Below are positions 1 to 38,422 of a DNA stretch of 38,422 bases, in pieces (positions within the stretch are counted from its first letter, which is position 1; each line of letters begins with the position of its first letter). The DNA lies in the NCBI GenBank assembly GCA_018240695.1, contig JAFEFH010000016.1, forward strand, positions 1 to 38,422, read 5' to 3'. Below the pieces are notes generated by a model. It did no database searches and was not told where the DNA came from. It was given only the letters and a program-made list of their open reading frames with translations. This DNA is from Pseudomonadota bacterium. Lineage in GTDB: Bacteria; Pseudomonadota; Alphaproteobacteria; Reyranellales; Reyranellaceae. The translations under genes and the position numbers were made by a program.

Positions 1-361
1 GCGGCACGCTCGCGCTGGTGACGGGCTTCGCCTTGAGCGGCGGCGCGCCGCGCTGATCGATGCGGTGAGGAAGGAGAAATAGACAGGCCCTCTGAAACAA
101 GCTTTTCTTTACCGCTCACGCGAGTGTGATCTATGGTCGCGACGTCCTCGCTCTTGGGGATGTCCGATTGCTTCGAGGCATAAGCCCGCTCATGCCAGCC
201 CATGCCCCGATGACCATCGCCGACCTGGCGCGCGCTTCCGGCGGCGACGTCCACGTCCATCCGCTCCTGTCAGACCCACGGCTTCCTCGACATGGCCTGT
301 CCACGGCGCGGCGGTATCGGCATCTGTCCCGTGATGGTCACACTTTAGAAGCCAATCCGAC
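1..361. other. Left edge: possible gene tail plus non-coding stretch
   Basis: No gene can be supported here. Two forward frames are open from the left edge: one stops at 54-56 and would end in a hydrophobic tail (TLALVTGFALSGGAPR), the other stops at 80-82 with a basic tail. The first could be the C-terminus of a membrane protein, but too little is visible to decide. From about 83 to 361 I see no convincing gene: the open frame at 126-368 starts with GTG, has no ribosome binding site, resembles no family I know and overlaps the next gene. Confidence 0.3.
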
Positions 362-760
362 GTGCTGACGCTACGCTACGAACGCCGCCACAAGGTTCTG
401 GCAGTTACTTTCACCGGCGTGATGAGCTCCGAGGAATTGGCCGAACACGATCGTCTTCTGCTGCACTTTCTGGCGGGGCGCGACGGCGTGCGCGGTCTCT
501 ACGACCTGACCGCGGTCGAGGCACTCGCGGTGCCGGTGAGCCGCATCAACCAACGCGGCCAGCGCCCGTCCATGTTCCACGACCTGCGCGTCGTCGTCGC
601 ACCCGGCGGTGCCGGCCTCACCTTCACACGCACCATCTCCGACCAGTTTCGCGCCGCCGGTCACAGCGAGCCGGTGCTCGTCGACACGATGGCGCAAGCC
701 TACGCGCTTCTGGGCCTCGTCGATCCACAGTTCGAAGCGGTGGATCCGCCGATCGACTGA
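362..760 (+). CDS. STAS/SpoIIAA-like small protein, paralogue 1
   Basis: Predicted cytosolic protein of 132 residues. It has the alternating pattern of the four related small proteins downstream: an N-terminal beta hairpin (residues 2-20), a helix with acidic residues, a central strand (GLYDLTAV), a second helix, a strand (LRVVVAPG) and a last strand-helix unit (EPVLVDTMAQAYALLG) that lines up with the RPIRVF...ARxWL ending of the paralogues. This is the layout of the STAS-like fold. It is the most diverged of the five. The start is GTG with only a weak upstream purine stretch, so the exact start is uncertain. Function is unknown; STAS-like proteins often act as switch or scaffold proteins in signalling, but nothing here proves that. 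Confidence 0.7.
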   Translation: MLTLRYERRHKVLAVTFTGVMSSEELAEHDRLLLHFLAGRDGVRGLYDLTAVEALAVPVSRINQRGQRPSMFHDLRVVVAPGGAGLTFTRTISDQFRAAGHSEPVLVDTMAQAYALLGLVDPQFEAVDPPID

Positions 761-894
761 AGGCCGCTGGCGACGAGGGCATGCTGCGACCGTAACAATT
801 TCATCCGTCGGCACTGACGATTAAAACAAAGCGCACCGTTGTCGGTTGCGGAGTATGTCTGCACACTCAACCCGGGTGTTTTGGGAAGAGTAGA

Positions 895-1275
895 GTGATG
901 CCGATCTACGTGACCTTCTACCATCTCGACCAGACGATGGTCGGAAAGACCGAGGGCGAAATCACGCTTGCGGATCTGATGGGCTATCTCGACGACGTCG
1001 AAAAGGCGCGCGCGGTCGGCTACGCGAAGATCTTCGATTGCCTCAGCGGCCAGTCGAATCTGCTGCCGGACGAGCGCGACGCCTTCGCCAAGCGTCTCGC
1101 CGCCTATCATGCACGCTATGGCAAGCAGGCCGGGCCCTTCGCGGTCGTCGCCGGACCGGACGTGGTTCATCGCCTGGCCGATCTCCAGGCGCTCGTGCCC
1201 CCCGCCAACACGCGCCCGGTCAGGATCTTCGGCGATATCCATTCCGCCCGGGCGTGGATCGCCGAGCAGAGCTGA
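895..1275 (+). CDS. STAS/SpoIIAA-like small protein, paralogue 2
   Basis: A 126-residue protein, MPIYVTFYHL at the start and ARAWIAEQS at the end, sharing with its paralogues the block 'G(Y)AKIFD' after the first helix, a central strand (FAVVAGP) and the ending RPVRIFGDIHSARAWI. The ATG follows a purine-rich stretch (gggaagagtagag), a reasonable ribosome binding site. It converges with the Cache-HAMP sensor gene, whose stop lies only 12 bp away on the other strand. No catalytic motif is visible. The fold assignment rests on pattern similarity; a role as a signalling switch is inference. Confidence 0.78.
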   Translation: MMPIYVTFYHLDQTMVGKTEGEITLADLMGYLDDVEKARAVGYAKIFDCLSGQSNLLPDERDAFAKRLAAYHARYGKQAGPFAVVAGPDVVHRLADLQALVPPANTRPVRIFGDIHSARAWIAEQS

Positions 1276-1287
1276 GAACGCCGAAGG

Positions 1288-2385
1288 CTAGCGGCGCCGC
1301 TGCGAGTCGAAGCGGCGGTTGACCGCGCCGGTGACTTCGATCGAGCGCGAGACATCCTGCAACTCGGTGATGTTGCTGGCCGGCATGCGCACCACGTCGC
1401 CACTGGCGATCGCCACCGCGGCGATACCCAGCCGCTGGATCGCGCGCGAGAGATAGCTCGCCACCAGCATCGCCAGGATAAGGCTGACCAGGCAGAAGAC
1501 GACGCCGATCAGGGTCATGGTGAGCGCGGTGTGCCACAGCGGTGCGTCGACGATCGCCGCCGGCACCGCGACGCCCGACGTCCAGCCGGAGAGGCGCGAA
1601 CGCTCGAACGAATTCTTCACCAGCACGCCGTCGCGATCGATCACCGCGAACAGGCCCGCCATCTTGTCGCCGCGCGCGGCTTCGGCCATCGGCTGCTGCG
1701 CCGCCATGCCGACGTAGCGTTCCGGCAGACGGCTGCGTGCGAGCAGCACGCCTTCGCGATCGACGATGCCGGCCGACCAGCTGTCGCGCAGGCCCGACTC
1801 GGCGAAGAGACGCTGCAAACGTTGCGGCGGCATGCCACCGCTCAGCATCGCCACGACCTTGCCGTTCTCGAGAATCGGTACCGACACGAAGAAGAGACCG
1901 GGCTTCGGCCCTGCGGACGGGATGAGGTTGGAGACGAAGGCCTTGTTGCCGGCCATGATCTGCGTGAAGCCGAGCAGGTCGGCCGGCACCGTCTCTTCGG
2001 GGTCCTGCGGCGAGAAGGCCAGCTTTCCGGTCGCATCGTAGACCACCAGCGTTTCGAAGCCGCGGCTGCGCGCCATCGCCATCAGGCGCTCGACGACGTC
2101 CGGCGTGTTCTGGCGCAGCCCCCGCGCATTCGAGATGCCGTCGAGGAAGCCGACGGTCTTGTCGATCTCGCGATCGATCATGTATTTGATGTTGTTCGCG
2201 ACATCGAGGCGCTGCGCCTCGATCGTGCGCTGTGCCGCCTTGCCGTAGTCCCACGCCACGATCGCCACGAGGATCAGCATCGGCAGCATGATCGCGGCGA
2301 TCAGCAGCAGCATGTAGCCGCGCAGCGACAGCCCGCCATCGGGCGACTGCACCTTGTGCAGCGACGGATAAAATCCAGGAGCCAT
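1288..2385 (-). CDS. Membrane sensor with Cache domain and HAMP, no output domain
   Basis: A 365-residue inner-membrane protein. One membrane helix at about residues 22-44, a periplasmic region of about 240 residues with Cache/PDC features (MIDREIDKTVGFLDGIS, then VVYDATGKLAFSPQ and GIVDREGVLLARS strands), a second helix at about 286-312, then a HAMP-like segment (about 310-350) and a basic tail. In relatives the HAMP leads into a histidine kinase, GGDEF or chemotaxis domain; here the frame stops about 15 residues after it. I took the ATG at 2385 because it sits just before the first helix; an upstream GTG at 2457 would add 24 residues. It is probably intact rather than cut, since the opposite-strand gene begins right after its stop. 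Ligand and partner are unknown. Confidence 0.8.
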   Translation of the reverse strand: MAPGFYPSLHKVQSPDGGLSLRGYMLLLIAAIMLPMLILVAIVAWDYGKAAQRTIEAQRLDVANNIKYMIDREIDKTVGFLDGISNARGLRQNTPDVVERLMAMARSRGFETLVVYDATGKLAFSPQDPEETVPADLLGFTQIMAGNKAFVSNLIPSAGPKPGLFFVSVPILENGKVVAMLSGGMPPQRLQRLFAESGLRDSWSAGIVDREGVLLARSRLPERYVGMAAQQPMAEAARGDKMAGLFAVIDRDGVLVKNSFERSRLSGWTSGVAVPAAIVDAPLWHTALTMTLIGVVFCLVSLILAMLVASYLSRAIQRLGIAAVAIASGDVVRMPASNITELQDVSRSIEVTGAVNRRFDSQRRR

Positions 2386-2461
2386 CAGTTCACGATGCCG
2401 ACATGAAAAGCCGACACTCCCACCCACACACCAAATTTCCCAGAGCCAAAATGGCACACTG

Positions 2462-2517
2462 CGACTGCAAGGAAAAGCAGCCCGATCATTCTGAGACGCA
2501 TTTTCAAATTGCAGTCG
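2462..2517. repeat. Inverted repeat with 9-bp arms
   Basis: CGACTGCAA at 2462-2470 is the exact reverse complement of TTGCAGTCG at 2509-2517, with 38 bp between. It lies upstream of the Cache-HAMP gene, between that gene and the small membrane protein gene. It could be a looping pair of half-sites or a long-range hairpin; a 9-bp match over this distance may also be chance. Confidence 0.3.
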
Positions 2518-2607
2518 AGGGCGCTGAGCGATGAATTTCCCGCCGTTACAAGGCTTTACGACAGGCCCCGTCCATTTGAAGGCTTGCGCGCCTGTCAGCG
2601 CAAGCCC

Positions 2608-2865
2608 TCAGCGGCGCGCGAGGAAAAAGAGAAAGGCGAGACCGCCCAGGGCGCCTGCCACGGCATAAAAGAAGGTGACGACCAGGCGCCACCGCTTGCG
2701 CTGCCGACGGACTTTGCGATCGTACTCACGACGCGTCATTCCCTCGGGAGGGTCGGGTTCGACATATGTGCGTCTGTAGATCGGCTTGGTTGCACGACGC
2801 CAGCCGATATAGCCGGCGACGGCGCTGAACACGACCATCGTCGACACGATTACAGGATTTAACAC
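2608..2865 (-). CDS. Small two-helix membrane protein, unknown
   Basis: An 85-residue protein with two hydrophobic helices (about residues 5-22 and 61-82) joined by a strongly charged loop rich in Arg, Lys, Asp and Glu (MTRREYDRKVRRQRKRWR). A hairpin in the inner membrane with the basic loop in the cytosol is the natural reading. The start is GTG at 2865 behind a G-rich stretch; an internal ATG ten codons later is possible. It stands alone on the minus strand. I do not recognise the family; that it is a real gene is supported by the clean membrane-protein composition, not by homology. Confidence 0.55.
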   Translation of the reverse strand: MLNPVIVSTMVVFSAVAGYIGWRRATKPIYRRTYVEPDPPEGMTRREYDRKVRRQRKRWRLVVTFFYAVAGALGGLAFLFFLARR

Positions 2866-3080
2866 CCAAGCCCCAAAAGCTTCCCGGCGACGACCCTACA
2901 GCGACGATCCGAGGGTGCAACGGCAAACGCCGCTAACGCGTGGATCAGCGTTTCTTGCACCGGCGAGGCAAACACAACGCGCGAGCGAGGTTCGCGGATA
3001 GTCACACAATCGTCTCATTTGCTGTCTTGTTCTCGTCACTTCCGCTGTGTCTGATGAAAGTGAGCGCAAAGGAGTTAGAC

Positions 3081-3296
3081 ATGGAACGTGGTTTACTCGT
3101 CCCGCTCAGCCCGAACGAAGAGCAAGCGCTGCGTCGCGTCGCCAACGGCGTTTCCAAACCGAAACATCTGCAAGGTGCGCCGGTCGAGCGCCTGAAGCTT
3201 CTGGCTCTCATCGAGGAGACCGAAGGCCGCATCCATCTCACGGCGCTCGGCGCCCAGCGCTTCGCCGGCGACAAGACGTCGGGCGCGTCCGCCTGA
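3081..3296 (+). CDS. Small winged-helix-like protein, unknown function
   Basis: A 71-residue protein with a near-ideal ribosome binding site (AAAGGAG, seven bases before ATG), which is why the longer frame starting at 2940 is not used. The sequence reads as helix (EEQALRRVANG), helix (VERLKLLALI) and a short beta wing (GRIHLTALGAQRFAG), the plan of a minimal winged helix. It lies 10 bp before STAS-like paralogue 3, so the two are probably co-transcribed. A protein with similar layout is encoded at 23206-23478. DNA binding is possible but not shown. Confidence 0.7.
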   Translation: MERGLLVPLSPNEEQALRRVANGVSKPKHLQGAPVERLKLLALIEETEGRIHLTALGAQRFAGDKTSGASA

Positions 3297-3306
3297 GACA
3301 CCGCCG

Positions 3307-3702
3307 ATGCCGGTGCACTGGACGATCTCGCATCCGACGCAGCTCGTGGTCGCGGTGACCAAAGGCGATGTCTCGGTTTCCGATATCGAGAAGTACTTCG
3401 CGGGCGTCACCGCCGACGGCGCCATGGGGTACGCCAAGATATTCGAGATCACGCACACGCCCCACGCGCTCAGCGACGAGAACCTGAAGACGCTGGGCCA
3501 GCGCGTGCTGTTCTACGCCCAGCACGGCCAGGTCGGCCCCGTTGCGATCGTCGCGGCGTCCGAGGACAGCTTCGACAAGGCCTCGACCTTCGCCGCCGCG
3601 GCGCAAGCGAACCGGCCGATCAGGATTTTCCGCGAGCTGCACATCGCACGACAGTGGATCGATGGACAGCGCACAGGCTCTGCCGCCCCGACACCATCGT
3701 GA
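3307..3702 (+). CDS. STAS/SpoIIAA-like small protein, paralogue 3
   Basis: A 131-residue protein beginning MPVHWTISHPTQLVVAV, very close in plan to paralogue 5 (MPVTWTISTADRLVSAR). It carries the shared features: an acidic first helix (VSVSDIEKYFAG), the GYAKIFEI block, a central strand (PVAIVAAS) and the ending RPIRIFRELHIARQWID. The C-terminal dozen residues are low-complexity and likely disordered. It follows the 71-residue winged-helix-like gene by 10 bp. Probably cytosolic; function unknown. Confidence 0.78.
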   Translation: MPVHWTISHPTQLVVAVTKGDVSVSDIEKYFAGVTADGAMGYAKIFEITHTPHALSDENLKTLGQRVLFYAQHGQVGPVAIVAASEDSFDKASTFAAAAQANRPIRIFRELHIARQWIDGQRTGSAAPTPS

Positions 3703-3834
3703 AGTGACCGGTCGCCGCCGCGATCGAGAAGGTCGTGGCGGTGCCGGGCATTGCCGCCGGTAGATGTGCGCGGCGGTGCCTTGCCGGCCTCCGCCGTCGG
3801 CCCGCATACTTCGGAACGCTTCCCGCGCGGTCCC

Positions 3835-4215
3835 ATGCCGATACGACTGACGATCTTCCATCCCGACCGAATGATCATCGGTGTCGCCACCGAACAGGTG
3901 ACGTTGTTCGATCTCGTCGGCTTCTTTCGCGAGATCGCGGAGTCCGGCACGCTCCACTATCGCAAGCTGATCGACGTCGCCGCCGCCGAGCCTGCCTTGT
4001 CGATGGAGGAGCTTGCCGCCTTCGGCGAGCGGGTACGGGCGGCCCGCACCGACCGGCCGCGCGGCGCGCTGGCCATCGTCGCCGATTCAAATCGCGGTGA
4101 GTTCGCGCGCTTCTTCACCCAGCTGCGAAGCGGGACGGAGGCGCCGCCGACCAAGGTTTTTCGCAGCATTCATGAGGCCCGACGCTGGTTGGCCGCCCAG
4201 CCGCTCGACCTCTGA
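3835..4215 (+). CDS. STAS/SpoIIAA-like small protein, paralogue 4
   Basis: A 126-residue member of the same family (MPIRLTIFHPDRMIIGV), with the HYRKLIDVA block, central strand (ALAIVADS) and the ending TKVFRSIHEARRWLAAQ. The open frame extends upstream to a GTG at 3751, but the ATG at 3835 aligns with the MPxxxTI start of paralogues 2, 3 and 5, so I use it. The ribosome binding site is weak. A 132-bp gap separates it from paralogue 3, and 96 bp separate it from paralogue 5. Confidence 0.75.
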   Translation: MPIRLTIFHPDRMIIGVATEQVTLFDLVGFFREIAESGTLHYRKLIDVAAAEPALSMEELAAFGERVRAARTDRPRGALAIVADSNRGEFARFFTQLRSGTEAPPTKVFRSIHEARRWLAAQPLDL

Positions 4216-4311
4216 CAGACGCGACTTACCGCGTTCCGACTGAAGTTTACCGGCAAGCTTTATCGACGGTTGAACTTGAGAGGCAGCCGCAATGCCCTTA
4301 AGACGACAATA

Positions 4312-4698
4312 ATGCCCGTGACCTGGACCATCTCTACCGCCGACCGCCTGGTAAGTGCCCGCGCCGAAGGCATCGTCACCCTGACAGACATCGAGGCCCT
4401 GCTCGACGACATCGTGGTCAAGGACGCGCTCACTTATCGCAAGATGTTCGATGGCCGCGGCGCTATCGGCCAGTACGACGACGCCGATGTCATGTCCCTG
4501 GGCGCCCGCATCCAGGCCTACAATACGCTGGACCTGAGCGGTGCTGCCGCCATCGTGGTCGACACGCAGGAGCGCTACGACGTGGCATTGCGCTTCGCCA
4601 ACATCGCCAAGGCCAAGCGACCGATCCGCGTCTTCTGGGATCCGCAGTCCGCCCGCACCTGGCTCGACAGCAACCCGACGCTGGAAGATTCGGTCTAG
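4312..4698 (+). CDS. STAS/SpoIIAA-like small protein, paralogue 5
   Basis: A 128-residue protein starting MPVTWTISTADRLVSAR, with the shared acidic helix (VTLTDIEALLDD), the TYRKMFDGRGA block, a central strand (AAAIVVDT) and the ending RPIRVFWDPQSARTWLD. The ATG was chosen over an in-frame start 42 bp upstream because it matches the start of the paralogues. Only 20 bp separate its stop from the MFS exporter gene, so the two are likely co-transcribed. That makes it the only copy with a clear link to another function. Role unknown. Confidence 0.78.
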   Translation: MPVTWTISTADRLVSARAEGIVTLTDIEALLDDIVVKDALTYRKMFDGRGAIGQYDDADVMSLGARIQAYNTLDLSGAAAIVVDTQERYDVALRFANIAKAKRPIRVFWDPQSARTWLDSNPTLEDSV

Positions 4699-4718
4699 CG
4701 CCAGAGGCGGACGAGTCG

Positions 4719-6122
4719 ATGGCTGACCACGCTCCCGCCGCGTCTCCCGCGACGCCGCCCTCGTCCGGCCGCCGCGACCTGATCCTCGCAGCCTGCATGA
4801 TGGCCACCTTCATGGCCGCCGTCGAAGGCACGATCGTGGCGACCGCCATGCCGACCATCGTGGCCGAACTCGGCGACTTCCATCTCTTCTCCTGGGTCTT
4901 CTCCGCCTATCTGTTGCCGCAGGCCGTGAGCGTGCCGATCTACGGCCGCCTTGCCGATCTCTACGGCCGCCGGCGCGTGTTCTATGCCGGCGCCGGCCTC
5001 TTCCTGCTCGGCTCGACGCTTTGCGGCTTCGCGAACGCCATGCCGATGCTGATCGCCTTCCGCGCGATCCAGGGCATGGGCGCGGGCGCCGTCCAGCCGC
5101 TCGCCTACACGATCGTCGGCGACATCTATACGCCGACCGAACGCGCCCGCGTGCAAGGCCTGCTGTCGAGCGTGTTCGGCATCGCCGCGATCATCGGCCC
5201 CTCGCTCGGCGCCTTCCTTGCCGACCATGTGAACTGGGCCGCCATCTTCTGGGTCAACCTGCCGATCGGCCTCGCCGCGATGGCCATGCTGACGGCCTTC
5301 TATCGCGAGCAGCCGCGCGGCAAGTCGCACAGGATCGACTATGCCGGCGCGGTGCTGCTGACGATCGGCGGCGGCCTGCTGATGCTGGCGCTGGTGCAGG
5401 GGCCGAGCCTGCCGCACGGCTTCCTCTTCTCCTGCATCGGCGTCGGTGGGGTGGCGATGGCCGTGCTCGCCTGGCACGAGCGCCGCGTCGCCGAACCGAT
5501 GCTGCCGTTCCGCCTGTGGCGTCATCGCATGGTGGCGCTAAGCGGGCTCGGCAGCTTCACCATCGGCGCCCTGATGATGGGCGTAGTGGGCTTCCTGCCC
5601 TCCTATGTCAGGACGGTGATGAACCTCAGCACCCTGGCTTCAGGCCTGGCGCTCGGCGCCATGACCGTGACCTGGTCGTTCGCGAGCTTCGTCGCGGGCC
5701 GGCTGATGATCCGCACCAGCTACCGCGCGACGGCGACGCTGGGCGGCCTCGGCCTGCTCTCGGGTAGCCTGGTGCTGCTGGCGATGACGCCGACTTCGGG
5801 CCTGCTGTGGGCCAGCACCGGCGCCATGCTGGTCGGTCTGGGCATGGGTTTCTGCAACACGACCTATCTCGTGTCGGTGCAGGCCGCGGTCGACTGGCAC
5901 GAACGTGGCGCCGCCACCTCGTCCAACATGTTCATGCGCATCGTCGGCCAGTCGGTCGGCGCCGCGCTGTTCGGCGCCGTGGTGAACATCGCCCTGTCGC
6001 TCGGCGCTCCGATGCAGTCCGCACTGGGCGATCTCTATTTCCTCAGCACCGCCTTCGGCATCGCAGCCCTGGCGCTCGCGCTGCGCTGGCCGCGCGGCCT
6101 CGGCCCCACCCACTCCCGCTAG
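4719..6122 (+). CDS. MFS drug/metabolite exporter (DHA2/EmrB-like)
   Basis: A 467-residue inner-membrane protein with about 14 hydrophobic helices. The N-terminal helix contains the signature of the DHA2 group (EGTIVATAMPTIVAEL), and loop 2-3 has the MFS motif A form (GRLADLYGRRRV). Helix 5 carries GIAAIIGPSLGAFL, the proton-antiporter motif C region. These features indicate a proton-driven exporter of drugs or small organic compounds. No HlyD-type adaptor lies next to it, unlike the EmrAB pair at 16378-19168. It follows STAS-like paralogue 5 by 20 bp with a GAGG-type ribosome binding site. Substrate unknown. Confidence 0.88.
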   Translation: MADHAPAASPATPPSSGRRDLILAACMMATFMAAVEGTIVATAMPTIVAELGDFHLFSWVFSAYLLPQAVSVPIYGRLADLYGRRRVFYAGAGLFLLGSTLCGFANAMPMLIAFRAIQGMGAGAVQPLAYTIVGDIYTPTERARVQGLLSSVFGIAAIIGPSLGAFLADHVNWAAIFWVNLPIGLAAMAMLTAFYREQPRGKSHRIDYAGAVLLTIGGGLLMLALVQGPSLPHGFLFSCIGVGGVAMAVLAWHERRVAEPMLPFRLWRHRMVALSGLGSFTIGALMMGVVGFLPSYVRTVMNLSTLASGLALGAMTVTWSFASFVAGRLMIRTSYRATATLGGLGLLSGSLVLLAMTPTSGLLWASTGAMLVGLGMGFCNTTYLVSVQAAVDWHERGAATSSNMFMRIVGQSVGAALFGAVVNIALSLGAPMQSALGDLYFLSTAFGIAALALALRWPRGLGPTHSR

Positions 6123-6258
6123 AGCAATTCTCAACAGCCGAGATCGTCCACCGCCGAAGCAGCGCAACAGGATGCCCGGCACTTTCGTCAGGTGATCGGC
6201 GCTCGCGGCGGAAGGCAAAGGCCGGGTTGTCACCGCGGGCCGCCCTTGATCCAATGAA

Positions 6259-6268
6259 ATTTGCAAAT
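6259..6268. promoter_or_regulatory. 10-bp palindrome ATTTGCAAAT before the dehydrogenase gene
   Basis: A perfect AT-rich palindrome 22 bp upstream of the ATG at 6290, just before the ribosome binding site GAGGAGG. The position would suit a repressor site. A 10-bp palindrome alone is weak evidence. Confidence 0.3.
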
Positions 6269-6289
6269 GACGAGCGAGGAGGACGCGCA

Positions 6290-7225
6290 ATGAAAGTGGG
6301 ATTCATCGGCCTTGGCCTGATGGGCTCGGGCATCTCGGCGAACCTGCAGAAGGCCGGCCACGCCATGATCGTGCACGACATGCGCCGCGCCGCCGCCGAC
6401 AAGCTCTGCGCCGCGGGCGCCGAATGGGCCGCCAGCCCCCGCGCCGTCGCCGAGGCCTCGGAGATCGTCTTTACCTCGCTGCCCGGCCCGCCGGAGTTCG
6501 AAGCCGTCGTGACCGGCAAGGACGGGCTGCTGGCCGGCATGCAGCGCGGCCAGCCGCTGTTCGATTTCTCGACCAACTCGCCGACCTTGATCCGCAAGCT
6601 CGCCCCGCTGTTCACGGAGCGCGGCGCGCATCTGCTCGACAGTCCGGTGAGTGGCGGGCCGGCCGGCGCGGCATCGGGCAAGATGGCGATCTGGGTCGGC
6701 GGCGACGAAGAAGTCTTCCAGCGCTACCGCCCGGTGCTCGACGGCGCGGGCGACCAGATCCTGCGCATCGGTCCCGTCGGTTCGGCATCGGTCGCGAAAC
6801 TCGTGCACAATCTCTCGGGCTACGTCATCAACGTGGCGCTGGCCGAGGCCTTCACCATGGGCGTGAAGGCCGGCGTCGACCCGATCACTCTGTGGAAAGC
6901 CATCCGCAACGGCGCCAATGGCAGACGGCGTACCTTCGACGCGCTCGGCGATCACTTTCTTCCCGGTAACTACGACCCGGCGCGTTTCGCCCTGAAGCTC
7001 GCGCACAAAGACGTCTCACTTGCAACGCAAGTAGGCAAGGAAGTCGGCGTGCCCATGCGTCTCTCCAACCTCGCCCTCGAGGAGATGACGGAGGCGCTCG
7101 CCCGCGGCTGGGGCACGCGGGATTCGCGCTCGGCGATGATCCTCCAGCAGGAACGCGCGGGCCTGCAATTTTCCGTCGATCGCGACGAAATTGCAGCCAT
7201 CCTGCGGGACAACGCGAATCGCTAG
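6290..7225 (+). CDS. NAD(P)-dependent 3-hydroxyacid dehydrogenase (3-hydroxyisobutyrate dehydrogenase family)
   Basis: A 311-residue cytosolic enzyme of the beta-hydroxyacid dehydrogenase family, which oxidises 3-hydroxyisobutyrate or reduces tartronate semialdehyde and related acids. Visible motifs are the Rossmann dinucleotide site GFIGLGLMG (residues 4-12), the substrate-binding signature DSPVSGGPAGAASGKM (around 118-133), and the catalytic Lys in the block KLVHNL. Length is normal for the family. The ATG at 6290 has a GAGGAGG ribosome binding site; an ATG 36 bp upstream is possible but lacks one. The gene stands alone: 167 bp behind the exporter and 204 bp before the next gene. The exact substrate cannot be read from the sequence. 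Confidence 0.88.
   Translation: MKVGFIGLGLMGSGISANLQKAGHAMIVHDMRRAAADKLCAAGAEWAASPRAVAEASEIVFTSLPGPPEFEAVVTGKDGLLAGMQRGQPLFDFSTNSPTLIRKLAPLFTERGAHLLDSPVSGGPAGAASGKMAIWVGGDEEVFQRYRPVLDGAGDQILRIGPVGSASVAKLVHNLSGYVINVALAEAFTMGVKAGVDPITLWKAIRNGANGRRRTFDALGDHFLPGNYDPARFALKLAHKDVSLATQVGKEVGVPMRLSNLALEEMTEALARGWGTRDSRSAMILQQERAGLQFSVDRDEIAAILRDNANR
7163..7196. repeat. Bulged hairpin in the 3' end of the dehydrogenase gene
   Basis: CTGCAATTT (7163-7171) pairs with AAATTGCAG (7188-7196), and inside it CGTCG (7174-7178) pairs with CGACG (7183-7187) around an ATCG loop, leaving a 2-nt bulge. No T tract follows, so it is not a classical terminator. It is coding sequence, and the pairing may be incidental. 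Confidence 0.4.
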
Positions 7226-7429
7226 TCGATCGCAGCGATCAGCAAAACGCAAAACATACAAGCCTCCCGGCGCGCGGGCCGTTGCTCCGGGGAGCCGGGC
7301 CTTCTACGATTGTCGAAAGACTTGGGGAAGGCATTCATTTGATCTGCGGTCCGCACTGGCTGGCCTTGACGAGGCTGGCCGCGCCATGAGTCGACTCAAC
7401 GACCGAGAGAACCTGCGCATCCTGATGCG

Positions 7430-9148
7430 ATGACTCCTGTTACGTTCAACGACACCCTGGGATGGCTCCACGCGCCGCGCGGCGGCGTCGGCCGCGTCGC
7501 GGTGCTGATCTGCCCCGGCATGATGCAGGACGCGCTGCTCTCGCATTGCTCGCTGCGCGTGCTGGGCGAGCGCCTTGCCGAGGCAGGCTATTGGGCTTTG
7601 CGCTTCGACTATCCCGGTACCGCGGACTCGCTCGCCGAGGGCGACATCGAGCCGCCCGAGGGCCACTGGCAGTCCTGGCTGAAGAGCATCGAGGGTGCGG
7701 CCGACTGGCTGCGCGAGACGACGGGCGCCAGCGAACTGGTGTTCGCAGGCCTGCGCATTGGCGCCACCCTCGCCACCCTGGCCGCGAGCCGGCGCCACGA
7801 CGTCGCGGGAGTCATCCAGTTCGCGCCGGTGGTGCGCGGCAACTCCTACGTCCGTCAGCTCCTCGTCCAGGCGCAGCTCCAGACAGGGCAGCCGCTGCCG
7901 GCCGACGCCGACCTGGTGTTCTACGAATTTCGCCTGAGCCCTCGCACCCTCGACGAGATGCGCGCCGTCGACCTCCGTATCGCCGGACTTCCGGGCAAGA
8001 AGATCGCGCTCTATCCGCGCGCCGACTCGCGCCTGATCGACGAATGTACGCAGGCTTGGACGGCCGCCGGCGCCAACGTGACACGCGGCACGTGGAACAA
8101 GCTCGAGCCGATGTTGCGTCACAACATCATCGAGGAAGACACGCTGGCCGATTTCAGCGACGTCGTCGCCTGGCTGTCGAGAGCCATGCCCTACGACGCC
8201 ACGCACAAGGCGGTGACTCCCGCCGCAACGCCCTTGTCGCTCGAGCCGGCCGCTTGCGTGGAAACGCCAATGCGTTTCGGCCGGCGCGGCCGGCTGTTCG
8301 GCGTGCTGTGCCGGCCGGCGCAAGGCCAGCCCGATACGGCCGTCATCATCACGAACTCCGGGCGCGATCCTCACTACGGTTCGTGCCGCCAGTCGGTGAC
8401 GTTCGCACGCCAGCTTGCGCGCCAGGGCATCGCCTCGCTGCGCATGGATTTCGCGGGCCTCGGTGACAGCCTGGGTCCGATCGGCAAGGAAGACTTGCTG
8501 ACGCCGATGTTCGAGGCCGACCGCGTGCCCGACATTCGAGGAGCACTCGACGCGCTGGAGCGGCTGGGCTATCGCCGCTTCGCGCTCCAGGGCCTGTGTG
8601 CCGGCGCCTATCACTCGTTGCAGGGTGGCCTGAACGATCCGCGCGTGTCGACCTTGCTGCTGGTCAATATCCCGCTGTTCTCGCTGCCCGGCGAGGTGAT
8701 GGAGTTCCTCACTCACCGTACCAATTCGTTCGTCCACTATTTCAATCGGCTCACCAGCCTCGACGGCTTGAAGCGGCTGTTCACCGGCAAGGTGAACGTG
8801 CTGCGCATCCTGCGCGGCCAGGTCGACCAGGTGCGGATGCACGCATCGGAAACGGTGCAGGGCATCGCGACCAAGGTGGGCGGCGCCGACCGGCGGACGC
8901 CGGCCCGGCGCGCCATGGCCGATCTGTCGGCCCGCGGCGTGCGCACGCTCTTCCTGTTCTCCGCCGGCCAGGGAGAGATCGACGCCTTCGCGCGCGAGTT
9001 CGGTCCGGCGGGCGAGGGGCTCGCCGGCTATCCCGGCGCGGTCATGCATGTGATCGAGAACATGGACCACGACATGAGCCAGGCGCCCGGCCGCGCCGTC
9101 GGCCAGGCCCTGATGGTCAACTTCATGGCCCCCTCCGGCCGTTCCTGA
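7430..9148 (+). CDS. Tandem alpha/beta hydrolase with altered nucleophiles
   Basis: A 572-residue protein made of two alpha/beta-hydrolase domains (about 1-255 and 280-570). In the first, the nucleophile elbow reads GLRIG (107-111), with Arg109 where the catalytic Ser should be, so that half is probably not a hydrolase. In the second, the elbow is GLCAG (388-392), putting Cys390 in the nucleophile position; a likely acid is Asp518 and the likely His is His547 in MDHDMS. Cys nucleophiles with a GxCxG elbow occur in polyhydroxyalkanoate synthases and some acyltransferases. The overall fold resembles the exosortase-associated hydrolases. An acyl carrier protein gene follows by 61 bp, suggesting action on carrier-bound acyl groups. 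That role is inference. The ATG overlaps the stop of a short upstream frame. Confidence 0.8.
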   Translation: MTPVTFNDTLGWLHAPRGGVGRVAVLICPGMMQDALLSHCSLRVLGERLAEAGYWALRFDYPGTADSLAEGDIEPPEGHWQSWLKSIEGAADWLRETTGASELVFAGLRIGATLATLAASRRHDVAGVIQFAPVVRGNSYVRQLLVQAQLQTGQPLPADADLVFYEFRLSPRTLDEMRAVDLRIAGLPGKKIALYPRADSRLIDECTQAWTAAGANVTRGTWNKLEPMLRHNIIEEDTLADFSDVVAWLSRAMPYDATHKAVTPAATPLSLEPAACVETPMRFGRRGRLFGVLCRPAQGQPDTAVIITNSGRDPHYGSCRQSVTFARQLARQGIASLRMDFAGLGDSLGPIGKEDLLTPMFEADRVPDIRGALDALERLGYRRFALQGLCAGAYHSLQGGLNDPRVSTLLLVNIPLFSLPGEVMEFLTHRTNSFVHYFNRLTSLDGLKRLFTGKVNVLRILRGQVDQVRMHASETVQGIATKVGGADRRTPARRAMADLSARGVRTLFLFSAGQGEIDAFAREFGPAGEGLAGYPGAVMHVIENMDHDMSQAPGRAVGQALMVNFMAPSGRS

Positions 9149-9209
9149 CCGCCCGCGCCCGAGCCGGTTATCTGCTATCATTCCGGCCGCCGCTCCTGGA
9201 GACCCTTTC

Positions 9210-9464
9210 ATGTCCATTCGTTCCGCCGTCCTCGACCAGGTGAAGCTGGTGGCCGAGCAGCAGCGCAAGACGCTGGCGCCGCTCACCGACGACCTGCCGC
9301 TGGTCGGCTCGGGCCTCGACTCACTGTGCATCGCGCTCGTCGTGGCCAATCTGGAGGACGAGCTGGGCGTCGATCCCTTCGGCGTGATGGGCAGCGTCGA
9401 TATGCCGGTGACCCTGGGCGAGTTCATCCACTTCTACGAGTCCGCCCCCGCCGCCAAGGCCTAG
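9210..9464 (+). CDS. Stand-alone acyl carrier protein
   Basis: An 84-residue protein of typical carrier-protein length. The phosphopantetheine attachment motif is GSGLDSLCIA, with Ser38 the modified residue, followed by the acidic recognition helix (VVANLEDELGVD). The start has a good ribosome binding site (TGGAGA). It differs from housekeeping AcpP and has no ketosynthase, adenylation or acyltransferase gene beside it, only the double alpha/beta hydrolase upstream. A dedicated carrier for that enzyme is the simplest reading. The cargo is unknown. Confidence 0.88.
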   Translation: MSIRSAVLDQVKLVAEQQRKTLAPLTDDLPLVGSGLDSLCIALVVANLEDELGVDPFGVMGSVDMPVTLGEFIHFYESAPAAKA

Positions 9465-9477
9465 AATCCCCGCCTCC

Positions 9478-9500
9478 CGGCGTTGTGCAGTGCAGCGCCG
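9478..9500 (+). terminator. Hairpin between the carrier protein and binding protein genes
   Basis: CGGCGTTG (9478-9485) can pair with CAGCGCCG (9493-9500), one G-U pair, around a 7-nt loop. It lies 13 bp after the acyl carrier protein stop. No T run follows, so any termination would be partial or factor-dependent. Confidence 0.25.
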
Positions 9501-9577
9501 AATCCTCCCGTTTGACTGATGCCAACGCCGTTCCTTCGGCGCTAGGATCGAGCCAACGAATACCGGGAGGGAATGCA

Positions 9578-10837
9578 ATGCAGATCAAGCGTCGTACGTT
9601 CGGCAAGCTCGCCGCCGCGGGCACCGCGGCGGGACTGGCCAGCCCCGCCATCGCGCAGGACAAGAAGCCCTTCACCATCGGCTTCGGCATGGCGCTGACC
9701 GGCGGTCTCGCCCCCAACGGCAAGTCGGCGCTGCTCGGCATGCAGATCTTCGAGGCCGACGTGAATGCGCGCGGCGGCATCCTCGGCCGGCCGGTCAAGC
9801 TCGTGTACTACGACGACCAGTCCAATCCCTCGAACGTGCCGGGCATCTACACGAAGCTGCTCGACGTCGACAAGGTCGACATCGTGGTCAGCGGCTACGC
9901 CACCAACATGGTCGCGCCGGCGATGCCGGTCGTCATGCAGCACGACAAGACGTTCTTCGCGTTGCTCGGCCTCGCGGTGAACACGGAGTTCAAGTATCCG
10001 CGCTACTTCTCGGTGACGCCGACGGGCGGCCCGGCGCCCAAGGAATCCTTCTCGGCGGGCTTCTTCGCCGTGGCGGCGGAGCAGAATCCCAAGCCCACGA
10101 CGCTGGCCATCACCGGCGCCGACGCGGAATTCCCACGCAACGCCCTCGACGGCGTGCGCGCGCAGGCCAAGCGCATGGGCCTCAAGATCGTCTACGACAA
10201 GACCTATCCGCCGGCGACCGCGGACTACACGCCGATCGTGCGCGCGGTGGCGGCGACCAACCCCGACATCTTCTTCGCCGCGTCCTATCCGCCCGACTCG
10301 GTCGGCCTGATCCGCGCCAGCCACGAGGTCGGCTTCAAGCCCAAGCTGTTCGGCGGCGGCATGGTCGGCCTCCAGGCGACCGCGCTGAAGACCCAGCTCG
10401 GACCGCTGCTGAACGGCATCGTGACCTACGACTTCTGGCTGCCCTGGGCGGGCTTCGCCAGCGACGCCGGGCGCGAGCTCCTGAAGAAGTACCAGGCGAA
10501 GTCGGCGGCCGCCGGCGTCGACCTGCTCGGCTACTATATCCCGCCGTTCAGTTACGGCATGCTCCAGATCGTCGAGCAGGCGGTGACCGCGGTCGGCGGC
10601 ACCAATGACGACAAGCTCGCCGAATACTGCCGCAAGAACACGTTCAAGACGGTAGCCGGCGACATCAAGTTCAACGCCGAGGGCGAGTGGACCGAAGCGC
10701 AGGTGATGGCCGTGCAGTTCCAGGGCATCACCGGCAACGACGTCGAGCAGTTCCGCGATCCCAAGCGTGAAGTGATCCTGTGGCCGACCAAGTACAAGAC
10801 CGGCAACGTGATCTACCCGTACAACCCGACCAAGTAG
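9578..10837 (+). CDS. Branched-chain amino acid-type ABC transporter substrate-binding protein
   Basis: A 419-residue periplasmic binding protein of the LivJ/LivK (Peripla_BP_6) family. The N-terminus has a signal peptide with a twin-arginine-like start (KRRTFGKLAAAG) and a likely cleavage site after SPAIAQ. The mature part opens with FTIGFGMALTGGLAPNGKSALLGM and continues with VKLVYYDDQSNPS, both typical of the family. The ATG has a strong GGGAGGG ribosome binding site; the open frame upstream is ignored. It converges with the SDR gene that ends the liv-type operon on the other strand and probably serves that transporter, though it has its own promoter. The ligand is unknown; such proteins also bind aromatic acids, amides and urea. 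Confidence 0.88.
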   Translation: MQIKRRTFGKLAAAGTAAGLASPAIAQDKKPFTIGFGMALTGGLAPNGKSALLGMQIFEADVNARGGILGRPVKLVYYDDQSNPSNVPGIYTKLLDVDKVDIVVSGYATNMVAPAMPVVMQHDKTFFALLGLAVNTEFKYPRYFSVTPTGGPAPKESFSAGFFAVAAEQNPKPTTLAITGADAEFPRNALDGVRAQAKRMGLKIVYDKTYPPATADYTPIVRAVAATNPDIFFAASYPPDSVGLIRASHEVGFKPKLFGGGMVGLQATALKTQLGPLLNGIVTYDFWLPWAGFASDAGRELLKKYQAKSAAAGVDLLGYYIPPFSYGMLQIVEQAVTAVGGTNDDKLAEYCRKNTFKTVAGDIKFNAEGEWTEAQVMAVQFQGITGNDVEQFRDPKREVILWPTKYKTGNVIYPYNPTK

Positions 10838-10866
10838 GCCGGTGACACTGCGCCGGGCGGCGGGAC

Positions 10867-11646
10867 CTACTGGTTCCGCCGCTCCCCGCGCAGGGTCGGC
10901 AGGCCGACACCGACCGCATCGAAGCCGCCATCCACCGCCAGCACCTGGCCGGTGACATAGGCGGCCTGATCGCTGCACAGGAAGAAGATCGCGTTCGCGA
11001 GTTCGGACTCCAGCCCATAGCGGTTGAGTGGGATGTGGTCGTGATAGTCCGCGCGGATTTCCTTCGTGTGCACCTCCTTGGCCATCGCCGTGTCGACCGG
11101 GCCCGGCGCCACGGCATTGACCCGGATGCCGTACTGGGCGAGCTCGGCCGCCTGCTGCTTGGTGAGATGCGCGAGGCCCGCCTTGCTGGTGCCGTAGGCG
11201 ACACGCAGCGTCGAGGCCCGCAGGCCCGAGATCGACGTGATGTTCACGATCGCGCCCTTGCCCTGGTCGCGCATGATCGGCGCCACCGCCTGGGTCATCA
11301 GGAAAGGCCCGCTGAGATTGACCGAGAGGACGCGCTGCCAGTCCTCGAACGTCACGTCGAGCAAGGGCTTGAACACCGCGACGCCGGCATTGTTCACCAG
11401 CGCGTCGATGCGCCCGAGCCTGCGATGCACGTCCTGCACGGCCTTCTGGACCGACGCGGGGTCGGAGACATCGGCCTCGAACGCGAGCGCGCTCTCGCCC
11501 AAGCGGGCAGCGGCGGCGCGCACCGTGTCGCCCAATATGTCGAGCATCGCCACCCTCCACCCGTCCTGGAGGAAACGCGTCGCCGCCGCGAGGCCGATGC
11601 CACGCGCCGCTCCGGTGACGAGGGCCACCTTCTTCAACTCCGACAT
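10867..11646 (-). CDS. SDR-family oxidoreductase
   Basis: A 259-residue classical short-chain dehydrogenase/reductase. The cofactor site is TGAARGIG (residues 11-18), the NNAG motif is at 85-88, and the catalytic residues Ser138, Tyr151 and Lys155 are in place (YGTSK). Asp at the end of the second strand (MLDIL) favours NAD over NADP. The C-terminus has the usual VTGQVLAVDGGF. It is the last gene of the minus-strand operon, 6 bp after livF, so it probably oxidises or reduces an intermediate of the compound imported by that transporter. Substrate unknown. Confidence 0.88.
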   Translation of the reverse strand: MSELKKVALVTGAARGIGLAAATRFLQDGWRVAMLDILGDTVRAAAARLGESALAFEADVSDPASVQKAVQDVHRRLGRIDALVNNAGVAVFKPLLDVTFEDWQRVLSVNLSGPFLMTQAVAPIMRDQGKGAIVNITSISGLRASTLRVAYGTSKAGLAHLTKQQAAELAQYGIRVNAVAPGPVDTAMAKEVHTKEIRADYHDHIPLNRYGLESELANAIFFLCSDQAAYVTGQVLAVDGGFDAVGVGLPTLRGERRNQ

Positions 11647-11652
11647 GCTGCT

Positions 11653-12384
11653 TTACGCTCCGAGATAGAATTCGCGGATCAGGTCGTTGTTGTTCAACGC
11701 CTCGGCCGATTCGCCTTCGAACGCAATGCGGCCGTGGACGATGACATAGCCGCGGTCGGCGATCCGGATGGCCTGGGTGAAGTTCTGCTCGGCCATCAGC
11801 ACGGTGAGATCGAAGCCTTCCTTCAGCTCCTTGATCTTGTCGATGGTGCGGCTGACCAGCAGCGGCGCGAGGCCGACCGACGGCTCGTCGATCAGCAGGA
11901 TGCGCGGCGCCGACATCAGCGCACGGGCGAGCGCCAGCATCTGCTGCTCGCCGCCGCTCATCGAGCCCGCGAGCTGGCCCTTGCGCTCCTTGAGCCGCGG
12001 GAAGGTCTCGAAGCAGAAGTCGAGGTTGCGCTGGAGCTCGGCGCGCGCCTTGGGCCGGTAGGCGCCCAGTTGCAGGTTCTCGAGCACGCTCTGCTTGGGA
12101 AACAGGCGGCGCCCCTCCGGCACGAAGGCGATGCCGAGGTCGACGATCGCCTCGGTCGACAGGCCGATCAGCTCGTGCGCCGTGCCGTCGATCGTGGCCG
12201 TGATGCTGCCGGCGCTCGGCCGCACGATGCCCATGATGCACTTCATCAGGGTCGACTTGCCGTTGCCGTTGGTGCCGAGCAGCGCCACCGTCTCGCCGGC
12301 ATCGACCCTGAGCGACACGTCCTCCAGCACGCGCACCGCCGCGTAGCCGGCGTCGACGTTGGCGACGGTGAGGCTACTCGCCAA
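11653..12384 (-). CDS. livF: Branched-chain amino acid-type ABC transporter ATP-binding protein LivF
   Basis: A 243-residue cytosolic ATPase subunit. Walker A is GTNGNGKST (37-45), the signature is SMSGGEQQ, and Walker B is ILLIDEPSVGLAP, all intact. The LivF type is shown by the FVPEGRRLFPKQSVLENL block and by its place after livG, with which it overlaps by 11 bp. It would power import together with LivG through LivH and LivM. Liv-type systems carry many substrates besides branched-chain amino acids, so the name states family, not ligand. Confidence 0.9.
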   Translation of the reverse strand: MASSLTVANVDAGYAAVRVLEDVSLRVDAGETVALLGTNGNGKSTLMKCIMGIVRPSAGSITATIDGTAHELIGLSTEAIVDLGIAFVPEGRRLFPKQSVLENLQLGAYRPKARAELQRNLDFCFETFPRLKERKGQLAGSMSGGEQQMLALARALMSAPRILLIDEPSVGLAPLLVSRTIDKIKELKEGFDLTVLMAEQNFTQAIRIADRGYVIVHGRIAFEGESAEALNNNDLIREFYLGA

Positions 12385-13120
12385 GGTAAGCCCTCACGAC
12401 TTCGGGGTTGCGGACCACTTCCCTGGGATCGCCGTCGGCGATCTTGCGGCCGGCGACCAGCACGGCCAGCCGCTGCGAGACCTCCATGACCGCGCGCATG
12501 ATGTGCTCGATCATGATGACGGTGATGCCCTGCCCGTTCAGCCGGATCAGCAGCGCGATGATCTCGTCGACCTCGGCATGGCTGAGGCCCGCCATCACCT
12601 CGTCGGCGATCAGCAGCTTGGGCTCGGCGGCCATCGCGCGCGCCAGTTCGAGCTTGCGCATCTCGATCTGCGTGAGATCGCGCGGCTGGCGGTCGGCCTT
12701 GGCCGACAGACCGACCTCGCCCAGCAGGTCTCGGCAGCGCGCGTCGATCGCATCGTGCGGCACATGCGTGTGACCGGGCCCCGCCTTGCGCGCGTTGACC
12801 GTATAGAGGATGGGAATGCGCACGTTCTCGACCAGGGTGAGCGAGCCGAACGGCCGCGGCAGCTGGAAGCTGCGGGCGAGACCGCGGCGCGTGCGCTCGT
12901 GCGCGGCCAGCCCGTCCAGCGTCTCGCCGGCGAAGCGGACCTTGCCGGTCTCGTTGCGCAGCGTGCCGCAGATGCAGTTCACCAGGGTCGACTTGCCCGA
13001 GCCGTTGGGGCCGATCAGCCCGATCCGCTCGCCCTGCTTCACCTCGAGGTCGATGCCCTCCAGCGCCACGAAGCCGCCGAAGCGCTTGCCGACGCCCTCG
13101 ACCGTCAGCAGCGCGCTCAT
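12374..13120 (-). CDS. livG: Branched-chain amino acid-type ABC transporter ATP-binding protein LivG
   Basis: A 248-residue ATPase subunit. Walker A is GPNGSGKST (37-45) and Walker B is LLIADEVMAGLSHAE. The ABC signature is unusual: where most LivG proteins have LSYGQQR, this one reads DLTQIEMRKLELARA. Similar LTxxxRKRLE forms occur in one LivG subgroup, so this may be a subgroup trait rather than a defect. It overlaps livM by 4 bp and livF by 11 bp, which implies translational coupling. It would hydrolyse ATP with LivF to drive uptake. Confidence 0.9.
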   Translation of the reverse strand: MSALLTVEGVGKRFGGFVALEGIDLEVKQGERIGLIGPNGSGKSTLVNCICGTLRNETGKVRFAGETLDGLAAHERTRRGLARSFQLPRPFGSLTLVENVRIPILYTVNARKAGPGHTHVPHDAIDARCRDLLGEVGLSAKADRQPRDLTQIEMRKLELARAMAAEPKLLIADEVMAGLSHAEVDEIIALLIRLNGQGITVIMIEHIMRAVMEVSQRLAVLVAGRKIADGDPREVVRNPEVVRAYLGE

Positions 13121-14109
13121 TTCGGCCGCCGCTTGAACAGGCCCACGATGCCCTGCGGCGCCAGGATCACGAACGCCACCATCAGCACGCCGGCAACCAG
13201 CACGTTGGCCGCCGACGAGATGGTGACCCGCAACACCTCCTGCAGGCCGCCCACCAGGACCGCGCCGATCACCGGACCCAGCCAGCTCGACGTGCCGCCG
13301 ATCAGCGGCATGGCGATGGCGTTCACCGCGTAGTTGAGGTTGAAGCCCGAGGTCGGGTCCAGATAGGTCACGTAGTACGGCAGCGGCGCGCCCGCCATGC
13401 CCATGAAGCCGCCCGACAGCGTGGTCGCGATCAGCTTCAGCCGCAGGGTCGGCACGCCCGCCGCCTCGGCCGCCGCCTCGTCGTCGCGGATCGCGGCGAA
13501 TCCGTAGCCCAGCGACGAGCGCTCGATGGCTCGCGCCGTCGCCAGCACGATGACGCAGAGGCCCAGCATGACGACGAACAGGTACTGCACGTACTCGCCG
13601 CCGATCAGCGGCGCGAGCTTGGGACGCAGCACATAGGCGCCGCGCGCGCCGCCCACGAAGTCCCAGTTGGTGATCAGCGTCTGCACGACGACGGCCAAGG
13701 CGAGCGTCGCGATGGAGAAGAACACGCCGCGCAGGCGCAGGGTCAGGTAACCCGTGCCGAGACCGACCAGCGCGGCCATCGCGCCGCCGATCAGCACCAT
13801 CACCGGCAGCGGCATCGCCGGGACCAGCTTGTAGAGCGCCACCGTCGAATAGGCGCCGATGGCGAAGAACGCCGTCACGCCGAAGTTCACGTAGCCGGTA
13901 TAGCCGCCCAGGATGTTCCAGGCCGTGCCGAGCACGATGTACTGGACGACGACGTAGCCCAGGAAGAAGGCGTAGCTGCTGCCGATGGCGCGGCCGACGC
14001 CGAAGATCGCGCAGGCCACGACGACCAGCGCCAGCACGAACGGCACCGCGCGCATCGACCGGCGCGGCCCGGCTGGACGGGACGAGGTATTAACGGCCGA
14101 GGATGCCAT
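13117..14109 (-). CDS. livM: Branched-chain amino acid-type ABC transporter permease LivM
   Basis: A 330-residue inner-membrane protein with about nine to ten hydrophobic helices. The family signature NILGGYTGYVNFGVTAFFAIGAY is present in two parts, along with the cytosolic coupling loop IRDDEAAAEAAGVPTLRLKL that contacts the ATPases. An N-terminal tail of about 20 hydrophilic residues precedes the first helix. The ATG at 14109 lies inside the end of livH (20-bp overlap). With LivH it forms the pore of the importer. Confidence 0.9.
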   Translation of the reverse strand: MASSAVNTSSRPAGPRRSMRAVPFVLALVVVACAIFGVGRAIGSSYAFFLGYVVVQYIVLGTAWNILGGYTGYVNFGVTAFFAIGAYSTVALYKLVPAMPLPVMVLIGGAMAALVGLGTGYLTLRLRGVFFSIATLALAVVVQTLITNWDFVGGARGAYVLRPKLAPLIGGEYVQYLFVVMLGLCVIVLATARAIERSSLGYGFAAIRDDEAAAEAAGVPTLRLKLIATTLSGGFMGMAGAPLPYYVTYLDPTSGFNLNYAVNAIAMPLIGGTSSWLGPVIGAVLVGGLQEVLRVTISSAANVLVAGVLMVAFVILAPQGIVGLFKRRPK

Positions 14110-14941
14110 TGGGTCTCACGGCCAAGGTGATCAGCAGCACGCCGAAGGAGACGGCGGGCGACCAGGAGGGACCGAACAACGTGGCCGTCAGCGTCTCCAC
14201 GACCCCCAGCGTCACCGCGGCGATCACCATGCCGGAAAAGCTGCCGAGCCCGCCCAGCACGCAGATGGCGAAGACGCGCCCGATATATTCGCGGCCGATC
14301 GACGGTTCGACCGGCTGGATGATGATCAGCACCGCGCCGCCCAGCGCCGCGGTGGCGATCGACAGGCCGAAGGCGATGCGCTTGATGCGGATCGGGTTGG
14401 CGGCCATCAGGCGCAGTGCGAGCTGGTCCTGCGCCACCGCCTGGATGGCGCGGCCGAGGAAGCTTCTGGACAGGAAGAGCTGGAGGCCGACGACGGTGAT
14501 CATCGACACCAGGAACGGCACCAGCAGCCGGAACGGCAGCTCGAGCGGGCCGAGCGTCAGCTTGTCGCCGATATAGGAGGCCTGCACGAGGCGGTAGTCG
14601 ACGCCGAAGATCATCACCAGCGTGACCTCGGTGATGAACAGCAGGCCGAAGAAGAAGGACAGGCCGCGCAGGGACTGGTCGTCGCGCCGTTCGAAGGCCA
14701 CGTAGTAGACCTGGTAGACCAGCATGCCGAGCAGATAGAAGAGCGGCATGGCGATGATCGCCGCCAGGATCGGATCGATCCCGAACACCGTGTTGCCGAT
14801 GAAGGCCGCGTACGAGCCCAGCAGGATGAAGGCCGGGTGGGCGATGTTGACGATGTCGAGCATGCCGAAGGAGATCGCCACGCCGATCGAGACGGCGGCG
14901 TAGAACCCGCCGAGCAGCAGGCCCGACAGGATGGCGTTCAT
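14090..14941 (-). CDS. livH: Branched-chain amino acid-type ABC transporter permease LivH
   Basis: A 283-residue inner-membrane permease subunit, about the usual length. It shows the LivH signature (GVAISFGMLDIVNIAHPAF), and the cytosolic loop RAIQAVAQDQLALRLMAANP near residue 170. The start is uncertain. I use ATG at 14941, right before the first helix (NAILSGLLLGGFYA). The frame is open to a TTG at 15022 (310 residues), and a CTG at 14965 has a GGAGGA eight bases before it, which may be the true start. It follows the flavin monooxygenase gene closely, as part of the same run. Confidence 0.85.
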   Translation of the reverse strand: MNAILSGLLLGGFYAAVSIGVAISFGMLDIVNIAHPAFILLGSYAAFIGNTVFGIDPILAAIIAMPLFYLLGMLVYQVYYVAFERRDDQSLRGLSFFFGLLFITEVTLVMIFGVDYRLVQASYIGDKLTLGPLELPFRLLVPFLVSMITVVGLQLFLSRSFLGRAIQAVAQDQLALRLMAANPIRIKRIAFGLSIATAALGGAVLIIIQPVEPSIGREYIGRVFAICVLGGLGSFSGMVIAAVTLGVVETLTATLFGPSWSPAVSFGVLLITLAVRPNGILGR

Positions 14942-15061
14942 CAACAGGTCGGCGGATACGTCCAGCTTCCCGTTCCTCCCACGGCGCGGCGATTGCTTCG
15001 CCTTCGCCTGGAGTGTGGGCAAGGAATCGGCGGTTGCCTAGTGGTTTTGTAGGCCGCGCTC

Positions 15062-16369
15062 TCAGAACTCGAGCAGGTTGTCGCGCAGCTGCTTGTGGGC
15101 ATAGGCCTTGCGCGCGAGGCCGCGGCGCTGAAGCTCGGGCACCAGCCCGTCGCAGATCTCCATGACGTAGCGGCGGTCGAAATAGGTGTTGAAGATCAGG
15201 AACCCGTCGCCGCCCACCTCCTCCATGATGTCCTGCATCATGCCCGCCACGTGGTCGGCGGTGCCGGTGAAGTCGATGCCGCCCTTGCGGGCATAGCTCT
15301 GGACGATGGCGCGCGGTGTCTTGCCGATCCATTTGGCGAGCGAGGACTGGTGGCCGTTGGTGGTGAGCGTGTCGGGCAGCGGCGTGTCGAGGTCAAACTG
15401 CGCGAAGTCGATGCCGGTCAGGCGCGACATGCTGGAGAGCTGCATGTCGATATGCTCCTCGGCCGTCGCCTGCTCCTGGCGCTGGCGCTCGCGCGCCGCG
15501 TCCATCGTGAGATCGACGATGGGATGGGCGAGGAACAGCACCTTGATGTCGTCGGGATTGCGGCCGAGCGCGCTCGCCCGCGTGCGCACGCCCTCGCGAT
15601 AGGCCTTCATCGAGGCGACGCTGCCGCCGCCCTCGGTGATGATCGTGTCGGCCCAGCGCGAGGCGAACTCCTGCCCGCGCGGCGAGCCGCCGGCCTGGCA
15701 GATCGGCACGCGTCCCTGCGGCGAGCGCGGCGCGTTGAGCGGCCCGCGGCACTTGAAGTATTTGCCTTCGTGATTGACCGGATGGACCTTGCTGCCGTCG
15801 GCGAACAGGTGGTTCTCGCGGTCGAGCACGACGGCGTCGGGCTCCCACGCCTCCCACAGCCGGGTCACGAGGTCGGTGAATTCGTCGGCCACGTCGTAGC
15901 GCTCGTCGTGCGGGTAGTGCTTGTCGCGCCCGTAATTCTGCGCGGCGCCGTCATTGCTGCCGGTCACGCAGTTCCAGCCCATGCGCCCTTCGGTCGTGTG
16001 ATCGAGCGTGTTGACCAGCCGCGCCAGCAGGTACGGCGGATACTCGCTGACCGACAGCGTCGGCACGAGGCCGAGATGCGTCGTGGCCTGCGCGAGGTAC
16101 GGCACCAGCACCGCCGGATCGAGCTTGGGCGCCGAGGCGGCATATTTGAGATAGGTGTCGTGGCTGCCCTTGTAGGTGTAGGGCACGTTCGAGGAATCCT
16201 CGATGATCATGTAGTCGAAGCAGGCACGGTCCATGCCGCGCGCCAGATCGAGGAACAGGTCGGGCATCATCCAGCGCGCGACGTCGGAGCCCGGCCAAGC
16301 CGAGCGCCAGCTCTTGGGGCCGTAGCCCTGCGACAGGAACCAGGCGAGATGGAAAGGACGCTGTGCCAT
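15062..16369 (-). CDS. LLM-class flavin-dependent monooxygenase (NtaA/SnaA/DszA family)
   Basis: A 435-residue cytosolic enzyme of the group that uses reduced FMN from a separate reductase to oxidise compounds such as nitrilotriacetate, dibenzothiophene sulfone or pristinamycin precursors. Typical blocks are WNCVTGSNDGAAQNYG, GKYFKCRGPLNAPRSPQGRVPICQAGGSPRG and ADTIITEGG, the last two forming the flavin phosphate region. The ATG at 16369 has a GGAGGT ribosome binding site. The frame stays open far upstream through the EmrB gene, but that stretch is a shadow. It sits between the efflux pump and the importer. No flavin reductase gene is seen in the window. Substrate unknown. Confidence 0.88.
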   Translation of the reverse strand: MAQRPFHLAWFLSQGYGPKSWRSAWPGSDVARWMMPDLFLDLARGMDRACFDYMIIEDSSNVPYTYKGSHDTYLKYAASAPKLDPAVLVPYLAQATTHLGLVPTLSVSEYPPYLLARLVNTLDHTTEGRMGWNCVTGSNDGAAQNYGRDKHYPHDERYDVADEFTDLVTRLWEAWEPDAVVLDRENHLFADGSKVHPVNHEGKYFKCRGPLNAPRSPQGRVPICQAGGSPRGQEFASRWADTIITEGGGSVASMKAYREGVRTRASALGRNPDDIKVLFLAHPIVDLTMDAARERQRQEQATAEEHIDMQLSSMSRLTGIDFAQFDLDTPLPDTLTTNGHQSSLAKWIGKTPRAIVQSYARKGGIDFTGTADHVAGMMQDIMEEVGGDGFLIFNTYFDRRYVMEICDGLVPELQRRGLARKAYAHKQLRDNLLEF

Positions 16370-16377
16370 CGCCGATC

Positions 16378-17994
16378 CTACCTCCACGCTCCCGCGCGCG
16401 CCCGCCGTTGCGAGCGCGACAGCATGGCTGCCGGCACCAGGGCCAGCAGCCCCACGACACCGACGATGATGAACGTGTCGGAGAAGGCCAGCATCTGGGC
16501 CTTCGCCTGGAGCATGACGCCGAGATAGTCGTAGGCGCCGGCCTTCTGCTGCTGGTACGGCAGGCCGCTCCTCTGCATCAGCTGCTCGACCAAAGTCACG
16601 AGGCGCGAGGTGGTGCGGTTGCCCCAGTCCTGCGTGCCGGTGAGCGCATCGGCATGGAAGCGCGTGCGCACCTCGAAGAAGGCGACCATCAGGTTGATGC
16701 CGAAGGCGCCGCCGAGCTGGCGCATGAAGTTGGCCACGCCCGCGCCCTGCCGCACCTTCTCGGCCGGCAGCGCCTTCAGCGACGAGGCGTTGAGGCTGGG
16801 ATTGATGAAGCCGAGGCCCAGCCGCGAGATCATCACCATGCCGACCAGCGACCAGAAGGTCGTGTCGACGTCGGCGGTGCACATGAAGGCGAAGCCGGTC
16901 GAGAACAGCAGCAGCCCGCCGATGATCATGGTCGAGGCCGGGATGGCGTCGGCCATGCGCCCGGCCAGCGGGAAGATGAAGGCCAGCATCACGCCGGCCG
17001 GCATCATCATCAGCCCCGCGAGCAGCGGCGTGAAGCCGATCGCGGTCTGCACGAACACCGGCATCACGTAGGTCGAGCCCATCATGCCGGCGCCGAAGAT
17101 GAAGGCGATGGTGGCGGCCGCGGAAAATTCCAGATTGGCGAAGATGCGCACGTCGAGCATGGCGCGCGGCGTGTACAGCTCCCACAGCACGAAGGCGACG
17201 CTCGAGATGGCGCCGACGCAGAGCCGCAGCACGATGGTGTCCGAGCTCCAGCCCTCGCGCTGGCCGTCGGCGATGCCGGTCATCAGGCCGAGCAGCCCCA
17301 GGCACAGCAGGCCGAAGCCCAGCCAGTCGAACGGCGGGATCTCCTTGGGGAACGGCCGGGTCGGCATGAACAGCATGCCGAGGATGGCGGCCAGCACGCA
17401 GAACGGCAGCGAGATGAAGAAGACGTAATGCCAGGAGAAGTACTCGATCATCATGCCGCCCAGGGTCGGCCCGATGGCCGGCGCGAACACGACGCCGAGC
17501 CCGAACACGCCCATCGCCGAGCCGCGGCGGTCGGCGGGAAAGACGGTGAAGATGGTCGACATGACCAGCGGCTGGGCGATGCCGGCGCTGAAGCCCTGGA
17601 GCATGCGCGCCAGGATCAGCGTGTCTTCCGTCGGCGCCGTGCCGCCCAGCAGCGCGCCGATCGAGAAGAAGCAGAGCGCGCCCACGAAGGTGCGGCGCTC
17701 GCCCAGCACGTTGGCGACCCAGGCGTTGATCAGCATGCCCGCCGTCATCGTGGCCATGTAGGCCGACGACATCCACTGCGCCTTGTCCTGGCCGATGCCG
17801 AAGGCGCCCATCACGTCGGGCACCGCCACGTTGACGGTGGTCATCGCCAGCACCATCGACACCACGCCGACCATGCCGGAGATGGTGACCAGCCACTTGT
17901 ACGACGGGCCGTAGCGCTCGCTCAGGAACTGCGCGGTCTGGACCGGCGGCTCGCCCCCGATGGGGCCGCCGAGAGGGGCGCTAGCGGAGCTCAA
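16378..17994 (-). CDS. emrB: EmrB/QacA-type MFS efflux transporter (DHA2)
   Basis: A 538-residue inner-membrane protein with 14 predicted helices. Family marks are TTVNVAVPDVMGAFG in helix 1, the motif C block GVVFAPAIGPTLGGMM in helix 5, and the long loop between helices 13 and 14 (residues about 440-500). It would work with the adaptor encoded just upstream (HlyD/EmrA) and an outer-membrane channel not present here. The TTG start at 17994 lies inside the end of the adaptor gene (14-bp overlap), so the pair is translationally coupled. The flavin monooxygenase gene starts 9 bp after its stop. Confidence 0.88.
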   Translation of the reverse strand: MSSASAPLGGPIGGEPPVQTAQFLSERYGPSYKWLVTISGMVGVVSMVLAMTTVNVAVPDVMGAFGIGQDKAQWMSSAYMATMTAGMLINAWVANVLGERRTFVGALCFFSIGALLGGTAPTEDTLILARMLQGFSAGIAQPLVMSTIFTVFPADRRGSAMGVFGLGVVFAPAIGPTLGGMMIEYFSWHYVFFISLPFCVLAAILGMLFMPTRPFPKEIPPFDWLGFGLLCLGLLGLMTGIADGQREGWSSDTIVLRLCVGAISSVAFVLWELYTPRAMLDVRIFANLEFSAAATIAFIFGAGMMGSTYVMPVFVQTAIGFTPLLAGLMMMPAGVMLAFIFPLAGRMADAIPASTMIIGGLLLFSTGFAFMCTADVDTTFWSLVGMVMISRLGLGFINPSLNASSLKALPAEKVRQGAGVANFMRQLGGAFGINLMVAFFEVRTRFHADALTGTQDWGNRTTSRLVTLVEQLMQRSGLPYQQQKAGAYDYLGVMLQAKAQMLAFSDTFIIVGVVGLLALVPAAMLSRSQRRARAGAWR

Positions 17995-19168
17995 TCTCGA
18001 CTTCGACCATCATGCCGGGCGACAGCGGCTTGGGCATCCGGTCGAGCTTCACGCGCACCGGCACGCGCTGCGTGATCTTGGTGAAGTTGCCCGACGGGTT
18101 GGGTGTCGGCAGCAGCGCGAACCGCGCCGTGGTGGCGCTGCCGATCAGCAAGACATGGCCCACGAAGCGCTCGCTGGGATAGGCGTCGACCGCGACCAGG
18201 ACCTTCTGGCCGACCTTGAGCTGGCCGACCTGAGTCTCCTTGATGTTGGCCTCGATCCAGACTTCGCCCGCATTGTGCAGCATCAGGATGCGCTGGCCGG
18301 CCTGCACGTACTCGCCGGGCTGGACGAAGGTGCGGTCGATCACCGCCGGCACCGGGCTGCGGATCGTGCGGTCCTGCACGTCGACCTGCTGCTGCGAGAG
18401 CTGGGCCTGGAGGTTGGTCGCCTGGAAGGCGAGCGCGTCGATCTGGGCGTCGATCACGCCGAGCCGCTCGCGGTCGGCGACCGCCTCGCGCAGGCTGCCC
18501 TGCGCCTGTTCGTACTCGGCCTGCGCCTGCTGGAGCTGGCTCTCGAGCTTGGTGGCACTTGCCTGCGCCACCTGGAGCTGGCGCTCGTTGGCGACGCGGC
18601 GGTCGAACAGCGACTTGTTGCGCTCGAGTTCGAGACGCGCCAGTTCGAGGTCGGCGCGCAAGGCCGCCAGCGCCTTCTCCTTCACGGTGACGGCCGAGGC
18701 GCGCGTCTGCTCCACGGCCTCGGTCTGGTCCTTGACCATGCGGCGCTCGGCCATCAGTCGCTGGCGCTCGGCCTGGATGCCCTGCAACTGGGTCGACAGT
18801 GCGTCGGCGCGCAGCTTGGCCACGCGGTCGTCGATGCGCACGATGACGTCGTTGGCCGCCACCTTCATGCCCTCGAGGGCCGGCAGCTCGACCACCCAGC
18901 CGTCGGCGCGGCTCGACACGGTGACGATGTCGGCGGTCACGCGCGCGTCGTATTCGTAGACATGGGTGAAGCGCAGGTAGACCTCGCGGCCGCCATAGGC
19001 GACGGCGAGCAGCACGACGACCAGCGCGGCCAGGATGCGGGGACGCAGGAGGAAAGGACGCAGGCCGCCGAACGAGCGGCCTTCGCGCACCGGCCGGCCG
19101 ATCGAGGGCGGCGCCGACGCCGGCGACTGCTCGGCCTTGGAACGCGGGGTGGAGACCGTCTGGTCCAA
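17981..19168 (-). CDS. emrA: HlyD/EmrA-family membrane fusion protein
   Basis: A 395-residue periplasmic adaptor anchored by one membrane helix (about residues 44-62). After it come a split biotinyl-lipoyl domain (VYEYDARVTADIVTVSSRADGW and TIRSPVPAVIDRTFVQPGEYVQAG), a long alpha-helical hairpin in between (about 115-260, rich in Gln, Ala, Arg and Glu), and a beta-barrel region with VWIEANIKETQ and KVLVAVDAYPSERFVGHV. It links EmrB to an outer-membrane channel. The start is TTG with a poor ribosome binding site, so the first residues are uncertain. It is the first gene of the eight-gene minus-strand run. Confidence 0.88.
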   Translation of the reverse strand: MDQTVSTPRSKAEQSPASAPPSIGRPVREGRSFGGLRPFLLRPRILAALVVVLLAVAYGGREVYLRFTHVYEYDARVTADIVTVSSRADGWVVELPALEGMKVAANDVIVRIDDRVAKLRADALSTQLQGIQAERQRLMAERRMVKDQTEAVEQTRASAVTVKEKALAALRADLELARLELERNKSLFDRRVANERQLQVAQASATKLESQLQQAQAEYEQAQGSLREAVADRERLGVIDAQIDALAFQATNLQAQLSQQQVDVQDRTIRSPVPAVIDRTFVQPGEYVQAGQRILMLHNAGEVWIEANIKETQVGQLKVGQKVLVAVDAYPSERFVGHVLLIGSATTARFALLPTPNPSGNFTKITQRVPVRVKLDRMPKPLSPGMMVEVEIELR

Positions 19169-19342
19169 GATCTAACCGGCCGGGACGGCGCGACGACATG
19201 TCATGGAAAAACCATAAGGCTGAAACGGTCTCCGGGTAACCGCTTGAACGCATGGCTGTTTTGCTGCGCGGTGGCCGCCATCGCAGGGCGGAGGGCGCGA
19301 TCGTCACAACGCGCTTTTCTGCCAATTAATTCAGAAGCTTAG

Positions 19343-19358
19343 CGTTTTACCGAAAACG
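19343..19358. promoter_or_regulatory. Inverted repeat CGTTTT-ACCG-AAAACG in the divergent intergenic region
   Basis: Two exact 6-bp arms around a 4-bp spacer lie in the 287-bp region between the divergently read EmrA gene and the molybdenum hydroxylase genes. This region is AT-richer than its surroundings and must hold promoters for both units. The repeat is a candidate operator. No regulator gene is adjacent, so the binding protein is unknown. Confidence 0.35.
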
Positions 19359-19455
19359 TCAAACGGCCTTGCTGTGGGACGGCGGCGTGCCTTACGCTTC
19401 CCCCCAACGAATACGGGGCCATCGGCCCACCAACAACCCACCGGGGAAACACAGC

Positions 19456-20340
19456 ATGACGGATGTCCAGTACGTAGCGCCGCGCACGCTCGACGAGGCG
19501 GTCAAAGCCTTCGCCGCGGCGTCGGGCGCGGCGAAGATCCTCGCGGGCGGCACGGACCTGCTCGTCCAGATGCGCGCCGGCATCCTGAAGCCCGGCCTGA
19601 TCGTCGACATCAAGAAGATCGCCGAGATGACGGCGGTCGAGGAGCTGAAGGACGGCGGCTTCCGCATCGGCGCGGCCGTGGCGGGCGCGGTGCTGCGCGA
19701 CCACGCCAGGCTCAAGAAGGCCTGGCCGGGCGTCGTCGAGGCGACCAACCTGATCGGCTCGACGCAGGTCCAGGGCCGCGCGACCGCGGGCGGCAACCTG
19801 TGCAACGGCTCGCCGGCCGGCGACAGCGTGCCGGCCATGGTCGCCGCAGGCGCGATCGTCACCATCCAGGGCCCCAAGGGCCGCCGCGATCTCCCGGTCG
19901 AGAAGGTGCCGGCCGGTCCCGGCCGTCTCAACCTCACGCCGGGCGAGATCGTCGTCTGCTTCACCCTGCCCGCCCGTCCGAAAGGATCGAGCGACGCCTA
20001 TCTGCGCATGATCCCGCGCACCGAGATGGACATCGCCGTCGTCGGCTGCGGCGTCAGCCTGACGATGGACAAGGGCACCGTCACCGCCGCCCGCGTCGGC
20101 CTCGGCGCCGTCGCGCCGACCGTGCTGCTGGTCGAGGAGGCCGGCAAGGCGCTCGTCGGCTCGAAAGTCGGTGCCGGGGGGCTCGACGACGCGGCGCTGG
20201 CCAAGGCCGCCGCCGCGTGCAGCGCCGCCTGCCGTCCGATCGACGACAAGCGCGGCACCATCGCTTACCGCACCAAGGTCGCGGGCGTGCTGCTGAAGCG
20301 CACCGCCGCCATCGCCGCCGAACGCGCCGGAAGGAACTAA
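19456..20340 (+). CDS. Molybdenum hydroxylase FAD-binding subunit (CoxM/CutM-like)
   Basis: A 294-residue FAD subunit of a xanthine dehydrogenase-family enzyme. It has both FAD motifs: AKILAGGTDLLVQMRAG near residues 27-42 and TAGGNLCNGSPAGDS near 115. It passes electrons from the iron-sulphur subunit to an acceptor. The ATG at 19456 is preceded by GGGGAAA. It is the first of three tightly packed genes in the order medium-small-large, the usual order of the CO dehydrogenase-like branch. The large subunit tells against CO as substrate. Confidence 0.9.
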   Translation: MTDVQYVAPRTLDEAVKAFAAASGAAKILAGGTDLLVQMRAGILKPGLIVDIKKIAEMTAVEELKDGGFRIGAAVAGAVLRDHARLKKAWPGVVEATNLIGSTQVQGRATAGGNLCNGSPAGDSVPAMVAAGAIVTIQGPKGRRDLPVEKVPAGPGRLNLTPGEIVVCFTLPARPKGSSDAYLRMIPRTEMDIAVVGCGVSLTMDKGTVTAARVGLGAVAPTVLLVEEAGKALVGSKVGAGGLDDAALAKAAAACSAACRPIDDKRGTIAYRTKVAGVLLKRTAAIAAERAGRN

Positions 20341-20345
20341 GTCAC

Positions 20346-20828
20346 ATGGCCAAGATCCACGTCTCCACCACCGTCAACGGCGAGCCGCAGGAATTCCTCT
20401 GCGACGCCGAACAGAGCATGCTCGACGTGCTGCGCGGGCCGCTCGGCCTGACCGGCAGCAAGGAAGGCTGCGGCTCGGGCGACTGCGGCGCCTGCACCAT
20501 CACGGTGAACGGCCGCATCGTCTGCTCCTGCCTGATGCTCGCGGCCGAGGCCGAGGGCCAGAAGATCGGCACCATCGAGGGCATGGCCGACGGCGAGACG
20601 CTGCACCCGTTGCAGCAGAAGTTCCTCGAGCATGCCGCACTCCAGTGCGGCATCTGCACCCCGGGCGTGCTGATGGCCGCCAAGGCGCTGCTCGAGCGCA
20701 ATCCCGACCCGAGCGAGCACGACGTCCGCTTCTGGCTGGCCGGCAACCTCTGCCGCTGCACCGGCTACGACAAGATCATCCGTGCCGTCATGGAAACCGC
20801 CGCCGACATGAGGGGAGCTGCCCGATGA
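20346..20828 (+). CDS. Molybdenum hydroxylase 2Fe-2S subunit (CoxS-like)
   Basis: A 160-residue subunit with two 2Fe-2S clusters. The plant-ferredoxin-like cluster uses Cys42, Cys47, Cys50 and Cys60 or 62 (GCGSGDCGAC). The second uses Cys101, Cys104, Cys136 and Cys138 (CGICTPG and CRCTG). Cys101 is in the right place to touch the molybdopterin cofactor. All ligands are present. It starts 5 bp after the FAD subunit and its stop overlaps the ATG of the large subunit (ATGA). Confidence 0.92.
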   Translation: MAKIHVSTTVNGEPQEFLCDAEQSMLDVLRGPLGLTGSKEGCGSGDCGACTITVNGRIVCSCLMLAAEAEGQKIGTIEGMADGETLHPLQQKFLEHAALQCGICTPGVLMAAKALLERNPDPSEHDVRFWLAGNLCRCTGYDKIIRAVMETAADMRGAAR

Positions 20829-23110
20829 GCGACAAGACCTCCGCCGCCAATTCCGCCAACGACAACAAGTGGATCGGCCAGCGCACGATCCGTCCCGACG
20901 GCGCCGACAAGGTCACCGGCCGCGCCGCCTATGCCGCCGACACGACCATGCCCGGCATGATCTGGGGCAAGGTGCTGCGCAGCCCGCACCCGCACGCGCG
21001 CATCAAGTCGATCAACACCAAGAAGGCGGAAGCCTATCCCGGCGTGAAGGCGGTCATCACCGCCAAGGACATCGTCGAGTTCCCGCTCGATAAGTCGGTG
21101 ATGCTGGGCATCCAGGACATGCGCTGGATGTGCCGCAACGTGATGGCGCGCGAGAAGGCGCTGTTCGCCGGCCACCCGGTCGCCGCCGTCGCCGCGACCA
21201 GCGAGAAGATCGCGGCCGAGGCCTGCCAGCTGATCGAGGTCGACTACGAGGTCCTGCCCTTCGTGATCGATGTCGAGGAGGCGATGAAGCCCGGCGCGCC
21301 GGTGCTGCACGACTTCATCAAGCACGAGGGCAAGCCGTCCAACATCGCCGGCCGCCTGGAACACAAGCTCGGCGACGTCGACGCGGGCTTCGCCAAGGCC
21401 GACGTGGTGATCGAGCGCACCTTCCGTACCGCGCCGGTGCATCAGGGCTATATCGAGCCGCATGCCTGCCTGGTCAGCGTCTCCGACGGCAAGGCCACGA
21501 TCTGGAGCTCGAGCCAGGGCCAGTTCATGGTCCGCGCGATGTGCGCCTACCTGACGGGCATCCCGCAGAACGACATCCGCGCCATCCCCGCCGAGATCGG
21601 CGGCGGCTTCGGCGGCAAGACCATCATCTATCTCGAGCCGCTGGCGCTCGTGCTGGCCAAGAAGACCGGCCGCCCGGTGAAGATGGTGATGACGCGCACC
21701 GAGGTGTTCCACGCCTCGGGCCCGACCTCGGGCTCGTTCAGCCGCATCAAGATGGGCGCCACGAAGGACGGCAAGCTGGTCGCCGCGAGTGGCACCTTCT
21801 GCCTCCAGGCGGGTGCGCTCCCCGGCTCGCCGATCCGCGGCGCCGCCGGCTGCGCCTTCGCGCCCTACGACATCCCGAACGTCTTCTCCGAAGGCTTCGA
21901 CGTCGTCTCCAACCGCTCGAAGGTCGCGGCCTACCGCGCTCCGGGCGCGCCGATCGGCTGCTACGGCACCGAGTGCGTGATGGACGAGATCGCCGAGGCG
22001 CTGAAGATGGACCCGCTGGAGTTCCGTCTGAAGAACGCCGCCAAGATGGGCATCAAGGCCGCGCACGGCCCGGTCTATCCGCGCATCGGCTTCGTCGAGA
22101 CCATCGAGCAGGCGAAGACCCACGCGCACTACGCCGCCCCGCTGCCCAAGGCCGCCAACGGCAAGCTCTACGGCCGCGGCGTCGCCTCGGGCTTCTGGTT
22201 CAACGCCGGCGGCGAGTCGAGCGCGCAGGTCAACGTCAACGAGGACGGCACGGTGGTGGTGATCACCGGCCATCCCGACATCGGCGGCAGCCGCGCGTCG
22301 ACGGCCAACATTACGGCCGAGGTGCTGGGCATCGATTACCGCAAGGTGTCGGTGCTGATCGGCGACACCAGCACGATCGGCTTCTCGAACCTGACCGGCG
22401 GCAGCCGCGTCACCTACGCCTCGGCGATGGTGGTCACGCAGTCGACCGAGCATGTCATCACGATCCTGCGCGAGCGCGCGGCGAAGATCTGGAAGATCGA
22501 CCCCGACGCGGTGATCTGGGAGAACGGCGAGGCCCGTCCCGCCGGCGACAATGCCGGCAAGTTCGAGCCTCTCAGCCTTGCCCAGATCGCGGCGCAGGCC
22601 AGCGCGACCGGCGGGCCGATCGGCGCGGGCAAGCAGCTCAACACCACGGGCGCCGAGGGCGGCTTCGCCACGCATCTCTGCGACGTCGAGGTCGACCAGG
22701 ATCTCGGCATCGTGCGGGTGCTGCGCTACACGTCGTTCCAGGACGTCGGCCGCGCCATCCATCCGAGCTACGTCGAGGGCCAGATGCAGGGTGGCGCCGC
22801 CCAGGGCATCGGCTGGGCGCTGAGCGAGGAGTACATCTTCAACAAGGACGGCAAGCTCGACAACCCGAGTTTCCTCGACTACCGCATGCCGGTCTGCTCG
22901 GACCTGCCGATGCTCGACTCGGTGATCATCGAGGTGCCGAACCCCAAGCACCCGCAGGGCGTGCGCGGCGTCGGCGAGGTGCCGCTGGTGCCGCCGCTCG
23001 CGGCGGTGTCGAACGCCGTCTACAACGCGCTCGGCCGCCGCTTCTACGCGCTGCCGATGTCGCCGCCGCGCGTGCTGGCCGTGATGGACATGAAGCAGGC
23101 CGCCGAGTAA
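20825..23110 (+). CDS. Molybdenum hydroxylase molybdopterin-binding subunit
   Basis: A 761-residue catalytic subunit. It carries the cofactor motif GGGFGGK (near residues 258-264) and the catalytic glutamate Glu718 in GVRGVGEVP. The active-site loop reads AYRAPG (369-374). True form I CO dehydrogenase has a cysteine in AYxCSFR at this place, so CO oxidation is unlikely; hydroxylation of an aldehyde, aromatic or N-heterocyclic compound fits better. Start and stop overlap the small subunit gene (ATGA). A strong hairpin terminator lies just after the stop. No maturation factors such as CoxD/CoxF or XdhC are in the window. The substrate is not known. Confidence 0.9.
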   Translation: MSDKTSAANSANDNKWIGQRTIRPDGADKVTGRAAYAADTTMPGMIWGKVLRSPHPHARIKSINTKKAEAYPGVKAVITAKDIVEFPLDKSVMLGIQDMRWMCRNVMAREKALFAGHPVAAVAATSEKIAAEACQLIEVDYEVLPFVIDVEEAMKPGAPVLHDFIKHEGKPSNIAGRLEHKLGDVDAGFAKADVVIERTFRTAPVHQGYIEPHACLVSVSDGKATIWSSSQGQFMVRAMCAYLTGIPQNDIRAIPAEIGGGFGGKTIIYLEPLALVLAKKTGRPVKMVMTRTEVFHASGPTSGSFSRIKMGATKDGKLVAASGTFCLQAGALPGSPIRGAAGCAFAPYDIPNVFSEGFDVVSNRSKVAAYRAPGAPIGCYGTECVMDEIAEALKMDPLEFRLKNAAKMGIKAAHGPVYPRIGFVETIEQAKTHAHYAAPLPKAANGKLYGRGVASGFWFNAGGESSAQVNVNEDGTVVVITGHPDIGGSRASTANITAEVLGIDYRKVSVLIGDTSTIGFSNLTGGSRVTYASAMVVTQSTEHVITILRERAAKIWKIDPDAVIWENGEARPAGDNAGKFEPLSLAQIAAQASATGGPIGAGKQLNTTGAEGGFATHLCDVEVDQDLGIVRVLRYTSFQDVGRAIHPSYVEGQMQGGAAQGIGWALSEEYIFNKDGKLDNPSFLDYRMPVCSDLPMLDSVIIEVPNPKHPQGVRGVGEVPLVPPLAAVSNAVYNALGRRFYALPMSPPRVLAVMDMKQAAE

Positions 23111-23137
23111 CGGCGCGTCTCACCCGACTGTTGCGAG

Positions 23138-23171
23138 AGGCCCGGCCGGCAACGGCCGGGCCTTTCTCTTT
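23138..23171 (+). terminator. Rho-independent terminator after the molybdenum hydroxylase genes
   Basis: A perfect 11-bp stem, AGGCCCGGCCG (23138-23148) with CGGCCGGGCCT (23153-23163), closed by a GCAA tetraloop and followed by TTCTCTTT. It lies 27 bp after the large subunit stop. The small gene on the other strand ends just beyond it. Confidence 0.88.
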
Positions 23172-23205
23172 GGGCGAGCGCGCCGAAGCGTCCGTCGCGG
23201 ACGGC

Positions 23206-23478
23206 TCAACGCCGGAGAGAATTCAGCCGCCGCCCGAGCCGCCGTCCGAGCGCGTCGTACCTTTGCGCGCCTTCGTCGAAAACCTCCTCGGGTGTCCGTG
23301 TCGCCCCGGCTGGAAGTGCGGCGGCGCACTCGCCGGCACTGGTGAGTCTGAGCCCGCGCGGCCCGTCCCTGACGAAACCCATCATTTCGAGCCGCAGGCG
23401 ATGACCGGACGATACGTCCGGGTTCAGCCCGTTGCGCAGCGCATGGAGGACGTCCAGGTCGACCGAGCCAAGATGCAT
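23206..23478 (-). CDS. Small winged-helix-like protein, unknown function
   Basis: A 90-residue protein starting at ATG 23478 with a good ribosome binding site (CCGGAGAA); the frame is open further upstream but without one. The N-terminal 60 residues read helix (LDVLHALRNG), helix (RLRLEMMGFV) and a beta wing (RGLRLTSAGECAAAL), similar in plan to the 71-residue protein at 3081-3296. The C-terminal part is Arg-rich (RYDALGRRLGRRLNSLRR). The wing ending LTSAGE is common in small winged-helix proteins. No family name can be given with confidence. Confidence 0.68.
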   Translation of the reverse strand: MHLGSVDLDVLHALRNGLNPDVSSGHRLRLEMMGFVRDGPRGLRLTSAGECAAALPAGATRTPEEVFDEGAQRYDALGRRLGRRLNSLRR

Positions 23479-23663
23479 GTCAGTTCTCCGGAAAAGAAAT
23501 CGCGCCGGCGAACCGGCGCGATTCCCTCGGTTGACGCGGTTCGGGGAGGGAGTACCGCGTGCCATCTCCTCAACGGCAGGCGCGCCTGTTGGTTACGGCG
23601 CGGTGAAGAACGGTACGGTTGCGTGCGGAGGAACGGCCAGGCGGGAAGCCGCGTTGACCGGGC

Positions 23664-24533
23664 ATGGCGGGCGACGTGCGCATCGGAATCTCCGGGTGGA
23701 CCTATACGCCCTGGCGCGGCCAGTTCTATCCCGAAGGATTACCGCAGAAGAAGGAGCTGGCACACGCGGCCTCGGTGTTTCGCTCGATCGAGATCAACGG
23801 CACGTTCTACTCGATGCAGCGCGCCGAAAGCTTCGGCCACTGGGGCGCCGAGACGCCCGACGACTTCGTGTTCGCCGTGAAGGGGCCGCGCTACATCACC
23901 CACATGCTGCGACTGAAGAACGCCGAGGCCCCACTCGGCAACTTCTTTGCCTCCGGCCTGCTGCGACTGGGCGCCAAACTCGGCCCCATCCTCTGGCAGT
24001 TCCCTGCCACCTTCCGTTTCGATCCCCCGCGGCTCGAAGCCTTCTTTGCCCTGCTGCCGCGCGACACCGAGGCGGCGGCGGCGTGCGGGCGATGGCACGA
24101 TCACCGCCTCAAGGGCCGCGCCTGGCTCAAGACCGACAGGCGCCGGCCGGTGCGTCACGCCATCGAGATTCGCAATGAGAGCTTCCGCGATCCGGCGTTC
24201 ATCGCGCTGTTGCGCAAGCACGACGTGGCGCTGGTCTGCGCCGACACCGTCGAGTGGCCGCTCCTGATGGATCTCACCTCGGACTTCGTCTATGTGCGCC
24301 TGCACGGCTCGACCGAGCTCTACCGCAGTGCCTATTCACCGGCGGCGCTGCGGCGCTGGGCGGCTCGGGTCGCTGCCTGGCGCGACGGCCAGCCAATGAC
24401 CGATGGTCATTTCGCCAGCGACCGACCCGCGCCGCGGCGCAAGCGCGACGTGTTCCTGTACTTCGACAACACCGACAAGCTCCAGGCACCGCGCGACGCG
24501 CTGTCGCTGATGCGGCGGCTGGGCCAGGCCTAG
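23664..24533 (+). CDS. DUF72 domain protein (YecE family)
   Basis: A 289-residue cytosolic protein of the DUF72 family, which has a TIM-barrel fold and no firmly known activity. Hallmarks are the start RIGISGWTYTPWRGQFYP, the block SIEINGTFYSMQ, FAVKGPRYITHM, LGPILWQFP, and near the end YVRLHGSTELYRSAYS and VFLYFDNT. All expected motifs are intact and the length is normal. It is a single gene; 130 bp upstream of it no other plus-strand gene is found. Confidence 0.9.
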   Translation: MAGDVRIGISGWTYTPWRGQFYPEGLPQKKELAHAASVFRSIEINGTFYSMQRAESFGHWGAETPDDFVFAVKGPRYITHMLRLKNAEAPLGNFFASGLLRLGAKLGPILWQFPATFRFDPPRLEAFFALLPRDTEAAAACGRWHDHRLKGRAWLKTDRRRPVRHAIEIRNESFRDPAFIALLRKHDVALVCADTVEWPLLMDLTSDFVYVRLHGSTELYRSAYSPAALRRWAARVAAWRDGQPMTDGHFASDRPAPRRKRDVFLYFDNTDKLQAPRDALSLMRRLGQA

Positions 24534-24567
24534 CCGTTTCAGCAGACGCTGCGGTGCGGCCGAACTG

Positions 24568-24744
24568 CTAGCGGCTGCGCAGCGGTCCGTAGGGATCGTG
24601 GGTGGCGGCTGCGACAGAATGGCCCCAGGCCTCGGTCGCGGCCTGGGCCGGCGGAACCCACCAGTGGAGGACGAGCGCCACGACCAGCATGGCGGTGACG
24701 CTGCTGGCCGCCAGAACGGCGCTCCACCGGGATCGTGTGTGCAT
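24568..24744 (-). CDS. Small membrane-anchored protein, unknown
   Basis: A 58-residue protein with one hydrophobic helix (about residues 9-28, WSAVLAASSVTAMLVVALVL) and a short outer part (EAWGHSVAAATHDPYGPLRSR). The helix ends PPAQAA, so it could be a cleavable signal peptide or an anchor. The ATG at 24744 has a clear ribosome binding site (TGGAGA, five bases before). It is the only minus-strand gene between DUF72 and the lactonase gene. I do not recognise the family. Confidence 0.6.
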   Translation of the reverse strand: MHTRSRWSAVLAASSVTAMLVVALVLHWWVPPAQAATEAWGHSVAAATHDPYGPLRSR

Positions 24745-24854
24745 CGGTTCTCCAGAGATTCGCCGACTAACGCCTCGTCGCGGAATTCCGTTGCATCTGC
24801 CGTTTGCAGAAGCCCCCGTCCCGGTGTCCACTTCCGCGCAAAGAGGAGACGCCA

Positions 24855-25808
24855 TTGGCTCATAATTCGTCGCGCTGGGACTCGTCCGCGCCGATCCGCT
24901 ACCCCGATCCCGACATCGTGGTGCTCGACAAGCGCTTCCAGCACCTGGTCGTGCCGATGGCCGCGATCGAGCGCATCGCCACCGGTTTCCGTTTCACCGA
25001 AGGCCCGGCCTACTACGGCGACGGCCGCTATCTCCTCTTCTCCGACATTCCCAACGACACGCTGGTGCGCTGGGACGAGCTCACCAACAGCTCGACCGTG
25101 CTGCGCCACAAGGCCGGCCATCCCGACGGCAACACCCGCGACCGCCAGGGCCGGCTGATCAGCTGCGAGCTCGGCAGCCGCACGCTGACGCGCACCGAGC
25201 ATGACGGCACGGTCACCGTTCTCGCGGACTCGTTCGACGGCACGCGGCTCACCGGACCGAACGACGTGGTGGTGAAGTCCGACGGCACGATCTGGTTCAG
25301 CGACAACGGCGCGGGCATTCGCGGTCACTATCTCGGCCACAAGGCCAAGCAGGAGATGCCGTTCCGCGTCTACAAGCTCGATCCCGCGACGGCCGCGCTC
25401 ACCATCGCCGTCGGCGACATGGAGCGGCCGAACGGCCTCTGCTTCTCGCCCGACGAGTCGAAGCTCTACGTCGTCGACACGCCGTCCGGCACCAAGACCA
25501 CGCATGTCTACGACATGGTCGACGGCAAGGCCGTGAACGGCCGCGTCTTCTTCGATGCGACGCCCGGCTTCGCCGACGGCATCCGCTGCGACACGCAGGG
25601 CAATGTCTGGGCGGGCTTCTCGGGTGGCGAAGGCCAGGACGGCGTCGCGGTGTTCGCGCCCGACGGCACGCTGATCGGCCGTATCCTGCTGCCCGAGCGC
25701 TGCGCCAACCTCTGTTTCGGCGGCGTGAAGCGCAACCGCCTGTTCATGACCGCCAGCCAGTCGGTCTACGCCCTCTATGTCGAAGCCCAAGGCGTCGCCG
25801 GCGGCTGA
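24855..25808 (+). CDS. SMP-30/gluconolactonase/LRE-like lactonase
   Basis: A 317-residue six-bladed beta-propeller hydrolase of the SMP-30 family, which opens sugar lactones with a bound divalent metal. The likely metal ligands are present: Glu49 in FTEGPAY, Asn136 in GPNDVVV, Asn193 in RPNGLCFSPDE and Asp241 in GFADGIR. I chose the TTG start at 24855 because GAGGAG lies six bases before it; the frame is open further upstream without such a site. No signal peptide, so cytosolic. It precedes the Ldh2-type dehydrogenase gene by 14 bp, a pairing expected for sugar-acid breakdown. The natural lactone is unknown. Confidence 0.88.
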   Translation: MAHNSSRWDSSAPIRYPDPDIVVLDKRFQHLVVPMAAIERIATGFRFTEGPAYYGDGRYLLFSDIPNDTLVRWDELTNSSTVLRHKAGHPDGNTRDRQGRLISCELGSRTLTRTEHDGTVTVLADSFDGTRLTGPNDVVVKSDGTIWFSDNGAGIRGHYLGHKAKQEMPFRVYKLDPATAALTIAVGDMERPNGLCFSPDESKLYVVDTPSGTKTTHVYDMVDGKAVNGRVFFDATPGFADGIRCDTQGNVWAGFSGGEGQDGVAVFAPDGTLIGRILLPERCANLCFGGVKRNRLFMTASQSVYALYVEAQGVAGG

Positions 25809-25822
25809 AGGAGAACAAGACA

Positions 25823-26887
25823 ATGCCCGCGTCCTACGAAACCCACCGCAAGCAGCTCCAGCTGATCCTCGAAGCCTGGGGCATGCCCACGGCGACGGCG
25901 GCCGGCACGGCCGAGATCATGAGCTGGGCCGACCTGCACGGCATCGATACGCACGGCATCTCGATGGTGCCGCCCTATGACGAGCGCCGCCGCACCAACA
26001 AGCTGAACGTGCTGGCCGAGCCCAAGATCGTGAGGGAGACGCCGATCTCCGTGCTGATCGACGGCGGCGGCGGCCTCGGCCATCCCAACGGCCGGCGCGC
26101 CATGGAGATCGCCATCGAGAAGGCGAAGAAGACCGGCATCGGCGTCGCGGCCGTGCGCAACTCCGGCCATTTCGGCGCCTGCGGCTTCTACGTGCTGCAA
26201 GCCGTCGACGCCGGCCTGATCGGCATGGCGACGACCTCGGCCAGCGGCATCCAGGTCGCGCCGACCAACGGCGCGCAGGCCCGTCTCGGCACCGACCCGA
26301 TCGCCTTCGCCGCGCCGGGCAAGCCCGGCGAGCCGTTCCTGCTCGACATGGCGACCACGACCGTCGCCGCCGGCAAGATCCGCAACAAGGCCAACGAGAA
26401 GCTCCAGACACCGCCCGGCTGGCTGGTGACCAAGGACGGCAAGCCCAGCACCGATCCGCACGAGGTGAGCAAGGGCGGCTTCATGACGCCGCTCGGCGGC
26501 ACGCCCGAGGGCAGCAGCCACAAGGGCTACGGTCTCGGCGGCATGGTCAACATCCTGAGCTCGGCTCTGTCGGGCGGCCTGATGGTGACGGAGCCGACGC
26601 GCAACACGCGGCCGGGCGCGATCGACATCGGCCACTTCTTCCTCGCGATGGATCCCGGCATGTTCCGCGACCCCGCCGACTTCCGGGCCGACGTCGCCGC
26701 GTTCTGCGACACGCTGCGCGCCACGCGGCCGACCGATCCCGCGAAGCCGGTGCAGGTCGCGGGCGATCCCGAGCGGCGGACCGCGGCAGCGCGCATGAAG
26801 AGCGGCATCCCGGTCGGTCCCAACCTGCTCGCCAAGGTCAAGGAGATCGCCAAGGCCTCGGGCGCCGACTGGATCATGGAGGGCTGA
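25823..26887 (+). CDS. Malate/L-lactate dehydrogenase (Ldh2) family oxidoreductase
   Basis: A 354-residue NAD(P)-dependent enzyme of the Ldh2/YlbC family, whose members oxidise 2-hydroxy acids such as malate, sulfolactate and ureidoglycolate (AllD). Family marks are ADLHGIDTHGISM (36-48), RNSGHFG with His116 the likely catalytic base, LGTDPIAFAAPG and SSHKGYGLGGMV. AGGAGA stands before the ATG, and the gene is co-transcribed with the SMP-30 lactonase. The substrate cannot be read off. The carbamoyltransferase operon one gene away makes a ureidoglycolate dehydrogenase role possible, but the lactonase neighbour fits sugar acids equally well. Confidence 0.87.
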   Translation: MPASYETHRKQLQLILEAWGMPTATAAGTAEIMSWADLHGIDTHGISMVPPYDERRRTNKLNVLAEPKIVRETPISVLIDGGGGLGHPNGRRAMEIAIEKAKKTGIGVAAVRNSGHFGACGFYVLQAVDAGLIGMATTSASGIQVAPTNGAQARLGTDPIAFAAPGKPGEPFLLDMATTTVAAGKIRNKANEKLQTPPGWLVTKDGKPSTDPHEVSKGGFMTPLGGTPEGSSHKGYGLGGMVNILSSALSGGLMVTEPTRNTRPGAIDIGHFFLAMDPGMFRDPADFRADVAAFCDTLRATRPTDPAKPVQVAGDPERRTAAARMKSGIPVGPNLLAKVKEIAKASGADWIMEG

Positions 26888-26902
26888 CGGCCCTCCTCCT
26901 TC

Positions 26903-27751
26903 TTATGCCGGGTTGGTCGGACCGGACGTCAGGCGCCGCATGTGGCGGCGCATGCCGTGATAGTCGTTGATCGCATTGTGCATCGTGCGCCGGTTGTCCC
27001 AGACCGTGAGCGTGCCGGGCTTCCACTGGACGCGGCAGGTGAACTCGGGCCGCGTCGCATGCGCCTGTAGCCAGTCGATCACCGGCTTGCTCTCTTCCGG
27101 CGTCATGCCCTCGAACGCGATCGTGTGGCCGCGGCTGCAATAGATCGCCTTCTGGCCGGTCTCGTCGACCGTGCGCACGATCGGATGCACCGCTTCGTAT
27201 GAGTCCGCGTCCTCGGTGCCGGTGATCTTCATGCCGCCGACCGCCGCATGATGCGTCTTGCGGCCGCCGAGATGCTTCAAGGCGGCGCTGTTCACGCCCT
27301 TCAGCGGCGCCAGCATCTCCTTCATCCCGTCCGACAGGCTCTCGTAGGCCGCGACCATGTCGCAATAGAGCGTGTCGCCGCCGCGCTCGGGCGTCTCGAG
27401 CGCATAGAGCAGCGTCGCGAGCGGCGGGGTCTTGGTGTAGGTCGTGTCGGAGTGCCAGTCGCCGCCGAAGTTGCGCTTCTCCGACGGCTCCTTGACGATC
27501 TCGAACAGGAACGGGAAGCCGTCCATGCCCTTCACGAACGGATAGTGGTTGGGCTCGCCGAAGCGCGCGCCGACATCCATCATGTCCTGCGGCGACAGTT
27601 CCTGGTCGCGGATCGCGATCACCTTGTAGTCGAGGAACGCCTGGTGGACCTGCGCCCAGTCGTGGTTGTCCATGCGGCGCAGGTCGACGCCGGTGATTTC
27701 CGCGCCGAGCGAGCCCGCGATCGGGGTCACGGTGATGCTGTTGCTGGCCAT
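26903..27751 (-). CDS. TauD/TfdA-family 2-oxoglutarate-dependent dioxygenase
   Basis: A 282-residue Fe(II)/2-oxoglutarate oxygenase. The iron ligands are His100 and Asp102 (WHSDTTY) and His258 (RRTMHNA), and the 2-oxoglutarate-binding Arg is Arg269 or nearby. GDTLYCDMVAAYESLS and WKPGTLTVWDNR are typical of the family. Such enzymes hydroxylate taurine, phenoxyacetates, alkyl sulfates and similar compounds. I use the ATG at 27751; a GTG 9 bp upstream is possible. It is read divergently from the GntR/FCD regulator and shares the 143-bp intergenic region with its palindrome, so it may be under the same control. Substrate unknown. Confidence 0.88.
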   Translation of the reverse strand: MASNSITVTPIAGSLGAEITGVDLRRMDNHDWAQVHQAFLDYKVIAIRDQELSPQDMMDVGARFGEPNHYPFVKGMDGFPFLFEIVKEPSEKRNFGGDWHSDTTYTKTPPLATLLYALETPERGGDTLYCDMVAAYESLSDGMKEMLAPLKGVNSAALKHLGGRKTHHAAVGGMKITGTEDADSYEAVHPIVRTVDETGQKAIYCSRGHTIAFEGMTPEESKPVIDWLQAHATRPEFTCRVQWKPGTLTVWDNRRTMHNAINDYHGMRRHMRRLTSGPTNPA

Positions 27752-27835
27752 TCCCTGCACCCTCGAGAATCCATTCGATACCAGCCGACCCTATAGCCAT
27801 CCCGACGGAATTCGCGCTTTTTCTTGTATCCTTCT

Positions 27836-27847
27836 ATTGTATACAAT
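27836..27847. promoter_or_regulatory. Perfect palindrome ATTGTATACAAT, candidate GntR/FCD operator
   Basis: A 12-bp perfect palindrome in the AT-rich divergent region between the dioxygenase gene and the regulator gene. GntR regulators of the FCD class commonly bind short palindromes with a TGTATACA-like core, and the gene 48 bp to the right encodes such a protein. A TTGTAT hexamer inside it could serve as a -35 element for the rightward operon, with GAGTAT 18 bp on. Binding is inferred from position and form. Confidence 0.6.
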
Positions 27848-27894
27848 TAAAAATACGATAGAGTATCCATCTGGGGTGTCGGTTTGGGGGGCCA

Positions 27895-28623
27895 ATGCCG
27901 TTTGTCGAGGAGGGTGTTGTGGCGCGTAATTCGGCCGTGAAGCAGATCGTTCCGACGCTTCGGCATCGGCTGCTCGATTGGTCCTATCCGCCACGCCATC
28001 AACTGACCGAGGAGAGCCTGTGTGCCGAGTTCGGCGTCAGCCGCTCGCCGATCCGGCAGGCCCTCACCGAACTCGCCGCCGAAGGACTGCTCGAGCGCGA
28101 TCCGCACCAGAGCTACCGGGTGCGCCAGCTGCTGCTGACCGATGTCGAGGATCTCTACGAGTTCCGCTTCGCCATCGAGGTCCAGGCGGTGCGTGGACTC
28201 GCCCGCAACGGATTGCCCAAGGATGTCGAAGCGCGGTTGCGCAGGCAGTGGACGAACCCCGAGCGGCTCGAGAGCCTTTCCCGCCAGGTACTGGCCGGCC
28301 TCGACGAGGCATTCCATGCCGACCTTGTCGCGGCCCACGGCAACCAGCTGATGCTGGACCAGATCCGGCGCATCAACGAGCGCCTCCACGCGTTCCGCGC
28401 GTTCGATTTCTCGCATAGTGCCCGTGCGCAATCGACCGCCGACGAACACACCGTCATCCTCGATCGCATCGCGGCCCGCGATGAGACCGGGGCCGCCGAT
28501 GCGCTACGCCAGAACATCACCAGCGGCCTCGACAACGTCGAGATCACCATCATGCATCTGTTGGCACGGTCTCATTCCTGCGTTGACAACAAGGAGAAAC
28601 GGCATGGACGCCGCAGCCTCTAA
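27895..28623 (+). CDS. GntR-family transcriptional regulator (FCD type)
   Basis: A 242-residue regulator. The N-terminal winged helix-turn-helix is at about 35-78 (LTEESLCAEFGVSRSPIRQALTEL in two parts, then GLLERDP). The C-terminal all-helical FCD effector domain follows (about 85-225), with DLYEFRFAIE, DEAFHADLVAAHGN and EHTVILDRIAARD. It probably binds an acid or ureide intermediate and controls the operon it begins. The ATG at 27895 was used; a GTG at 27919 with GAGGAGG just before it is an equally good start (234 residues). Its end overlaps the permease start by 20 bp, so regulator and pathway genes are coupled, pointing to autoregulation. Confidence 0.9.
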   Translation: MPFVEEGVVARNSAVKQIVPTLRHRLLDWSYPPRHQLTEESLCAEFGVSRSPIRQALTELAAEGLLERDPHQSYRVRQLLLTDVEDLYEFRFAIEVQAVRGLARNGLPKDVEARLRRQWTNPERLESLSRQVLAGLDEAFHADLVAAHGNQLMLDQIRRINERLHAFRAFDFSHSARAQSTADEHTVILDRIAARDETGAADALRQNITSGLDNVEITIMHLLARSHSCVDNKEKRHGRRSL

Positions 28624-30208
28624 AGCACGCCCCAAGCTCTGGACCTCGGGGGACATGAACGCCTTCTTCGGGCTGTTCACCAACGTTCTTCTGAACGTCC
28701 TGGTTCTTTCCTCCCTCTGTCTCGGCGTCGCGAAACTGCCGAACGACATCGTGTTCGGGCGGATCCTGCCCGCCCTCGGCATCGCCTTGCCGATCGGCAA
28801 TCTCTACTACGCCTGGCTCGCCTACCGGCGCGGCATGGCCGACGGCCGCAACGACGTAGCGGCGCTGCCCTATGGGCCGAGCGTGCCGCAGATGTTCATC
28901 GTCACCTTCGTGGTGATGCTGCCGACCTACATCGCCACCAACGACGCCATCCTCGGTTGGAAACTCGGCCTGATCTGGGCGATGATCGTGGGCCTCATCA
29001 CCCTGTGCGGCATCCTGGTCGGCCCGGCGATCCGCAAATACACGCCGCGCGCCGCGATGCTCGGCACGCTGGCGGGCGTCTCCATCGCGTTCATATCGAT
29101 GCGCCCGGCCTTCCTGATCTTCGACACCGCCTGGATCGGGCTGATCTGCTTCATGATCGTGCTGGTCTCGTGGGTAGGACGGGTGCGATTGCCGTTCGGC
29201 CTTCCGGGCGGCCTCGTCATCATCGTCCTGGGCGGCGCGATGGCGTGGACCGGCGTGTTCATGGGCTGGACCGACATCATGAAGCCGGCGCAGGTCAGCG
29301 GATCGCTGAACCTGGTTTCGCTGCATCTGCCGATGTTCTCGTTCGACGTGTTCTCGGTGCCGATGGAAAAGGTCTGGCCGCTGCTGGTCACCGCTATTCC
29401 GCTCGGCATCTACAATTTCACCGAGGCCATGAACAACGTCGAATCCGCCGCTGCCGGCGGCGACGAGTACGACCTGCGCTACGTCCTGTTCGCCGACGGT
29501 CTCGGTGGCGTGGTCGGTGCGTTGCTCGGCTCGCCGTTTCCGCCGGCGGTCTATATCGGTCATCCGGGCTGGAAGGCGATGGGCGGTCGTGTCGGCTACT
29601 CGTTGTTCACCGGCATCTTCGTGTCGATCGTCTGCTTCTTCGGCCTGGCCGCATTCCTGCTGTCGGTCGTGCCGCTGGTCGCCATCCTGCCGATCCTGCT
29701 GTTCATCGGCCTGGTGATCGGGGCGCAGGCGTTCCAGGCCTGTCCACGCCGCCATGCACCGGCCATCGTTCTGGCCCTGGTGCCGAACATCGCCGAGTGG
29801 GCGCGCGGACAGATTTCCGGGACGCTGAGTGCCGCGGGAGTCTCGACGCACCCAATCCCGCCCGACACGATCAAGGCCCTGGCCAACAACGGCGTGGTCT
29901 ACCACGGCATGGAGCTGGCCGGCGGCGGCGCGGTCCTGGCCGGACTGATGCTGGGAGCGATCGCGGTGTTCGTGATCGACCGTCGCTTCAACTGGGCGGC
30001 TGTTTTCGCCCTGTTCGCCGCGGCGCTGTCCTACTTCGGCTTCATCAACGGCTCGCACCTCGCGCTCAATGCGTCGCCTGCCGTGAGTGCGGCCTATTTC
30101 ATGGCCTTCCTGCTGTTCTCGTTCCTGTCCTGGCGTCAGCTGAAGGATGGCGAGGGCATCAGCTGGGCTCCCATCGACAACAACGAAGAAAGTCTCGTGC
30201 ATCAATGA
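28604..30208 (+). CDS. NCS2/AzgA-type permease (xanthine/uracil permease superfamily)
   Basis: A 534-residue inner-membrane protein with about 13-14 hydrophobic segments. It resembles the nucleobase permeases of the COG2252/NCS2 group: an early DMNAFFGLFTNVLLNVLVL helix, GRNDVAALPYGPSVPQ, which corresponds to the conserved loop in AzgA-like proteins, and IPLGIYNFTEAMNNVESAAAGGDEYD, a conserved Asn/Glu-rich stretch near the substrate site. It would import a purine-, pyrimidine- or ureide-like compound with protons. A clear GGAG site precedes the ATG. The start lies inside the regulator gene and the stop overlaps the next ATG (ATGA), tying it tightly to the operon. Substrate unknown. Confidence 0.85.
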   Translation: MDAAASKARPKLWTSGDMNAFFGLFTNVLLNVLVLSSLCLGVAKLPNDIVFGRILPALGIALPIGNLYYAWLAYRRGMADGRNDVAALPYGPSVPQMFIVTFVVMLPTYIATNDAILGWKLGLIWAMIVGLITLCGILVGPAIRKYTPRAAMLGTLAGVSIAFISMRPAFLIFDTAWIGLICFMIVLVSWVGRVRLPFGLPGGLVIIVLGGAMAWTGVFMGWTDIMKPAQVSGSLNLVSLHLPMFSFDVFSVPMEKVWPLLVTAIPLGIYNFTEAMNNVESAAAGGDEYDLRYVLFADGLGGVVGALLGSPFPPAVYIGHPGWKAMGGRVGYSLFTGIFVSIVCFFGLAAFLLSVVPLVAILPILLFIGLVIGAQAFQACPRRHAPAIVLALVPNIAEWARGQISGTLSAAGVSTHPIPPDTIKALANNGVVYHGMELAGGGAVLAGLMLGAIAVFVIDRRFNWAAVFALFAAALSYFGFINGSHLALNASPAVSAAYFMAFLLFSFLSWRQLKDGEGISWAPIDNNEESLVHQ

Positions 30209-30585
30209 GCAAGACACTGTTCGTCAACGGCACCCTGATGAAAGGACTCGCCCTGCACAAGAACCTGGAAGGTGCCGAATTCCTCGGCGCCTTCCGCACC
30301 GCCCCGGTGTACCGCATCTACTCGATCAACGACGTGCATCCGGGCATGCACGAAGTGGCGAGCGGCGGCGTCTCCGTTGCCGGCGAGATGTACAAGATGA
30401 GCGACGAGACCTGGGCCAAGGTCGAGGCCGGCGAACCGCCGCACCTCTACTGCGGACCCGTGAAGCTCGACGACGGCCGTGTCGTCGAGGGCATCCTGTT
30501 TCCCGCGGACAAGATCAAGCCGGAGCACGTCGATATCTCGCGCTTCGGCGACTGGCGCGCCTACATGGCCTCCAAGGGCAAATGA
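30205..30585 (+). CDS. Stand-alone allophanate hydrolase C-terminal-like domain (GGCT fold)
   Basis: A 126-residue protein that matches the C-terminal domain of allophanate hydrolase (AtzF/DUR1,2) and lacks the amidase domain. Visible marks are [16 protein letters not shown] at the start, [18 protein letters not shown] in the middle, and then [12 protein letters not shown] and [16 protein letters not shown], with the gamma-glutamylcyclotransferase-like fold. In a characterised yeast allophanate hydrolase this domain acts on N-carboxycarbamate, releasing CO2. As a separate protein next to a biuret-hydrolase-like enzyme, it may act on an unstable N-carboxy or carbamoyl intermediate. That is inference. 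ATG overlaps the permease stop by 4 bp. Confidence 0.82.
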
Positions 30586-30592
30586 CCGGGCA

Positions 30593-30618
30593 GGCGGAGG
30601 GTATACGCACCCTCCGCC
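30593..30618 (+). repeat. Perfect intercistronic hairpin
   Basis: GGCGGAGGGT (30593-30602) pairs exactly with ACCCTCCGCC (30609-30618) around a 6-nt loop. It lies 7 bp after the stop of the allophanate-domain gene and 40 bp before the cysteine hydrolase start. There is no T tract after it. It may protect the upstream mRNA or reduce transcription into the downstream genes. Confidence 0.7.
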
Positions 30619-30658
30619 CGCGACTTGGCACCGCACGAACCGAACACCAGAGGGCGTC

Positions 30659-31324
30659 ATGACCAGGGTTTTCAAGGCCGAGCCCTATGATCTCGGCTTC
30701 GATCCGGCGAGCACCGCGCTCGTCATCATCGACATGCAGCGCGACTTCCTCGAGCCCGGCGGCTTCGGCTCGATGCTCGGCAACGACGTCTCGCTGTTGC
30801 GCTCGTCGATTGCCCCCTGCAAGGCGGTGCTGGATGCCGCGCGGAAGGCGAAGATGCTCGTCATCCATACCCGCGAAGGCCATGCGCCGGACATGAACGA
30901 CTGCCCCCCTTCGAAGAAGGCGCGCGGCGGCCTGAAGGTCGGCATCGGCGACGCGGGCCCGATGGGCCGGGTGCTGATCCGTGGCGAAAAGGGACATGAC
31001 ATCATCCCCGAGCTCTATCCGGCGCCGAACGAACCGGTGATCGACAAGCCGGGCAAGGGCGCGTTCTTCGCCACCGACCTCGAGTTGATGCTGCGCAACC
31101 GTGGCATCAAGACGTTGATCGTCTGCGGCGTGACCACGGAAGTCTGCGTCAACACCACGGTGCGCGAGGCCAACGATCGCGGCTTCGAATGCCTCGTCGT
31201 GTCGGATGCGGTCGGTTCCTACTTCCCCGAGTTCAACCGCATCGCCCTAGAGATGATCAAGGCGCAGGGCGGCATCTTCGGCTGGGTCGCGCCGTCCGCG
31301 GCCGTGATCGCCGCCGTCGGGTGA
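30659..31324 (+). CDS. Isochorismatase-like cysteine hydrolase, biuret hydrolase/RutB type
   Basis: A 221-residue cytosolic amidohydrolase. The catalytic triad of the family is in place: Asp25 (IIDMQRDF), Lys130 ([11 protein letters not shown]) and Cys163 ([11 protein letters not shown]), with the cis-peptide before it. The central part, [34 protein letters not shown] and [15 protein letters not shown], closely follows what I recall of biuret hydrolase (BiuH), which turns biuret into allophanate and ammonia; RutB, which acts on peroxyureidoacrylate, is related. An AGAGGG site precedes the ATG. Expected reaction: hydrolysis of a terminal amide or carbamoyl group of a ureide. Hydrolysis of oxamate to oxalate and ammonia is an alternative. 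Confidence 0.88.
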
Positions 31325-31334
31325 CGCGCTCGCC

Positions 31335-32174
31335 ATGATCGACGTCCAGGCACAGCAAGTCGGCGCGGATGTCGCGACCTCCTCCTTCGCGGGAGCGGTC
31401 GAGATGGTGTTTGCCCATGCCTGTGCGGTCGCGCTCGACGACGGACGCCGTCTCACCCTGCTCGCCGGACCGGATGAGCAGGGCATGCGCATCATCGCGC
31501 CTTCCGAAGGCGCGTGGCACAGGCTGCATCCGCTCTTGCAGGTCGGCGGGCGTGTTACCGCCAACGATGGCGTCCTGTACGGTGACGGCTTCCGTGTCGG
31601 CTACCGGCGAAACGCCACCCTGTGGCGGTCGCCGGCGTTTCAAGGCCATGTTCCCGCCGACGGCTGGGGACCAAACCTCGTCGAGGCGAAGGCCCACCTC
31701 GACGCCGCGCAGCACGAGTTGCCTCCGGAGATGACGCGGACAGCGGCGTATCGGCGCTTCGCCACTCTCTGTCGCACGCTGCAACGGGAGGAAGCTGCCG
31801 ATGAGGCCGTGCGCGGGCTGATCGGTCTTGGCCCGGGCCTCACGCCGAGCGGCGACGATCTTCTGTGTGGCCTGCTGGGCGGGCTTGCCGCCGCCGGCGA
31901 CACGCGCTTCTCGATCGTGCGTCGGGCGGTGATGCTGCATCTCGACCGCACCACCTCCGCCAGCAAGGACTATCTCAGCCAGGCCTGCACGCCGTGGTGG
32001 ACCGGCCTGCTGCACGGGTTCTTCGCCGCGATCGCCGCGCCGGCCGGCGACATTCCCGGCGCCTTCAGGCGCCTCGCCGCGCGAGGGCACAGTTCCGGCA
32101 TCGATCAGGCCGCGGGCCTGGTGGCGGGGCTCGCCCTCGCCGCCGGTCGGACCGACCTCATTCCAAGCCTCTAG
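31335..32174 (+). CDS. allH: DUF2877 protein, oxamate carbamoyltransferase subunit AllH-like
   Basis: A 279-residue cytosolic protein of the DUF2877/YlbF family. The family signature is GPGLTPSGDDLLCGLLGGL beginning at residue 166; an Arg- and Lys-bearing segment with TTSASKDYL follows near 230. In E. coli, YlbF (AllH) is needed with FdrA (AllF) and YlbE (AllG) for oxamate carbamoyltransferase, which makes carbamoyl phosphate and oxamate from oxalurate. All three are adjacent here, in the order H-F-G rather than F-G-H. It starts 10 bp after the cysteine hydrolase gene. Assignment to the family is secure; activity on oxalurate is inferred. Confidence 0.85.
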   Translation: MIDVQAQQVGADVATSSFAGAVEMVFAHACAVALDDGRRLTLLAGPDEQGMRIIAPSEGAWHRLHPLLQVGGRVTANDGVLYGDGFRVGYRRNATLWRSPAFQGHVPADGWGPNLVEAKAHLDAAQHELPPEMTRTAAYRRFATLCRTLQREEAADEAVRGLIGLGPGLTPSGDDLLCGLLGGLAAAGDTRFSIVRRAVMLHLDRTTSASKDYLSQACTPWWTGLLHGFFAAIAAPAGDIPGAFRRLAARGHSSGIDQAAGLVAGLALAAGRTDLIPSL

Positions 32175-32213
32175 ACGCGGCAGTCCCGCGACGACTGCTT
32201 TCAAGGAGTTTCC

Positions 32214-33773
32214 ATGGCCCTGCTCGTTCACTTTTTCCCGAACATGTACCGGGACTCGGTCGCGCTGATGCAGCTGTCGACCAAGATCGTGCAGTTGCCC
32301 GGGATCGAGGCGGCTTCGGCCCAGATGGCGACCGAAGCGAACATCGACCTGATGGCCCAGGCCGGACTGCTCGAGGAACGGCCCGCCACGCGTCCGAACG
32401 ACATGTTGCTGGTCGTGCGCGGCGAGGAGGCCGGCCTGCAGGCCGCCCGGGACTTTGCCGAGGCGGCCCTTTCCCGGAAGGCCACCGGCGACGACGGCTC
32501 GGTGCAGAAAGTGCAGCCGAGAGCCACCGTCATGGCGCTCGATGGCGACGCCAAGGGGGCCAATCTCGCGCTGATCTCGACTCCCGGCGCGTTCGCTGGC
32601 GCCGAGGCGATGAAGGCGCTGAAGCTCGGTCTCGACGTGATGATCTTCTCCGACAACGTACCGGTCGACGAGGAGATCGCCATCAAGCGCTACGGCCATG
32701 CCCGCGACCTGCTGGTGATGGGCCCCGATTGCGGCACCGCGATCATCAACGGCGTGCCGCTCGCCTTCGCCAACGTGGTGCGCAAGGGCGGGATCGGCGT
32801 GGTCGGCGCTTCCGGAACAGGCCTACAGCAGGTGACCTGCCTGATCCACCAGGCCGGCGCGGGCGTGACCCAGGCGATCGGCACCGGCGGCCACGATCTT
32901 TCGGAAGCCGTCGGCGGCCTGACCATGCTCACCGCCCTCAAGCAACTCGGCGCAGACCCGGACACCAAGGTGATCGTGCTGATCTCCAAGCCGCCGGCCA
33001 AGGCGGTGGCCGACAGGGTGTTGGCCGCGGCCCGCGTCACCGGAAAGCCGGTGGTCGTATGCTTCCTCGGTGCCACGCTCGCCGAAGTCGAATCGCAGGG
33101 CTTCGATTGCGCGCTGACCCTGGAGGAAGCAGCCCTCCGCGCGGTCGAGACGCTGAAGGCCGGCAAGGCCAAGTTCCGCTCCAACCACGGCGCCTCGGCG
33201 GAGCTGCAGGCGCGCGCCAAGCGGCTTGCCGCGTCGGTCGGTTCGGGCCGCAGGTATCTGCGTGGGCTCTATAGCGGCGGCACCTTCTGCTACGAAGCGT
33301 TGCTCCTGCTGCAGGATGTCCTGCCCGGCCTGCAGTCGAACACGCCGACCAAGAAGACGGCGCGCATGGCCGACCTGTGGCGCAGCAGCGGCCACACGAT
33401 CATGGATCTCGGCGACGACGACTTCACGCGCGGACGGGCGCACCCGATGATCGATCCGGCGCTGCGCCTGGAGCGCATCGGCCAGGAAGCGGCGGACGCC
33501 GGCACCGCGATCATTCTCCTCGACGTCGTGCTGGGCTACGGCGCGCATGAGAACCCGGCGGGCGTCCTGGCGCCGGCCATCGAAAAGGCGCGGGCCGCGG
33601 TGGGCGGAAAAGGCGCGCCGGCCTTCGTCGCGCAGATTTGCGGCACCGATGCCGATCCGCAGCACATGGGCCAGCAGGCCGACATCCTGCGCGCTGCCGG
33701 TGTCGATGTTTCCTTCAGCAATGCCGAAGCGGTCGCCCTCGTTCGCGCCGTCTTCGAGAACATCAAAGGGTGA
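32214..33773 (+). CDS. fdrA: FdrA-like protein, oxamate carbamoyltransferase subunit AllF
   Basis: A 519-residue protein resembling the alpha/beta chains of succinyl-CoA synthetase in one polypeptide. The FdrA mark MGPDCGTAIINGVPLAF lies at 169-185, followed by the nucleotide-like loop GASGTG (198-203) and GTGGHDLSEAVGG. The C-terminal half has YSGGTFCYEALLLLQD and ILLDVVLGYGAHENPA. FdrA is the large subunit of the E. coli oxamate carbamoyltransferase; its fold suits handling of acyl phosphate. A strong AAGGAG site is present. It lies between the AllH- and AllG-like genes. Confidence 0.9.
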   Translation: MALLVHFFPNMYRDSVALMQLSTKIVQLPGIEAASAQMATEANIDLMAQAGLLEERPATRPNDMLLVVRGEEAGLQAARDFAEAALSRKATGDDGSVQKVQPRATVMALDGDAKGANLALISTPGAFAGAEAMKALKLGLDVMIFSDNVPVDEEIAIKRYGHARDLLVMGPDCGTAIINGVPLAFANVVRKGGIGVVGASGTGLQQVTCLIHQAGAGVTQAIGTGGHDLSEAVGGLTMLTALKQLGADPDTKVIVLISKPPAKAVADRVLAAARVTGKPVVVCFLGATLAEVESQGFDCALTLEEAALRAVETLKAGKAKFRSNHGASAELQARAKRLAASVGSGRRYLRGLYSGGTFCYEALLLLQDVLPGLQSNTPTKKTARMADLWRSSGHTIMDLGDDDFTRGRAHPMIDPALRLERIGQEAADAGTAIILLDVVLGYGAHENPAGVLAPAIEKARAAVGGKGAPAFVAQICGTDADPQHMGQQADILRAAGVDVSFSNAEAVALVRAVFENIKG

Positions 33774-33778
33774 ACGCC

Positions 33779-35191
33779 ATGGCCGGTCTCATCAGCCAGG
33801 ATCTCAACGTCGTGAACATCGGGCTCGCAAGCTTCGGTGACGTCATTCGCGAAAAGGGCGGAAAAGCCACCGACCTGCAATGGCAGCCGCCGGCGGGAGG
33901 CAATCCGAAGGATGCCTGGAACCTCGCGCTCCTGACCGGCGATCCACGCATCGCCGAGGCCAACAAACTGGCCTATGGCCGCTATCTCGCCGCTCAGCCG
34001 TTTCTGGTCGGCGTCAAGACCGCCCGCGAGGCGCTGCCGGACATGGACGGCAGGATCATCCTTCACTCGGGCCCACCGGTGACGTGGGAGAACATGTGCG
34101 GGCCGCAGCAGGGTGCAGTGCTGGGCGCCGTGCTCTTCGAAGGCTGGGCCGGCGATCTTGACGGGGCGCGCCGCCTGGTCGAAGCCGGCAGCATCCGCCT
34201 CGAGCCGTGCCACCACCATCGCGCCGTCGGGCCGATGGCCGGCATCACCAGCCCGAGCATGCCTGTCTGGATCGTGCGCGACGCCACCTCCGGGAACGAG
34301 GCCTATTCGAACATGAACGAAGGTCTCGGCAAGGTGCTCCGCTTCGGCGCCAACGGACCGGACGTCATCGCCCGCCTGAAGTGGATGGCCGAGACGATGG
34401 GGCCGACGCTGGCGGTGATCGTCGAGGAAATGGGCGGCCTGGACCTCAAGCCGATCATGGCCCAGGCACTGCACATGGGCGACGAGGTGCACAACCGCAA
34501 TGCCGCGGCATCCTCGCTGCTGTTCCGCAAGCTGACGACGACGGCGCTCGCGTCCAAGCGGCTCGATGCCAAGGCAGTGGCGGAAACGCTGACCTTCGTG
34601 GCCGGCAACGACCACTTCTTTCTCAATCTCTCGATGGCTGCGTGCAAGGCCATGCTCGACGCCGCGCACGGCGTGCCGTGCTCGACACTGGTGACGGCCA
34701 TGGCGCGCAACGGCGTCGAGTTCGGCATCAAGATCTCCGGACTCGATCGCTGGTTCACCGCCGAGGCGCCGTTCATCGAAGGCCTGTTCTTTCCGGGCTA
34801 CGGCCAGGCCGATGCCGCGCGCGACCTGGGCGACAGCGCCATCACGGAGACGGCGGGCGTCGGCGGCTTCGCGATGGCGGCGGCGCCGGCCATCGTTCAG
34901 TTCGTCGGCGGCACACCGCGCGACGCGCTCGCCAACACGCTGCGCATGCTGAACATCACGCTGGGCCAGAATCCGGCTTTCACCCTGCCGGCGCTCGATT
35001 TCACCGGATCGCCGGCGGGTATCGATGCCCGCCTCGTCGCCGATACCGGTATCCAGCCCGTCATCAACACCGGCATCGCCCATCGCGAGGCCGGCATCGG
35101 CCAGGTCGGCGCCGGGCTGACCTATGCGCCGCTTGCCTGCTTCAGCCAGGCGGTGTCGGCGCTGGCCGAGACGATGACCTTCGACGCCTGA
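33779..35191 (+). CDS. allG: DUF1116 protein, oxamate carbamoyltransferase subunit AllG-like
   Basis: A 470-residue protein of the DUF1116/YlbE family. Typical stretches are GRIILHSGPPVTWENMCGPQQGAVLGA, CHHHRAVGPMAGITSPSMPVWIV, FGANGPDVIARLKWM and VAGNDHFFLNLSMAACK. E. coli YlbE (AllG) works with FdrA and YlbF in oxamate carbamoyltransferase. The ATG at 33779, 5 bp after the fdrA stop, was chosen with AAAGGG as ribosome binding site; a GTG at 33770 overlapping that stop is possible. Catalytic residues are not established for this family, so none is named. Confidence 0.87.
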   Translation: MAGLISQDLNVVNIGLASFGDVIREKGGKATDLQWQPPAGGNPKDAWNLALLTGDPRIAEANKLAYGRYLAAQPFLVGVKTAREALPDMDGRIILHSGPPVTWENMCGPQQGAVLGAVLFEGWAGDLDGARRLVEAGSIRLEPCHHHRAVGPMAGITSPSMPVWIVRDATSGNEAYSNMNEGLGKVLRFGANGPDVIARLKWMAETMGPTLAVIVEEMGGLDLKPIMAQALHMGDEVHNRNAAASSLLFRKLTTTALASKRLDAKAVAETLTFVAGNDHFFLNLSMAACKAMLDAAHGVPCSTLVTAMARNGVEFGIKISGLDRWFTAEAPFIEGLFFPGYGQADAARDLGDSAITETAGVGGFAMAAAPAIVQFVGGTPRDALANTLRMLNITLGQNPAFTLPALDFTGSPAGIDARLVADTGIQPVINTGIAHREAGIGQVGAGLTYAPLACFSQAVSALAETMTFDA

Positions 35192-35201
35192 GGAGAGTGC
35201 C

Positions 35202-36146
35202 ATGAGCAAAGTCGCAGTGATCGCCGTCGGCGGCAACGCACTGGCCTCCGAAGGAGGTGGCACCTCGATCCCCGATCAGGCGCTGGCCGCCGCCCGTACT
35301 GCCCAGTATGTGGTCGACGTCGCCGCCGCCGGCTGGAACGTGGTGTTGACCCACGGCAACGGCCCGCAGGTCGGCTACATCCTGCGTCGTTCGGAGATCG
35401 CCGCGGCCGAGGTGCCGGTCGTGCCGATGGACTACGCGACCGCCGACACCCAGGGCGCGATCGGCGTCATGTTCCAGCGCGCCTTCATCAACGAGCTGAG
35501 CCGGCGCGGCCTGAAGAAGCCGGTCGCGACGGTCGTCACCCAGGTGCGGGTCGATCCCGCCGACAAGGCGTTCGCCAATCCGACCAAGCCGATCGGCTCG
35601 ATCATGACCAAGGACGTCGCCGATGCGCTGGCCAGGCGCAACGGCTGGTCGCTGATGGAGGAGACGGGACGCGGCTGGCGCCGATGTGTGGCCTCGCCGC
35701 AGCCGCGGGAGGTGATCGAGGTCGAAACCGTTCGCGCCCTGCTCGACAGCGGCCATATCGTCATCGCCTGCGGCGGAGGCGGCATCCCGGTGGTAAGCGA
35801 TGCCGCCGGCACCCTTACGAGCCGCGAAGCGGTGATCGACAAGGATCTGGCGTCGTCCCTGCTCGCCCGCCAGCTCAAAGCCGGAAAGCTCCTGATCGCC
35901 ACGGCGGTGCCCCAGGTCGCGATCAATTTCGGCAAGCCGGACGTCAAATGGCTCTCCCGCCTGCCGCTCGCCGAGGCTGCCCGCTACATGGACGAAGGGC
36001 ACTTCGGGAAAGGGTCGATGGGCCCCAAGGTGGCGGCGGTGATGGAATACGTCACCGCCTGCAATGGCGAAGGTCTCATCACCGACATCGAGAACATGGG
36101 GCGGGCGATCGCCGGCGAGGCCGGCACGCGCATCGTGCGCGGATAG
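35202..36146 (+). CDS. arcC: Carbamate kinase
   Basis: A 314-residue cytosolic kinase that turns carbamoyl phosphate and ADP into carbamate (then ammonia and CO2) and ATP. The amino-acid kinase fold is shown by VAVIAVGGNAL at the start, THGNGPQVG (49-57), PMDYATADTQGAIG, IACGGGGIPV, and the carbamate kinase ending FGKGSMGPKVAAVMEYV. Length is normal. It follows the AllG-like gene by 10 bp with a GAGGAG site. It is the energy-yielding partner of the transcarbamylase; E. coli has a dedicated carbamate kinase for the same purpose in allantoin breakdown. No arginine deiminase genes are near, so an arginine role is unlikely. Confidence 0.93.
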   Translation: MSKVAVIAVGGNALASEGGGTSIPDQALAAARTAQYVVDVAAAGWNVVLTHGNGPQVGYILRRSEIAAAEVPVVPMDYATADTQGAIGVMFQRAFINELSRRGLKKPVATVVTQVRVDPADKAFANPTKPIGSIMTKDVADALARRNGWSLMEETGRGWRRCVASPQPREVIEVETVRALLDSGHIVIACGGGGIPVVSDAAGTLTSREAVIDKDLASSLLARQLKAGKLLIATAVPQVAINFGKPDVKWLSRLPLAEAARYMDEGHFGKGSMGPKVAAVMEYVTACNGEGLITDIENMGRAIAGEAGTRIVRG

Positions 36147-36154
36147 CGGCGGCA

Positions 36155-37108
36155 ATGACTCTCTTCGACACGCTCCAGGCAACGACCGGCTTCTCGACGC
36201 CGATCGTCGATGCCCATCATCATCTCTGGGACCTGAGTGCCGGGCACTACCCGACCAAGCAGGACCAATACGACAACAACTTCTTCCTCGGCGACTACCG
36301 CAAGATCTGCCGCGACTACATGCCGGACGACTATGTCGATGCCCTCAACGGCTACAACGTGATCGGCAGCGTCCACATCCAGGCCGCCCGCGCGATGGAC
36401 GAACAGGTGGCCGAGACGGAATGGCTCGGCACGATGAACCGGCAATTCGGGTTGCCGTCGGTCGTGGTCGGGCATGTCTCCTTCGTCCAGCCCGATTGCG
36501 CGGCCATCCTCGAAGGCCATGCGCGGTCGCCGCTGATGCGGGGCATCCGCTCGCGGCCCACGACCTCGTCCGGTCCGGGCGTCTCGGTCGCGGGCGCGCC
36601 GGGCACCATGCATGACGGCCACTGGCGGCGGAACTTCGCGCTGCTCGAGAAGCACGGCATGTCCTGGGACATGCGCATCCCCTATTGGCGCCTCGAGGAA
36701 GCCGCCGAAGTCGCACGGGCCTTTCCGGGCATTCCCATGGTGGTCAACCACACCGGCCTGCCGCTCGATCGCTCCGAAGAGGGCCTCGCGATCTGGCGCA
36801 AGGGGCTTCACGCGCTCGCCGATTGCCCGAACGTGGTCATCAAGATCTCCGAGCTCGGCCTGCCGCACGGCAAGTGGGACATCCCCAGCAACGTCCGCGT
36901 AGCGCGCGAGGCCGCGACCATCTTCGGGCCGGACCGCATCATCTTCGCCAGCAACCTCCCGGTCGCCAGCCTCAGCACCACGTTCGGCGGGATCGTCGAT
37001 GTGATGCGCGAGGCTCTCGCCGCGGAAACGCCCGAGACGCTGGCCAAGTTCTTCGCGGGCAATGCCATACGATTCTATCGCATCCCGATCGCCGACCGTC
37101 CGCTATAG
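36155..37108 (+). CDS. Amidohydrolase family 2 protein (COG3618-like metal-dependent hydrolase)
   Basis: A 317-residue TIM-barrel enzyme. Metal site signs are VDAHHHLWDL (18-27; His21 and His23 form HxH) and VVNHTGLP. Relatives include 2-pyrone-4,6-dicarboxylate lactonase and sugar lactone hydrolases. Near the end the usual GSDWP stretch reads ASNLPV, with Asn in place of the Asp that metal-dependent relatives use; some groups in the family share this. It starts 8 bp after the carbamate kinase stop, the last gene clearly in the operon. It could open a cyclic imide or lactone of the imported compound. That is inference. Confidence 0.85.
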   Translation: MTLFDTLQATTGFSTPIVDAHHHLWDLSAGHYPTKQDQYDNNFFLGDYRKICRDYMPDDYVDALNGYNVIGSVHIQAARAMDEQVAETEWLGTMNRQFGLPSVVVGHVSFVQPDCAAILEGHARSPLMRGIRSRPTTSSGPGVSVAGAPGTMHDGHWRRNFALLEKHGMSWDMRIPYWRLEEAAEVARAFPGIPMVVNHTGLPLDRSEEGLAIWRKGLHALADCPNVVIKISELGLPHGKWDIPSNVRVAREAATIFGPDRIIFASNLPVASLSTTFGGIVDVMREALAAETPETLAKFFAGNAIRFYRIPIADRPL

Positions 37109-37135
37109 TCCAGACCGGTTCGAGCGAGACGAAGC

Positions 37136-37537
37136 ATGGATGAATGGAAGATAGGCGTGGCCCGCAGCTGCCTCGCCGGCGCCGAGAGCGACACGATGAG
37201 CTTTCCCGACATCGTCGGAAAGCTCCTGCAGGACGGCTTCGAGGGTTACGCGATCGATTACCGGCGGGGAACGGCGATCTACTATCTGCCGGACGGCGAC
37301 AGCGTCGAGCTGCCGACGCACCGGATCGATACGCCGGTCGCCGCCGCGTTCGACGCCGCCAGGGTGCGCGCCGCCATCAAGGAAGCCCAAGACATGGTGC
37401 CCGGCTACACCTACAAGGGCTTCTGCGCCAAGACTGCCGCCGCCGGCTGCGCGGGCTACATCGTCTCCTTTCTGGGCCGCCGTGTGCTCTACTTCGGTCG
37501 CACCGCGGAGACGCACGTGGAGAAATTCCCCGACTAG
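37136..37537 (+). CDS. DUF1398 family protein (YbcV-like)
   Basis: A 133-residue cytosolic protein of the DUF1398 family, unknown function. Typical stretches are VGKLLQDGFEGYAIDYRRGTAIYYLPDGD and DTPVAAAFDAARVRAAIKEAQ, then GYTYKGFCAKTAAAGCAGYIV and RRVLYFGRTAETHVEKFP at the end. Length is normal. It begins 27 bp after the amidohydrolase gene, so it may still be read from the operon promoter, but its family occurs in many settings and does not tie it to the pathway. Confidence 0.85.
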   Translation: MDEWKIGVARSCLAGAESDTMSFPDIVGKLLQDGFEGYAIDYRRGTAIYYLPDGDSVELPTHRIDTPVAAAFDAARVRAAIKEAQDMVPGYTYKGFCAKTAAAGCAGYIVSFLGRRVLYFGRTAETHVEKFPD

Positions 37538-37563
37538 GGTTCAAATCCAGGGACACCAGGCAC

Positions 37564-38241
37564 ATGCTTTTCGACGACGTCATCCTCGGCCGCCGCAGCA
37601 TCCGCGGGTACAAGCCCGATCCGGTGCCCCGCGCGCTGATCGAGGAGATCATCGGGCTGGCGATGCGGGCGCCGTCGTCGATGAACACACAGCCGTGGAA
37701 TTTCTACATCATCACCGGCGAGCCGTTGAACCGCATCCGCGCCGGCAACACCGAGCGGATGGTGGCCGGGGTCCCGCAATCGCGCGAGTTCCGCACCGGC
37801 CAGCCCTTCGCCGGCCGGCATCGCGACCGGCAGATCGGCGTCGCCAAGCAGCTGTTCTCCGCCATGGGCATCGCGCGCGACGACAAGGAGATGCGGCAGG
37901 ACTGGGTGCTGCGCGGCTTCCGGCAGTTCGACGCGCCGGTCTGCGTGATCGTGACCTACGACCGCGTGCTGGACGGCAGCGACGACACGCCGTTCGATTG
38001 CGGCGCCGTGACCACGGCGCTGGTGAACGCCGCATGGTCCCGCGGCCTCGGCGCCGTGATCAACAGCCAGGGCATCATGCAATCGCCCGTGGTGCGCGAG
38101 CATGCGGGCATTGCCGACGACCAGGTCATCATGAAGAGCATCGCGCTCGGCTGGCCGGACGAAAGCTTCCCGGCCAATGCCGTCGTGTCCGAACGCAAGT
38201 CGGTCGCCGACGCCACGGTGTTCGTGGGCTTCGACGGCTAG
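37564..38241 (+). CDS. Nitroreductase family protein
   Basis: A 225-residue FMN-dependent oxidoreductase. The FMN phosphate site RRSIRGY (residues 10-16) and the block MRAPSSMNTQPWNFYII are intact, and the C-terminal part has IALGWPDESFPAN, all typical of the family. It would form a dimer and reduce nitroaromatics, quinones or enones with NAD(P)H. The ATG at 37564 is 26 bp after the DUF1398 stop. It converges with the FKBP gene on the other strand, 6 bp away. Link to the operon upstream is uncertain. Confidence 0.9.
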   Translation: MLFDDVILGRRSIRGYKPDPVPRALIEEIIGLAMRAPSSMNTQPWNFYIITGEPLNRIRAGNTERMVAGVPQSREFRTGQPFAGRHRDRQIGVAKQLFSAMGIARDDKEMRQDWVLRGFRQFDAPVCVIVTYDRVLDGSDDTPFDCGAVTTALVNAAWSRGLGAVINSQGIMQSPVVREHAGIADDQVIMKSIALGWPDESFPANAVVSERKSVADATVFVGFDG

Positions 38242-38247
38242 CGCGCC

Positions 38248-38422
38248 TTACTTGATCGCCAGCAGCTCGACGTCGAAGATCAACGTCGCGTTCGGCGGAA
38301 TGACGCCGCCGGCGCCGCGCTCGCCATAGCCGAGCTGCGGCGGGATGATCAGCGTGCGCTTGCCGCCGACCTTCATCGTCGAGACGCCCTCGTCCCAGCC
38401 CGCGATGACGCGCTTCACGCCG
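38248..38422 (-). CDS. FKBP-type peptidyl-prolyl cis-trans isomerase (partial, C-terminus)
   Basis: The last 57 residues of an FKBP domain, cut by the window edge. They read [20 protein letters not shown], then [22 protein letters not shown] and [10 protein letters not shown], the standard C-terminal half of the domain including the Trp of the binding pocket, the Tyr of LGYG and the closing strand. Prolyl isomerase and folding helper; location cannot be judged without the N-terminus. Confidence 0.93.

Follow-up and report, generated by a model that had tools for sequence, protein, structure and literature searches.

A fused double alpha/beta hydrolase with Arg and Cys at its nucleophile elbows, conserved beside carrier proteins and possibly involved in surface-polysaccharide decoration

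What might a single protein do that carries two alpha/beta-hydrolase domains, one with an Arg and the other with a Cys where a GxSxG motif would be expected, and that is encoded directly upstream of a carrier protein? The question is raised by a locus within the 38,422-nucleotide stretch of DNA analyzed here (the window), which belongs to a 4.7-Mb Reyranella-like genome whose nearest relatives are alphaproteobacterial metagenome-assembled genomes deposited as "Enhydrobacter aerosaccus" and Rhodospirillales. Statements made at the genome level are taken from searches of the genome. Open reading frames, codons, and the elbows of a structural model all agree with a preliminary description that reported Arg109 in GLRIG, Cys390 in GLCAG, and a carrier protein downstream (Table 1), with 61 bp separating the two reading frames. 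In the profile search, the Pfam PP-binding score of the carrier protein lies below the gathering cut-off of 20.8 bits; the protein nevertheless has the D-S-L surroundings of an attachment Ser, in GLDSL, and this Ser is retained in all of the aligned homologs of its type, termed CP_a.

Table 1. Positions of the double-hydrolase gene, its domains and key codons, its carrier protein, and related genes at other loci
Feature	Location	Strand	Remarks
Double alpha/beta-hydrolase gene	7430-9148	+	ATG start, 572 aa; Hydrolase_4/S33 and hydr2_PEP/hydr1_PEP profile matches
N-terminal domain, aa 1-262, predicted hydr2_PEP-like pseudo-hydrolase	7430-8215	+	TIGR03101 match over aa 16-145
Arg109 codon CGC, nucleophile elbow of domain 1, motif GLRIG	7754-7756	+	
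C-terminal domain, aa 274-572, predicted hydr1_PEP-like Cys hydrolase	8249-9145	+	TIGR03100 match over aa 288-555
Cys390 codon TGT, predicted nucleophile of domain 2, motif GLCAG	8597-8599	+	Cys in 44/44 homologs
His547 codon CAC, predicted catalytic His of domain 2	9068-9070	+	His in 43/43
Carrier protein, CP_a type, 84 aa, ATG start	9210-9464	+	PP-binding 18.8 bits, E 0.002
Ser38 codon, predicted phosphopantetheine attachment site in GLDSL	9321-9323	+	Kept in 6/6 close CP_a homologs aligned
DUF1839 gene of the C155 operon	L003:4470-5447	-	CcbD/AziU3/CtaG-like fold
Flippase-double hydrolase fusion, 1103 aa	L170:957-4268	-	Arg position is Gly
Flippase-double hydrolase fusion, 1103 aa	L171:14888-18199	+	Arg position is Gly
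Flippase-double hydrolase fusion, 1103 aa	L191:8408-11719	+	Arg position is Gly

The AlphaFold model of the double hydrolase (pLDDT 87.7, pTM 0.88) places both unusual residues at nucleophile elbows, Arg109 exactly between strand 102-108 and helix 110-120 and Cys390 exactly between strand 383-389 and helix 391-402. Domain 1 is matched by S33 lipases and feruloyl esterases at Z scores of 22 to 25, and the best fold match of domain 2 is dienelactone hydrolase 2o2g (Z 22.4). As both halves match known alpha/beta hydrolases, a novel fold is ruled out. The dienelactone hydrolase family that best matches the C-terminal half also consists of Cys-type alpha/beta hydrolases; unlike the double hydrolase, its members are small-molecule lactone hydrolases that have no link to a carrier protein.

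Comparison with fused homologs shows that the two substitutions are shared well beyond this copy, with a conservation greatly in excess of chance. The position of Cys390 is Cys in 44/44 sequences, at identities down to 24%, and that of His547 is His in 43/43, with an invariant Asp546 just before it, while at position 109 the 44 sequences have 38 Arg, 5 Gly, 1 Ala, and no Ser. Because Cys and His are invariant, Arg predominates, and Ser occurs at neither elbow among the 44 homologs, Arg109 and Cys390 cannot be put down to decay of two Ser hydrolases, the outcome that the preliminary description had named as a refutation. Domain 1 lacks a conserved catalytic His across the fused homologs. Between the window copy and a 71%-identical relative, dN/dS is approximately 0.31 for the first half and 0.32 for the second, and values of about 0.3 in both halves indicate that both are under purifying selection. 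Taken with the conservation pattern, this selection makes domain 1 best seen as a conserved pseudo-enzyme, very probably non-catalytic, and domain 2 as a predicted Cys enzyme, much as had been suggested from the window alone. Position 514, the usual place of the third triad residue, is Asp or Glu in 35/43 homologs; the window copy and the relative nearest to it have Gln there, so that a Cys-His dyad may operate in the window copy.

The same two domains, in the same order, with the same Arg and Cys elbows, an adjacent carrier, and a polysaccharide context, are found in the exosortase-A-associated hydrolase 2 and hydrolase 1. Domain 1 has the Arg that hydr2_PEP carries at its nucleophile position, and domain 2 has the corresponding Cys of hydr1_PEP. 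The protein studied here differs from that pair in being one fused chain, in its profile scores, and in its genome. Over the whole protein, it reaches 73.2 bits against TIGR03101 (hydr2_PEP; curated cut-off, 202.75) and 98.8 bits against TIGR03100 (hydr1_PEP; 73.1 bits in the genome search; curated cut-off, 168.45), and a profile search of the window genome, which is 94% complete, gave no match to the exosortase XrtA (TIGR03109). With no XrtA and both hydrolase scores below their cut-offs, membership of the exosortase A system is ruled out for this genome. Across the genomes searched, XrtA scores above its cut-off in 19/33, and all 19 have the unfused pair and none the fusion. In exosortase A genomes, the unfused pair has an AMP-forming ligase and a carrier protein as its neighbors (L133, L134, and L136); such a ligase is usual for that pair, whereas an aminoacyl-tRNA-synthetase-like ligase is usual for the fused copies.

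Among unfused relatives, the hydrolase 1 Cys is present in every copy read that has a curated-level hydr1 match, and the hydrolase 2 Arg is present in nearly all members compared. On the alignments, the Arg and the Cys are family traits of the hydrolase 2/hydrolase 1 pair. The search for other fused copies and their neighbors that had been called for found such copies, but it also corrected the picture of an isolated oddity, since the window protein is an exosortase-free fused form of a widespread pair. Unfused Arg and Cys hydrolase pairs were also seen beside a third kind of neighbor, 2000-aa adenylation-type megaenzymes (L129:8792-16709 and L131:2-10302).

A link to amino acids comes from a second fused copy in the window genome, 48% identical to the first and located on contig C155 (match span, C155:27835-29547; called open reading frame, L003 7836-9542). 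An internal stop in this paralog is ruled out, as the TGA in the match span is the gene's own end and the reading frame is open. Beside it, on the opposite strand, are genes for a carrier protein, an acyl-CoA-dehydrogenase-like (ACAD) protein, an amino acid:[carrier protein] ligase, a DUF1839 protein, and a GH2-like protein; an acyltransferase-3 protein, a GDSL-like protein, a glycosyltransferase, and an oxidoreductase are encoded downstream. The ligase scores 462.9 bits against NF005479 (cut-off, 357) and is related to the solved Bll0957 (E 7.6e-93), which was solved with its carrier, and the C155 carrier matches a solved aminoacyl carrier protein (E 5e-21). Loading of amino acids onto carriers by this ligase family has been shown by others for Bll0957, a homolog of the C155 ligase, and the role of the attached amino acid was described as unknown in a 2022 review (PMC9437257). 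The C155 paralog resembles the Bll0957/Atu2573-type systems (NF005479) in adjoining such a ligase, a carrier, and an ACAD protein. Known work on those systems concerns the ligase and the carrier, and the window copy differs from them in having a different carrier type and no adjacent ligase.

Two further proteins of this operon have distinctive residues of their own. In the ACAD-like protein (L003:6339-7496, minus strand) and its homologs, Asn363-Asp364 is invariant near the place usually occupied by the catalytic Glu of many acyl-CoA dehydrogenases, and the protein may not be an ordinary desaturase. The GH2-like protein has two invariant Glu residues at motifs that, on a reading of the pattern, resemble its catalytic pair.

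The association between the fusion and the ligase is widespread. Gene-by-gene clustering recovers the ligase-operon gene set in about 20 of 38 loci, some of which are duplicate records of one assembly. On annotated public plasmids of Azospirillum lipoferum 4B and A. brasilense, the genes for the carrier protein, ACAD, ligase, DUF1839, GH2, and double hydrolase follow one another without a break and on a single strand; this six-gene set is also present in Rhizobium sp. NLR16a, and the neighborhood is common to Reyranella-type genomes, Hyphomicrobiaceae, Azospirillum, and Rhizobium. Within the order, the ligase is present in 27/28 genomes with the fusion compared with 2/48 without it (Fisher P = 4e-17, shared ancestry ignored), and in a sample of 398 genomes from the phylum it is present in 9/10 other fused genomes compared with 18/387 (Fisher P = 7e-11, shared ancestry likewise ignored). 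The association spans several families. Some ligase operons have no double hydrolase within the stretch read.

The DUF1839 protein provides a candidate for the chemistry of this operon. Its model (pLDDT 89.2) matches CcbD over 288 residues (Z 20.1), followed by AziU3 and CtaG, well above the unrelated entries near Z 8, and all 23 sequences compared share Cys34 and His128. CcbD takes proline from its carrier through a Cys thioester and attaches it to an amino sugar (PMC12945683). The likeness to the CcbD/LmbD lincosamide synthetase lies in a match to nearly the full length of CcbD and in the conserved Cys34 and His128, and the difference lies in sequence identity, which is about 12%; the model suggests that DUF1839 is a carrier-protein-dependent amide-forming transferase. 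The family was earlier put in a papain-like class with a guessed role in cell-wall glycans (PMC10318531). In three loci (L190, L174, and L188, from Cupriavidus metallidurans and two genomes of family f67), the ligase operon encodes a DUF1839 whose catalytic Cys is replaced by Arg or Gln, and a second, Cys-bearing DUF1839 lies nearby in L190 and L174 and on another contig (L128) for the L188 genome. Judged by sequence, these Cys-less and Cys-bearing copies are another pair of predicted dead and live proteins in the same system.

Polysaccharide genes recur around the double hydrolase. In L170, L171, and Rhizobium sp. NLR16a, the double hydrolase is itself fused to a polysaccharide flippase (Polysacc_synt_3), and genes for flippase, acyltransferase-3, OpgC, MBOAT, and GDSL proteins are near other copies. 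On a visual reading of the gene calls, the double hydrolase of Cupriavidus metallidurans and that of Burkholderia arboris lie among apparent exopolysaccharide genes.

At the window locus, no ligase (NF005479), ACAD, SDR, or polysaccharide gene is found, and the neighbors are transport and catabolic genes. The earlier remark that no synthase is nearby and that the acyl source is open is accurate for this locus but not for the family, as the C155 paralog and relatives have an amino acid:[carrier protein] ligase next to the double hydrolase, and an AMP-dependent ligase and a reductase take this place in another lineage. The window carrier is of the CP_a type, a second type that differs from the C155 operon carrier, and consequently an amino-acid reading is direct for the C155 paralog and by analogy for the window copy. 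CP_a is present in a single copy in the window genome and, in relatives, adjoins the double hydrolase or its AMP-ligase/SDR partners. The linkage to a carrier protein, on which the original proposal had been made to depend, is conserved in relatives, with the fusion and carrier protein kept together in related assemblies at about 72% and 76% identity.

CP_a is accompanied by a 465-aa AMP-ligase and an SDR reductase in L011, L012, L052, and L053, and this trio lies near the amino acid:[carrier protein] ligase in L182, L183, and L184, such that the two sets may be one pathway. In a tree, the window copy groups with its 71%-identical relative and, with moderate support, with the copies of L052 and L053, inside a clade that otherwise consists of ligase-operon copies. 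A loader hidden elsewhere in the window genome was considered and rejected, as a genome search with the AMP-ligase gave no good relative, the best being 28% identical. Between the amino acid:[carrier protein] ligase and CP_a, L182 and L183 have a Ser-type (GDSAG) alpha/beta hydrolase (L182:9970-10947, plus strand; L183:8214-9179, minus strand), at the point where the window lineage has the double hydrolase.

Enzymes with an alpha/beta-hydrolase fold and a Cys nucleophile are exemplified by SyrC and CmaE, and both the alignment and the AlphaFold model give domain 2 a Cys at the nucleophile position of this fold. SyrC and CmaE move aminoacyl groups between carrier proteins (PMC8748450). They differ from the double hydrolase in being single-domain proteins of antibiotic and phytotoxin assembly lines, and the likeness drawn here is one of fold and Cys. 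Our preferred reading, to which we give a little less than an even chance, is that the double hydrolase could be a carrier-dependent acyltransferase (an aminoacyltransferase in the case of the paralog), in which a Cys enzyme is fused to a dead partner and acts in the decoration of surface polysaccharides; what it catalyzes, with which acyl group, and on which acceptor is inferred. A ligase would load an acid onto the phosphopantetheine arm of the small carrier protein, and Cys390, with His547, would take over the acyl group as an enzyme thioester. Surface-polysaccharide assembly would then provide the acceptor to which the acyl group is passed, probably a lipid-linked glycan or a building-block sugar at the membrane's inner face. 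The Arg domain would perform no chemistry; its probable task would be to hold the acceptor, the carrier protein, or the pantetheine arm of the latter. For the C155 operon, amide formation, drawing on the same carrier, would be due to the CcbD-like DUF1839, and a second transfer or shuttle step to the double hydrolase, whereas the window copy would be a paralog working with its own, different carrier, a loader for which is neither adjacent nor found in the genome.

A wider proposal can be entertained more tentatively. The carrier protein, ACAD-like flavoprotein, aminoacyl-tRNA-synthetase-like ligase, CcbD-like DUF1839, GH2-like protein, and Arg/Cys double hydrolase could together form an undescribed amino-acid decoration system for Gram-negative surface glycans, in which carrier docking would fall to the Arg domain and transfer to the Cys domain, ahead of outward flipping of the glycan. 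The window locus would then be a side branch of two genes, one of them for a separate carrier. Such a system would be comparable in logic to Dlt D-alanylation or to the lincosamide synthetase.

Counting against a transferase is that the operon already has one likely transferase in DUF1839, so that a second is not obviously needed. The absence of ligase, ACAD, and polysaccharide genes at the window locus, the Gln at the triad acid position of the window copy, and the ligase operons in which no double hydrolase was seen weigh in the same direction. The productive candidate DUF1839 lends weight to the main rival, an editing, type II-like thioesterase in which Cys390 would hydrolyze wrong or stalled acyl groups off the carrier and the Arg domain would serve for docking only. 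One such gene per carrier-protein operon, next to the carrier and the ligase, fits proofreading, and the top fold matches are mostly hydrolases. Type II enzymes, however, normally have Ser in GxSxG, a position that is Cys in all 44 fused homologs, and in carrier-protein work a Cys nucleophile is typical of transfer, not hydrolysis, as in SyrC and CmaE. The flippase fusions also suggest a place in a productive pathway, and we consider editing unlikely.

For the window copy, a role without amino acids is conceivable, and we hold it to be a real, if doubtful, possibility. The partners of the protein would be CP_a, the SDR reductase, and the 465-aa AMP-ligase, and its substrate a reduced fatty or other carboxylic acyl group, with a general acyl-CoA/ACP ligase supplying CP_a in this genome. 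This would agree with the presence of CP_a beside the AMP-ligase and SDR genes in the L011, L012, L052, L053, and L182 to L184 loci and with the tree, in which the closest relatives outside the 71%-identical group have that context; it agrees less well with the position of the CP_a set beside the ligase operon in L182 to L184, perhaps as one pathway, and with the low identity of the best AMP-ligase relative in the window genome. It could also be speculated that the window copy is a relic that lost its loader genes and is drifting toward inactivity, since neither ligase nor SDR is beside it and Gln holds its triad acid position. That the fusion and carrier protein have stayed together in related assemblies, that dN/dS is low in both halves, and that Cys, His, and Arg are intact makes this very improbable. 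Of the readings considered, that of a transferase is the most economical.

The component families are each already named. On the function of hydr1/hydr2 or DUF1839, no paper was found in the searchable literature beyond the fold classification (PMC10318531), and these hydrolases go unmentioned in the 2006 PEP-CTERM paper. Nor did we find, in searchable papers, any account of the fused protein, of the rule that pairs Arg with Cys, of the operon as such, of the likeness of the DUF1839 fold to CcbD, or of the connection with amino acid:[carrier protein] ligases. The conserved operon, with its CcbD-like amide synthase candidate, Cys/Arg double hydrolase, and recurrent polysaccharide genes, offers a testable proposal for the role of amino-acid carrier proteins. 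The ligases are thereby connected with the exosortase-A hydrolases, a pair that has long had no more than a name in annotations, and a seemingly dead enzyme domain is seen to be kept, often fused, beside a live one.

Elsewhere in the window, there are several small open reading frames of similar size (362-760, 895-1275, 3307-3702, 3871-4215, and 4312-4698). Three of these (within 3307-4698) cluster as one family that is tandemly repeated in related loci, and the frame at 895-1275 has a borderline SpoIIAA-like match.

Follow-up and report, generated by a model that had tools for sequence, protein, structure and literature searches.

The stretch of DNA analysed here (38,422 nucleotides, hereafter the window) carries nine named genes, all open frames running in one direction and, the permease apart, assigned with Pfam and NCBIfam models (Table 1). 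In gene order their joints measure -20, -4, 73, 10, 39, 5, 10 and 8 bp, six of the eight being 10 bp or less and the wider ones lying between AH_C and the isochorismatase-like cysteine hydrolase (IHL; 73 bp) and between AllH and FdrA (39 bp), which confirms the tight operon described in the initial annotation. The source bacterium is known from its genome only. All three AllFGH subunits are encoded in the operon (Pfam/NCBIfam), with FdrA scoring 479.4 bits against PRK06091 (cut-off 433) and AllG 319.5 bits against PF06545, and the carbamate kinase passes the curated cut-off of PRK12352 (367.8 bits, cut-off 266) while narrowly missing that of TIGR00746 (347.9 bits, cut-off 358.25). Upstream, the palindrome ATTGTATACAAT ends 47 bp before the start codon of the regulator and is the single match in the window at up to one mismatch, with none in 100 shuffles; we infer it as a candidate operator of the GntR/FCD protein.

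Table 1. Genes of the operon and a candidate regulatory element, with positions in the window
Feature	Position	Strand	Basis
Putative GntR/FCD operator: ATTGTATACAAT, a perfect palindrome of 12 bp	27836..27847	.	pattern search
GntR/FCD transcriptional regulator	27895..28623	+	Pfam/NCBIfam GntR+FCD
Permease, UraA/SLC26/SLC23 fold	28604..30208	+	without Pfam family; structure model
Free AH_C/AIG2-like domain protein, 126 aa	30205..30585	+	AH_C PF21986 (within longer frame)
TrtA-type isochorismatase-like cysteine hydrolase (IHL)	30659..31324	+	Isochorismatase domain, residues, tree
AllH (DUF2877)	31335..32174	+	PF11392
FdrA/AllF	32214..33773	+	CoA_binding+Ligase_CoA; PRK06091
AllG (DUF1116)	33779..35191	+	PF06545
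Carbamate kinase	35202..36146	+	AA_kinase; PRK12352
Amidohydro_2 protein	36155..37108	+	Amidohydro_2; starts 8 bp after carbamate kinase

The IHL, previously described as biuret-hydrolase-like, is to judge by its sequence of the triuret hydrolase (TrtA) type. Its residue signature agrees with TrtA at 13 of 13 checked positions; all six residues that separate TrtA from BiuH according to the published excerpt used (PMC7948467) are TrtA-like (F35, N41, A134, E160, Y187 and I205), as opposed to the BiuH consensus of Y, Y, S, D, T and V, and Q202 of the TrtA consensus and the catalytic triad D24, K129 and C162 are also present. The protein is 61% identical to TrtA and 53% to BiuH, and its score against the BiuH model (275.5 bits, below the cut-off of 370) together with these residues rules out biuret hydrolase as its name. 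In the tree it falls inside the T-type clade of TrtA (1.00) and outside the inner TrtA clade (1.00), the characterised TrtA itself nesting among T-type IHLs that are linked to AllFGH and AtzE. A genome search for TrtA/BiuH-like IHLs (E<=1e-40; 7 of 14 first-look candidates scored) returned a single such protein in the window's genome and detected no BiuH there. Two genomes of the same genus, G031 and G393, are without AllG and carry both TrtA and BiuH.

The free AH_C protein matches PDB 5c5z (69.6 bits), which we take to be c4763, and is the one AH_C match in the window's genome (93.8% complete). No amidase domain lies beside it (Pfam), and, with no second AH_C, an allophanate hydrolase (AtzF) of the usual architecture is not detected in this genome, in line with the reported absence of that amidase domain. 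The description of the protein as a free allophanate-hydrolase C-domain holds insofar as a free AH_C is present, but a detached AtzF tail is ruled out by the motif, since the His that is invariant in 23 of 23 AtzF sequences is replaced by Leu, within NGTLM, in the 38 free domains compared. On this sequence evidence the free AH_C is a subfamily with an invariant motif of its own; Asp43, His45, Glu61 and Glu77 are invariant residues of the window protein.

The permease had been called NCS2-type. It has no Pfam family match, Xan_ur_permease (the criterion for NCS2) included, and no sequence match in the PDB, and an NCBIfam search with one of its relatives returned no match. A predicted structure (pLDDT 75.3, pTM 0.73) gave Foldseek E-values of 1.5e-7 to 1.4e-5 among the best 50 matches listed, which include SLC26, SVCT1, UraA and AZG1; with TM-scores by query of 0.40-0.55, the model supports a UraA-type fold at the level of the superfamily only. 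Related permease ORFs number 26 in the examined loci, counting that of the window. The amidohydrolase has no match of at least 40 bits among the other loci examined, outside the window; a role for it as a pathway enzyme is therefore not supported.

AllF, AllG and AllH had been equated with the oxamate carbamoyltransferase of E. coli, of which they prove to be homologues only: the window AllG is 49% identical to E. coli AllG and falls in a clade apart from it. Linkage was counted in loci with at least 4 kb on both sides, a neighbour being a gene within 10 kb of AllG, and the counts are to be read with the 80 named loci having been chosen by similarity to the window AllG, with the loci related to each other and with the deep tree nodes weak. 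A T-type IHL lies near AllG in 41 of 46 loci of the clade versus 0 of 39 other AllG loci, and carbamate kinase in 41 of 46 versus 7 of 39. The conserved linkage in relatives on which the refutation of the proposal had been staked beforehand is, by the distribution of the IHL, strong, although five of the 46 clade loci are without a counted T-type IHL and one subset of loci, taken with the window, has it in only 5 of 9. Near clade AllG a free AH_C is found in 30 of 46 loci and a complete allophanate hydrolase in 8 of 46, never both; AH_C is altogether absent in 5 of 48 genomes.

Among 82 loci with T-type or unclassed IHLs, AllF/G lies near 48, AtzE near 7 and both near none, such that one module exchanges for the other beside the same type of hydrolase; in a class survey, 7 of 39 such IHLs had none of AllF/G, AtzE or BiuH within 10 kb. 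Six AtzEs beside T-type IHLs lacking AllFGH pass the AtzE-family cut-off, and AtzG was confirmed in both of the loci tested from these six. The linked AtzEs are 52-55% identical to AtzE and 44-50% to a ggt-linked Kosakonia homologue, a separation of AtzE from HpxY by identity that is suggestive only. HpxXY is an AtzE-like enzyme of purine pathways that may act on oxalurate.

We hold, with moderate confidence, that the operon serves to break down a triuret-type linear ureide with a gain of ATP; its every substrate and reaction we infer. The permease would import the ureide, and the TrtA-type IHL would take off its terminal amide as NH3, leaving an N-carboxylated ureide, most likely 1-carboxybiuret. 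AllF-AllG-AllH would then split 1-carboxybiuret with phosphate into carbamoyl phosphate and allophanate or, alternatively, split the decarboxylated form, biuret, into carbamoyl phosphate and urea. From carbamoyl phosphate the carbamate kinase would make ATP and carbamate, the latter giving NH3 and CO2. AH_C decarboxylates N-carboxycarbamate in AtzF; here it would act on the N-carboxy intermediate adjoining the AllFGH step, a place that complete allophanate hydrolase takes in the sister operons. Elsewhere the same IHL type is encoded next to the hydrolytic 1-carboxybiuret hydrolase AtzGE, and TrtA proper next to BiuH, in many cases with AtzF as well; phosphorolysis in this operon would replace the energy-losing AtzGE or BiuH/AtzF steps. 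Counting against this reading, 11 of 31 free-AH_C genomes lack both a full urease match and a second AH_C, so that any urea or allophanate formed there would go unused, and in L058 TrtA proper occurs together with a linked IHL, which would be redundant if both cut triuret. The earlier proposal that the energy of a carbamoyl group is kept by phosphorolysis is likely from the conserved gene set; as to its candidate substrates, a linear ureide of the biuret/allophanate type is more probable than a product of allantoin, and the constant company of AH_C or AtzF makes the oxalurate branch the less likely one. The AllFGH clade may be a carboxybiuret (or biuret/allophanate) carbamoyltransferase that has gone unrecognised, and the free AH_C (5c5z type) a new enzyme family, a proposition on which our judgement is evenly balanced.

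We regard as doubtful a pathway in which the IHL makes oxalurate from a precursor such as oxaluramide and AllFGH converts oxalurate and Pi to carbamoyl phosphate and oxamate. E. coli AllFGH, the only one with a proven reaction, does form carbamoyl phosphate from oxalurate (PMC11326118), and the allFGHK genes of nitrifiers are given this reading in the sections of PMC12625717 used here. The module exchange fits oxalurate too, as AllFGH and HpxXY may both act on it. The Ldh_2 family includes AllD, the oxalurate-forming dehydrogenase, and a Ldh_2 protein is encoded about 1 kb upstream of the operon (25823-26887); its scores against AllD models, 156.5 bits (cut-off 496.2) and 173.5 bits (cut-off 356), are so far under the thresholds that an AllD-type supply of oxalurate by this protein was rejected, and the nearest relative, L034, has no AllD match. 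With 80 bits as the minimum score, AllD-like genes occur in two and AllB-like genes in one of the 68 clade loci, and AllC, AllE and AllW in none; a number of these loci are short. In the window itself, as initially annotated, there is no allantoinase or allantoate amidohydrolase (no match of at least 25 bits to the E. coli proteins). A search of the genome for cyanuric acid hydrolase gave no match, but its controls were likewise unmatched anywhere, so that this absence carries little weight. Oxalurate would further leave AH_C or AtzF without an evident role, and the window AllG lies outside the clade of the E. coli enzyme.

Equally improbable to us is a route in which the IHL and AH_C, the latter as a carboxybiuret decarboxylase, turn triuret into biuret, which AllFGH cleaves to carbamoyl phosphate and urea. 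Carboxybiuret does lose CO2 to form biuret, its half-life being about 20 min (PMC7948467), and in L049 AH_C and IHL are fused in one ORF, as amidase and AH_C are in AtzF, which may mean that the product of the IHL is the direct substrate of AH_C. However, this route leaves unexplained four loci (L050, L087, L118 and L120) with complete AtzF beside the IHL and AllFGHK and no BiuH in the same locus, which call for another source of allophanate and count in favour of the triuret-type reading; the genome of L120 (G138) has one IHL match overall, and that of L118 (G333) has further ones elsewhere. A full urease match is present in 18 of 31 free-AH_C genomes and lacking in 13, which also counts against this route. 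A pyrimidine pathway resembling Rut, in which the IHL would serve as ureidoacrylate amidohydrolase, a comparison drawn for the E. coli copy in PMC12928451 and agreeing with a cytosine-permease-like gene linked in 16 loci including E. coli CFT073, is highly improbable given an IHL score of 113 of 378 bits against the RutB model, the complete TrtA-type residues and no other rut gene in the annotated CFT073 stretch.

Triuret is a product of urate oxidation and of fertiliser. Kindred gene sets are found in many bacteria, nitrifiers included (the Nitrospira loci L036 and L038 lie within the window's AllG clade), and matches to the E. coli form of the operon are present in 1547 of the 5426 complete genomes of that species, more than a quarter; the non-pathogenic strain Nissle 1917 is among the carriers. 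If the triuret-type reading is true, this widespread operon gains a purpose, the newest transcarbamylase family gains a second reaction, the breakdown of a nitrogen compound derived from urea fertiliser and urate can yield ATP, and the published oxalurate (nitrifier) and Rut-like (E. coli) readings need revision.

Several known systems share parts of this arrangement. The trtA-(trtB)-biuH-atzF pathway, as outlined in PMC7948467, has a TrtA-type IHL with active-site and diagnostic residues identical to those of the window and carboxybiuret as the expected IHL product in both; the window's genome differs in that BiuH and AtzF are undetected, AllFGH and carbamate kinase lie downstream and AH_C is free. 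E. coli AllFGH with AllK likewise joins three homologous subunits and a carbamate kinase in one operon (PMC11326118), whereas in the window a TrtA-type IHL and AH_C replace the allantoin genes. The same kind of neighbourhood, allFGHK adjoining biuH/trtA, occurs in comammox bacteria and ammonia-oxidising archaea (PMC12625717); the sections used treat these genes as two pathways, triuret and oxalurate, where we read one, and here free AH_C or AtzF stand as alternatives. In the CC-licensed PubMed Central literature we found no paper that reads the co-location as one pathway. The E. coli copy is alike in content: the excerpt on GR29 of strain BEN2908 (PMC12928451) names most of IHL, AllH, FdrA, AllG, carbamate kinase, free AH_C and permease, and CFT073 (C_RS22500-22530) encodes them all as in the window, with a cytosine-permease-like protein and LysR in place of the UraA-fold permease and GntR. 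Finally, the cyanuric acid operon atzDGEHF, described in PMC6219798 as hydrolytic and starting from a ring opened by AtzD, would have the 1-carboxybiuret branch point in common with the window, and its AtzGE is found beside the window-type IHL in other genomes.

The isochorismatase-like hydrolase (IHL) of the operon, initially annotated as biuret-hydrolase-like, is better described as being of the triuret hydrolase (TrtA) type. The protein scores 275.5 bits against the NCBIfam model of biuret hydrolase (BiuH), below the cut-off of 370, and its best solved relatives are TrtA structures (291 and 287 bits), with two structures of biuret hydrolase next in rank (248 and 232 bits). At all six positions that passages of PMC7948467 name as separating TrtA from BiuH it carries the TrtA residue, and the same holds for the seven other positions compared, which are catalytic or touch the substrate. 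With a TrtA residue at five or six of the six positions defining a T-type protein, the IHLs of the collected loci (n=108, two reference sequences excluded) comprise 78 T-type, 26 B-type (BiuH-like) and 4 unclassed members. In an IHL tree with a B-type root, the T-type proteins form a single clade (1.00) that holds TrtA of known activity within an inner clade (1.00); the latter and its nearest neighbours, mostly permease- or AtzE-linked IHLs (0.99), are both placed among IHLs linked to AllFGH, with several intermediate nodes weak (0.24 to 0.93). The linked IHLs are thus members of the TrtA branch of the family, and may share its substrate.

Linkage of the operon genes, to which the initial annotation had pointed as a check, proved to be conserved. 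AllG was detected in 37 of the 385 genomes of the class survey (49 matches, 8 of which were left out), and 40 survey-side regions were taken (39 from survey genomes, one from the same-genus genome G009) alongside 80 named loci, chosen as the top-ranking ones among 569 confirmed relatives. In the AllG tree (n=124) the window falls within a clade of 68 (support 0.96), with E. coli AllG and YahG outside. Among loci with at least 4 kb of flank on both sides, a T-type IHL lies within 10 kb of AllG in 41 of 46 clade loci, counting one unclassed fragment (L078) as T-type, versus 0 of 39 others; the counts are 46 of 68 versus 0 of 56 without the flank filter, and 5 of 9 versus 0 of 32 for the window and survey-side regions alone. 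Fisher values for this linkage overstate independence, the loci being related to one another. Five of the 46 clade loci lack a counted T-type IHL: L042, L064, L066, L116 and L036, whose T-type frame is fragmented. Carriers span Proteobacteria, Mycobacterium, Chloroflexi and a Chryseobacterium-labelled record. Distribution of the operon is patchy, since AllG turned up in just 2 of the 37 genomes that represent the window's genus, and the second, G009, has no IHL on its 7.7-kb contig.

Loci L042, L046, L047 and L116 form a subclade that combines FdrA, AllG and carbamate kinase with allophanate hydrolase (AtzF; amidase end only in L042, called without a domain scan in L046), and in which no TrtA-type IHL was found; L042 also carries a Xan_ur_permease and L116 a YbbY-like permease. 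Perhaps members of this one enzyme clade act on a different substrate here. Beside further alphaproteobacterial AllG homologues (L132-L142, L144, L145), the queries used detected no FdrA.

The window's genome (4.7 Mb, 93.8% complete) has its nearest named AllG match (95%) in the MAG 'Alphaproteobacteria bacterium 65-37' (L034), where the order from regulator to carbamate kinase is identical. The initial annotation gave gaps of 10 bp, or overlaps, at most joints of the operon; six of the eight joints measure at most 10 bp, and the other two are wider. The regulator start codon lies 47 bp downstream of the end of a perfect palindrome, ATTGTATACAAT. The amidohydrolase, though tightly 3' of carbamate kinase, has no match in L034 or any other collected locus, and is perhaps a recent neighbour. 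The permease has no Pfam match and no PDB sequence match; a model built from 22 sequences (pLDDT 75, pTM 0.73) resembles SLC26, SVCT1, UraA and AZG1, and the former designation 'NCS2-type' applies at the level of fold superfamily only. About 1 kb upstream of the operon lies an Ldh_2 protein (malate/lactate/ureidoglycolate dehydrogenase family) that scores below the AllD cut-offs; L120 also has an AllD-like gene near its operon. The window further encodes a molybdenum hydroxylase (xanthine dehydrogenase superfamily); its large subunit reaches none of the NCBIfam cut-offs listed.

Coordinates of the operon genes and of two further features in the window
Feature	Position (nt)
Molybdenum hydroxylase (Fer2 and MoCoBD subunits)	19374-23110
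Ldh_2 protein	25823-26887
GntR/FCD regulator	27895-28623
Permease	28604-30208
AH_C protein	30205-30585
IHL	30659-31324
AllH	31335-32174
FdrA	32214-33773
AllG	33779-35191
Carbamate kinase	35202-36146
Amidohydrolase (Amidohydro_2)	36155-37108

The AH_C protein had been read as a free C-terminal domain of allophanate hydrolase. Across 38 free AH_C domains ('free' denoting a frame without an amidase match) N8, G9, T10, L11, M12, D43, H45, E77 and P78 (window numbering) are invariant, whereas 23 AtzF-borne domains have an invariant His at the position of Leu11; Glu61 is invariant in both. This distinct motif sets the free proteins apart and rules them out as AtzF tails, and an active site altered in this way speaks for an altered substrate. 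Among proteins of solved structure the closest is 5c5z (69.6 bits), c4763 of uropathogenic E. coli; in CFT073, the gene in the corresponding place of the operon is annotated 'allophanate hydrolase-related protein'. Near IHL and AllFGHK (AllFGH with carbamate kinase), 30 of the 46 clade loci have a free AH_C, 8 a complete amidase-AH_C allophanate hydrolase and 8 neither, and the two forms occur together within 10 kb in none of the 46. A Pfam scan of ten AtzF candidates found the amidase domain full or nearly full in eight, partial in one and missing in one. This swap takes place between close relatives: L119 (free AH_C) groups with L120 (AtzF) as its sister in the IHL tree (0.90), although not in the AllG tree. 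In L049, a deltaproteobacterial MAG, AH_C and IHL are fused in one 353-aa frame (7327-8385).

Partners of the hydrolase are exchanged as well. TrtA had matches in 51 of 385 genomes of the class survey, and within 10 kb of the 39 best (E<=1.3e-77) we found AllF/G in 5, a B-type IHL in 21, AtzE in 7 (one also with a B-type IHL) and none of these in 7. Among 82 loci with T-type or unclassed IHLs, AllF/G is near in 48, AtzE in 7 and both in none; a truncated AtzE at the edge of L188 fell below the threshold of this tally. All six AtzEs tested beside T-type IHLs exceed the AtzE-family cut-off, and Pfam confirmed AtzG in both loci tested, L208 and L205, the latter ordered atzF-IHL-atzG-atzE. Two AllG-less genomes of the window's genus (G031, G393) possess TrtA together with BiuH. 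The product of TrtA is 1-carboxybiuret, on which AtzE acts according to passages of PMC6219798. One hydrolase type is thus paired with different routes for handling the TrtA product, and this exchange of partners is our chief reason for proposing that AllFGH of the operon uses carboxybiuret or compounds derived directly from it. Action of the clade's AllFGH on oxalurate would also fit this exchange, if the IHL made oxalurate; for the operon we favour a triuret-type substrate over oxalurate.

AH_C was present in 43 of 48 genomes searched. Among 31 genomes with a free-AH_C operon (L038 and L058 excluded, their AH_C frames possibly not being whole genes), 24 lack a second AH_C and therefore an AtzF of usual architecture; a full urease match is present in 18 and absent in 13. 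Eleven, including Serratia, Aeromonas, Dyella and Vibrio isolates, have neither a second AH_C nor a full urease match; should the pathway end in urea or allophanate, these could not exploit the product via urease or AtzF. A second phosphorolysis, of allophanate, would, speculatively, resolve this.

The operon is a conserved and probably energy-conserving ureide operon, and our search of CC-licensed PubMed Central found no paper uniting TrtA-type IHL, AllFGH and AH_C as one pathway. The operon of E. coli, taken as 7.2 kb from CFT073 (L155:7190-14403), has matches in 1547 of 5426 complete E. coli genomes, 1542 covering at least 80%, and lies on plasmids at 127 of 1616 places. E. coli K-12 yahE-yahJ (L156) is a second set (DUF2877, FdrA-like, DUF1116, carbamate-kinase-like, amidohydrolase), whose YahG groups with neither E. 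coli AllG nor the window's clade but next to loci of Lachnospiraceae and Christensenella. In published work, oxalurate activity is proven for E. coli AllFGH (PMC11326118, 2024), the E. coli copy is termed GR29 and likened to the Rut pathway (PMC12928451, 2026), and allFGHK adjoins biuH/trtA in comammox and archaeal ammonia oxidisers, interpreted there as oxalurate degradation alongside triuret/biuret degradation (PMC12625717, 2025).
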